Source: Eonycteris spelaea (lineage: Eukaryota > Chordata > Mammalia > Chiroptera > Pteropodidae). From it: a DNA stretch of 64,000 nucleotides. The stretch is taken from the NCBI GenBank assembly GCA_003508835.1, contig PUFA01000034.1, positions 5,978,501 through 6,042,500 on the forward strand, in the 5' to 3' direction. Below the pieces are notes generated by a model. The model searched no databases, was not told the origin of the DNA, and was given only the letters and a program-made list of their open reading frames with translations. Shown one piece after another: positions 1 to 64,000 of this stretch; the stretch's first letter is position 1; every line of letters starts with the position of its first letter. The position numbers and the translations under genes were made by a program.

Positions 1-59
1 AATCAGATGAAGATTTGGTCAAGTACTACCAAATGTCACCATTCACCACCACGGACACT

Positions 60-225
60 TAACTGAGTTCCTGACATGTCAGGCACAGTTTTAAACATTT
101 ATAGACATTATCATATTTAATCATCATCATATGTATAAACTTATAGGTTCATATTATCGTCCCCATTTTACAGAGAAGGAAAATAAAGCTCAACAACTTA
201 GCTAGGGCTATATAGCTAATTCCTG
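60..225 (-). repeat. MIR SINE fragment
   Basis: It reads as a reversed MIR: a section resembling the 'last-third' of MIR with regional 'cccattttacagagaagg' followed by degraded 'ctcaacaacttagctag' sequence. Old and diverged, as expected for a pan-mammalian SINE. Confidence 0.7.
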
Positions 226-3019
226 GATGAGTTAGATGATGATTGACATTCTATCATCCTAAATCGGTTTGGATCTGTTAAAAACTTTTACATGGGAAAA
301 GGGTCCTCATATTAAAATTGGTGAGAAATGATGGATTCAAAGTTCAGGGAGAAAATATGATTGGAATCAGCAATCCCTTAACTTTATTCTAATGCACAGC
401 TATGTGCCTTTTTATTTTTCCAAATGCCCTGTTGGTGATCGATCACCTCTTGGGGGTCATGGTTCACTGTGGTGGTTCTGATAAACACGACCATCTCTAA
501 TTTGCTTATAGAGTTAGGAACCACCACTCCAATTTCAGAAATGAAAAGCACTTTCCTTCCTCAAAGTGAATAAACAGGACGATTCTAGGCCAAGAAAAAC
601 TTACAGTAACAACAACAAAGAATCTGCTCTATTTAGACCAATTTGGTGATTTATCCAAATGGAAAAGCACAGCAGTTTCACATGTGAAAACAAGTCTGGC
701 TTTCGTGATGCTTTTCTGACTGCTACTTTCTGAAGGTGAACTTTACTGAAAAAGACCCCCAGGTAAATCATTTACGAATTGTTAGTGGCTGGATGTTAAG
801 TGTAATTGGCCTTGGTCTTCCGGTTTTACAAATGCTAAGCCCTTTGCATTCATGTCAATTTGCCTCAGTGAAAAGTTCTCGGATCCTGTGTGTGATGGCC
901 CAGGATGGGCCTGATTGATAGGTGCAAGTCAGAATTCTTAACGTTTTCCTCCTTTACAAAATCATGGGTTTTAGGGTCTTGTCTTTACTTCGACTCTGTT
1001 TGCTTTTTTTTTTCCTGCATTCTATTTGCTTCTGAGATTATGATGTAGCCATTACATAATCTGCTGACGTTCTAATGCATTATGACGCTAATCAGGTTAC
1101 TACTCAACTTGATATAAAGAAATCAATTTAAATTGATTAAAATTTAACTGATTGATTTTAGTCAGTTTTAATTTAATGCATATTCTAAGCTCGGTTGGCC
1201 TTCAAGAGACCCAGAAAAAGAGGACGAGATTCTAGGACCAAAAGGTAATACAAATGGACGAGAAGCACAAGCTGATGGGGCAGGTGGAGGGGTGTGGGGA
1301 GAGAAAGAAATCGCTCTGTGGCACACTGACTGGAAATGGCCCATTCTCGCCAAATGCTTAGAATGGTCTAAAACCAATGGGACGTCCTTTGGTGATGGCT
1401 AAGAGGGTCTTTGGGCCCACGTCATTCCAGGTTTATAGCTGAGGGAGAAAGGTGGGGGTTCGCTGAGAAACAGTGGCCTGACCACGGCAAGAATCTTTAA
1501 ATCTATTTAATGCGAGGTTGACTCCAGGTCTATAACAAGAAAAACAACTGGTAAACCCCACGTTTATGTGTGGCCGTTATCTGTGCATCTCATCGTTAGC
1601 TCTGCATTGCACTTCAGGTTCGCGGTGAATGTGCACCAAATGAATTTCCACTTTCGACCTCGTGGCAGCCGGTTACGCATTAATGGAATTTGAGGGAGGC
1701 TGTGTGCCAGAGCTAGTTACGTGGCTTCTCTTTTAAATACCTGTCAAAAAGGATATATTTTAAAGATAAGAAATAAATAAATTATTATTATTATTAAATG
1801 TTACCCTGGATTATCTCTATAATTAACAGGGATTCTGGTTGAGATATTTGGAAAGTCACCATAAAAGAGATAAGATCATTGGGTGAAATTTAGCATCATT
1901 ATTTACATAGGATGGAGTAAGGTAAATAAAACTGTTCATTTTTTAATGGGACAGTGCTGTGGGAGGATGCCATTTCTGCTGATGTTTCCAAATAATGTTA
2001 TTAGAAAATACCAGTGGCAAAGAATGCACTGAATAATATTTTTGAAAAAAAAAAAAAACTCCTTAATACATTCCAGGAAGTTGATACTAGGTCACAAAAT
2101 AACAGGAGAATTAAATGAGTATAAGAAACATATTTGGACCGTTGCTTTTCTGGTATTGAAACTCATTCCTGTCTCAATGCTACTTGGCATTGATAGAATA
2201 CTTTCCTGTGTACGAAATGTGTTCAATTGGATTATTTCTGGAGATAGGAGGGGCAGGTTTTATGGACTACTTCTTAGGATAGAGGAAATGGAGAGTCTTG
2301 GAATGCAAGTGACTTGCCCCAACTGTCAGCCCAGTGTCTTTCTTCTAGCATAGGGTGAAGGGTCTTACAGGTGTCATGTGCTGCCTCTCTTGGATGTCCT
2401 TGCCTGCACGACCGCCTCCCTGGAGTCTGGGGATGCTGCTCGTTCGGGTCACATGAGCTCTGAACACTCTGTCTCTCAAAGGCCAGAGCAGGTCATAATG
2501 AGTAGAAACTCTGACCAGTTCCGTGGGCACAGCCCCAGTCACATGCAGTGCTGGATGAATCCACCTCGTGATTTTCTCCAGCTGTGTCTGGAGCAGTCAG
2601 GGAGCACTTGCACCTGCACAGGCTTCCAGCTGGTGGGATCCTTATCTTATGAGGTTTAGATATAGCACTGTTCTTACTTTTTACTACTTTTCGGATGAGA
2701 TTGCAGAAGCTGCTTTCGCCTAACATGGCAACATAAGAACCCTAAGAACATGGGTGTGTGGACCTGGCAGCCCTGTGATTAAATGCTGACAAAGGCTCAA
2801 GCTGGGGCAGAGGCTGGAAGCAGGTGAAAGTGCCGGCCGTGACTCTGCATGCTGCTTTCTGCACTCACTCCAACATATCTAAGTACTTTAAAGATACACT
2901 GTGTTTTTAAGCCATGGAAATCTTGCCACTTTCTGGCTTCATTGCCTTTAACACATTTGCTTAATCTAAAGCCTATGGGTTCTCTGTTCTGTAGTTTTAG
3001 ATTTTTTTTTTTTTTTGAA

Positions 3020-3138
3020 TGTCTACAGCACCTGGTCTTCCCAGGTGGTCTCCCATCCAAGTACTAATCAGGCCCGACCCTGCCTAGCTTCCGAGATCAG
3101 ATGAGATCAGGCACATTCAGGGTGGCATGGCTGTAGAC
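3020..3138 (-). repeat. 5S rRNA-derived retroposed element (pseudogene/SINE)
   Basis: The minus strand reads as a nearly full-length 5S rRNA: it starts with the GTCTAC end at 3138, contains the internal control region (a box-C-like stretch at 3050-3065 and a box-A-like stretch around 3082-3094, one base off) and ends with the GTGCTGTAGAC terminus. It carries scattered substitutions and is followed directly by a 15-base A tract (T run at 3002-3016 on plus). A 5S body plus poly(A) indicates L1-type retroposition rather than a functional 5S locus. 5S-derived SINEs of this form are known from fruit bats (MEG-RS); a plain 5S retropseudogene is the alternative. I found no second copy in the window. 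Confidence 0.88.
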
Positions 3139-3269
3139 TATATTTTTAAAGATCTTTATTCTTCCTTCTCAACACTTGAATTTTGCTTTTCCATATTTGC
3201 TCCTTTACAGCATGTATACTTTCATTGTCTGTTACTGTCTTTGTGCTTCTCAAAACCCCTCACTCGGTG

Positions 3270-3365
3270 GCATACTCTCTGAAGGCAGGAGGGACTATGT
3301 TGATCTTATCTACCTTTGTCCCAGCATTTAGCTGAATTAATAAATGAAGCATTCAATGTTTCATC
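3270..3365 (+). repeat. L2-like 3' end fragment
   Basis: The run 'gaaggcaggagggactatgt...cccagcattta...attaataaatgaa' resembles the degraded 3' end shared by L2/MIR-type elements. Short and diverged. Confidence 0.4.
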
Positions 3366-3939
3366 TGAAAAATAATATTTTCTTTTTATTCTTTTGCCAA
3401 CAGATTCAAGAACCTGTTAATTCTTTGTTGAAATTTAGTTTAAGTGTTTAATAAAATGTTGGTCCAATTCCATTAACATTCATTGAGAATCAGTAATGCC
3501 AAGAGCTGAAATCACGAAATGGGTAAAATATGACACCTGTCTTCAAGGTGATCAGTAGGGAGAAGCAAGGCAGAAATAGACACAGAAACAAACAATAGTA
3601 AGTAAAAGTATTTCATTGATGTTTGATTGGAAAAAGGTTAATTGTGTCAGGAATCATTCTTGATAACCAAAATATTTTTAAGATCAGTCTTATCTCAAAT
3701 ATTGCCAAAGTATTTAAATAATAAATAAATAAATGGCATCTGACACTGTTTTTTAAAATACCTTGGAAGTTTTTAGTAGGAAACAACCCTACCAAAGATC
3801 TCTGATAACCAAAACTCCTAGTTTTAAACCTACATCCTCCCTCCACTAACTTAGTAATGTTCTTGGCTCAGACCCTCGTCTATAAATCAAGAATGTTGTT
3901 ACCTTGCCATCATACTCAGAAATGCATACAATCAGACAT

Positions 3940-4335
3940 TTAATAAGAAAGCAATTACATGCCAAATTATTTAAAACATGATTTTAGTAAATGTTTATCT
4001 ACAAGGAGTTCCACTGTAGTGGTATTTCTAAACAATTGGAAATAAAATATTTGATAGAAGGGCACTAAATAAGTTATGGTACCAACCTATAATGAGGTAC
4101 TCTATAGACATTTAGACATGATATTTGGAATAATCAACAACTCAGAAAAATTTCACCAGTCTATCGTTAGGTGAAAAAAAGTAGAATTAAAATAAAATTC
4201 CGGGTAGGAGGGATAGACCAAAATGTTAACAGTAAGCATCTATAAATAATATGATTATGGATAGTGTTTATTTTTATGTTTCTTTTTTGTACTTTTAAAC
4301 ACTTCCCAAATTTTATACAACACATAAAACTTTTC
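3940..4335 (+). repeat. L1/HAL1 3' fragment
   Basis: Sequence order matches the 3' region of old L1/HAL1 elements: 'aaacaattggaaa', 'ctaaataagttatggta', 'gaggtactctatagacattta', then a late 'ttttgtacttttaa' stretch. No coding capacity remains. Confidence 0.55.
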
Positions 4336-6384
4336 TTTAAAGCCAGCATGTGAACTCTACAGCTTTCTCGATATTGTACATAAATAAACAGCATAAAATT
4401 ATCCTGTCATCTGATTAAACAAAAAATAGAAATTAGCCTTGTTGCCTTGATTCTTTCCAGACATAGTTTGTCATTTGATTCAAAGGGAAAGTATTGTAGC
4501 CTTTTCAACTTTCCACTTGCAGTACTTTTTCCTTGAGAAGTTCATGTAACAACAAAATATCCTGGTGGGAAAAAAAGCCAGTGACCTGACTGTTTTGTCT
4601 ACATAATGACAAATCTTCCAAGGTTTCCAAATACACTTGAACTCGTTTTTAAACATTGAGATGACTTCTCTAAGAAGTCACTTTGGAGAGACAATCTAAT
4701 TGACAACCATTGATCTTAAAGATTATAAATAGAAAATTCCTAACCTGCCCCAAAACTACTGTCAGAAAAACAAAAGATTACTATATGGTTACATTTTAAA
4801 CATCTCTGAAGAGCACACTTTTTTTTTTTTATGCCATTATCTCACTGCAATAATTAATGTCGAGAATATCAACTATTCTTTAAATATGTAAGTGTATTTC
4901 TATATACACATATTCGCCTTGTGTACGTAAATTGGACCATAGACTAAATTAACTTTCCTCGGTGTGTACATAAATGATTATCAAATTAATTTCACTGAAC
5001 CAATGAACAGGATTAGATTGAGCAACTGCTATGTTGATGTAAACTGGTTCTCCTGCCTCCCTCTCTTTCTGACTCTCCTAAGGCACCAGAATCCAAGGAG
5101 AAAACCAATGAGGCTTATTTCCTGTTCTGTCTCTTCTCCTTTACAGAGCTTGAGTACCCAAGGAGAGAACAGGCAGCCTTCTCCATGCGTCAGTCATACA
5201 GATCTTTAAACCTGGAAACCTGTGTACAGTCCTTCCGAAACACTGTAGAGCTGTCCCACTGAAGCACTCTCCAGAGTCCTTTTCAAGGCCAGCACAGTTC
5301 TCAGACAATAATGGGCCCACGAAGGCCTTGCAGAGCTGGTTAAAATGCAGATTTCCAGTGGAGAGGCCTGAGGTTGAGCCCCACATGACATTCTCCCCTC
5401 CTAACCAGCGTGGGGTTGGTAGAGAGGAGGAGGCCGGTGCTGCTGGGCCTGCCAGTGAGGCTCTTCACCTTCCAGCAGGTCCCTAACTGAGTTTCATCAT
5501 CCCCTGGCTTAGAGCCCTTTTAGGGCCAGGACTTTCATCCAGCGTCAGGGACACTTGGGCCCAGTCCACCTTCCTGCCCCAGGCCTTACAGCCGCATTCA
5601 GTAAATTCAAACCCGTCCCAGTGAGGTTGAGGAGGGGGTGACAGAGTCACATCAACAGGAGCGAAAGAAGGTTTTAATCACACCACTATACATAGGCCCG
5701 TTTCCAAGTCGCTATGGATTCATTACAAATCAGTACTCACGCGGCAACTGTCTCCTGAATAGTATAGACACATCGCATTAGCTCTTTCTGCTAAAATATT
5801 AATTTGTTAAGTGCCCACATTAAAATTATACCATGGTCAGCTACATGCAGGCCTGTGAGCAATTTTCCAACTTAATTAGCGCCACCTGGGCACCCAATTT
5901 CCAATTTCTGGTCCCCCGCCCACCGCTAGCAAAACAATCAGCATATCCGTTCCCTTCCTGGTGGCAACTAAACTCAGCCTTTCCTTTTTCTATCTTTTTT
6001 TTTTTTTTAACTTCTATTGCTCTTGGTTTTATTCTTTGACAACTCCGGAGCCATCAAATTTAACCTATCTCGCCTCTCCCTAGCGTGGAGGCCCCCGGCT
6101 TAGACAAGTTCCAGTGTTTCCTAAGGCCGTCTCTGGTTCCTCAGAAAGGTGTTCCCCAGCCATCTCCAGCGAAGATAAAAACCTCCCTTTCTTCATCACC
6201 GCATCCCATGCCCTCCCAGCAGGCACCATAATCCGTAGTCAGACATTCGTGCGTTTACGGACCTGCTGCCTCTCTCCCCAGCGCTCAACTCCGCCATGGC
6301 CGGAATTCCCACTGTCTGGTTGACCAGTAACACCCCAGCACCTAGTCACACGCTGACACCCCTGCCCTATCATCTCCTTCCTGC

Positions 6385-6560
6385 CGTTGGTAGTAACAAT
6401 AACATAATTGTAGCTAGAGTATAAAGGCTGGGTACTTGCTTCGTACGAAGCATTGAGTGGAGTATTTACGTGCGACAGGTCTACTGCCACCATTTTCAGA
6501 TAAGGAAAACAGAGACCTTTTTGGAAGTAATTTGTTCAAGATGGCACTAAACCTGTTACC
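6385..6560 (-). repeat. MIR SINE fragment
   Basis: It contains the MIR antisense hallmark 'ccattttcagataaggaaaacag' preceded by a degraded body. An exact 14-nt palindrome, GCTTCGTACGAAGC, lies inside at about 6438-6451. Confidence 0.55.
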
Positions 6561-6989
6561 TGGCAGAACCCTAGTGACGCTCTACTTGATAGTTTAAGAT
6601 GAAAGGCGAGATATGGCACGTTGGTTTTCAGTATGTTCCTCCTTTTCTCCATTTCTTTTGCTGTTTGCTGTTTTTGTGACATTTCTTTAATTCTTCATGT
6701 ATGTAACTAACTCATATTTTGATAAGGGGCACTATAATTAAATAGGTACAAAAGGTAACTTGTGTGGCTTTAAGCATTGTATCAAGGGCGACTATCCTAA
6801 TTTTCCTGGGGAAAAAGTTGCACAGATCTTTGGGCACGATCCATGCTGATTAACTGTCTTTAATTAAAGTTCGTCATTTCGACATGTGTTTATTTCTCAT
6901 GGCGACTAATCAAACAAAATGTGTTGTATCTAGAGGTGTGACCTCATAAATTGTATCCCCATCTCTTATCTAGATGTCATTTAAATAGG

Positions 6990-7305
6990 TCTGCACTATC
7001 CAGGACGGTGGCCGCATGGCTATAGACACTTGAAACGTGGCTAGTTCGAACTGAGATGTTCTAGAAATACAAAATACACACTGGAATTTAAAAACTTAAT
7101 ATGAAAAAAATTATAAAATATCTATCAATGTTTTAAATAGGGATTTCATGTTGAAATGATAAAAAGGTGGCATTGAGATAAATACACTATATTAAAACTA
7201 ATTTTACCGGTTTGTTTTATTTATTTACTTTTTAATGTGGCTCGTAGGAAATTTAAAATTACACGTGTGGCTCATATTTATGGCTCACATATTTCTAGCG
7301 GATGA
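6990..7305. repeat. hAT-Charlie-like DNA transposon fossil
   Basis: The ends match the non-autonomous hAT family with 'gtggctagt...' at one side and 'atgtggctcgtaggaaattt' / 'gtggctcatatttatggctcacat' at the other; the AT-rich middle also fits. No transposase ORF. Confidence 0.6.
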
Positions 7306-8724
7306 TATGGACATAGACGTTTATTTATCTGAACTAATGAAAGCATGTAAAGTGGAAAACTACAGGGTGGATATCATTTAATTTAATCTCGTCTAGCAAA
7401 TGTATCTGAAGCCAGGGCTTAATGGACAGATACATGAAGAACCCCAGAAAGAATGTGAAGACTGACATAGATGCTTTGAGAAGACAAGTGCCAGAAATTA
7501 TGTTTTGTGAGATTAAGGTAGAACTTGGAGTAAGAGTCTTTCTTATCAGATTTTTAGAGATGAAGACAACCCAGAAGGGTTAAATAACTGTTCAAGGCCA
7601 CAGTGGTAGGGTTGAGACAGAAAAATGTCTGTTCTGTTAAGTTGATATGATTCTGGTTTTCCTTATTTTCTCAAACTGAAAGCAAAGGTGAAATAAATGA
7701 CCTACAGTGAAAGTCTGTTATGATTAGAAAGCTTAGTCTGAAGCCAGATAGAAACTTTACAAAACAAAAAGGCTCTGAACACCACGTTTTTCCTGATCTT
7801 GGAAAATCTTTTACTCCGTGCTATATGCTTTTTGGCTGAAGGCCACAGCATGGATATGGTCAGATCCACACGGACGAAGGACCACAGGGCAGCAGCAAAC
7901 CAGACAACCCTTCTGTTGGCACTGCACCCTGACAGATTCGAGGGTTTTAATCAACTGAGTACTTAACAAGGCACTATTATCGCGCTCTGGTAACATGGTA
8001 AAAATTATAAGAAAAATACAAAGATAAATTTCCTTTCATTCATCATTTTTTCATTGATCCCGCCTGAAAACAAACCAGCTCCTATAACCCTTAAGAGAAA
8101 TATTTAAGGAGGAAGACTCTTTGTCTGGTCAGAGAAAGGAAACTGGTGGCTTTGCTGTGGTTGGCCTTGACCCCACCTCGTCAAACAGAAGTCTATAGTA
8201 CATTTGGAGGAAGTGGGCAGTGGGAGGAGGGTGGAGAAGGGTGACCTTGAGAACATGAAAGAAACATGTTTAGTTCTGCTCTGTCCCCATTACTGCACAA
8301 GTCCATCTTAAAGAGAAAGAAATCCCCTGGAAGCCATGGAATGATTTTGCTCTATTTTTCCCTCCCAGGAAAAGACAGCTCCAATCTGTGAGCAATGAGG
8401 CAAAATGGAGAGAGGGAGATACAGGCTGACTGATGACAGAGAAAGTTTATTTTCCCCAAATCTCTCATCCACGTTGTCTCCCCATGGGTGAGAATCAATG
8501 GACGGAAGAAACAAGGCGACTCCCAGACCTTGAAATCATAGGAAAAGAATCAGGAAGATAATATAAAATAAGCATATGTAAAATGAATAAAGGGATAAAA
8601 AGATGAAAAAAAAACTATTGAAAAAGACAAAAAAGAACCCTGAAACCCAGACAGATTCAGACTCCAAAAATGACTTCTAGAAATAAGAATAATCATTGAC
8701 GTGAAAACTTAATAAATTAAAAGA

Positions 8725-8930
8725 ATCACTGTTAACATTTATTGAATGGTTACTGTAACAGGCATGGTCAAGTATGTTATGTGCATTGAATCATTTAATC
8801 CTCCTAAAACCCTGTGGTGAGTGAAACTAATATAAAATAATATTGAATGTCGGCTGCAATTAAAAACAAAAAGAATTATAAAAAAGAATTCTGAGGTGGG
8901 TCTCTTACTTCCATGTTAGATGAAGCAACA
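8725..8930 (-). repeat. MIR SINE fragment
   Basis: It reads 'ttattgaatggttactgtaacaggca...gtgcattgaatcatttaatcctcctaaaaccctgtggtgag', which follows the antisense MIR consensus well, then decays. Confidence 0.7.
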
Positions 8931-9639
8931 GACAAAAAATTTTAAAGCTGGTAATTAACAGACCTGGCTTATAACGCATGTCAATGGTTCCAGAGTTTTC
9001 TTTCATTGTTGAAAATTACGGTAGATGGAAGAGCTACTGAAAATTACAAACAGCAGAAGAGAGGATCAAAAAATGAAAGATAGGCATGATGACTTTCACA
9101 GAAAAAAAGCTCAATAGGATACAACCTGGTCTCAGGTGCAATTGAGGACTGGTTTCACGGGGAGTCTGTGTGACCCTCACATTTCAGGACAGTTGTTCTG
9201 TGGGGAGAAGAGAATTTATCCAAAGAGTCCTCTCTCTCACTGGTCAAAGATTTGCCTCACAGGTGTTGATGTCCTATATTTCTATGGTGCAACAGGCAGC
9301 CATGGAATGGAGCCTAGAGGAACCATCTGGCTGCTCTTGTGTAAAGTCTAGGGCCCCGCTAGTGGCTGGGGACAGTAAGGGACAGTAGCTCAGGAGCAGA
9401 ATGAAGCCAAGAGGATCTGACCAACATATTAGAAGTATCTAATATAAGAAATAAGGTGAACTTGAGGCAAAGATGAGAGGGTCCAGCATGCACCCCGAGA
9501 ATGCCAGGGGTAGAGACAGCGAGAAAGGAGAAATACAAACAAACAAAAAAAGTCTGAGAATTTTCAAGAATTGATGAAAATTATAGAATCTTGGATTAAA
9601 TATCCACTGAGCAAGATATGTTAAAAAAACACATGTGCA

Positions 9640-11170
9640 CATACATTACAATTTTAATAAGATGACTGAAAATCTTGATCTAATTGATATACACAGAAAT
9701 TTTGAAGTCAGAATATTATCTCTACCATAATTCGATAAAAGAGGATAACCAGAAAATTTCCTTATCTTTGGATAGGAAGAAATAAACATCTACATAATCC
9801 ATAGGACAAAGAAATGAATTTTAAAATATTTTGAATATTAAAATACTGTGATGCAGCTAAAGCAGTATTTTGGGGGAAATATTTTAGCCTAAAATTTGTT
9901 CAAACTGTTTAACTTGCTTTGTTAAAGTCAAAATACAAAATTCAACTGTTTTGTTATATCTATAATAAACTTAATTTTTAAAAATGCACCATTTACAGTA
10001 GCACTAAAAACATGAAATACTAGAAATTAAAGAAACTGAAAACTAAAACCTTGTGAGAAATTAAGTTCCTAAAGAAACATACATAAACATATATAAATAA
10101 TCTCATATATGAATGGAAGCTTGGTACACATGTTTGCAGATGTAACACCATAAAACAGTGAGATAAAAGAATTGACTATTTAATAAATAATGTTGGGCAA
10201 TTTGTTATTATATGGAAAAAATCATATCCCATAAGTAGTAAATAATTCCAGAACTAAGAGTCCTAAATGTAAAAGACCTAAACTGTAAAACTTTTTAAAA
10301 ATGTAGGAGAACATTTTTATAATTCCAGGGAAGGAAAGGATTCTTTCAACAAGATGTAAAACACAACATATCAAAGAAAAAAAATGAACAAGTTTGAAAT
10401 TATAACGGGAAAAAATATTATATATAAAGGCACCAATAACTAAATGAAAAAATAAACCAAAGACTGGAATAAAATATTTTCTGCACATTTAAATGGCAAA
10501 AGTTTGGTATACAAACATATGAATGCTAATTAATTAGTCACAAAAAAGACAAGAATACAGTAGGTAAATAGTCAATGAATTGTCCATGCAAGTCACTCTG
10601 AGGGAAATATAAATGGCCAATTGAAATGTGAAAAGATTCACAAACTCACTAGTCAAAACAAGAGTCTATTTCACACCCATGAACATCTAAGCACACCAGG
10701 TTTGGCTGAGGTTATGGGGAAATGGTATTCTGGGGCAATGTTGGTACAACCCGTTTGGAGCTCAATTTGACAATTTCTAATAAAACTTAAAATATGCTTT
10801 CTCTATGAACCCCTTTTGAATTCCAGCGAGGAATTAAAATCTGGTTGTCACAATGGCACACATACAAAGATATACATTTCAACTCTATAAAATAAAAATG
10901 TGGACACAAGCTTACCTTGGTTAGGGGGATGGAAAAATAAACTGTGCTTGTTTATATAACTGCATACAATGCAACAGCTGTTACATCCATATGAATATAA
11001 AGAAATTACTTCTGTAGGTATTAACATGGATAAAATACGAAAACAATACTGAATCATACAAGCAAGCTCCAATAGGTATGTATAATGTGAAACCACTTAT
11101 TACATTTGAAGGACCACAAAACAATATTTTTTTATGGACATGCGCGTGCACCCACACACAGAATCTAACA
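9640..11170 (+). repeat. LINE-1 fragment (ORF2 3' part and 3' UTR), decayed
   Basis: Landmarks of L1 ORF2 in order: 'gatctaattgatatacacagaa' near 9676, 'gatgcagctaaagcagtattttgggggaaat' near 9851, 'tgaaatactagaaattaaagaaact' near 10013, 'ggccaattgaaatgtgaaaagattcacaaac' near 10614 and 'gctgaggttatggggaaatgg' near 10706. No open frame survives. It is one of the largest repeats in the window. Confidence 0.75.
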
Positions 11171-11184
11171 CAAAAACATGCACT

Positions 11185-11460
11185 GGGAATGATACACAGT
11201 TGACCCTTGAATGAAGGGGGCGTGGTTAGGGGCACCCTACATAGTAGCAAATCTGGGCGTAACTTTTGACTCTACAGTCAGCTCTCTGCATTGGTGGATA
11301 CAACCAACTGGTGGAAAATAGTATTTTTGATTCCCGGTTGCGAATGGGAAGTTGGGAATGCGAAAATACTTTTTTTTTCGGTAGCAGTTGGTCGAATCCG
11401 CTAATACGAAGCCCAAGGATGCAGAACGAAGCTAGGAAGGTCCGTCTGCATTTACTGAAA
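11185..11460. repeat. Tigger/pogo-type DNA transposon fossil(s)
   Basis: It starts 'acagttgacccttgaatgaa...' and has 'gcgtaacttttgactctaca', then a compact inverted unit whose ends ('cagtcagctctctgcattgg' and the complementary 'tccgctaatacgaagcccaa...') flank 'atttttgattcccggttgcg'. These are the end sequences of mammalian Tigger-family MITEs, one possibly nested in another. The plus-strand ORF across it is accidental. Confidence 0.6.
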
Positions 11461-12504
11461 AAATTAGTGAAGTTGCAGTTTAAACCCCTGTCGTTCAAGA
11501 GTCAGCTATTTCAAACCTTCTGGACTGGAAGATGGAACGAAGCACGTATGTACGATTTTCTCTATTTATATGTTGCTTTTCCTAAAGGGGCAGATGTGAG
11601 AGCAAAGAGTTCAAATCTCATTAATACTTACTTAACCTTAGGGACAGATACATTACTTTTTGTTTGTTTGAAATATTTCCTAATTTAACTTAAGTTTTTA
11701 AATTTAAAAATCAGTTGAGGATGCATCCTCCCTAAAAGCAGCTGTCCTAAATCTCCTGAGATTTGCTTGCCATTATTTCTGCCCTGTTTGGAATCTTAGG
11801 GCAAAAAAAGGAAGGATAAACCATGTTATCTCAAACCATGAACCTCATCTTCTCCAGTCTCAGAGACGGGGCACTCTCTCTAGCTCCTGGCAACAGCGGA
11901 GTGCCTCTGGGTTTCAGGTTGGTGGCTTTTCCTGGGGACAGCCCTTAATACGAGGTAGGGGAGGGGAGTGGAGAGGTGGGGGCGGGGGGAGTGCCTGAAC
12001 AACTGGCCTGGGGCTGGATGCCTGCAGCGATGAGGGATTTCACTCAGGGCTCTTCAGAACAAACTGTGTGGGCAGACAGTTCCGCCCGTCTGAACCGGGA
12101 ATGTGGGGTCAACGCCACGACTATCTCCCCCTTTGGAGAAATGTTCATGTGAAATCGCAGCGATTTAGAGCAAAATACGTCCTCAACTAGTGCCGCACAA
12201 AGATGACAACTATCTAAAGGCTGAGGTTAGCTCTCACTTACACAGTCCGGCCAGGCGTTCTGCAGGCCTTTACAAAAGAACACGGTCTTTTGTAAAGATC
12301 TGACTAATCTGCTAACATCTAGAATTTGAGAGATTTCTAACGGAAACTGGATTCCTAGCCTCTCTCCCGAAAGAGCAGGGATTCTGGCGTTCCGGAGCCT
12401 GACTTCTAGAATGCTAGAAGTTGGTCGGCCCTGAACACTGGTCCCCACCCACTGCCACTCACTGCTTCGCCTGCCAACCCCCGCGAGTGATTTCAGCTCC
12501 CTCA

Positions 12505-12560
12505 TTGTACAGATGAGAAGACGAGCTCAGGGAGTTCCGATGCCTGGGCTGACGTCAGAG
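12505..12560 (-). repeat. MIR-like core fragment
   Basis: 'cattgtacagatgagaagacgagctcagggag' resembles the antisense MIR core. Very short. Confidence 0.4.
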
Positions 12561-13379
12561 GTGTTCTGTGGAGGGAGCCATGGACCAGTTATCCCTTAAC
12601 GCGCCATTCCTCTTCTCTTCAAGACGAGGTCGCATTTTGTGGTTTCTAAAGACATTGTCTGTGTAACTCAGCAGGTGCAATGGCAATGATAATCCTTATA
12701 ACTTTTTAACGAAGACTGACTTCAAGGGTCAATAAATATAGTACACATGGATTAATTATAATATCACCAATAAGTCACTGAGATTTGGCCAAACTGAAAG
12801 CAGAAAACTTTACGTGTAAAAAATAATAAGGGAATATAACGATATAATTGGAAATCAATACAGTCAGAGGTTGCATGATCATGGGCTTCACTTTTTCTGG
12901 CTGATCGTTATACACACGTGATTCCTGCCTCCTTTCTCCACCCCTCTCTAATCTCATCTCTCCTCTTTTCTTTGGAATCGAGAAAGATGTGCAAACCCTT
13001 CTCTGGAACTCTTCCCCAGGCCTTCCCACATACACCTTCTTTAGGTTTTTTTTTTTTTTTTTTTTGCTTGTTGGATTTATTTATTCCGCAATTAAATCTA
13101 TGCTGTCATGGGTGAGTTTCATCCCTCATGCCCAGAAGTATTGAGCTACCTGGGTTAGGCATTCCTAATCTATGCAAAATGCACTTGTTAGAACCAGCAT
13201 CATGAAGAGATAACATGGATTTCAAAAATCTTTTGAATGTAAGACACTAAATAACCTAAATGTAAATCGATTTGAAAGACTTAATATTTATGTTGCGGAA
13301 AACTATGCAACAGGGGAAAAAAGAAAAAGAGGTAGATCTGACTTAAATACTGACATGGGCAGATTTGTAGGTTGCCAAA

Positions 13380-13610
13380 TGATGTACGTACAGCACAATA
13401 TCACTTATCTTAAAAAACAAGGAGAAATGCATACTGTTTGTCAGTCTATATTTGTGTATATAATGCACACACCAAATCTGGAAAGAGACATGAAGTAGCC
13501 AGAGTGGATACCTTGTTTAGGCAGCAGAGAGGGAGAGGTTTGGAGGTGATCAAAGGGAATTTTAGCTTCATCAGTAACATGTTAAAAATTTTTTTTTGGT
13601 AATGTCTTAA
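13380..13610 (+). repeat. L1/HAL1 3' end fragment (probable)
   Basis: Degraded sequence with 'gtacgtacagcacaatatcactta', a microsatellite-like 'atatttgtgtatataatgca' and 'gatcaaagggaattttagcttcatc' fits the 3' tails of old L1/HAL1 elements. Confidence 0.4.
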
Positions 13611-14337
13611 TTAAAAATTTAATTTAAATGGAAAATACTTGAATTACATGTGGCCAAAGGTTCTTAAAATATTTTCATGTAACACATATGCATGTGACTA
13701 TTAATGTCAAGTCAATCTTGATCATGAAATTTGTAAAACATCTGCTCGTCCTTGGAAATGTAACTTAACTGCGTTACACCCCTATTTTAATTTTTTTTAC
13801 AAATTATTTTTTAATGTAAAAATCACAATAGGTATCTGAAAAGCTAAATTTCACTTTCACAAGTTAATATCAAGAAATGTCAAGTCTAGGAGTCGGAACA
13901 GTTTTGAGGACACTCGATTTATCTTTAATTGCAAAGAATAAGAAACAAGGGGTTGGTTTAAGTGAACCGGGGTCCATCAGATAAGGAAGGGAAGTCAAAG
14001 TGGCAGATCGCTGAATTTATCCCAACATGAGTTCTGTTTCTAAGGTGATAACTTTTCGGTGATGGCACTTGTTTTCCCCAGCATGCCAACATTGGGGGGC
14101 AGGTTTTGTCAAAGAGAAAATCGAGCCCCGGAGAGGTCAGGGTTCAGTGTGAAGTGACATCCAGAAGCGGCAGCGCCAGGACATGTGAGCAGATTTCCAC
14201 TCCGAGCCTCTGCGCGCTTCACCAAGGTCTGCTGCCTGCTCTGATTCACCAGTGTGAGCGCCACCGCGTGTCTCTGCATCCGGTGTTCTCAGGTATTCAT
14301 TCCATCGTCTATATACCTACATCTGTCTGCCTGTCTG

Positions 14338-14341
14338 TATC

Positions 14342-14408
<67 letters not shown>

Positions 14409-14425
14409 ATCTATCTATCTATGGC
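14338..14425. repeat. (TATC)n microsatellite
   Basis: About 21 TATC units in tandem, interrupted by one 'atc' slip near 14407. It lies about 260 bp inside COL4A3 intron 1 from the exon 1 donor. It explains the Ser-Ile-Tyr-Leu-rich open frames over this interval. Confidence 0.97.
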
Positions 14426-14683
14426 TCACCTACCTACCGTTGGGGGCCTTTGCGTTCCATCTCTGACTCCTAGGTAACACGACAAGTTTCCTCCTCGCCT
14501 CTCCCTCCCTCCCGCAGAGTGAAATCTTGTTGTTCCCGGGCCATCCCCGCTTGCTGGCGTCCCCACGCTACCCGCACAGGGACCTGAGTGCAGCGGGTAG
14601 CTCCCGCACGCGCCACGCAGGGGCTCCAGGTGGGGCCGGCGTACCCCGGGACGCGGGATGGGGGTGGCGCCGCCCGCACTCAC

Positions 14684-14784
14684 CTTGCTGGCCGCGGGCG
14701 CCGCCGCCAGCAGCACCAGCGTGAGCAGCAGCAGCAGCAGCAGCGGCGGCGGCACAGGCGGCCTGGCCGCCGTCCGGGGCGCAT
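14684..14784 (-). CDS. COL4A3: Collagen alpha-3(IV), exon 1: start codon and signal peptide (frame broken)
   Basis: On the minus strand a good Kozak context (CACCATGC) places the ATG at 14784-14782, and the exon ends at AGCAAG|GTGAGT, last exon base 14684. One frame of the exon encodes a Leu-rich signal peptide ending LVLLAAAPAASK, identical to the end of the human COL4A3 signal peptide. That frame has no ATG in the exon, and the ATG-to-donor distance is 101 nt, not a multiple of three. From the present ATG the product would instead be Arg/Cys-rich and would lack a hydrophobic core. One base appears to be missing around codon 2, compared with human. The Leu stretch is a CTG run (six tandem codons), a likely slippage site, but that would change by threes. 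Identity is firm; functionality as printed is doubtful. Confidence 0.85.
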
Positions 14785-14879
14785 GGTGGGTGCCGGCTCC
14801 GAGTCCCGCGTGGACCGGGACCCGCGGGCTGTCGGGCTCCCGCGTCCCCTGCGCGGCGCGGGCCGGGGCGTCCAGCTGT

Positions 14880-15512
14880 GAAGCTCGCCTCGCCAGCCGC
14901 CCCGGGCGGGTTTTGTAGGGCTCAGCCGCGCCGCAGACCGTCCCTCCCCACCGAGGCTTCTGACTCTGGCTCCAAGGGAGGGAAGAAGTGGCTCAGGTCC
15001 CGCCCTCGTCCCCCCTCCCCGCCAACTCACCGGGCACTGTCCCTCCGACCCGGGCGTCGTGCCCAGGAGGCGAGAAAGGGCTGCGGGCCTGCGGGGCAGG
15101 TGGGCGCGGGTCCAGGGTGAGGGGTTAAGGAGGTGACGCTCCCAAGGTCTCGGAACCGAGGCGGGGCAGGGGGGTGCGGGTCGGACGTGGGGAATTTGGG
15201 GGCTGTGCTGTGGGGAGGCGGCCGAACAGGGTAGGGGGAGTGGCCAGCGGCCGTGCCCAGATTAAGCTGGAGGCGCGCCGGGCGTCGGCACTCGGGCGAC
15301 CCCGCTGGCTCCCGGCTCCTGGCGGTGCCATCTCGTCGCTTTCCTTTTCCCGGACCCGCCTCCAACTTGCAGCCGCCGAAACTGCCGGGGAGAGCGCCCA
15401 GGAGAGGCGTCTGCGTCGCGCCCGGACTGGGGCGCGACAGAGCCCGGAGGTGTGCGCGGCGCTGGCGGGCGACAGAGCGGCGGCTCCCGGTGCTCCGGGC
15501 AGCGTCCCGAGG
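14880..15512 (+). other. COL4A4: COL4A4 untranslated first exon region (approximate)
   Basis: Because COL4A4 coding starts at 27306 in an exon with a splice acceptor, at least one upstream 5'-UTR exon must lie in the island, to the right of COL4A3 exon 1. Possible donors include CCCGAG|GTATGG at 15512/15513 and CAGG|GTGAGG near 15117. I cannot choose between them or set the start, so the bounds are only an envelope. Confidence 0.4.
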
Positions 15513-16735
15513 TATGGCGCCCGCGGCCCGGCCTGGGCAGTCACTGTCCTAGGCCCCGAGTCACCTGTCTGGACGGGGGCGGGGGCAAGGGGAGCAGGTG
15601 CAGTGGAGGAAGCATGGCGTCTAAGGTTGGGGCGCGCGGGGACCCGGGGTCACCACAGAGGAACGTGTCTGGCTCCCAGGCGCGTCCGCCTGAGCTTGAA
15701 CGGGGCGCTGTGCGTTTTGATTAATTTGGAGGCTCGGATTACTACCAGCCTGGCAGTCTGGGCACAGCGAAATGCCAAGAGCAAGAGGCAGCTGAGGGGA
15801 AAGAGAATGCCCATCCTATTCTCTGCTGCGTCGAACTGGCTTTTCGAGCGAAATCTGACCTGCGGAAATGCAGGGGATGTCTGTCTCCTGAGAATGCCCT
15901 TCGTGGAGGTGGCCTTGGATGCAAACGTGCATTTAGTTACCTGGCTTGTCAGGACACCCTCTTCAGAGCAGGACTGGTACCCCTTTTTTTTTTGGTGCCA
16001 TTGACCATATTGACTCTGGTGATGCATTTAGGCCCTTCTCAGAATAATGTCATTAAATACATAACATATAATTAAATCAAAATTCAGTTTTACTGGAATA
16101 CAACGATCAAAGTATTAAAGTATTGCTATAGTAACAGACGTGCATCATTAAGATTGCATTAAATACCTAGACCAAACAACCGATCAGTTAAATAACTTTA
16201 ATCTCAGAGTAGTGATGACCGCAAAACTGCGTCGTGACCCGAAAATACCAGTGCGTGCAAGCTCTCAAAAGCTGCCCCGTGCTGTTGTGCTTAGTTGTCC
16301 ATATTCGGAACGGAAGGAAATGCTGACCTTCCAGGAAGGTTTGTGAAACTAGAGATGTAGCTTGTGTTCCCGTCCAAGGTCACAGACCACCTGAATTCAA
16401 TCTCCAGGTTAAGAATCCCTGTTTGGGGGGACATCAGATAGTCGGTCATCAAACACCAGCGTGAAATAAGTGGTTTAGTCATTAATTATGGAGAACCACT
16501 GCTTACAGTTAGAATGGGGTCTTTTAGTACATTAGAGCTATGTAGCACTGTAGGTAGGCAAAACCCTGACAATGAGCTCATGAAGGCACCCCCCCATACC
16601 TTTTTTAGTGGTAGAGTGAATATTATAGTCTTTCCTCTGTTGTATTTTTTGTTTTGTTTTGTTTTTTAAATGCCTGTGACAGGCAAGTCACTTCTGATGC
16701 CACAACAGGGTGGGAGAGAAACTTTTGATGTAAAT

Positions 16736-16920
16736 ACAGTGAGGAGTGAGCCGTGGTTAAGAACTTGGTCTCTGTAGTCCTGGAATTTGAATTCTTTTCA
16801 CACTTACTGGTATGGCCTAACCCCTCTGGGCTGGTGTCTTTCTTCTCTTCTGTACGGTGGCTGTAATCATGGTACCCAACCAAGGAGTAGTGGGAATCAA
16901 ACGTAGTGATCCATTAGAAG
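16736..16920 (+). repeat. MIR SINE
   Basis: It follows the MIR sense order: 'gtggttaagaacttggtctctg', 'tcctggaatttgaatt', 'ctggtatggcctaacccctctgggc', 'cttctcttctgtacggtggctgtaat'. Confidence 0.75.
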
Positions 16921-17097
16921 CCCTCTGTCCAGGGTCTTCAATCACATAGTGGAATCTGATTCTCCAGTTGCGTACGAGAAAATAAAGTGGGTGAGAGATG
17001 GTAGCACAAGGCAGAGAGATGCTCTTCTTAGCTCAGTAGTAAAGGGTCAAGAGGCCAGCACACCCCACTAGCTCCCTTGAGGTCAACAGATTACTCA

Positions 17098-17262
17098 GGC
17101 ATCTGGAACTTGCTTCTTGGCATCCCTGGGAGCAGCAGCTTTGGCATCCAAGAGACCTGGTTAGGCGTGCAGGCTCTCAGTCCCTCCCCAGACCCACTGA
17201 ACCAGACTCTACATTCGCCAAGAACTCTAGGTGGATGATCCGCACATTAAACACGGACAAGT
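17098..17262 (-). repeat. MER5A-like hAT MITE
   Basis: 'ggcatccctgggagcagcagctttggcatcc...cagacccactgaaccagactct...aactctaggtggatgatccgcacattaa' matches the pattern of MER5-type elements (accept collected key words: pagination of bases paraphrased; positions given). Confidence 0.5.
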
Positions 17263-18994
17263 GGCTTGTCTAAAAGCCAGATTTAACCACCTGTCCCTCA
17301 CCTCGCCACCGCATACACACACTCTCCGCAGTACAGTGCTCGGTCTGCACACTATGTGGTGTCAATCAGAATTATTGAGTTTTTTAAAAAAATAGCCTGG
17401 AGGTCAAGAGATTTGATTTTTCACAGTTGGTTGTTTCACTGTGATAAAGCAAAGGGGACGTGGGTTGGTTCTTTTTTATATGATCAAAGGACATAGAGAT
17501 CTCTACTTTGGTGCCGGATCAAGGTTTTGAACAAATCAAATGAGTGGTTATTGCCTTGGACAAGCCCTACCATTATTTTCGCCGTCACGATATGTTTTCT
17601 GTTTTCCGCACAGTGCTTAAATGCGTGGTGCTGGCTTCCCTACATTTGAATGTGGGCCCCGTCAGGCCAGAGGCCTTGTTGGTGTGTTCTTTACTGTCAT
17701 TGAATGAATAGATGAAGTTGTTTACTATTTGCTGAATGAATGAAGTTGGACGACTTGACAAATCCATTCAGGATTTACACCAAGGTCTGTTTTCTTCCAA
17801 AGGCCGTGATCTTTCTAGAGCCTTCATCGTGTAGGAACGGGCCTTTGCTTTCGATGAGTCACACTTTGCCAGGTTGTCTGTAGCTCCTTCTTTTAAGAGA
17901 TTGGATTTAATTTTAATTCATTTTTACACGAATCTTTTTAAATTTCATCTCCCCACTGAGTCCTCCCTCTGCTTTCAGGAACCTTCTCTCTTCCACACCT
18001 CTAGAACAGTTAGACTCTGAGGTGATTTTAGAAACTCAGAGTCATTCTCAACCCAGGTCGATCCTTGCCATTACATTTCCAGATCCGTTCACAGCTTTTC
18101 TAAGCTCCTGGCTCTGCCTTAGTGTCTGTACTTATCATCTGTGGATTACGGTAACCTTCTAGCTAGTTCCCTGAAATTTATCTTCAATGTTATTGTCATA
18201 GTTCCACTTAAAATTGCACATTGTAACAGGAAGGATAGATTACTTTGGGGACAGTTACAAACAATCCCCAAATTATAGTTTCAGAGTGACAAGATTTTTC
18301 CCCCCTGCCATTTATACTACCTATTCATCACAGGATTTAGGGAAGTGGGGGAAGGGGCGGGGTTTCTGCCTCTCAGGAACCTCTTGAAAACTCCCACTCA
18401 AGATCATCTTCTCTTATGACCTCAGAAAAGGAAGAGGATGTGCCCAGTCAAAATCTGCTCTAAAGGCATCCACCCGGATGTGCCACACACTGAGTCCACG
18501 CGCATTTCGCTGCCCGGCTGTCACGTGACCACACTTTGTTTTGTACGTGGCGAGGAAATGAAATCTACCACATTCCTGGAAAGAGAGTGGAAATATTTGG
18601 TGAATGTTAGGAATCCCCAGCACATACATCATGTCACTTGCTTATTCTAAAGCTTCCAGCTCTTCTTTGCCTTGACAGCTGTGTTCCCACTTCCTACAAT
18701 AGAATAAGGTCATCCTAAATCGACTTTTAAAAGATCTCCCGTGTCACCCCATACTTCCCAGTCACTGTGTGCTCTTCCTTAGCTTATACCTTTCTTTGGA
18801 CTTGCTGTTCCCACCACCTTCAGGGACCTCCCCTTAGCCTGTCTGGTACAACTACCTGTGTTTTCAGACCTAGGTCAAAGATCCAAGATGATGGTCTCTG
18901 TGAAGACCTATTTTTGAACCTTTATTATCTAGCACAGAAATTCATATATTTTACTTTTTGGGATATAAGACCTTTGAAGGCAAGTGTGGAATGA

Positions 18995-19215
18995 ACATTT
19001 TTTAACATAACTGGGCATTTAAAAATTAATTTTTGAGGTATAATTGAGGTGCAAAAAAAGACTGCTCCCATTTAAAGTTCCCCGTTCAGAGCTTTGTAGA
19101 TGCATCGACCCCGTGAAACCAACATCACGGTCATAACACTGAGCTTCCTGTCACACCCCACAGTTGCCTCCCACCCCTTTGCAGTCCGTCCCTCTCTCTA
19201 CCCCCATTCCCATTC
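18995..19215 (-). repeat. L1 3' fragment, reversed
   Basis: 'aattaatttttgaggtataattgaggtgc' followed by 'cccatttaaagttcc' and 'catcacggtcataacac' resembles the reversed 3' UTR of old L1 elements, as seen again at 26.15 kb. Confidence 0.55.
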
Positions 19216-19744
19216 TGAGTCTGTAGGAACCAGTGCCTGACAGATAGAGGCTAGACAGAAAACACGGAATGCAGCCGTGAGGAAAAGGAGGTTAAGCTCT
19301 CCTTAGACGAGGCCCAAGACCCCCATAAATACATGGCTCCTCGCCCACCGAGAGAAAGCTTTCTGCTTACCTCGGAACCAGCCGTGTGCCCACCCTAGTG
19401 CCTCTGTTTCACTTAAAAGTTCATTGGACACTTGCGAACCCCCTTTCTCATTTGCCTTCCTAGCTGTCTGAAGTGCTTTAACGTTGGACTTTCCTCTATC
19501 CTGGTTAGACAGGGTGCCTTTAAGATCTTCAGCTGCCCCACAAGTTTCTAGATTTGAAATTCCAAACGTAAAGACCTGCACAGGAGAACTCTAGTTTTCT
19601 GGGATCACAGGAAACAGAATGGCTCGGTAGCGTAATGCACCATTACCTTTGTAATCGATTCTCCCTGCTACTGCTGTATTGAAGGCTCGAGTTGTTCTTC
19701 CCAGGCATGAATTTCCTGAAATTCACTTACGAATTTCCATGAAT

Positions 19745-19965
19745 TTTGAAGCTGTCTAGTAAGGCGGTTAATAAGGAAAGCTTTTGAGATCGAATCCTGG
19801 AAATGTCATTTACTGTGTGACTTATTCGTAAAGAGAAATGATCATATTCCTGACCTCGCAGAGTTATTGTGAAGATTGCAGATCTGTGTTAAGGCCTTAG
19901 CACGATGCTTAGCACATACGTAGCCCTCAGAAAATGCGGCTCGTTGTAATTTCTTATGGTGGGAT
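19745..19965 (+). repeat. MIR SINE
   Basis: 'gcttttgagatcgaatcctgg', 'catttactgtgtgacttatt', 'cgcagagttattgtgaagat' and 'agcacgatgcttagcaca' follow the MIR order on the plus strand. Confidence 0.75.
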
Positions 19966-20392
19966 AATGACGTTGATGACGTTATGATGATGGGGATGAC
20001 GAGGAGGATGGCGGAGAAGGGGAAGTATCAGCAGTGGCAGTGATGACAGCAGAAGGAGCCAGCTTTCTGGCTAATAAAACCAAATGTCAGCCTTTTCCTA
20101 GTGTCCTCCCAGAATCGGCTTATGTTGACTGTGACTCTCACTGGCCTTGTTCTCCTGCGTACCCTGTTCTGCACCAACTGAAGGTGCCTCTCAATAATTC
20201 CTCTCTCTTTGCATTTAAAAGCTACTTGAGGAGAGACAGCCACAACTTATTCTTCTTTTTTATTTCCAATCTTTCTTCCTTTTCAGATCAAATCTTGCCC
20301 TTTCCTGAGGTCTGCTCAGGCTTGCCGCCATTTCCAACTCTCTGTCCTTCTCTAAGTTACTGGGAGTTCTTTTTACGACAAATTAGGAAGGA

Positions 20393-20545
20393 AGGAAATA
20401 GTATTTATCGAGCTGCTCCTGCAGACCAGGCACTGTGCTCAGCACTTTTAGACTCATGTCATTCTCTCAGGTATTAATTTTAAATACTAAAATTAATTGA
20501 GAGCTCAGAGGAGTAGCACACTTGCTCAGGATTAGCAACAAGATC
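20393..20545 (-). repeat. MIR SINE
   Basis: 'tatttatcgagctgctcctg', 'ccaggcactgtgctcagcac' and 'agactcatgtcattctctca' are the antisense MIR landmarks, followed by a decayed core. Confidence 0.7.
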
Positions 20546-22291
20546 TCGACGCGAGTCTAATTCCAGAGCCCTGCTTTTATCTCCGACTCTGACAGCTCAA
20601 GGCACCAGGAGAGGAAAGCAGCCCATCTCTATGGAGGAGGGGAGAAGTCACCGGAGGCTCGTGCCAGCCTCACAGTACGGTGGGCCTCGTCCGATGGGAT
20701 CACACGGTGTCACTCCCAGACTTCTCCCCAAGGGCGGTTCTCAGAGGTCAGAAAGCTCCAGGGACTTCAGGTGGGTCACTCCAGCCCTGCCCAGAGGGAA
20801 CTATGACAGACTAAGAGAAACCTGAGGGAATTAGTGTTTTTGGTGAGGGACATACAGCAGTCTGAGTCAAGAATGTCATTCTTAACTTGGAGGTAAAGGG
20901 CCCATCCGGTTTTGAAAATCAGTTGTGTATTTTTAGAACATGTATGACTTCCATGTCATTCCCATATGGTGACATTATTATGATGTCAAATTTTCTGTTG
21001 ATATTAGGAGGAGACTGCAAAGGAGAAAAATTACAATAAAAGCCAATGTTGGCAGAATGATGGATTAACTAAGATACAGTCTAGTTGGCCTTAAACTAGC
21101 AAACTCAACTCCAAGGTCAACTGAGGACTCTGCGGCACTCTCAAACAATTCAACTGAACCAGGAGGGAGGGAGAGGTGGGGGTGGACTCGGCTAGAATCC
21201 AGCAACATTCTAGTCAAGTTGGAACTCAGAGTCATTCTCAAGGATTTACTTGAGTGGTTCTCAAGTTTTTCCCTGCTGCTTCGTAGAGAATATGAGCTCC
21301 AGCCACATTCCAGTGGTCCATGGACCACACAGATTCATGATCTGCTTTAAAAGCCTTGTGATATTTGATGAGATCGACTGGTTTTGCTAAAACGCTCAAA
21401 CAAATGTGAAGTCTTTGAAAGACTCAGGTAGAGACAACTCGAAGATGAGATTTTAGAAAGAGCAAAACCAAGTAGCCAGCTTGTATGTTGGGGAAAGTTA
21501 GGTGATCTCTTAACAAGGAACATGTAAGCCTTGAAAGGAGATGTCAGCCTCGAGATGGACAAAGCATGCCATCATTTTTCTGGAAGCATTTTTCTTAACT
21601 TTGAGGCCCTTTCTTATTTCTTTGCAAAATTTGAGCCTACAGGAATTCTATTTTGGAAAGATAAAGGTATATACAAATAGGTATTCAAATCATCAAAAAA
21701 AATTAGCCTTGGAAAAAGTCTTCAGATGGCTCAGTGTCAAAAGGTTAAAAGGAGAGAACATGTAGTCATTGAGTTAATAGGAAGTATTTCACTAAAAGAA
21801 CAACAACATAAAAACAGTATTATTAAAAAAGAACCCAAAGACTTAATGTTATTTGGGAAAAGAGAAGATGTTACACTTCTGCTACCTTTTGTGGCCAGAT
21901 GATTTTGTTGCTCAGTCTCCTGTTTATCTGGTCCTCTAATCTTGGCCATTGCCAAACTCCCAACCCCCAATTGATGAGAACCCCAGCACGGGGTACTTCT
22001 TTTCAAGATCAGGTTGCAGAGAAAACAAATTCCCCATGGTAGAGATTATGATTTTGAAGATCTCAGCTCCTGTTCTCAGACTTAGCATTTGGAAAACATT
22101 GGGCAGAGACTCATAAGGCAGGCGTCCCAGGGGAACAAGAGTCCAAGAATTTTCATAAAGAGCGAATTAAGAAAAACAATCCCAGGGAGGGGAAGGAAGA
22201 GAACACAGTGATAATACTTGCTGAAGATACATGCTGGAAATCACCAATATAAATATATACTGGGAAAGCACCTGTGGACCTGACTTGGGGT

Positions 22292-22367
22292 GGTGAACAT
22301 AAGTGCCCTGGACCTTCGACACCTCCTTCCACTCACTAGTCGAAGGTCCTGGGCACTTATGTTCACC
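22292..22367. repeat. 29-bp inverted repeat with 18-nt loop
   Basis: The left arm (22292-22320) and right arm (22339-22367) are reverse complements over 29 positions with a single mismatch, around an 18-nt pyrimidine-rich loop (22321-22338). Pairing stops sharply at both outer ends. The arms are not a repeat family I recognise. Confidence 0.95.
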
Positions 22368-24844
22368 TTCCCTTTATGTGGGGACTCCAGTGAGCTCCCT
22401 GGGGGGGCATCACGGTATTTGGACCTGCTGCACAGGTCAGTTTGCTCAAGTAACAGGAACTAAGACTGAGCTGAAAATGGGGCCGTTCTCAGGAACAGGC
22501 TGGTCTTCTATCCTCTCTTGAGAACCTCTGTCTATCTCTTTGCACTTTCCTTTCTTGAGAATAGCTTTTTATGATTCTCAACATATCTGTTTCTTCTAAA
22601 TTCAGGCTTGCACTTTGCCTTTGCCTGTCTCGGCCTTCTAATGGGCTCTACCTCCAAGCATCTCTCAGTTCATCCTTCCTCTCTCATCCCCCTTTCTTCT
22701 CTCAGTTTCCAAATTGCAGCCTTCCAAGAGGGCTAATCCAGGTTGTCTTTCGGTACCATCCTCCCGCCCAGAGTCAGAGTTATGTGTCACTAAGCCAGGC
22801 CCTGGGTTGGGTCAGGTGGTTCTCTGCAACCTTTCCATGTGTCTGGGGAAACAGTCAGGTGATGAAAGTCTGGCTGCACCCCCACTTCGCTGGGCCGAGG
22901 GGGCTCAGATGCAGTAGTCTGTAGAGGACAACCCCTTCTTGATGATAACAGCTGGCAAAAGAAATCATGTCCTTCGAAAGGCACACAACTTTGGCAGGAG
23001 TTTCCTGGGTGGGCAGTCCCAAAGCTGCTGTCTGCATGTGTTTTCATGGCATAGCTTTGGGCTGGGTAGGTAGGGGGTAGACTCCACCGGAAACACACCG
23101 CCTCGGCCAATCCCATGGGATGACAGCCGTTCACTTGTGAGAAGGCAGGTTAGTTAGAGGGATGCCGTTCTGAGAGTGGTTTCTGTTTGGTTCAGTCAAA
23201 AGCTTCGTTGAGACCAAAGTTTTTATATTCTTGACACAGGCAGTTGCAACCACAAAAGTCCTCAAAGGCTGGATGACACATGTGGCAACGTTTTGCGAAC
23301 TGTAGAGTGCTGTGCACAACGATGTTCATGGTGTCGGCTGATAGTGGGGGCCCTGTTTAGCTACAGCTGCATCTGGCAGAACAGTCAAAATCTCTGTGTC
23401 TCCCTTGTGACTTTGGGGCTAGGCAGACCTGTGGGATAAGTACATAATCATCTGAGGCTCGCTCCGGGTGGATCAGTGAGCAAGGAAGCATTTCTTTTTT
23501 TTCTTTTTCTTTCTTTCTTTTTTTTTTTTTTTCTTTTTTTACTTTTGGCAGCTGATCCAAGGCAGAGATCTTCAAACTGAAGTACATGGCCTCTTGGGAG
23601 ACAAAATGATTCTTAAGAGTTATGCAAGCGGCTTGGACAATTAAACAAAGGAATCAATTTTCAGATTCTCTGCCGTGCATTTTTTCCTTAGAATTGTTCT
23701 GTCTGAAAATGGGCCATCGGTCCAAGGTGTCATCTTTCCTTTCATAATTGCCTTCTCCTACTTAAAAAAAAAAGAGAGAGACACATCCTCACCTCATTCT
23801 CCTGCCGCCATGTATCCCTATTGTTACTTCGCTTCAGGTGTAAGGACTGTTCATGGGGCCAAATGAAGGGTTAGTGTAAATGCAGGTGTCGAGAGCTGGA
23901 AGCATTCTAGCTCCTTGGCGCCACATCTTCTTAGCCAGGCGGGTTCCAACTTTTTTGCTTTCATCACCATCGAACAATGACTTGTCGACGAGTAGATCAC
24001 TCGAAGCGATTCTGGGTGGTACATTCTCTATTGCTTTGGCATATAATTCGGTGACATCTGAATAGCAAATGCCTTCCATTTACAACGTCTCGTATTCGTG
24101 AAGGTTTATTCGAATTTACAGGGTTAAGAATTAAAATGGAAGTAGGATCGTTGCTGAATCTGTGTCATTCCGGTGAGAAGTAGTATTAACCTAGGGCTAA
24201 ATAAACTAATTGAGAAAAAAAAGGCCCATTCATTCTTTGCCAACTGCATTTCCATAAAATTTCGCTTTTCATGTTCAGTAATTATGTATCAAGATTTAAA
24301 AGTGTTTATGTTTTTGATGGACTGTATACTAGTCATCATCATAATGATAAGCCAATCTAGGAGAAAATCATTGTTTGAAGACTTCAAGATTTATGGTCAT
24401 AGGCAATAAAAAATGTTCAGTTTATATCATATTTTTGTTGCAGAGAAGTCTGGGAGAGTGGTCAATACAAAATTTTCAAGTATAAAATTACATTTCAGTA
24501 GGATATATGTGAGAGAGTGGAATGGAAATATGAATTTAAGAAAAAAATGATGTAAAGTCGCTCATCATTAAAGAACTTGTGCGCATCTGTTTTAAACCGA
24601 TGGTGGTGAAAATCAGATCGCTGTGGCATTGTGATCCGCTGGCCACATGTAAAATAGTGCTTCAGTAGGTTTATTCTGTAGGCCACCATTCACAACGGCC
24701 CAGGTTATATTCTTTCCAACTATTTAAAGAGATGAAACTTTTTAGATGTCAATTTTAAAAAAAGAAGGGGCAGTATGCATAGATTTTTAAAAATTTTTGT
24801 GAGAGTTGAGAATAGAAAAGTTTCAAGGCTGACATGTGGGGTGG

Positions 24845-25015
24845 GAAGGATACATAGTGGAGTCAAAAAACCTGATTCTGCCATTTGTTAGCCCTGTGAC
24901 TTTGAAAAATTCCTTAAACTGATTTGGCTTGTTCTTCCTGTGCAATGGACATAAGACTTTTCTGACTAAACTGTGGTGAGAACTAAGGGACTTGATGTAG
25001 GCAACACTCTTAGCA
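24845..25015 (+). repeat. MIR SINE
   Basis: 'gattctgccatttgttagcc', 'tgtgactttgaaaaattcct' and 'gtgagaactaagggacttga' are the MIR sense-strand landmarks. Confidence 0.7.
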
Positions 25016-26144
25016 GAGAGTCCCGACTATCATCAGGAAATGTCAGCTTCTCTTCCCTTCTCCCAAGGCTGTTATGGTTCCTCTCTCCCTCTCCCTCATC
25101 TCTCTTCCTTCACATGTATTCAAAGTTAGCCTCATCTTATGTCCCCTATTAAATATATTTGATTCACATTCTGAAAGCCCCAAAGTGTCTGCTATGAGTC
25201 CAGTCATTCAACAAATATACGTTGAGCAGTTACCATCTTCCAGGTGCTATTATGGCACTGGGGATGAATCTGAGAATAAAAAAAAAGACAAAATCTCTGT
25301 TGTCATGGGCTTGTACGGTAGATAAGCACATGGTGATGCGAATGCATCGGCTGCTCCCAGGATAGCAGTGTCCTTTCACGGTTAGTTGGTGTCCTGGCAC
25401 ATTTGGAAGTTCCACTGACTAATGGGAGACCAGTTAGGTTTTTGCAGATTGGTCCATCCAGTCGTCCATTCCTCCAGCCAGCCAGCATTGAATTAAAATG
25501 CACTGAGAAACTCCTAGGTATTAGGACTATGATCCGTGATGAGGCATTCCCCTTCTAAGAGGAGACCACAGCAACACTCCATCTTAATAAAATACCCTTC
25601 ATCACAATACTTGTGGAGAGGAATTGCATCATGTATCTATTCTGAGCTTAAAATGCAAATATCTCTGGTTTTCTTTAATTTTTGACTGTAATTCCTAATC
25701 GTTTAAACTATTGAGTACAATTTGAATGATTAAACCAACTCGTGTATTCTTTCCAAAACAATAATTTGTTTTCCTGGGGATTGCTTCTAGAATGCACCTA
25801 AAAAAGTGTTTTAAAGGATGGATTTAGGGATGGGAAAAGATCTGGGCATTCAAAGTGATTCTCTGATTTCTAATGATTTTGAAACTATCATGGAACAGTT
25901 TCTACCATGTTGTTTCACCACTTACTCAGAAAACTGGTCCCCAGCACTGAGTTAGTTTATCCGGTTTTTATCCAGAAATTTAAAAATAGCTCGTAATGTT
26001 CAAAGCTCCCAATTTTTTCTCTCTAGTCAGTTCTCTTCGCTGTACAGGTACAGTGAAGCCAAAGTTTTTAAGATGAGACTTTTTAATTCTTTGAGCCAAA
26101 GAGATCTTTTATCAAAGTACAGAGTTCTTTGAGTCAAACTTGTT

Positions 26145-26700
26145 TCTTTATTGAGATAAAGTTCACAAAATACTATTCACCTTTTGACTCTTTTAATTAT
26201 AATTCAGTGGTTTTCAGTACATTCATAATGTTGTGCAACCATCACCACTAATTCCAGAACATTCATCACCTCTAAAAGAAACCCTCTACCTCCCAATTCT
26301 CCTCCCCGCCCCCCAACCTCTGACAACAACTAATCTATTTTCTGTATGTATGGATTTGCCTATTTTGGATATTTCACATATATGAACTCATACCATATGT
26401 GACTTCTTAGCATAATGTTTTCAGAGCTCATCCATTTTGTAGCATGCATCAGTACTTCATTATTTTCATGGTCGAACCCATTATAAGGATATAGCACATT
26501 TTGCTTATCCAGTCATCAGTTGATGAATATTTGGGTTGTTTTTGTTTTGGGGGCCATTATGAATAATGTTGTTATGAATTTTCATCTACAAGTTTATGTG
26601 TATTGTCAGTCCTCTCATTTATATACCTAGGAATGGAATTGCTAGGTCATATGGTAACTCTATGTTTAACTTTTTGAGGAATTGTCAAAATGTTTTCATA
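26145..26700 (-). repeat. L1 3' end, reversed
   Basis: Read on the minus strand this is the end of L1 ORF2 and the 3' UTR of an old mammalian L1: plus-strand landmarks are 'ttattgagataaagttcac' (26149), 'gtgcaaccatcaccactaat' (26233), 'atggatttgcctattttgga' (26350), 'catcagttgatgaatatttg' and 'tggaattgctaggtcatatg'. It lies about 0.6 kb before COL4A4 exon 2. Confidence 0.85.
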
Positions 26701-27279
26701 ACAGTTGTACCGTTTTAAATAATATATATATATATATAATTTCCTGTATGTGTACAGGATGTGTATTTCTACACTAGAGGGTTCCTTTCCTAGTTTCAAT
26801 ATTTAAAACACTTAAGTGACTTTTAACTCAGATTTTAAGAAAAAGGATTAAATAGATTTAGGATTAAAAAATTTTAAAGGATTAAAAAATTCCACTTAGC
26901 AAAATTAAGCAATAATTTTTAAGCAAGCATTTTATATTTATAGACATAGGTATATCTTTTTATTTCTCAAATATATAATTATAACGGATAAAGAATTTGA
27001 GAATGTTTTTACTTATAAGAATAAAAAAGAAAATTTATTCAGTTTAACCATCACGAAGGAAAGATTATGTCAAAAAACCGTTGAAGTTCCCCTTTAGAAA
27101 ATATTTTCATCACTGACTATGAATAATGAAAGTAGTTTTTTCAACATTATAATCCATACTGTGTTTTAAGAGATATGTTTATATTTAACATATACAGACT
27201 TTAAATCCAGGACATAGGACCTCGCTTATTAATGGGAGTCATCTGGAAGAGAAGAGAAGACTGGAAGTTGTTTTTTCAG

Positions 27280-27367
27280 TACGCAGACTGACTGTGCAGT
27301 AAGCCATGCACGTGGAGCTAGTGAGATGCTTTTTTAGGAGGACCAAGCCCCTGGCCACAAATCCCTG
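27280..27367 (+). CDS. COL4A4: COL4A4 exon 2: 5' UTR end, start codon, first part of signal peptide (CDS from 27306)
   Basis: The acceptor TTTTTTCAG ends at 27279 and the donor TG|GTGAGT follows 27367. The reading frame from ATG 27306 gives [20 protein letters not shown] plus the first two bases of Trp. This aligns without gaps to human residues 4-23 (RC-F-R-TK-LAT-P conserved). The ancestral ATG three codons earlier is CAG here, and the next codon is TAA, in frame, so 27306 is the only usable start. Phase at the exit is 2, as in human. Confidence 0.9.
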
Positions 27368-30300
27368 GTGAGTGTCTTCAGAACGGTCACTTGCTTTTAT
27401 CCAATAACGTCTCCTCAATGTTGGTTCTGTAGGGATGAGTTATATTAATACATCATGTGTCAAAAAGCCAATCGTTTTAGAAATATATGCATTATGCCTG
27501 CCATTTTGTGACTCATTTTTAATCATTAAACACCAGTCCTCTCTAGTATCCTTGACTTTCACCCACATAATCACCCAATGGGAAGATGCTCATCTAAAGG
27601 CTGGAGATTCTTGCTCTCTTACTAAGTTGAATAGCAAAATCCTTCCTATATGTCTGGAATAGCAAGTCCCTATAACTAGCAGAGCCATAATGACACACTT
27701 AATGAGTGTTGTAGTCCATGTGACTCCCTCCAAAGATGTCCATGTCATAACCCCTGGACACTGTGATACGTTCTGTTACGAGGCAAGAGGGGATTATGGT
27801 TTCAGATGGAATTAAGATCGCTAAGCAGCTGACTTTTCAGGGGGAGACTGTCCTGGATTATCAGAGTGGGCCCAGCGTCCTTGGAAGCGAAAGAAGGAGG
27901 TAAGACGGTGAGCTTCAGGGAAGCGACATGATGATGGACACGGAGGTCGGGGTGATGCAGCAAGAGAGAGGAGGCTCCACCTGCCATTGCCGGCTTTGAA
28001 GATGGAAGGGAGTGGATGCCAAGGAATGCAGCTTTTGGAATCTGACAAAGGCGGGAAAATGGATTCTCTGGGCACCTCCGGAAGGATCACAGCGCTGCCA
28101 GCACCTTGATTTTCGCCAGTGAGACCCGTTTTGCCCTTGTGACTTCCAGGACCACAGAGAGGACGTTTGTGTTGTTTTCAGCCACTGAGTTTGCGGGGGT
28201 GTGTTACAGCACCGGGAGGAGACTAATACGAGGTGGTTAGAAGAGACTCAAAAAGATGTCGGGAGTTAAGGCCGAGAAGTGTTAACCAGTGAAAAACATG
28301 AGAAGTCTTGAAGCTGATGAACGTGTAACATGGGAAGTGAAGGACCAAGAGGGTGCTGAGAAGGAAATTGTATTCATTTCAGAAATGCAGTCAAGTCTTA
28401 CTTATTTAGCGCGGGCGTGGACGGAACTGCAAAGTAATCTTAATTTTGAATGGTTCTTCGAAGAAGGAAAAACGAATTGTCTTGCTTTTCACTACGTGCG
28501 GCAGCAGGAGGAAGAAGCGGAGGAAGGAAGAAGGAACGGCGACAGGATTCAGACCTGACCCGAGCCCGTGTTGCTCACCTGTGACCTGTTGGGCATCTTC
28601 TCAACATTTCTAAGTCAGTTTTCTCCTGTGTAAAATGTGTAAAAAAGAAAAAAACAAAAGCCGGAACTGCTATACAATGGAATAGATTCCCGTTTCCAGA
28701 TGTCCAAAGCGATAAGGACCCAGTTAACAAACAGTAGCTGTAAATGCTTTCACTTGATTTAAAACAGTTTATTCTCAGTGTCAAAACCCCTTTCACTTTT
28801 TAAATTCCATTTTTTCCCCCTCTCTCTTAATTTAGTTAGTTCCCTGAAATGCTACCCTGGCCTTTATTGGAATTTTCATGAATTCCAGTAGAATTCTAAT
28901 AGCATAGGTCGGGAGGAGAGGAACGGCAGTGTCAAAGGCAGCGAGTGCGGGCCAGCCCCCACCCCTTCCATCTCCTGTCTCCCAGTCAAGGGGATGATAG
29001 CTCTGTGACCTTCTAGAGTGTGCATCAGCGTCTCTGCACAAGAGCAAGGAGCAGAGGGTAGAGAAGGGAGGCTCACCTAGGACCCTGACGTTTCAGAGAG
29101 GAGATGAGGACAGAACAAAGGACAGAGCTGGCAGAGAAATGACAACCCAGGCCGGGCCCCAGTTCTCCTCCCGCCCTTGGGGATGATGTGACCTGAAGCC
29201 CCACCTCCATTGTCACTGTTTTAAGGGTGGATGAGGCAGCTCTTGGACACATGTGAGATGAAGTAAATGCACGCGTGGATGTTAGTGGTTGTCTTCGTTC
29301 CGGCTGCTCTGACCAATACCATGGACTGGGAGGTGTGTTAGCAACGAGCATCTCCCTCTTGCAGTTCTGGAGGGATCTGAGATTAGGGGACCGGCTTGGT
29401 CGGTTCTGGTGAAGGCCCTCTTCCAAGGTGCAGGCTGCTGGCTGCTCGTTGTGTCTTCGCATGGCGGAAAGAGGGTGAGAGAGTTCTCTGGCCCCTTTTG
29501 TTGAGCGCAGGGATCCCATTCAGGAGGGCTCCACCCTCATGACCTAATCACCTCCCCAAAGCTCCACCTCCTAATGCTATCACATTGAGAGGGGGAGGAT
29601 TTCATCGTATGCATTGGTGGGGTGAGGGGGTGGGGGTTGTACAAATATTCAGTCTACACAGCAGTCTCTTTTGGTTGAATCGCTCCTCTGTTAAAATTTA
29701 TTTATAATAACAATGTCACGCCAATGAGATTTTTGTCTCATTTATAAGACCCTGACCTACCTAACTCTTCCCTAACTGGCCGTATTATTACCCTTGCCTC
29801 CCAAACCATCTCCCAGCCCAGTTAAGCTTTCTTCCATCCTCCCTGTTTCCAGTTGGTTCCTTTTAATGGCATCCGGGATACACTGGTCTTCGCACTGTCC
29901 CCAAGCAAAAACTGTCTCTTTCCCTCTCTCCTCTAGTTTTCTTTCCAAGAGTCTCCCTTCACTCATCTACCCAGCCAGGTCTCCCCTTCAGTGCTTCCAT
30001 GATACCGAGCACAATGAGGACCCCATAAAGGGGCGTGAGTACTTTTTGACTGATTGATAAGGGGAAGGGAAAGGTAATAAAGACAGCCAGAGAGAGGGTA
30101 ACATTTATTTGTCACTGATGACAATCAGCTGGTGACAGCAGCCCATTGGACATAAAAAGGAGCTTTCTGGAACTGATTCCTTTGTTCTTTTTCTTTTTGA
30201 TTTGGTTTGCATGAAATGAACAGTTTAAATTAATCGGCATTTTTGCTTTTTTCTAGGTTGTTTATATTTATTCTCTTTTCTGTACAACATGTATATGGGG

Positions 30301-33300
30301 TAAGTACATTAATTAGCTCTGATTGCATTATTCACATTATTCACATCGAATGCATTATTTCTGTTATAATTTTAAACAAGTCACTCTCTGGGATTCAGTT
30401 TTCTCATCTGTAAAATGAGGGGTTGGACTAGATAAATTCAAATTTTACAGTCCAGACTACTTAACAAACTGCCTTCAATTGGTATTGGAGTTTTCTTTCT
30501 TTTATAATATAACCCTTTTTTAAAAAACCTTTTTAGGAGGCAGTAAACACCTGGGCCATTTCAGGATTATATCAAGAAGTATAAGAAGAAATTTGAACAT
30601 TTTAACTTTGGAGAAAGATAAGCTTAAGGCATTCTTTAATAACATCTGTTTCTTTTGTTTCTCACTGAAGACTCAAACCCAACCTCAGAGGCTTCTGGGA
30701 AATTCTATGGGCTGCCTGTAACTCAGGTTTAAATCCCTCTACTGAACACATCACTGTCTATCCTCTCCAGCTTGGATCCACCCAATTCAGTTTCTGTGAT
30801 GCAAGTTATCTTGGGTCTTTTCAAAATAAATCAAATAGAAAGTTTCCTCTATTCTCCTTTTCCTCCCAGTCAGGAACAGAAAGCACATGTGTCCAGGAAT
30901 GAGAAGCCTTTGGTTGTTGGCTCTGACGATGATTGATTTCTGAACCTACCCAAGATTCCATTTTCTCCTTAGTGAAGTAGGGATGGTGAGACTTGCCCAA
31001 CTTAGTTCACAGGGCATTTGAGAGCATCATCTGAAATAATAAATGGAAATACACAGGAATACATGCGTATGACTTTTTCTACTTTTCTTACTGGATTATC
31101 CTAAGTTTATTTTTGTATTATATTCTTTCTTTCTTTTATGAAAGTCTACAGAGTCTCCAATTTCCCTTCCTTCGTTTCTTATGTTCTCTATATAGTGAAT
31201 CTCATTCCTGAACCAAAGATTGTTCTGGCCTGGCCCACCTACCAGCTTGTGGTGTGCAGAGATATCAGTGACTCACACCGAGAGAGTCTATGTTATAGTT
31301 GGTTTTTAGCGGTAGAGATGTAGGTTTATGCAGTATCTATGGAAAGCATTTTGGCATTATCCTTCAGGATTTTAAGCGCATATACCTGCGGACACAGAAA
31401 TTTCCCATTTTGGAATATGTAATACATATTTATACTAACTTCTGCATAAAGATAAACAAATGTATAATAATACTAGTTTTGGGTCATGTTTAGTAGCAAA
31501 AGAAAGGAGATAGCTAAATGTCTATCAATAAGGGGTGATTAAAGAAGTTACAGTACTTTGTTGGATCATCATATGTGTATTACTTCAGAATGATTTTTGC
31601 AGACTTCTGATTAAGTGAAAACAGCAAGGTACATGGAAATACACCATTTGGGCAAAAATAAAACAAGACTAAAATCACCAAAAAAGTGTGTGCGTGAGTA
31701 TGCATGTGTCCACACCCACTTGACGATTGTGTAAATATGTTCATAAATACCCTGACACAGACTTGAAGAGATGAATTACCTCTAGATGAGGGCATGGGGG
31801 ACCCAGGTTGGGAGAGAAAATATCTTTTCCCATTACACTCTTTTTCACTATTTGCATTTTTTTATTACATGCTTATGTTATTTATTTTTCAAAAAAAAAT
31901 AGACGAGGACAGACTATTAATCTAGAAAAGAACATTTTTTTCTTGAACTTTCTATGCCATACATATTTGTTTAAAAATATGATATAAAACAGAGAGTGAC
32001 TTTTCCTTTTTTTCTCTTTGAAAAAGTGACACTGTTTTTTGAGGCTGTCACTGTACTCCCACTGAATACGGTTTATGCTTTGCATGTTGGCTGTCTGAGA
32101 TGTGTCCTTAGCCTCATTTTATTAGGTTTCTACATGTTGTTAAGGTACAGCTGCTTCCTCTATAAGTGCCTCCCCCTTTTAAAGTGATGTTTATTGAGAT
32201 ATGTCTACTGTAGGAGAACTTTGCAGAGACTAAAAATCATCTCTTGCTTTTCCCTTTCATTGGTCCAAGTCAAAGCTTTATATACAACTAACTATTCCTG
32301 TTTATTAGAACCTGTTAATCTGTTTTAAACTGAGTCTTCTCTGAAATGTAATTTTGCTACAAACATCTCAGTGATGATTGGCACAATTCAGTAAAAAAAA
32401 AAAAAACAAAAACAATAAAAAAAAACTTGCCTTTATTTTCCAGCCATCTAATCAAATGACCTTTTTTTCCCCCTGGTTGTTTTGATATTTCAGTGAACAC
32501 ATAGTAATGAACCCAACCTTAAATGAACCCGACTGTTCAGACTAGTTATTTTAAGTGCTTTCATGCTGTCCTGACCTGAACTCAGGCTTTATTTATTTAT
32601 TTATTTATTTATTATTTATTTATTTATTCATTATTATCTATTTATTTATTATTTTTGAGCCTTCCCAGGCTTTTGAACTTAATAATTCTGCATCATAGAA
32701 AACAATGTTACTCAAAATTCAAGAGAAATTATTTCTGAAACTTCGAATACCTTTTTAAACTTAAATTACCTAATCACTTGGCTCTTGTCAAAGTTCAAAT
32801 TCTTATATGCTTTTAATGACCCATAAGAATGTTTATAAAGATACTTTTTTTATTAATGTGTAATGTAAAGATATTTTCTTTTCGATGGTTTTTGAACATA
32901 TTTTTTCAGAAAAAAGGTGTCTAAATTGTGTGATTGAAAAGAAAAAGTAAAAATATATATAAAATATATATATAACATATATGTATATGTGTGTACATTC
33001 ATACGTACACATATATATTCATGTTATTTACATCCATACCTGTGTACATACATAAGTATGGATTTATACATATATATCTATCTTCCATCAGAACTATAAA
33101 TATTAGTTTAACTGTCTTATGTCCCCCCTAAAGGCTTAAGTTTACAGCCTTGGATTTAAAAAGTTCCATTAATTATAGAAATGTGTGGTAATATATTACA
33201 CGTCGTAGTGAGGGCTGGACCAGGCAAGATCACGAACTAGGCAGAGTTTGTCCTTGATGCCGACTAATATTTCTGTCCGTGCCCTCGGCTCCTAGCACCT

Positions 33301-36300
33301 GGAGCTGCCGTCAGCACCACTCACGCGCAGAGCCCATTTCACTGCAGGGCATCACGGACGCTGTTTGTCATCAAGGGATCTGCTTATGGAAAGTTACTCT
33401 GGGAATGTACTTGTGTCTTAAAGTGACTGATGACTCCAGATAGAGATAATGAGGAGGATTTAAGAAGGGGAGACTAATTTTCCCCAAAGGGCACGTGTGT
33501 GCGTGCACACGTGCGTGTGTATGTGTGGATATATAGATACATACATACATATATCTGTGTTAGTCTCCTTGTCTCAGATTCAAAGGTAAAAGTATGCTGT
33601 GGAATTCTCATGAGTTAGGTAAACCAAGACTGCTTGTTAGCGATGTGTTAATCATTTACCCCGCTGAGGGATGAGTATGGTGTACTGAATCAGATGCTTC
33701 ACTTTCCAGAGTGGGAAGAAGTTCATTGGCCTTTGCGGAGGAAGAGATTGCTCTGTTTGCCAGTGCTTTCCTGAAAAGGGGTCTCGGGTAAGTGACTGGA
33801 AAGTCGCCCTGGATATTGGGGGGAGGGGCATTGGGGAGCTTCAGTCGAGAGAGAGAAGTTCTAGAGATTGTCTGTACTACATCCCACGGACAGCAGCAGC
33901 AATGTATCATTGCCTTAAAAATTTGTTGAGGGGGTTAATTAACCTCATGTAACGTGTTCTTACCATAAGAAAAAATTTAAAAAATCAACGTGGACAGATA
34001 CTGAATTTTGAGCCATTGTGATTATTTAACATTAAGTGGTTCCAGATTCTTAACATGTTCTGAGAGTCGGCAATGTTTATATCTTTCGTAATCAAAATTC
34101 TATACATTCCGATATGCAATACCAATTATATCAGACTGTGTGTCGGGCTTAGAAGATAGTCACTCAATGTTTTACAACACTTGTGTTGAGAATTGCCTTA
34201 TGTAGAAAGGGTCCCAGTGTTAAGTGCCACATACTGGGCTGCCATCTTGACATTCATGTTGCACATCAGCATTTTAAAGGCTCTGAGAAGTACTGCAATG
34301 GGTAAAAAAATAAAATAAAATAAAGGCCTGTTTAACTTTGTTTAAAGCATTGTTTCCAGACATTAGACCACAAGCATCTTTTTTTAGATAATACCCATTC
34401 AAATCCTGTGGAATAGTTCTATAATTGAAGCAATAGGTGCTTTTCTTATGTGCTTCGGATATTGCAAGACATTTATAGACCTGAGAAAGTGATCGCCCTG
34501 GTAAATCTAGTACCCATCTGCCACCCTACATAGTTATTATGATATTATTCACCGTATCCTTGTGACTATTTTTATAACTGATAATTTATACTCATGATAT
34601 AGTTTAAAAACGAATGACACAAATCAGGAAGTCCTGGGGATGTGGTGTACAGTGTGGTATCTATAGTAAATATCACTCTACATTGGGTTGCTAACGGACT
34701 AATCTTAAAAGTTCTCATTGCAAGAAAAAGATTGGTAGCTATGTGTGGTGATGGATGTCAGCTAGATTTATCACGGTGATCCTTTTGCAATGTATACATG
34801 TATCAAATCATGTTGTAGAACTGAAAGTAATATTATATGTCAATTATATCTCAATAATTTTACTTAAAAGCAGGGATACTAAAAACTAGTAATCTAAGAA
34901 ATGTTTTGGCCTTTTCTATGTAAATATCTACATTATTTAGGGAATTAAAAAGCCCGGCTTTTGTGTGAGGTTGTTAATATGAACATGTTAAGATTGTATA
35001 GGTAAAAAATAAAAGTCAGTGCATATAAAATTTAAGACCTATTGAGATTGACACCCAAGAAAATGGGATTGATCAGCTGAGTGGCAGGAAGGGAATGAAT
35101 GGGCATCCCACAAGACGGGAAGAGTTGCTCGGGTAAGACCAGCTTGCTGTGGTCCTCAGACTTAAATGAGGCCGAGAAAATTGTTTTAGTGGGGACATTT
35201 GGTGATGTCTAGAGACATTTTTTGGTTGTCACCACTGGGTGGAGGAGGGCGCTACTGGTTCTAGTGGGTGGTGGCCAGGGATGCTGCTCAGTATCCCTCA
35301 AGGCATAGGACAGTCCCCATAGCAAAGACTTGCTGAGGTCCCAAACCTACAACAGCTCCGTGAGGCCACTATGATGATTATTTCCCTCTAGCAATACCCG
35401 GTGCCAAAAATCCAAGCGTTTTAAATAACTGGCTGGTATGTGGAAGAAACAGGAAGTCCGCGCGGGTATCCGGCTTCCATCCCGGCCTGTGCCCCGGGAC
35501 CAATGGGAAGATGCTACGCTGCTGTTCCAAGACCGGTTTTAGTCATAACGTTGTGAACTTAGGCGGGCACTTCAATCTGTGCAAGGCTCAGTTTCCTCAT
35601 ATTTACACCATTGGTCCCTTCTCTTCGGTTTCCTCGGGCCGCGCAACAATCACAAGCCATCGCAGGCGCAGAGGGTGTGTTTGTGTCCCCTGCACAGTCT
35701 CCAGCCCGTGGGTGAGGAGGGCCAGGGAGGGGCTGCACTCTGCTGTCTGCGCGCCCGTTTCTGGGTGGTCAGGGAGAGCAGTGTGTGGAGCGCCCGTCAA
35801 CCTCTGCCCTTTCCAAGACAGATGGGTCCCCCGTGAAGGCTGCAAGTGGACGTTGCCGGTGACATTTTCCAGCTGGGAATTTGGGAGTGTGGAATTTATG
35901 CATAGCTGGGAGGTGGTTTGGGAGGCGGGCGCTCCAAGTCCTCGGCAGCCAGCCGACTCCCATGCCATCTCTTGAGCCACTGTGACAGCTCGAGGTGGAC
36001 TATAAAAATAAGAAAACACCGAATTCCAGAGGGCTGAGCATCCACTGGAGGCGGCACAGCCCACGGGGGCATAGGCAGGCACTCTTAAGAAAGAAATCAT
36101 ATGTACTCTCTTATGGCTTAATGCCTGAGTGAGTAAGTAGTATGTTTAGGCTCCAGATCAAAACTGCTGTGTCTAAGCAGTTGTTGGGGAGCCAGGCCTC
36201 CCATGGAATGACCGAGGTGAGGGTTTCAGCTGGATTTTGAAGCTGGATGTGTCTCAGGCCGGAGCCAAGGGCGGCTCCTTCGAAGCCAGCAGAATGCAGT

Positions 36301-39300
36301 TCAGCCACTGGACACCACAGCCCAGCCTCGGCATGTGCTTCCTCAGTAATCACTGTCGCTTCCCCTTTGACCCTCTCCAGTGGCTCCAGTGGTGCCCCTC
36401 ATTCTCCCTTAGACATAATCTGAACATTGCCACCTCTCTGCCCTTTTTTGGGGTGCCTTCCCACTTCTGGCCAGCCTCCATCTTTCTTGTCCTCCCAGAG
36501 AAGCTCTGTGGAGACGCCACCCCGCGACGAGGCGTCCTGCTGATCCCAGCCAGTGCTGATGTTCCCTGGCGGCATCCTTTCCTCCCATGGTACTTCTCAT
36601 ACTCAGGTCTATAGCTCTGTTTCTGAGCGTGGACTTGCCTGACCCTCTTGATTAGATTGATTAGATTGGAAACACATGTGGACACGTGTGACACGTCGAT
36701 GTGGCTTCCTGGTCTACAGTAGACACCGTAGAAATATAAGATGCCTGCTCTTATTTCTCCCCTTTGAGAACTGGGCATCATTTCTGGTACTTCTTTGAGA
36801 CCATCACAGTAGATGGGCACCTGATAGCTAGTTACTATACAGAAATCAATAAATTAAAATTCAGACTCCAGCCTGGACAACAGGGTTTGGAAGCCTGAGC
36901 TGGTGGCCAGGCGGTATGAAGCACGCATGTAAGGACACCTCCCATATCCAAAAGAAGGGGGAACAGAATCATAGGGTGCCATCCCTGAGTCTCCCCCCGC
37001 CCCCATGCACAGTGTGTGAACCTGTCACGAAATGAGCCATCTCACATAGTTCAGATTCCCTTGTGCAGTTCAGGCAGGGCCCGTAATAAGCACTTTGAGC
37101 AGCAGTGACAGACATGACCGTTGCTGTACTTGGATGTTCTAAGGGTTTGGCGGCATCCTGGAAAGAACTCGAGTCTTAGGGCAGGAGACTGGGGCTTCTC
37201 CCTTTGGTCTCTTTTGGGCTCAGAGCCCTCACCTGAGGAATAGGGGTTTGTCCTCGTGAGCTGGGCCTGTCCGTCCCAGCCCTAACAGCCTGTGGTTCTG
37301 TGATGAGGAGGTATAGCTTTTCATCTATTACAGCTGTGTAAGTGGCATCCCAAAATATTTTGTGGCTAATCCACCACATTTCCCCAAACCTCATTATAGT
37401 CCCTCTTTAAGGATGTGATGGGTAGCATTGGGCAGAATTTTAAATTATTTGTTAACAGTTTCAAGGGAGAAAACTTCCCTGGTTTTGATGGCTGTCTCCT
37501 TGTGGGAAAATTACTTGTCTTTGTAGACTATGATGGGATCTTTCAGTAAGTTCTGCTTTAGTAACTCGCATGATAATAAAGACACCTTCTGTAGTTTTCT
37601 TCTGGAATAAAATATCCATATTGTTTTCCACTCAAGGACATAGAGCAACAGTAAAATTCCACAACTTTATAATTTAGTGATTTTATATATAAGGTCAAAT
37701 GGCTTAAAACTTAAGACCTGTCTTAGTTTTTTTGTTTGTTTATTTGTTTGTTTTGTTTGTTTGTTTTAACTAAACTCACACATTTGCAAACCAGTCTTTC
37801 CTTTGGAAATTTTAAATCACTAAAACATGTATTTTTCTTGCAATCTTATTCACTTATTCCTTACACTTCTTAAGAGTCTGCATTCCATGATAAAAAGGGA
37901 ATTTACTTGGGAAATTTTAATTATTGTGAACATTTTTAATTAAATTATTTGTGCACGAAGCTCTAGAACAGTCTCTTCATCACTCGCATGGCTGTGTTGT
38001 AATACACTCCATAACCGTGGCCTGATAAATGGCTCAGAGCAATTATTGTTATGTCCCAAGTTCATATAAGTCAATTATGTTGTATTTTGATGTAAGCAAG
38101 TTCAATGACAACTGAGAAGTTGGCCAGTTCCGTCCGTCACCAACCCCTTAGCTTTTTGATTCTGCGTTCTCCTTTTTCTCACTTTCTCCTCAAAGAACCA
38201 GCTCCGAAGCTCACGCTGTCTCTGCTGGAGAATTCTCTGATAAATGACACTCTCTGAGGGGACAGACCAGGTGTCTTCAGGGGACAGTAGCTCACCTGAG
38301 TAAGGGGCCCCAGATGTGACACTTGGCTCTGAGGACCATAGGGAATTGGGCAGAGCATTTGTCATGTAAAGGCATCAGAATTTGGAATTTTCTTTCTTTT
38401 CTTTTTTTTTTTTAGCACACAGTGCCTAACAATTAAACAAATTTCCCAGTAGAATGCAGCCCAGCAGCTGCAGGTGGTCACCTTGGCCTGGCTTGTTGAC
38501 GTGTTCCCCGTCAGGAGTATTAACCTTGATTTTTGAAGAATGAAAAACTTGCGAAAGTTAAAAGAATGACTCTTCAGTCCTAGGATTTCTGATGTAGGTG
38601 CCCGAGGAAGTGTTTCTGAACAGGGCGTGGCGGTCCAGGAGGCAGAGGGAGGAGACGTGCCTCTCATTTTACACTGTCTGGCTCATTACTCATCACAGTG
38701 GGAGCAGGAGCGGTAGCGCTGGCATCTTCACAGAAAAACGGCTGAAAGTTACTAACGCAGCTCTCGGTGTGCTGATGCATCTCTCTCTTTAAACCTGGCG
38801 TTTGCGCTTGAGAAAGAAGAGAGAAAACAAGATCGATTATGTTTGCCTCCTGAGCTGCAGAACGTAGCGTTTTCCAAGCAGGCCAGGTGCACAAAACCTC
38901 ACCTGGGAATCCTGGCTGCAGTGTGGGCCTGAGGGTAGGTTTGAGCGTGTTTGGCCGTCAGTCACCTCATTAAGTTGCCCGTGATTCGCCTCTGGTCTCA
39001 CGTGGAGTTCAACTCCATAGCAACGACTGCTGAGCTCTGCGACCCGGCGTGAACCCAGGCCTGGCCGGTGCAGAGCTCAGCGAGGGTGGGACCACTCTGA
39101 ACGCGGAGGCTCAAGGTCGTCACTGGAGTGGAGGCGACCTTGTCGTTGGTGAGAGATGAGGGCTAACAACACAGGTCCACCCCTCAGCGGGGTGTGTTCC
39201 CTCCGCTGTGACTCTGAGAACACTCCATAGTGCAAGGGGCCACCTGCCCACATGAGTTAAAATGCTGAATCACAAAGGGGTTTTGTTTTTGTTTTTGGAA

Positions 39301-41710
39301 AACAAAGTATATTCCTTCTTTCAAATACCATTTTCAATAAGTCGCTGAGAAATCCACCATGTGGTGTCTCTCCAAGGAACTCATTTTTTGTCACTCTTCT
39401 GTCACGCAACCTTACCTGCAACTCCTTCGGCAAATAACAAGTCATTCATGCCGTTCACTCAGCAAAGAGCCACTGAGCATCCTCCCACGCCAGGCCCCTC
39501 ACAGGCCGCGGGGCTTTGCCGGTGGAGAAGAAGGTGCCTGTGGCCCGGAGCTCGGAGCCCAGCAGGAAGGGCAGAGACTGACGCCTCAGCTGTTCCTTCT
39601 GCAGCCTGCGGGGTGCCAGGCCTGTCCGTGCATCGGGGCCAAGAGCAACGACCCCTGCCCCCTGGTGCCTCCTCGGGGGCCCCACCTTGGTTTCGCACAG
39701 AGGCGCGTGTGGAGGGCAGGGTGGGGCAGGGACGGCGGGTTAGCTCTTCGGCTTGGACCTGGTGGAGTCGGAGGTCGCCTGGGACCGCCCGGAAGCAGCA
39801 CGTGTTGGTTCCTAAGGCTGTTGTAACTAATCACCAGACACTTGGTGGCTTAAAACAACAGAAATGTGTTTTCTCATAAGCCCTAGAGGCAGCCGCTCAA
39901 AAGCGAAGGCATTGCCGTATTCCCGCCACAGGCGATAGGGGAGGCTCCATCCCCGCCTCCTCGAGCTTCTGGTGGCCCTTAGTGTTCCTTGGCTGGTGGC
40001 CACATGACTCCATCTTCTGCCGTCACCTTTACACCGCCTCTCCTCTGTGTGTCTGGATCAGATCCTCTTCTGTGTCCCTCCGGTCAGGATACATGTCATG
40101 GCGTTTAGAGTCACCTGGATAATCCAGGCTAAATTCTGCATCTGCAGAACCTTAACTTTAACCCATCGTTGCATCTAAGGTCATATTTACAGATTCTGAG
40201 GATCGACATGTGAGCATCGCTGTTTTTTTGTGGCCACCATTCAACCCAACGCAAGTATTTGGGCAGGGACAACGGCCTCTACTAAGGCCTTGAAGTGGGA
40301 GGGAGATGGGCTGGCACGTTTGAGGGACCACAAGGTGGTCAGAAAGGTTTGCTCACAGTCGGCGAAGGTGGCGTGAGCTGCGGTTGGAAAAGCAGATCAC
40401 GGTTATCCTGTACCACGAGGAAGGCTTCGAGAGGTTTTCAGAAGAGCGGAAGCAGGTTGAATGTATGTTTAAGGGGTCGTCTCGGCTGCTGTTTGGAGAC
40501 GGGAGGTCGTGGTGGCTTAGCAAGGGGCGAGCGTGGAGGTGGGGGAAGTGGATGCCTGTAGGGAATACTCGGGAGGCAGAGCTGACAGGAGGGGGAGATG
40601 CAGTGTGGGACGGTGGAGGAGGCCGTTAGAGATGCCAGGGAGGACTCTGCCCAGGCGTGAGCAGCTGTGTGCACAGCGGTGGAGGGCTGAGGAGCACATC
40701 TGGGGAGGACGATCACAAATCCGCGAGTCCAGTTCAGGATGTGTAGAACTTGAGGTCAGTTGGACATGTGGCCGGGCTCAGAGGGGGTGCTCTGAGAAAG
40801 TGGGGAGGTAGGAAAGGCCAGGGCCGTCCTTCAGAGCTGCAGGGGGAACCCCACCACCGGGAGGGAGGGGGTAGCACAGAAGACACAGGTCGGAGAAGAA
40901 CACAGAGTGGACAGGGGCCAGGGACACCAGGGACAGAGTGAGGAGGAAGGAGGAGAGTCGGCTGGATTATAGCTCCTTGGGCAATCTGCCAAGACCCTTA
41001 ATGCTGCCTCCTAAGGATGCAGCTAAAAATCTGAGTCAGTGTCGCTCCGGGCTAAATTGGCCAATTTATTCCCTCATTAACAAGCAAGCGAATTTATGGC
41101 ACAAGACCAAACTCTGCCACCACAGTTCAGTTTCCTTGCACTGTCTAATCTTTGAATAACACTTTTTGTCATTTTTGTAACCCGTTGTGAAATCCAGCAT
41201 TTCCCCTGCGACAGGGGAGGACCCTGGAGCAGCTGCTAAAGGGTTTATGCTGCTCCGTGAGACCTGTGTGGGGGTTTAAGTGGTGTTATAGTGCATCTAG
41301 TGGCCTAATGGCTAAATTACCAAACGTTAAAAAAGCAGCCAAATGCTGCTTTGTTCGTTTTGTAATTACAAAAGTCAGCATCCCATGAATATATGTTTAG
41401 GATTTATACTGTGCTAAGCAGTGGCCAAGGTACTGGGCTGGCGACTGTACGTGGATCCTTGACCTCAAGAAGCTCACTGGAAGACAGTACCCCAAGCAGA
41501 TACTAGAATAGCATGCACGAAACAGTAATGGAAAACAGGTGATGGTTTATGTGGGCGTTTTAAGGTGGATACGAGAGTTTGTAGGAGAGTGAGGTTGACA
41601 AGGACTGGGGTCAAAGGGACGCTGGGTTCGGATCTCTGTTCCCCCAGGCGATAGCCAGGTGGCCCGAGGTCACTTGCTTCATCTCTCTAAGCCTCAGCTT
41701 TGTTTGGGAA

Positions 41711-41744
<34 letters not shown>

Positions 41745-44700
41745 TCCCCTGGGACAAGCAGATCAGCCCAAAAGTCTGACTTGAAGATTTTAGTTTCGGA
41801 AACGGACATGTTCTCTTATCTGTTGGTCTCTTCTCCCAAGCCACTGTGAAATTAAAATCGTTTGATCTTAGCCCTGCTCAAGAGACATGCCTGACACAGA
41901 TGATTAACAAGGGACAAAAATGCTAAAGGAACGCTCTGGCCTCAGAGAGGTGGGCAGACACGTGACCCTGTCCACTCTGATGGCCTTCATCCTTTATTTG
42001 TGCAGCTGGCCCCAGAGCCAACCCTGCTGTAGCCACCGTGCAGAGGCGCCTACACGAGTCTAATGACATAGTGTCAGCGTGGCCTTTGAGTAAAATGAAA
42101 GGTGACCTGATGGCTTCATGTGGCATACCAAAATGTTCTCAGCTGTCAGGCCAGTTGTCATTTCTGGATTCCATGAATCTGTTTTCTGACTTCAGAATCT
42201 CTCACCGAAAGTCACAAACCACAGAGGCAATTCTGCGCATGCAGTAGCAAAAAAAAAAAAAAAAAAGAAGAAGAAAAAAAAAAAAGAAAGAAAAGAAAAA
42301 GAAAAAGAAAAAAAATCGAGGCCACCGTGTCTGAAGCCAGTCATTCTAGTGGGCGTTTTCTTTTTGCTAGATTGCATGCAGTACAGCAGGTGGCTGTGTA
42401 TTTCTTTAAAAACAAGATGTTTTTAGAAAGATGAAAAATTCCTGTGATTATTTAATGATTCTCTTGTTATAGAAACATCTTATCAGGGGCCTGCTATTTA
42501 AGCCTGTTCATCCTGAAGGTAATTCCGTTATAGCCCAATAATCAAGGAAGCTCAAACATCTACTTATAAACAGATTTTTTGTTTGTTGGTTGGTTGCTGA
42601 CCTTTTTTTTTATTTATTTGAAATGGAATCATTCTCTGTATTGCTGTGGATAAAGTTTACTCAGATTGGGTGGGCTAACTAACTATGACTATTTCAAAGA
42701 CTGGTATTTGGGAAATTTTCATTAGAGGCTTTCTGACAGGTTTAAAACTGTTATACAAGGTTTAGCATATTTCTTTTAAAATTTAATTCTATAATAAAAT
42801 ACCTGTTAATATGAAAAAAAAAGGTACTAAATATAAACAAACAACAAAGTCTTCCAGGGGCATGAAAGTGGAAGCATGGAGTGTCTCATGTTAGTTTTTC
42901 CACTCGCAAAGTTAGGCTCGCATTTGCCTTTCAACGTGGTTGGAATGAAGAGGCCACCAGGACTGTGTTCTGTCTCGACAATAAGAGGACACCAGCCTCT
43001 CTGCCTCAGGGCCACTGCTGATGGTGGGTCCCTATGGAACCATCACAGATTCCCCTGGGACCAGTGTGGGCTAAAGCTCTGAGGATGACAGTTCAGAAAC
43101 AGGAGACAGCTGCTCTCTTTCCTCAGTCAGGCTTTTCCCTTGGGGTGGGGTGGCTGGGGGTTTGACGCAGCTGTTTTTGTTAAGTATTGATTGTTCTCTG
43201 CTTTTCTCACCATCGTGGTCTTGGGCACCTAGACTCTGCCCTCTTGGAGCTCCTGCTCTGGTGGGTGTGTGGCTGGGAGGATAAAGAGATGGTGACAGGC
43301 GAGGAGGGTACTTCTGGAGGCAGAAGAGAGGCATCTGATTCTGAAGGGCGTGTCGGGGGAGGGCTAGAGGTGGGGGCTTCGGGATTGAGAGATGACTTAG
43401 GGGGTGCACCTCTGGGACAGGACACCAACGTCTGTGAAGGAATGACAAGGAAATCAGTGTGACAGAGCAGGAGCAGGGGGAGAGGGAGGTGATGGGGATG
43501 AAGAATTTCATCATGCAAACGAGCATTTCTTGTTTTGTTTTTGAAAGTGTTTTAGATGGCACTTTCTCAGATCAGGACGTGTTTCTGGATGAAACTCTGT
43601 CCTTCTTAGCTGTGTTCACCATCTCCGCCCCTGCTTCTTCTTTTTTTTTTTTTTTCTCCAAAGTTCCATTAGCTCATGGGATTAGGCATTGTGTATCTAA
43701 AATGAAACACGCTGTCGAGATTTATAGCCAGTTAATTGGCTGTCTCTTTCTCAGTTACCCATTTATGTTCAAACATGCATTTTGTTATTTCTAAATAATT
43801 CATTATTGTAAAGTACAGCATTCATGGAAGGTAACTTAGGAGTTTTTGTATAAATTACATGTAAGACGGAAAGATAAACCTCAAACTTAATGAAAAAGCA
43901 GTTATTTCCCAAGCCTTATGTTTAGAAAAATGATAACTTTTAACTTATGTTAATTAAGTAACCAAGGAAGATTAATTAACATAGGTAGGAAAGGCCAGCT
44001 GAAGTCATTATTTATTCTTGCTTTCAGATCGTTCTTTAGAATTTGTGCAGTTTCTAGAGTAAATTGATATGCCTTCAATATGCCCCAAAGGCTTTGCGCC
44101 CAAGTAATTATATTTTATATTTGATTGTTGTATTTTTTGTAGCCCATATTTAGACATTTAAACTTCCTTGAACATTCTAAGCTTTCAGTATCTTTTATGA
44201 CCGCTCAGTAGATAGCAGCTATTATGATGAGCAAGAAGGGAGTGGGGCTCAAAGGGGGCGTGTTCCCGGGGGGCTGGACTTACTTCCTCCAGAACAGAAA
44301 GAGCTGCGAGACTTGCAGCTGCTTCTCGTGGGCAATAACTGAAGAGCAATTTGGTGGAATTATCCAGCTTAATGCAGAGCAGGGAAATTCTTCTTCTTTG
44401 TGCCCGAAATGTTCCTACTGTAGGTTTAGGGGGAGGACTGGGCTCGTGAAACCTCTCCGGCCAAAATAAGAGGTGGCCTTTTCATTCGTGGAAAATTGGA
44501 TGGCATAAAGACGAGATGAAGAGCCGCCTTCCAATTTATGGATCAGAAATGAAGTACCAGCAGCTATATAAGCAATGGTTTCCCCTAGTAGGGCAGACAG
44601 ATCATTAGCCATTTGAAGTAATTAAAAGATCAGGCAGTTTTTCCTCACTTTTATGTCCCTAACATAATGGCGATGAGACTTTGATTTTTTTTTTAAGTTC

Positions 44701-47700
44701 CATGCTTCACCAAATAGCTCAAGATTTATATACAGATCATTGACAGAATGAAAATAGTAAGAAACTATTATCAGTTTATAGATATGTGTGTGTATACGTG
44801 TGGTTAATCAGATTTATCATACGGCTGAGTTTCAGATTGAAAAAGGCAACGTTGCTATTTCTTATTTCGTAATTAATCGATCCTTTGTATTTCCATATTC
44901 GAGTTTGCCCAATCTAATTTTCTGTTCTTCCGTAAGCCCAAGCAAGGGATGATGTTTTTGTGTTAGAAGACACTGCTTAAGAGTCAGCCCGCCTTCCTTT
45001 TTAATCCTCCTTCTTAGGGTCAACCGGGACCACCAGGGCCACAGGGTCCTATTGGACCCCTGGGACCACCAGGACCCATTGGACTAACAGGAGAGAAAGG
45101 AATGAGAGGTGACAGTGGCCTTCCCGGAGCAGCAGGTGACAAAGGAGATAAGGTACGCCTCTTCTTATGTGAAAGATCCGTATTGACCACTTACCAGCAC
45201 TACTGTGCCAGAGTTTCGTAATCATGAGCAGTACCTACTTTCACCTTAAAATAAATTTAGTCTAAACTCCTCCTCTATAATCAGCCTTCCTTTCATAACC
45301 CTGTTCCAGAGAAGCATGCCTTCTTAACCTTTTCGATGCGCTGACATACATGATTGTGCTCAGTGGGAAGCTGGCTTATTTCATGGCTTTTTCAAAAACT
45401 TCAGTGGTATTATATGTATCATGCTGAGTCATTTTTTTTTCATTCAACCATGTGGCTTAGAGATCATTCCATATTGATTTATGTAGTTTGAACTTATGCC
45501 ATTAAAAATACTGCGTAACATGCCGTAGTTTGGATGAAACTATAGTTTATTCTCTGTTGATGAGAATTTGAGATTCTAAGCATGTGAAATTTACAAAATC
45601 CTATAAACGGCTTGTGTGCACAGTTAGGAGTTTGTTTCTCTAGGACAGGTAGATTCTGATAAGCTGACTTTCCAGCTTACAGAGTACTGACTATTCTTTG
45701 AATTGCTACTGCCATGTTGGCTTCCTTAGGACAGAAAAAAGTACAAAAGGTTGACTCTTAAAAGTCAGCATTTAAGCTCAGTAATGTAAAAATAGGTGAC
45801 AATGACTACTAAGTGTTTTTTAAGATGTGTTATTAATTATTTATGCTTTCTAGTAAATCAACTTGTTAATCTAATAATTTTGTAACTTTTATAACTTGGT
45901 TTATTTTCTGGAATTTTAGGGTCCAACTGGTGTTCCTGGATTTCCGGGTTTGGATGGCATACCTGTAAGTACCCCTAAATTTTCTCTATTTTTTAAAAAA
46001 GGGAGAAACCCTCATCAAAACCCTTAAAATCACATGATCAAAAAACTTACGTATGGCGGACTCTCTTCATATTTTCATGTCAGTGCTTGAAGGAGTGCTT
46101 GCATTTCAATTTCATGGAATGACCCCGAGAGAGGCCAAAACACTTTACTGGAATAGCAACGTTTTCAAATAAATCAGAGAAAAACATTCTGAAATACAAA
46201 CCACATAGACTTGTCAAGTACAATATTCTGGAAATACATGTATACTCATAATGCAAGTTTTTATTCGCTGTTGAGTCCTAATTTTTGAAGTGGGTTTAAG
46301 GCTCACTTCTAACATGAAAACCAAATGACAGAAGGAAGAGATATTGAGGGGCTTTATATCGTTCATTGCAGTCTTTTCTAATGATTTCAAGGAAGGCTTC
46401 CTCCCAAATCTCCCAAATCCTCCAAACCAAATGAATTTACACTGAGGCCTATTAAAATTTATTTTTACTATGCTACATAACACTTGTGGGTGGGGAAGGA
46501 AGTTTCACAAAATCAAACAGCAATTGCCAGAATTTGAGTACCCATGTTGCATAACCTTTGTGTGATAATATTCTTGCAAAAATGCCTCGCCACTAATTTT
46601 GTTTCCCACAGGGGCACCCAGGGCCTCCTGGATCCAGAGGCAAGCCTGGTGTGAATGGCTACAATGGCTCGAGAGGTGATCCGGGCTTTCCAGGAGAAAG
46701 AGGAGCCCCTGGCCTGGGCGGCCCTCCAGTAAGATGCCCAGAGCTCACCCCAATGGGAATCTTAAAAGAAAACACCCTATCGTGGGAACAGGCTCAATAT
46801 GTGTTCAAGAAACAGGGTTAATACTAGTGTGCTGGGAACGTGACGAACAAATGAGCGTGCCTGGAGGATGGGGACCGAGAGGGGGGCGGGGCCTAGAACG
46901 CTTTGGGATCTCGTGGACTGCAGAAGGGGGCTGGATTTCCTTTTCTGTGTGATGGGAAAGCTCTGGATGGTATTAAGGAAGGAAGCGATATGACTTGATT
47001 GAGGTTCCGCTAAGATGCTCCGGGCCGCTGTACTGAGAATGGATAGTGGGGGAAGGGAGCAGGGAGGCCAGTCAGCAGAGCTTATGTTGTTTATCATTCA
47101 GGGTTCACTGCACACAGGGAAACCCCTCTATGTACTTGAAAGGCGTTTAATACAGAGAACGGAGCGTTTATTTGAATGGCTGGAGACGTGGAACTCGGAG
47201 GCCACCATGGGACTGCTGATTTCTAAGGCTCACACTTAGCTGCAATCCAGAAGTCTGGAATCTGCCTTCACAACACAACCTCAGCTTCTCACTCCCACAT
47301 CAAGACACCAGCAAATGCTCAGTTTTCTGCCTTTCTGCTTGGCGGCACCCACAGTACCAGAAAGAGGATGCCTTCTTCGCTTCTCCCCTCCAAATCTCAT
47401 AAGTACCTCTCCCAGGTGGAGCCTAATTCACATCCAGCTGCAAAGAGGTCTAGGAAATGTAGTTTTTTTTTTTCTAATCCCCATAAGGCAATAAGATAAA
47501 TCGAAGGGTTTGGAATGGATGCCCAGAAACAGTTGGCAATAACCAGCACTTGGGAAGACTTTACCGCTCTTAGGGGTTTCCTTTTTTTCTTCAAAAATTC
47601 TGACTTTTATTTAAAATCAAGAAATACCCTTTCCTTTATGTCTTATATTTCCTTCCTCTTTTTCTTTTTCTCACTTAAATAAAGATTGGAGAAGATTTGG

Positions 47701-50700
47701 CTTTTCAAAACTGATTTGCTATGACTATTTTTCAGAAAAGTCTTTCTATTTCCCTAATTGAATATCATTTCCCAAGATTCCTTGTAAAAGATTTTCTTGT
47801 CATCACTACCAGAGTCATCTTGATTTCTTCTGAGTTTTCCTTTTGCTCCAGATCCTAGCGGAGCTGATCTGAACATAGAACTGAAAGGGAATTTTCATAC
47901 GCACACGTTTCTCGTGGCATCAAATAGGAAAAACAACCAGCTTTCGTTAGTGAGCTCCCCAGCCATCCTTTGTTTTCAAAACTCAGCCATGGGAAGGGCC
48001 AAGTGCAGTCTGGTGAGTGCACATTTCTTAAGATCTCCCAATGGGGTCAAACCTCATTCTGCTGAGTGTCTGTGAATGTTTAAGAGGGCAAAGGTCCCCG
48101 GCTGTAGATTTAACACAGCGTGCGGTGCTGACCACGGTACTGAAGTTCATCATTGTGGGTTCTGCGAGGCAGCTTTCTTTCCTTTGACTCATTTCATGTA
48201 TAAGCAGACCCCTCCCCCCCTTTGCATAATAGTGGGGGACCTTCAGAAAGATCACTCAAGCTGGAACCATACCAACAAGGTTAACAAATGATGAGAAAAA
48301 TCACTGTTGTCCTGTGTCCTTCACAATATTTTATTAAACGTTAAAAACTCTCTTACTGTTAGCTATGAATATATAGGGAATGCTTTTATAAACGAATATT
48401 TATTTGGTACATTGTAATTTAAAACATTATACACATCGAGAATTAGAGTGTTTCATTTCCTTGTAAAAACTTATCAAGACTGGTTTGACAAGGCTCGCCT
48501 TCTTCTCGTCATGTCACTTATAATATGAAGCAAACGTGTTTTGTGTGCTTTGGTGAATTGTCGTACTCTTTCTAAGTTTGGATTAGTCTCCCGTATTCTG
48601 AAATAGATCTAAGAATTGCTTGAACATGAAATTCTTGTGCCTGTGCCACTTCCTCTGACACATCTTCATCCTTTTCGTCACAACCACTCTCCTTTCCTAA
48701 GGTGAGTGAGTTAGTCTTCACCAAGTCCCTCAGGCTCGCGTGACCGAGGTGTCGATATTCCCACACATCAGTTATTTCTTTTATAGCTCTATTTACATTC
48801 TGCTTGATTTTCCTTCCAGTGTTATTTTTCATTTCCTCACTTCACTTTGACCTTCGCTGGTCAATTCCCTCTTTCAATGATTTGTTCTTACGAAATGTCA
48901 TTTGGATTGATCACTGTGAAATAAAGGGACAACACAACTACACACTTTGCTCTGTGTGTGTGCGTGTGCGTGAGTGCGTGTGTGTGGTGTGTGTGTGTGT
49001 GTGTGGTGTGTACTGGGAGATATGCAGTGACCAGTCACAGACAGACTTTGTGAACAATGATGTAATTCAGCCAGTGCTCATGAGCGATCGTGGTCCCATG
49101 AGCTAACAGTGACATTTTTACTTTGTGCGGTTACTCAGTTAATACAGTGGTAACTGAAGTCGAACCTTTTGTTAACAGAACTGGTGCTATTTTCCTTAAC
49201 TGTGGAACTGAAATCATGCATATTGCAACTGTGCAAAGCAAGACCCCCTGTGTAGGCGAATCGATTTCTCAAGGAAACCGCTGATGTAATTTATCATTAA
49301 ACTTAGTATCCCCGTTGGAAGCAAAGTCAGGTGTTCTTTTGCATGTTCTTTGTAGGAACTTGATATACAGAAATGGTTAAAATCATTTTTATGTGGTAAC
49401 CCAGTTAAAATATATTAATATATTAAGTAGAATAGTAAGATATTAAGTAGGAGAACTTTGGGAGAAAATAATACATTGAGTATTTCACTCACTTAAAAAA
49501 ATACACCAAGTAAACTTGCAGCTACATACAAAAATCTTCCAAAAGAAACACTAATTTTAAGTTAATATTCGAAAGATGCTTAGATTCTCTTTTAAATACA
49601 AATATTGAAATGGATAAACTATTTCTAGGGCATATTATTAACTGACAACTGCAAAATTATTTACTTCTAAGAATAATACATGTTTTATGAATAAAACATG
49701 CATTATGTTTTGAAAACAAAATGCAATTTTCCTGCTAAATAATTGATACTAGTAACATATTAGTATATGTTACATATAACCTACATAAATATGTATTACA
49801 TATTTATAATATGTTTATATGTATATAAATACAAATATATTAGTAAATATTCTGCCTTTGGATATTTCTTAATAGATTTTAACTGAATATTGAGTGACTG
49901 TAAGAGAACCTTAGGATGATGATAATAATAATAATAAAAGGAATAAAGAAATCTCTTCTAGTGAAACATGACCATAAATGATAATTTTATTAGTGTTTAA
50001 TACTTTACATAGGAAAGAAAATATTGAAATAGCGATATAATTTTTTCTTTTCTTAACTGAATATTTTATTTTCAGGGCCTTCCTGGAGAAAATGGAGAAA
50101 AAGGAAATTCAGTGTTCATTTTCCGTGCCGTTAAAGGTGTCCAGGTAAGCATGATCGCGGTGAGTTTAAAATTTTTTTTTCCACTTAGGTAAAGCCATGC
50201 AGGAAACATGTAGACTGAGATTTTTTGAAACATCCCTGAGCACAATGTTTTTTGTTTTTGTTTTTGTTTTTGCTTTTCATCATTACTCTCACCCTCCGGG
50301 ATGGCACTGTACTTCCTGTGTGAAGGCACATGGCTTTGGTTACTCTGGCTATAAAATTCCAGTACCTCCCAACTATTCTTGCAGAATTGCAGCAGATTTT
50401 TGGGGGTTTCTCAACCTTGGTACTGTTGACATTTGGAGCCAGATGATTATTTGGGCGAGGGCTGACCTGTGCATTGTAGACATTAAATAGTATCTCTGGC
50501 CTCTGCCCAGTAGATGCCAGTAATATCCTCCTCGCCCCAGCATATACACAGTATCTCCAAACATTACCAAATGTCCCCCAGGAAGAAAAATTACCCTCAT
50601 TTGAGAAGTACTGATTTATTTGTAGTCAAAATTTAATAGTAATACTTGCATTCCAGTATAATAGAAATCACCATTATTAAATTTGAAAATTATGGGAACC

Positions 50701-53700
50701 TTATCGCACTGTCCTTGGCAAATTAAATGCTCCTCTGTTTTAGCAGAGAATGATATACGAATATTCAGAAATAAACTGATGATCACCTCGTCTCTCTAAT
50801 ATGAGTAGCCATGGAGGAGCAGAAGTAGATCACTCGCTATGCAAAATCAAGAGGCGAGACAGAGGACATTTTCAAGTTGTGGTCATTTGTCTTAAGGAAG
50901 ACTATTCTACAACAATGAGATAAAAGTAGTTCTAGATTCTTCTACTAGACCCCGAGTTCCATGCTACCTGGAGTGGTGATGCCTTTCGTGAGCTCACACT
51001 TTTTGTTTGTGGCCTCTGTGCCCATTCGTACTTGTGAAACAGCAAAAACCATGCTTTTGCTTATGACTTGAATGGCATATTAGTAAACTAAGCATCAAAG
51101 CAAGGTCATTTTAGGGACCCACATGCTGTGTTGGAAGGAGTGAACTGACCCTTGCTACTACCGTGACTTTCAGCAACCCCCTTACGCTCTCTGAACCTCA
51201 TGTTTGTTATTTCTGAAAGAAAATTCAAATGACACCTACCCTACCTGCCTCTCAGCATTCATGATCTGTTATAATTTATATAACAGCGTATTATCAATTA
51301 TAATCTACTGCACAATACTAGTTATGGCGAGTATTTTTTTTTTGTCATTGTGCAGGAAAGGATGGGTGAATAAAAGGGGCAATGGATATCGAGAATTTAT
51401 CATCTTAAAGAGAAACGGAAGATTAATAAGCTTAGAGAAACAACAGTCTTGAGAGTCTACAGCCACTTCACGCACATTCAGTTGGTTATTACTGAAAGAA
51501 AAAAAACAAAACAGAAAATAAGGGTTGACAATTATGTGGAGAAATTGGAATACTTGGGTTGCTGGTGGGAATGTAAATGGTTCAGCTGCTGTAGAAGATG
51601 GTATGGTGATTCCTCAAAAAATTAAATGTAGAATTAGCCTATAATCCAGCTATTCTGCTTTGGGATGTATTTCCAAAAGAAATGAAGCAGGGACTCAAAC
51701 AGATATTTTGTACACCTATGTTCATGGAAGCATTATTTGCAAAAGCCAAAAGGTGGAAGGAACCCAACTGTCTACTGATGGATGAGTGGATAAACAGAAA
51801 GTGGTTTATATAGACAATGGAATGTTATTTAGTCTTAAAAAGGAAGGGAATTCTGACAACATGAATGAATCCTGAAGTTCTTATGCTAAGTGAAATAAGC
51901 TAGTCACAAAAGGACAAATAATGTGTGATTCCATTTATAGGAGGTCCCTGGAGTACTCAGATTCATAGAGAGAGCAAGCTTCTGGAATGGTGGTTGACAG
52001 GGGCTGGGAGAGGGCAATGGGTAGTTAGTATTTAGTGGGTACAGAGTTCACATTTGTGGGGGACAGGAAGGTTCTGGAGGTGGAAGGTGGTGATGTTTGC
52101 ACGATAGTGTGTATATAGTTAGTGCCACGGAACTGTACACTTAAAAATAGTTAAAAGGTAAACTTTTACATATATTTTACAATATTTTACATTTTTTTTA
52201 AAAAAAGCTTGTATTCAAGAGAATGTACATCCTTTGCTTCTTTAAAATAGGTTGTCTTGAGGCAGAGTCACAAAGCAGCAGATTGGCACAGAAGCAGATG
52301 GGAGAGAATTTCCACTCAAATTCCCTTTGCATCTACTCTGGGGTCATAAAAGGAGCAAGATGTCTACAAACGGAGGCAGGGCGAGGCCACTGGACCAGCG
52401 GCAGTTTAGCTGTGATTCAATGGGACTATCGAATTGAGAATTTAGAACATTTTAAACTGAAAGATGAAATCGTGTCTTGATTCCAGCTGCTCACTACTGC
52501 AGCCTCTTTCTCTGGTTTCAGCTGAGTAGAAGCAGAATTTGCACCTAAGATGGAGGTTGAATTTGCACCTAAGATAGAACCTTCCACGGTTGTCTTTTCA
52601 ACACTGAAAAATTGAACAGACTGTACATTAGACAGCTCAAATAATTCCCATGTGTTCCTACTTTTATGTCGTGTGTTTTAGGAAATGGGGTTGCTCTTCT
52701 AAACCAGTGTGTCGTTCGTTATTACTGCAGGGTGACAGAGGGGACCCAGGACCTCCTGGCTTACCAGTAAGTCTCCTGAATGGGCATGTGCTTCTGTTTG
52801 CTCCCAAATAGCTCATGGTCCCCACTGGTCTCTATCCCATCAGGACCAGCTGCAAAATTTGCAGGGTCCACCCAATGTGAAAAACTTCCAAAGAAACCAC
52901 AGTATAGGTCCCTTGTTCCAAAATTAAGAATGTCAAGACAGTGACAGCAGAACATTAAGTCAAGCGTGAAGCCTTATGTGACTGCATGGGTCTCACACCC
53001 ATGAAGCCATCCTTGAGTCTTGGCAAGCTTTTGATGACCTTGCTTTTCTATCTTTTAGTGATCGTTTGGTATTGCTCAGGTGTGTGGGGTCACTTAATAT
53101 TTAGGAAGTTAAGTCTGCTTAGAAACCGTGTAAATAATATACGTCAAGTAGAAATAATTTTGCTCTAGACCGTTCTGCCTACTGAATCAGTCATCATGTG
53201 TTAAATTTAATATTTTGCCCCATCCTCATCTCTGAACTTTGTAATTCAGTGATTCAATTAGTATTTTCAATTAATCAATGTTCGTAAGATTAACATTGAA
53301 AGCTATTTGCCTCCCAATGTTAACCTGCCATTTCGCTTGGTAACTTCGTCTGTAGACAGGATTTACTTACCTAGGTTGGTTTCCTTAGTACTTCTGAAGC
53401 TCAGGTCTACATAATCATGAGATACCTCGGTGGCACTGTTATGATAAATATCATTTGGTCCTCCAGGAGAGGACATTGCACACTCACAAGTCATTTGACC
53501 TGGGCAGGGCCAGCAGGAGAACAGAGTGCCTCTCTCCACACTTCCAGGAATGCCCAGCTGTAACCAGTCCTTGTGAATCTGTGTGTAAATTCATGTTGCA
53601 AAAATTACATGTTGCAGAAATTTGTTTATGACTGAATCATCTCGACCTTGAATCGGGGACCATATTCTTATCCATGTTGATCTGATAGGACACGTTTAAA

Positions 53701-56700
53701 AAATGTATTTTAGTATAAATACATCATATTTTAATATTAATTAACTTTAATTAATATTAATATTAATATTTTTTAAGCATCCTGATGTATATCGAAGTTA
53801 AAACACAGGTGAGATTTAGGAGTAGCTAGTAACAAGTTTTCTCTGTTCTCTACTTTTGTATCACAAGATTTGTTTATAAACAAGTAGATTGATTGCTGGG
53901 TCTTAATTTAATCCTAACATAGGACTTTGTCACACTTGCCAAAGTGCTGCTGTCATGTGACTATGCCCTAAGGCCATGCCAGAGCTGCTCCAATAGGCAG
54001 ATGGGCCCAGAACTGTGACTTCTTTGGAGGTTTATCCGCCTGGGATTACATACAGTTCTTGCTGTGAATAGTGACTATGGCTTTTCTTTTTTTGTGTGTG
54101 TGTAACAAATGCACTTATTTTTCTCATGCTTAGGGACTGAGGGGTTCGAGAGGACCTGCAGGCCCAGTGGGACATCCAGGAGAGCCGGGGTTAGCAGTAA
54201 GTACAGCGCTGCTCATTCTGACCCTCTACAAACCAGACCTGACATTTAAATACAATAAAAAAGGCCCTCTCAGGCCAGGCACAGGTGGGCTCTTTGTGAG
54301 ATTATCAGCCGATGAATCAGGGCACACCTGCCGTTACCAGTGTGCGTCCATCTGGAGCACAAATGCCCCTGGATAACAAGCAGCACACCGTGCTCAGAAG
54401 TCCATCAGGGGTGTTTTAAAATCAGGGGTTTCCTAAGAGGAACCTGAGACAAACAACAAAGACACGTTGTGATTTCTATGACTGATGTGTGATTTGTTTC
54501 CACTGTTGGTTTAGGGACCTCCCGGCCACCGTGGGAGTCCAGGTTTGAAGGTAGGCAGCCATGAGTAAGATGCACAAATCGAGCCCAGGTACAATGAGAT
54601 AAGTGACCACTGTTACTTGTTAGAGTGATTTCTTTCCTCTCCTTAGACTTCCTAAAGTATTCAATAAATAAACTTGAACAAATTTCTTAACCAGAAGTCT
54701 TGCTTGTAATCACTTGTTTAGTATTCAAAAGTAATTAGATTTCTTTATTTTTTTTCTGTTTCCAGGGTAATCCTGGTGTGGGAGTAAAGGGGCAAATGGG
54801 AGACCCGGTAAGAATTTACTTTTTCACAGAGGAGCAGATGCTTAAATGTATGTGCTGCCGGCTTGCAGAGGCTGTGTTCTGATGATCACTTAACTGCATT
54901 CATTATCTAGTTGCTACCCAATTGTATGGCCAAGAAATTTTCTTTGCTGAATTTTTATGGCACCATTACCCTTGACTCTAAAATGACTGTTCTGACAAAA
55001 ATGTAACACTAAATTCAAGTTAATTTATCTGGCATACTTCACCCTGACAAGAAGAGTTAGAATACCTGATAATTTTTCTGATGATATATCCGGAGTAGCA
55101 AATTTGTTTAATTACTGATTCGTTTGGTTTGATTTCACGACTTCATCAAAATCTCCAACTCGCACGTAAATAAAAACATAAATAACTGGAACCAAAAGCG
55201 TGTAGCAACACACAATCTCCCTCTCTCGGTCCTTTCGGCTGAAGCAGGAAATTTAGCAAGGGCAAGCTTTAGAAAGGTGTTTCAAGATGGCCGCTCTCCT
55301 GGAACCAATCTGAATGGCTTACAGGTGGTGAGTGGCTCTTTCAGTGACTGTGAGCAAATCGTTCAAAACATATGGCACCTACTCTGTGCCAGACTAGGAA
55401 TGGCACTGGCTAGGGGAGTTTAGCAGGACAGACCCGATCTCTTCTCTCATGAAGTCCCACTGTGGTTGGGTAAGTTATGGCACAGCCATTTAACGGAAGG
55501 ACAAAGTTGCCAAAAATATACTGGACGATGTCACGATGTGAGGAAATGCTTACACGATTATGCTGATCAGAAAGCACAGGTTACAAAAGTATAAGTTCGA
55601 CTTGGTAAAAATTCAACAAAGTACATTAACATATACACTTGGAGCCGGCTATTTCTCCCTCGACACCATTGATAATGCATAATCGTTCAGAGCCGTTCTG
55701 TGTTATGCTCTGTTTAGCAACATCCTTGACCTCTACCCACTATATGCCAGTAACATCCCTTCTCCTTAGTCATGACAAACCTAAGATGCACCAAAACCTT
55801 GCCAGATGTCCCGGGGGAGAGTGTGTCCAATTCACCTTGAAGAACAACTAACTTAGAGAAAAGATTGAAAGAAAATAGACTGAAACAATGTTTTCCAAAC
55901 TCGGGAAGTCATGGGCCCCTCGAATATGTTTGTCAAAGTGCAGGAAGCCCACACACACCTGCTTGAGAACCCCCCACTCTGTGGAGTGAGGCAAGCATTG
56001 CCAGCTTAGTGACCTCAGCACCAACGCAATCAGGGGCAGTTGCAAACTTGGACCGTAGAACAAAGTGGAAATATTTGGCTATGACCCCAAATAGGCTTAT
56101 TTTAATTATTTTGGATTGTTGGATGAATAAAAACATAGTTTTGAAATTTCAACGCAGAACTCTGAAATACTCAAGAACATGTTCGCCCACCCCATTTTCA
56201 GAAACATGCCCTAACTGGCTGTTACTGATTTTTCCTAGGTGATGTGATTATGGATCATTGACATTTTATTCTGCATAACTTTTTTGTACATTTGACCAAT
56301 ATGAATAAATGGTACTTTTGCAATATGGAAAAATAGTAACATGACCAATATTTTGAAGAAGCTCCTTGCTTGTCAGCCTCTTTAGGTTTTTTAGGCTTAT
56401 TCTAGCTATGAGAATAAATATGGTTATCTTTACCGATACATGTTACCCATTTATTTGTATATTGTTTATGCATTTGTTCAATTGTCTATTCACACAACAG
56501 AAAGCTATAGAGCAGCTACTACGCCCACACTGTGTTAGGTGCCAGGGGACAGCAAAGGAAAAATGTTCCTAACTTCCTGCTGCTTCTGTAGTTTCTCAAG
56601 TTTAGGTAGGACTAAAATTATTGGTTGTATTTTTTTTCATTTAAACTTAAAACAATACTCTTCTTCCTCAAAACCCACTTATCAAAAACATTAGCAGTTT

Positions 56701-59700
56701 TAATAATGATATATTTGAGAGTTTTCTTTGTCCCACTCAATGTAGTAAATAGTAAGCATTTTATGGACATTATCTATTCCACAAAAGAATACTTTGATGT
56801 AGGCAGTATTATAATCCCCATTTCACAGAGAAGTAAAATGAGAGTTAAGGGAATTAAGGAAACTAGGGATAGGAGAGATTTTAAGGAAATTGCCCCAAAT
56901 GACACAGTCAGTAAAGGCCTAGTTTGTGGACACAGGTGACCTGCTCTATCACTTGCTCTTAACTGTGACACAAGAGGGAAGATAATTCTAAGTGCAGAAT
57001 AAGAGAATGACTCAGAAAAGTACAAAATAACCATCTTCTAATTAATAGTAAGAATTTATGGTTATATTATGGCAAGCCCAATTCAAGAAAATCTTTTTTG
57101 CCAAAAGAATAACATCTGTAATGACATAAATGAAAACTTTTGGCTAATTATTTTATAGCGAGTTTAAAAATATTATTGAAAATAAATTAGAAATGACTTA
57201 AATCTAACCACAATGGAAGGACTTAATAAATGATAGTATATTCTTATTAAAGATTATTATATAGGTACTAAAAATCAGGTTTTTGAATAATTTCTGATAT
57301 AACAGGAAAATGTGCAAAAAATAGTATTATAATAAATATTTAAAAATTTTAAAGTTTTAATAAAATGTAAAAATATAAACTATATTGTATGTTTAAATTA
57401 TGTTTGTATATTTTATATACTACTATTCTCATAATATATTTTAAATTGTGTTTTACACATCATTTGGGCACATATACATGTGATTATGCAAATACATGTA
57501 TATTTACACACATACACGTGTGCATACACACACATAGTATATACTATGTGTATATATACAAATAAGATATATACAAATAGTATGTACTGTTTGTATATAC
57601 ACACACACACATCAACACAGCTCACACACGCCACAGAGAACTATATAGCAAAGTTTCAGTGGAGATTATCTCTGGATTGTAGGATTATGGATCACTTTTA
57701 TTTTTAAAATTTATTTTTAACCATAAGTGTGTATTGTTTATGCAAAACAATAATTATTTAAAATTATATAATTTATTTGCCATGATTTTACCTTTAAACC
57801 CACACACACAGGATTGTAAGCATTATATCACAATAAATAGGGAGAAACCTTCTTTATTTCAAATTTTATTTCAAAATAAAATTAATATGAAATTCTTATT
57901 ATCTTGATTTTTTTTTTAAAGGGTGAGGTTGGCCAGCAAGGTTCTCCTGGACCCACCTCCTGGTACAGCCACCCGATTTCTGTCTCTATAAAGGAGAAAA
58001 GGTAATTTCCAAACCATATGTTACTTTGGTAAAGTAGTAAAGGCCCGTGCCACTTGAGCAGGTTCACTGCCGGTGAAGTACCGAGCACCTCCACGCATCA
58101 CGGCATTAACCCCCAAGCGACCCTAACAGAGTGACACCGTTATTGACCCCACTGTGCAGAGCTGAAAACTGAGGCTTGGAAGGGTTACCAGAATCCTCCA
58201 TGCACCCAGCTGCTGAGTTCCAGACCTAGCTTGGACGACTAAATTGTGACATGCCTTTCCGCGTAGAGTGCTCCATTAATCTTGCCTTCGGTGTGTGGGC
58301 TGAATAGACCCCTGGAAGTCCGGTTGTCCTTTATATGTTACAAATGGTCCTTTATATGTTACATAGCGGTTGGAAATTTTGATAATGGATAAGGTAACCA
58401 TTGCGTAGAACTGGGCACGTGATCGACGATGGGCAAAGATCAATTCCTCTGTCAGTCTGCAGTACTGATGTTACCGATGCCACAGGCGGGTTCTGGTGTC
58501 GATTTTCGATTACTCGATTAAATTTCACTAATTTGCTCAAAATGACACTCCTCTCAATGGCTGCATTCCCAGCTTGTGTCTGCTGCCCTGGCTCCATGGC
58601 CGTCCCCCACTGCACCCCACGGTGCTACATGTCTCACAGAGAACTGACCCGAGTAATGTCAAGTTTGTAAGTGAGCTTGGATCTCAGTTGCTAATTAGCG
58701 AAGCTGAAGAGTAACCTCTTACTTAAAAAATTAGTAGAATGATTGTTGAACAAGGTAATTTCTGAAAGAGATCGAAATCAGTATGCTAAATAAGAATGAT
58801 AAGCCAGATTATACATCTTGTGATTTTTAGGGTGTAAAGGGGTTGCCTGGAGTGATCGGACCTCCAGGACCACCAGGACCCAAGGTAATTTATTAAAGTA
58901 CCTTTTTATATTTGTATGCTGTACTATCTTAATTTTTAAAATTTTGCACAGTCTTTATCATTGTTTTAAATGCTAATATATGTTACTAGAAGTTTTCACT
59001 ATTTTATCATAATAGTGATAATATGATAGAATATTATAGACACCCTGTAGGGTGTCTATTCTAAAGTAGTTGATTTCTTGAAACTGCTGACCATAATTTT
59101 CATTTCTCCTTTTGTTTTATTCTCTTTTGCTGCAGTATTGTTCCTTAACCATTCTAAATGTTGCCATCTTTTTCAGGGAGAACCTGGAGTTGGGGCAAAA
59201 GGAGAGAAGGGTATTCCTGGGTTCCCAGGCCCTCGGGTAAGGATTATTCACGCTGTCCGTGAGTTTGGAGGCATTTCTCTCTCATATTTTTATAAAATCA
59301 GATCAATATTCCAGAGAGCTGAAAAGTAGGATTATCTCAACTAAGAACAATACATTTTGACACCAAGAATTGCGTAATAGCTAAATGTCTCAGAACACCC
59401 CTTCCGTTGACATCATTTAGATAAAACAGGCAAGTGGAAGATGGAAGAATTGGCAGGAAGTAACAAGATCGTGGCATTGCCTGCCTGGCTCAGTGTTAGT
59501 GTGATAGCAGCTTGGAATTGATCATGTAAACCCAGTTGATAAAAGAATGAACCAATCTAAAAGAAAAACACTGAATCAGGCCTCACACATCACCATCCAT
59601 GTCACTAATGGGATCCCCATTCATAGAGTCAGTGTGGAAACCAGATCCCAACATGCACAGACATTGAGTTTATTTGGCTCTAGGTTTAGGACTTAATGGT

Positions 59701-62033
59701 TCAACATTGGTTTCCATAGTTATTTTCGATTGTTGATAACGCATAGAGCAACTATTAATCTCCAGACAAATTATACTGTAATCATTCCAAAGATATTTAG
59801 CCCAGTATAAGCGCAAAGTTAAATAAACTAAAAAGGAAGAACAACAATAAAAATATGTTCGTAATTTAAAGCACTGGCAAGGACATGAATTTTTTTTTTT
59901 TTAATAAGACTAACGATCAATGACAATAGTAATGTTATAAAGCAATGGACTCTATTTTATATTTATTTCCTTTTATTCAGCTATCTTTGCAAATAAGATT
60001 AAACATTTATGGCGAAGTCTCGGAAGGTAAAACATGATCCTCGACCTGCGTTTCAATATAATTCTGTGTTGATTTTTGTGAATTTAATAGGGCGACCCTG
60101 GCTCCCACGGATCTCCAGGTTTTCCGGGATTAAAGGTAAATGTACACCATTGTGGAGATGATAAATGCGTTTTCATGTGTAAATGCAGGCCAGTGTCATT
60201 CAGAAATTGTGCCAGTGCACGCACACACGCACACACGCACACGCACACACAGTCATTAGAGACGCGTCCATTTTATGAATTACATAATTTCGCTGTGGGT
60301 ACAAGAACTAAAGCACAACACGGTGCAGGCCAAAGGCGGTGGTAAGAGTTTGCAGAGAATCTCAGTGAGCACGTGCCGATGTGTCATTCAAATTAAACGA
60401 GAATGAGGTAATTTGATACCCAATCACATTTTTTTATAAAAGGCATGTTTCTGGTTATTTGTAGGGGGAGCCAGGAGTGTTTGGAGATCCCGGGCCGTTT
60501 GGATTTCTTGGCCCAAAGGTAAAAAAGTGAGCATATTTGTCTGATAAAATTCTCCGTCCCTCATGTTATTTATTTTTTAAAGTATTTCAGAAGATGATTC
60601 AAAAAATGTAACTTTTGAAAGAGACAGAGTTAATTTTGTACATATTATTTTTATTGCATGTGGTAATAATTGCATTTTACTTTTGAACAATGATCCTTTT
60701 GAAGGTGAATAATAATGAAAGTTTAAAAACTTCATAGGGATCATATAGTATCATGATTTAAAACAGGAGCCGTGGGCCACGGGCCATGGGATGCCTTCTG
60801 CTCTCACCACCATAACATGTTTTTCTTTCCTTTGTAACATCTGTGACCTGACATTCAGCACTTGCTCAGGGCAAGCCTTGGTGGCATTAAGGGGACACAA
60901 TTAAGGGGGACAGTAATTGCTGGTGAAACAAACTGTAGATACAGATCTTGTAGGTGAATGAAATATTTGTTCTAGAGTGCCAAGTTAGCCGTTAATACTC
61001 ATTGTATACCTACAAACCTTCATGGCTTCAGAGATATCTAATTTATGAATAAAGAATCATTTTATTGGAGTTAAAAACACTTTTTTTTTTTTTGGGAAAA
61101 CTGTGCCAGTTGGTTGTTTACTTCTGCTCATAGGTAGGAAGTCAGAAGCCTTTGTTCTTCCTAGATGTTTATAAACCATTCATTTCTCCATTCAGCCCAT
61201 AATCTCTATTTCTTATGTACATGTGCTCTTGGTCCTGCTAATATTTATTTAATGCCAGACGACATGAGAAAAATGTTCATATCTCTAAGAGAAGTGAATG
61301 AACGAATGATTTCAGGGGGATTCCGGAGACCGCGGGTACCCGGGGCCGCCAGGACTTGTGGCAACTCCACCTCTTCCACTCAGAGGTTTGTGCGTCACTT
61401 TGTTCCTACGTTAATTATTCGCAGCTGGCATTGGAGTGGCCTTGGCGGGGGAGCCTGGCCCAGCATGTCCACAGTTGGCACACTGGGCGGGTTAAATATC
61501 TGAACTTCAGCATGAATACATCATGATGCAGCACCGGGAGAGAGATGCAGGTCGCTGTGTCTCTATCAGTGCAAGGCATCAAATTTCATCTTAGTATGTA
61601 CACTGCATGCTGGGGTTTTTATTATGTCACCTTTCAGAAAGTAGGCTTTTTAGTTGTTGAAATATGTGTAAAACCATTTGACCAAGACCTACCAAGATGC
61701 CGCCTGTAAGAAAGAGTGGCCTACATCAATGACAAAGACAGCAGCACCCAAAGTTCATGTGTCTGCAGAGGCGAGGCGGTCGAAGGGGCTCGCATCCAAG
61801 ATATAACATTTATGATGCAGTGAGAAACTGCAAAACAGTCTCCTAGTTGGACTTTAAAAAGTAATGGTGTGTGGGTTTTAACATGTAGATATATGTTTAT
61901 TATATTCACATGTCATTATTTTTGGCAGGTCCTCCGGGAGATCCAGGCCTCCCTGGACGCTACGGAGAAATGGGGGCCGTTGGACCCCCCGGTCCCCCTG
62001 GTCCTGCAGGTAGACCAGGGGAAGCCTGTGCAG
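27306..62033 (+). CDS. COL4A4: Collagen alpha-4(IV) chain, 5' part of coding sequence (spliced, 18 coding exons; continues beyond window)
   Basis: COL4A4 encodes a secreted basement-membrane collagen chain that trimerises with alpha-3(IV) and alpha-5(IV). Joined exons give a short signal peptide, a 7S region with the cysteine pattern [11 protein letters not shown], and then interrupted Gly-X-Y helix. Residue identity with human COL4A4 is high throughout (for example [15 protein letters not shown] and [14 protein letters not shown] are identical), which excludes other type IV chains. Exon sizes agree with human as I remember them (62+43+78+135+45+117+69+36+63+36+42 and onward), except that exon 2 is three codons shorter at the start and exon 13 is 80 instead of 81 nt. 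As printed, the exon 13 lesion truncates the chain at about residue 250. The remaining helix and the NC1 domain lie to the right of the window. Confidence 0.93.
27718..28242 (+). repeat. ERVL-MaLR-type solo LTR
   Basis: Order of landmarks: 'catgtcataacccctggaca' at the start, 'cctggattatcagagtgggc', 'tccggaaggatcacagcgct', 'gccagcaccttgattttcgc', 'ttttcagccactgagtttgc' and 'ggaggagactaatacga' at the end. This is the layout of mammalian MaLR-type solo LTRs. An old element with no internal viral genes. Confidence 0.7.
29285..29672 (-). repeat. ERVL-MaLR-type solo LTR, reversed
   Basis: It begins 'gtcttcgttccggctgctctgacc', then 'ttgcagttctggagggatct', 'ctcgttgtgtcttcgcatgg', 'cctcatgacctaatcacctc' and 'ctcctaatgctatcacattg'. 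This is the reverse of the 27.7-kb LTR type, ending with 'tacaaatattcagtctaca'. Confidence 0.7.
30257..30299 (+). CDS. COL4A4: COL4A4 exon 3: hydrophobic core of signal peptide
   Basis: Acceptor TTTTCTAG ends at 30256; donor GG|GTAAGT. The first G completes Trp, then [14 protein letters not shown] in frame, nearly the human segment. It supplies the hydrophobic core and the end of the signal peptide. Length 43 nt, exit phase 0. Confidence 0.93.
31325..31870 (+). repeat. L1/HAL1 3' fragment
   Basis: 'tctatcaataaggggtgatt', 'agaagttacagtactttgtt', 'gtgaaaacagcaaggtacat' and 'cctctagatgagggcatggg' follow the 3' portion of old L1/HAL1 elements, with a TG microsatellite-like insert typical of them. 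Confidence 0.65.
32589..32660. repeat. (TTTA)n microsatellite, interrupted
   Basis: About 15 TTTA/TTA units with several interruptions ('ttcattatta'). Confidence 0.9.
33710..33787 (+). CDS. COL4A4: COL4A4 exon 4: 7S domain cysteine cluster
   Basis: Acceptor TTTCCAG ends at 33709; donor CGG|GTAAGT. It encodes 26 residues starting [19 protein letters not shown] and ending FPEKGSR. The four cysteines of the 7S region, which cross-link four molecules at their N termini, are all present at the human spacing. Differences from human are conservative except Pro to Leu just before the first Cys. Phase 0 on both sides. Confidence 0.96.
34590..34865 (+). repeat. L1 3' end (L1MA/MB-like)
   Basis: 'gtggtgatggatgtcagcta', 'atttatcacggtgatccttt', 'gcaatgtatacatgtatcaa', 'atcatgttgtagaactgaaa' and 'gtcaattatatctcaataat' are the standard 3' UTR end of middle-aged mammalian L1s. 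Confidence 0.85.
35173..35350 (-). repeat. hAT-type MITE
   Basis: 'ggggacatttggtgatgtct', 'agagacattttttggttgtc', 'tggccagggatgctgctcag' and 'caaggcataggacagtcccc'. The same family occurs reversed at 50.4 and 55.7 kb. Confidence 0.75.
39805..40265 (-). repeat. MaLR-like LTR, reversed
   Basis: 'cctaaggctgttgtaactaa', 'cttggtggcttaaaacaaca' and 'gaaatgtgttttctcataag' at the start, with 'catgactccatcttctgccg' and 'tctgtgtccctccggtcagg' further on: the reversed MaLR-type order, diverged. Confidence 0.6.
41600..41712 (+). repeat. MIR fragment
   Basis: 'gctgggttcggatctctgtt', 'gaggtcacttgcttcatctc' and 'taagcctcagctttg' follow the MIR core on the plus strand. Confidence 0.6.
41714..41742. repeat. 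(GT)n microsatellite
   Basis: About 14 GT dinucleotides without interruption. Confidence 0.95.
42247..42315. repeat. Poly-A / GAAAA purine tract
   Basis: An A-rich run with G every 4-6 bases, about 69 bases of pure purine. It looks like a decayed poly(A) tail; I could not identify the element it would belong to. Confidence 0.9.
45018..45152 (+). CDS. COL4A4: COL4A4 exon 5: start of the triple helix
   Basis: Acceptor TTCTTAG ends at 45017; donor AAG|GTACGC. 45 codons, 15 uninterrupted Gly-X-Y triplets from [19 protein letters not shown] to GDKGDK, matching human over its length. Phase 0 on both sides. Confidence 0.97.
45153..45919 (+). other. COL4A4: COL4A4 intron 5
   Basis: 767 bp, AT-rich. 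Fragment near 45330-45600 resembles a degraded reversed L1 3' piece; otherwise nothing I can name. Confidence 0.85.
45920..45964 (+). CDS. COL4A4: COL4A4 exon 6: helix
   Basis: 15 codons, [15 protein letters not shown], identical to human. Acceptor ATTTTAG, donor CCT|GTAAGT. Phase 0. Confidence 0.96.
45965..46611 (+). other. COL4A4: COL4A4 intron 6
   Basis: 647 bp of unique AT-rich sequence; I see no repeat or signal beyond the splice sites. Confidence 0.85.
46612..46728 (+). CDS. COL4A4: COL4A4 exon 7: helix
   Basis: 39 codons, [19 protein letters not shown] then [20 protein letters not shown], 13 perfect triplets. Acceptor TTTCCCACAG, donor CCA|GTAAGA. Contains NGS, a potential N-glycosylation sequon also present in human. 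Phase 0. Confidence 0.96.
47085..47462 (-). repeat. Old LTR-like repeat, family uncertain
   Basis: 'cattcagggttcactgcaca', 'tttaatacagagaacggagc', 'ctcagcttctcactcccaca' and the end 'gaggtctaggaaatgtag' have the layout of old reversed mammalian ERV LTRs that end near 'gggaaatgtag'. No internal region. Confidence 0.4.
48953..49011. repeat. GT-rich microsatellite
   Basis: Imperfect (GT)n with interspersed GC and GA steps over about 59 bases. Confidence 0.9.
50076..50144 (+). CDS. COL4A4: COL4A4 exon 8: helix with an interruption
   Basis: 23 codons: [10 protein letters not shown], then the interruption [10 protein letters not shown], then GVQ. The human exon has the same interruption (NSVFILGAVK). 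Such breaks give type IV collagen its flexibility. Acceptor ATTTTCAG, donor CAG|GTAAGC, phase 0. Confidence 0.96.
50405..50617 (+). repeat. hAT-type MITE
   Basis: 'tttctcaaccttggtactgt', 'tgacctgtgcattgtagaca', 'tggcctctgcccagtagatg' and 'caaatgtcccccaggaagaa' match the 35.2- and 55.7-kb copies. Confidence 0.8.
51500..52200 (+). repeat. L1 3' end
   Basis: Full run of L1 3' landmarks: 'ggttgctggtgggaatgtaa', 'ttccaaaagaaatgaagcag', 'atggaagcattatttgcaaa', 'gatgagtggataaacagaaa', 'ttatgctaagtgaaataagc', 'gtggttgacaggggctggga', 'gtacacttaaaaatagttaa'. Same orientation as COL4A4; no coding capacity. Confidence 0.9.
52731..52766 (+). CDS. COL4A4: COL4A4 exon 9: helix
   Basis: 12 codons, [12 protein letters not shown]; human has GDRGDPGLPGLP. 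Acceptor TTACTGCAG, donor CCA|GTAAGT, phase 0. Confidence 0.95.
52767..54133 (+). other. COL4A4: COL4A4 intron 9
   Basis: 1.37 kb, AT-rich, including a TAATATTAA-rich stretch at 53.72-53.77 kb. No repeat family recognised. Confidence 0.85.
54134..54196 (+). CDS. COL4A4: COL4A4 exon 10: helix
   Basis: 21 codons: [19 protein letters not shown] then LA. Human differs in a few X/Y positions. Acceptor ATGCTTAG, donor GCA|GTAAGT, phase 0. Confidence 0.95.
54197..54514 (+). other. COL4A4: COL4A4 intron 10
   Basis: 318 bp, no distinctive content. Confidence 0.85.
54515..54550 (+). CDS. COL4A4: COL4A4 exon 11: helix
   Basis: 12 codons, [12 protein letters not shown]. Acceptor TTGGTTTAG, donor AAG|GTAGGC, phase 0. 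Confidence 0.94.
54766..54807 (+). CDS. COL4A4: COL4A4 exon 12: helix with short interruption
   Basis: 14 codons, [14 protein letters not shown], identical to human, including the one-residue-short GVG break. Acceptor TGTTTCCAG, donor CCG|GTAAGA, phase 0. Confidence 0.96.
55690..55862 (+). repeat. hAT-type MITE, 5'-truncated
   Basis: 'agcaacatccttgacctcta', 'cccactatatgccagtaaca' and 'gccagatgtcccgggggaga' match the other two copies of this family in the window. Confidence 0.65.
56720..56885 (-). repeat. MIR SINE
   Basis: 'gtaagcattttatggacatt', 'tttgatgtaggcagtattat' and 'atccccatttcacagagaag' are the antisense MIR landmarks. Confidence 0.75.
57180..57720 (+). repeat. L1/HAL1-like fragment with CA/TA microsatellite
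   Basis: 'aaatctaaccacaatggaag', 'tacttaataaatgatagtat' and a late 'ggattgtaggattatggatc' stretch suggest an old L1/HAL1 3' end that carries a CA/TA-rich expansion at 57490-57620. Confidence 0.5.
57922..58001 (+). CDS. COL4A4: COL4A4 exon 13: helix plus interruption, 1-nt frameshift
   Basis: The acceptor AAAG ends at 57921 and the donor AAAAG|GTAATT follows 58001. The exon starts [12 protein letters not shown] in phase 0, as in human, and its last 18 bases read LYKGEK in the frame exon 14 needs. Exon 14 starts in phase 0, but this exon is 80 nt, one short of the expected 81. The missing base lies between 57958 and 57983, in the segment encoding the interruption. As printed the frame after Thr reads [16 protein letters not shown] and meets TAA at 58835-58837 after splicing. 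The acceptor is also weak (A at -3). Exon identity is firm; whether the deletion is real or an assembly error cannot be told from this sequence. Confidence 0.92.
58002..58830 (+). other. COL4A4: COL4A4 intron 13
   Basis: It contains a reversed MIR (about 58085-58215) and a 21-bp tandem duplication (unit containing 'gtcctttatatgttaca', copies at 58326 and 58347). The rest is unremarkable. Confidence 0.85.
58085..58215 (-). repeat. MIR SINE
   Basis: 'gacaccgttattgaccccac' followed by 'tgcagagctgaaaactgagg' and 'cttggaagggttacc' are the antisense MIR core. Confidence 0.65.
58831..58884 (+). CDS. COL4A4: COL4A4 exon 14: helix
   Basis: 18 codons in phase 0, [18 protein letters not shown]; human has GIKGIPGMVGLPGPPGRK. 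Acceptor GATTTTTAG, donor AAG|GTAATT. Because of the exon 13 lesion it would be entered in the wrong frame and stop at 58835-58837. Confidence 0.95.
59177..59236 (+). CDS. COL4A4: COL4A4 exon 15: helix
   Basis: 20 codons, [20 protein letters not shown], nearly identical to human. Acceptor TTTTTCAG, donor CGG|GTAAGG, phase 0. Confidence 0.96.
59237..60090 (+). other. COL4A4: COL4A4 intron 15
   Basis: 854 bp without a recognised repeat apart from a short T run at 59.89 kb. Confidence 0.85.
60091..60135 (+). CDS. COL4A4: COL4A4 exon 16: helix
   Basis: 15 codons, [15 protein letters not shown]. Acceptor TTTAATAG, donor AAG|GTAAAT, phase 0. Human has [15 protein letters not shown]. Confidence 0.96.
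60136..60464 (+). other. COL4A4: COL4A4 intron 16
   Basis: 329 bp with a CA/CG-alternating tract at about 60217-60250. Confidence 0.85.
60465..60518 (+). CDS. COL4A4: COL4A4 exon 17: helix
   Basis: 18 codons, [18 protein letters not shown]. Acceptor ATTTGTAG, donor AAG|GTAAAA, phase 0. Human has GELGLVGDPGLFGLIGPK. Confidence 0.95.
60519..61315 (+). other. COL4A4: COL4A4 intron 17
   Basis: 797 bp of unique sequence with a T run at 61.08 kb. Nothing else recognised. Confidence 0.85.
61316..61385 (+). CDS. COL4A4: COL4A4 exon 18: helix and interruption
   Basis: 70 nt: [13 protein letters not shown], then the interruption [10 protein letters not shown], plus one base of Gly. Human carries GVLVTPPLPLK at this point. 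Acceptor ATTTCAG; donor G|GTTTGT, which lacks the purine at +3 and the A at +4, so it is weak. Exit phase 1, as in human. Confidence 0.93.
61386..61928 (+). other. COL4A4: COL4A4 intron 18
   Basis: 543 bp, no recognised repeat. Confidence 0.85.
61929..62033 (+). CDS. COL4A4: COL4A4 exon 19: helix
   Basis: Acceptor TTTGGCAG; donor G|GTATGA. Two bases complete Gly, then [27 protein letters not shown] and RPGEACA, then one base of Gly. The CysAla end matches human (RPGEACAG). Length 105 nt, phase 1 in and out. Confidence 0.96.
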
Positions 62034-64000
62034 GTATGAATCCACTGGCTTTTATAAGCCAGGTCTGCTCCGTTCTGGTCCACACCAGCAGTTGTCAGCT
62101 CTAGGCGGTACTAAGACGACCTTAGGAGCATTTCAGAAATACTGAGGGATGTGCCTGCCCCAGACCAAGAATGCTGGACTCCCAGGCGTCTGCTGTTATA
62201 AAAATGCCTCATATTTCTGATGTATGGCCAGGGTTAAGAACCACTGGACGCAGACCAATTAATCACTTACTTGGAAGAAATCCAGGTACCTGGGCCGCAC
62301 TTCGGAAATATTCAATCAAGATCTCGGAGGTGTGGTGAGGAATATGTGTGTATAACAGGCTTTTCGCAAGATTATCACATGCAGATAAGATTTAGAAGCT
62401 GCTGCTGGGGTTAGAGGGTGTTTTCAAGTCTCTCCCAACCTCTTGGACATCAACTTAGTGACATCCCCTGGTAACATCAACTTGTCAAAATTCAGTCATC
62501 TACCTAGACCCCAACTTAAACCTCTTACCTGAATGTGGAAATACAAGCTACGATTTAAAGCATAAAATTTTGATTCAACCTTAAAAAAAAAAAAAAAAAC
62601 TAGTTAAAAAACAGCTTCCCCCCACCCCCCGCCCCCTGCCAAAAAAAAGAAAAAAAAAAAACCCCAGCTTTTGGTAATATTTGAGGAAGATCCTGGGAAA
62701 TAATTGTGTTGACCTAAGGACTTTTTAAACTCCTATGAATGCTGTGCTGATTAATATTCCTAGTAAGAATAGAAATAGAAATTTAGAGGCTATTTGCATT
62801 CTATGATCCCAGGAGAACTGATTAAACATCTGAGGAGAAGAGTCTGGAAGAAATGTAATTTTATACAGTCTTCTTACATTCACTGACTCAAAAGTTTCCT
62901 GAGACATTCAACTGTTAACTACAAAATTGTTTAATCTTTCACGAATCGAGCTTCCACTTTGTAGGTTCTGACGGCCGCAAAGGTAGAGCTTTGTTGAGTT
63001 CATTGAATCTTTAGATATTATAGCCTTGGCTTAACTGACCCAGGACTATCTAAATCACATAGCGTACTCTGTCAGTCAGGAAGCACTTGACTCTGGTCTT
63101 AGATTTCTCCTCTCGGACTTATTTATAATAAAATACTGCCTCCAGCAGTTTGAAATCAAAACCCAATGGGAGAAAGTGACACGTGTCCAGCAGATGCAAA
63201 ACCAAAATATAACAGAAATCCTTTTAATTCTAAAAGCCTTTTTTTAAAAAAAATTAACCCAGTGACTTTCAAATCTTCACTACAACCCATAGTTAGAAAT
63301 AATGTTATATCGTATTGCATTTATTACATCATACACACACATATATATACCTACATATGCATGTAATTGAAAAACAAATTTCACAAAATATCTTTCTGGT
63401 ATGTGATGTATTCCATTTTCTATTCCATTCTTTTCTTAAAAAAAAAAAGTTTAATGCTGGCCACAATTTAATTAATTTCATGTTCTACAAATGGGTGGTC
63501 AAGGCTATGGTATGCCACACACTGTTACCCATTATCCCTGCCAGAAGAAGGTTGAGCATTTTCCCTGGAATCAGACAGTATCCAGCTTCATTCAATGACC
63601 AGTTGCAGAGATACCGAGTCAGGTCTTAGGAAGGACATGAAGACAAGATGACAGCCGAGTCCACAGGAGCACATGTTCATTTTGTCTTAAGTACACCAGT
63701 GTGTATGGCTTTTATTAGACATATTTTATTTTATATTCTTGTGGTATTTACCACGAGATAAGCAAGATTTTGGAATCAGATACCTGTGATCAAATCACAG
63801 TCTTGCCACTTAGTATAGTATAGTGAAATAATTATGCATTTTTACTGTGGATTCAGAGCATTCCAGATTCTTTTACTTGTAAGCCGTGTGATTCTGGGCA
63901 TTTGTTAAACCACGCCGTGCCTCAGTTTTTTTAATCTGCAAAATAGAGTTTTTGTTAAGGTTGAAAGAAGTAATAAGTATATGGTTTTAAAAATACATCC
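62034..64000 (+). other. COL4A4: COL4A4 intron 19 (partial)
   Basis: The next human-type exon, which should start GMIGPPGPQG, is not seen before the right edge. It holds an MER5-like fragment at 62.1-62.25 kb, A/C tracts at 62.58-62.66 kb, an exon-like 18-mer at 62.965 kb (see findings) and a MIR at 63.77 kb. Confidence 0.8.
63765..63990 (+). repeat. MIR SINE
   Basis: 'tggaatcagatacctgtgat', 'cagtcttgccacttagtata', 'tgtgattctgggcatttgtt', 'gtgcctcagtttttttaatc' and 'ttaaggttgaaagaagtaat' are MIR landmarks on the plus strand. Confidence 0.75.

Follow-up and report, generated by a model that had tools for sequence, protein, structure and literature searches.

A missing base in COL4A4 exon 13 of Eonycteris spelaea, most likely an error of the assembly consensus

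Is the COL4A4 gene of the bat Eonycteris spelaea broken in exon 13, or is the break confined to its assembled sequence? The question arose from a first-pass annotation of a stretch of 64,000 nucleotides (hereafter the window; contig PUFA01000034.1 of assembly GCA_003508835.1, positions 5,978,501 to 6,042,500, forward strand), which had noticed the loss of one base and left three readings for it, an assembly indel, a carrier allele or genuine decay. Our analysis indicates that the missing base is very probably an uncorrected deletion in the assembly consensus and that the animal most likely has an intact COL4A4; the base at 57958 is judged by association.

The COL4A4 locus and the frame break in exon 13

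Coding exons were placed with an in-house splice-aware protein-to-DNA aligner, using as reference the human alpha-4(IV) chain. The aligner takes GT or GC donors and AG acceptors only, and the loss of a splice site is not demonstrable by it alone. The window was found to hold COL4A4 exons 2 to 19 (27306-62033, + strand), and 17 of these 18 coding exons were aligned without a shift.

27306..27367, + strand: COL4A4 exon 2, coding part from the ATG, start of the signal peptide (alignment)
30257..30299, + strand: COL4A4 exon 3 (alignment)
33710..33787, + strand: COL4A4 exon 4, 7S region (alignment)
45018-45152, 45920-45964, 46612-46728 and 50076-50144, + strand: COL4A4 exons 5 to 8, unshifted (alignment)
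52731-52766, 54134-54196, 54515-54550 and 54766-54807, + strand: COL4A4 exons 9 to 12, unshifted (alignment)
57922..58001, + strand: COL4A4 exon 13, 80 nt, entered in phase 0, a multiple of three minus one base (spliced alignment)
57958..57959, + strand: single frame break in exon 13, placed by alignment
58831..58884, + strand: COL4A4 exon 14, unshifted (alignment)
58835..58837, + strand: TAA stop of the shifted frame, in exon 14, with 270 residues before it (sequence)
59177-59236, 60091-60135, 60465-60518, 61316-61385 and 61929-62033, + strand: COL4A4 exons 15 to 19, unshifted (alignment)

Exon 13 is 81 nt long in human and mouse. Its 80 nt here lie between clear splice sites (taaag before GGTGAG on the acceptor side, GAAAAG before gtaatt on the donor side), and phase 0 is required on both sides, by exon 12 and by exon 14. 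The opening 12 codons of exon 13 give GEVGQQGSPGPT while the 3' end of the exon, ..LVQPPDFCLYKGEK, lies in another frame, so that the spliced alignment bore out the earlier description of this exon, of the phases around it and of one base gone between two frames. The stop at which the spliced frame ends was likewise recovered; the truncated chain, given before as about 250 residues, comes to 270 when counted from the ATG at 27306. Long homopolymers are the most typical sites of error, and the lost base lies outside any of them, which counts against a consensus error.

At the other end of the gene, an in-frame TAA (27300-27302) was observed in exon 2 beside the site that corresponds to the human start codon, a site that is not an ATG here and that we take to map to the region 27300-27308. 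COL4A4 probably starts at the ATG at 27306. The position of the start differs between human and mouse, and its alteration in this exon is probably harmless.

The window represents an ordinary mammalian locus in which COL4A3 and COL4A4 lie head to head. Orthology of COL4A4 is indicated by the 7S region, the Gly-X-Y exons and a conserved NC1 domain, as well as by its surroundings, a head-to-head arrangement with COL4A3 across a GC-rich stretch at 14-16 kb (GC 0.644 at 14001-16000) and RHBDD1 and IRS1 downstream. Protein searches with the mouse alpha-4 chain listed, for the most part, collagen VII and other collagens together with one fish alpha-4-like protein, and mammalian COL4A4 was absent among the matches considered (the best 120 of 4371, the best 20 and the best 26).

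The window also carries a 5S rRNA-like element, nearly full-length and ending in an A-rich tail (3020-3138, - strand; Rfam 5S_rRNA, 102.6 bits). Megabats have 5S-derived MEG SINEs, described in up to 23,000 copies in Rousettus genomes (PMC7547651). Comparison of the window with SINE consensuses returned four MIR pieces only, and no match was obtained with those of Alu, CanSINE, ERE, VES, B1, B2 and ID or with bovine, cetacean, pig, rabbit, tree-shrew, armadillo and afrotherian SINEs. This outcome, with the 5S-like element as a putative MEG SINE, hints at a fruit bat as the source. Elements repeated within the window were sought by two methods and none was detected (0 self-hits).

Frame shifts along COL4A4, in COL4A3 and in unrelated genes

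On the same contig, 200 kb downstream of the window were analysed and residues 343-1690 of the human chain were aligned. The gene ends 57.6 kb past the window with a complete NC1 domain. Six more shifts were met on the way in the alignment, at human residues 412, 699, 743, 1061, 1333 and 1403, five of them codons one base short and one a codon two bases short. The protein is otherwise well kept: 312 of 384 aligned residues in the window and 1118 of 1342 beyond it are identical to the human chain (about 60 codons being common to both counts), and stop codons on the aligned path number zero in the window exons and beyond. Human glycines are retained at 110 of 114 positions in the window and at 360 of 366 beyond. 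By our reading of the alignments, nine of the ten that are not retained do not lead a Gly-X-Y triplet, and the sole replacement of a triplet-leading glycine, by cysteine, is at human residue 701 beside the shift at 699; mouse presumably has cysteine at this residue too. In all, 47 coding exons were placed (18 in the window and 29 beyond) by the aligner with its GT or GC donors and AG acceptors. Since human COL4A4 has 48 exons, the first of them non-coding, this is the full set expected.

The partner gene in the window carries a lesion of its own, which the first-pass annotation had not mentioned.

14684..14784, - strand: COL4A3 exon 1, coding part, with its ATG (14784-14782) displaced by one base from the frame of the signal peptide

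The signal peptide encoded by this exon ends in LLAAAPAASK, directly followed by gtgagt. The only ATG near it (14784) stands 101 nt from the exon end, one base off the frame of ..PPPLLLLLLLTLVLLAAAPAASK; a search of 700 nt gave one other ATG, in frame with the signal peptide and 648 nt upstream. COL4A3 exon 1 is thus a second frame lesion in the window, and we read its start-codon lesion as another assembly error. A search of 44.9 kb, of which 30 kb lie upstream of the window, did not recover COL4A3 exon 2. Two short lesions in partner genes may mean either joint decay or error-rich sequence, and genes outside the window were therefore examined.

IRS1, a single-exon gene, lies on the same contig about 200 kb past the window (6242351-6246350). 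Its alignment showed 1031 of 1233 residues identical to the human protein and six shifts, with 0 stops on the path, in a stretch containing 312 N; at one of the six, at residue 42, the aligner read extra bases. RHBDD1, between COL4A4 and IRS1, has three shifts in 948 coding nt. Shifts were thus present in all four genes examined on this contig, and amount to 17 in about 9.8 kb, or about 1.7 per coding kb (seven in COL4A4, six in IRS1, three in RHBDD1 and one in COL4A3 exon 1). The aligner read 16 of the 17 as missing bases.

Potassium-channel genes of the KCNA family were aligned at 3 of the 14 loci returned by the search, and 2 of the 3 were shifted. KCNA2 is a very conserved single-exon gene. 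The match of its apparent orthologue, on contig C63, is split (residues 209-499 at 99% identity and residues 125-222 at 88%), and the alignment placed a codon two bases short at residue 210. A KCNA paralogue on contig C7 has a shift near residue 51, in conserved sequence, and two further shifts, of less certainty, at residues 10 and 202; at the third locus a shift lay only within a run of N and was left out of the count. Less certain as well, by their position in poorly conserved places, are the shift at RHBDD1 residue 239 and perhaps those at IRS1 residues 42 and 803. Because both KCNA2 and its paralogue are shifted, the fault extends beyond one contig.

Gene decay, an individual allele, a second copy or a consensus error

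Taken together, lesions of one type recur at comparable density across unrelated genes and across contigs. An assembly indel is strongly supported, since lesions of this kind affect all four genes of the contig and potassium-channel genes elsewhere. Genuine decay is not supported. That the COL4A3/COL4A4 pair is decaying or lost in this lineage would be in keeping with shifts in both partner genes, and loss has a precedent in amphibians, which are without both COL4A3 and COL4A4 (PMC12141075), but the COL4A4 path is free of stops, nearly all its glycines are retained, and the unrelated IRS1, RHBDD1, KCNA2 and KCNA paralogue are shifted as well. In a neutral simulation, about one in four random substitutions placed in the exons of the window proved disabling, and true decay should therefore leave point lesions beside the indels. 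From about 0.01 substitutions per site onward, zero disabling changes became less than 5% likely, which would bound the age of the lesion were it real; the bound is moot because the assembly is error-rich. Seven indels gathered by COL4A4 through neutral drift would bring many substitutions with them, and the pattern is unlike gene decay. A pseudogene would be recognised by in-frame stops and lost obligate glycines alongside its indels, in a genome whose unrelated constrained genes are intact, and neither was seen. Decay or loss of the pair in the manner of amphibians is accordingly regarded as highly improbable. The alpha-3/4/5 collagen IV network is thought to be needed in the mammalian kidney filter, and we hold it just as improbable that, against the error-rich background, a few shifts in COL4A3 and COL4A4 are genuine and mark a mammal that very recently lost this network or is losing it. 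The titles and abstract openings listed from the literature gave no account of a mammal that has lost COL4A4. COL4A4 is described in PMC5643096 as accelerated in subterranean mammals, without lesions, and the exon 13 dealt with in PMC8977549 is that of COL4A3, not of COL4A4.

Truncating COL4A4 alleles exist in people, and the sequenced animal could carry a real one-base deletion, heterozygous or otherwise individual and like that of an Alport-spectrum carrier, on top of an error-rich assembly. Its transcripts would then meet the early stop and be degraded; skipping of the symmetric exon 13 would keep the frame. Splicing leaves room for this, as the analysis of splice-site combinations showed that skipping of exon 13 keeps the COL4A4 frame open and the glycine register intact, and that seven alternative combinations around the exon are likewise open. 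The best-scoring of them yields an exon of 6 nt (57922-57927); the second-best uses an inner acceptor at 57969, whose score of 0.5, from an approximate matrix, is under those of 16 of the 17 normal acceptors. Yet the window holds 1,194 coding bases of COL4A4, for which a rate of about 1.7 per kb predicts roughly two assembly shifts; one was observed, so that no special cause is needed. A carrier allele is thus very unlikely, and the question of rescue by splicing is moot in an assembly shown to be error-rich. That the window might be a duplicated, pseudogenised copy of a locus intact elsewhere is extremely improbable: nothing was found in its favour, the 80-nt exon matches the whole assembly (1.96 Gb, 3802 contigs) only once, and the locus is flanked by COL4A3 exon 1 and, on the other side, by RHBDD1 and IRS1.

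The preferred reading, an error of the consensus, would find its cause in an insufficiently polished long-read assembly, among whose errors the exon 13 base would presumably be counted. Q30 corresponds to one error per kilobase, and the observed rate of shifts is close to it. Vertebrate CLR assemblies have been placed at Q30-35 before polishing, with mostly short indels and frameshift errors (PMC8081667), and in small genomes long-read error correction cut apparent pseudogenes from 23.3 to 5.6% (PMC12007338).

Consequences and comparison with known systems

Read as a consensus error, the frameshift of exon 13 is of no biological import and is not a real feature of the gene. It is unsafe to claim gene loss, a carrier allele or disease from frameshifts in the present assembly, since about one to two bases are missing per coding kb even in conserved genes. 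A cheap test, to be made before any such claim, is to check in the same assembly a handful of unrelated genes with a single exon.

The sequence resembles the unpolished long-read assemblies described in PMC8081667 and PMC12007338 in its short runs of missing bases across unrelated genes whose proteins are otherwise conserved, the present assembly being a putative case of the same kind. The amphibian loss concerns the same gene pair, deleted outright in the account of PMC12141075, whereas here the whole of COL4A4 is present, its protein sequence conserved, and COL4A3 exon 1 is in place. With COL4A4 as known from human, the gene shares the order of its exons, the phase-0, glycine-first exons of the window part, the 7S and NC1 regions and the interruption peptide of exon 13, and it differs by seven apparent shifts that we take as errors.
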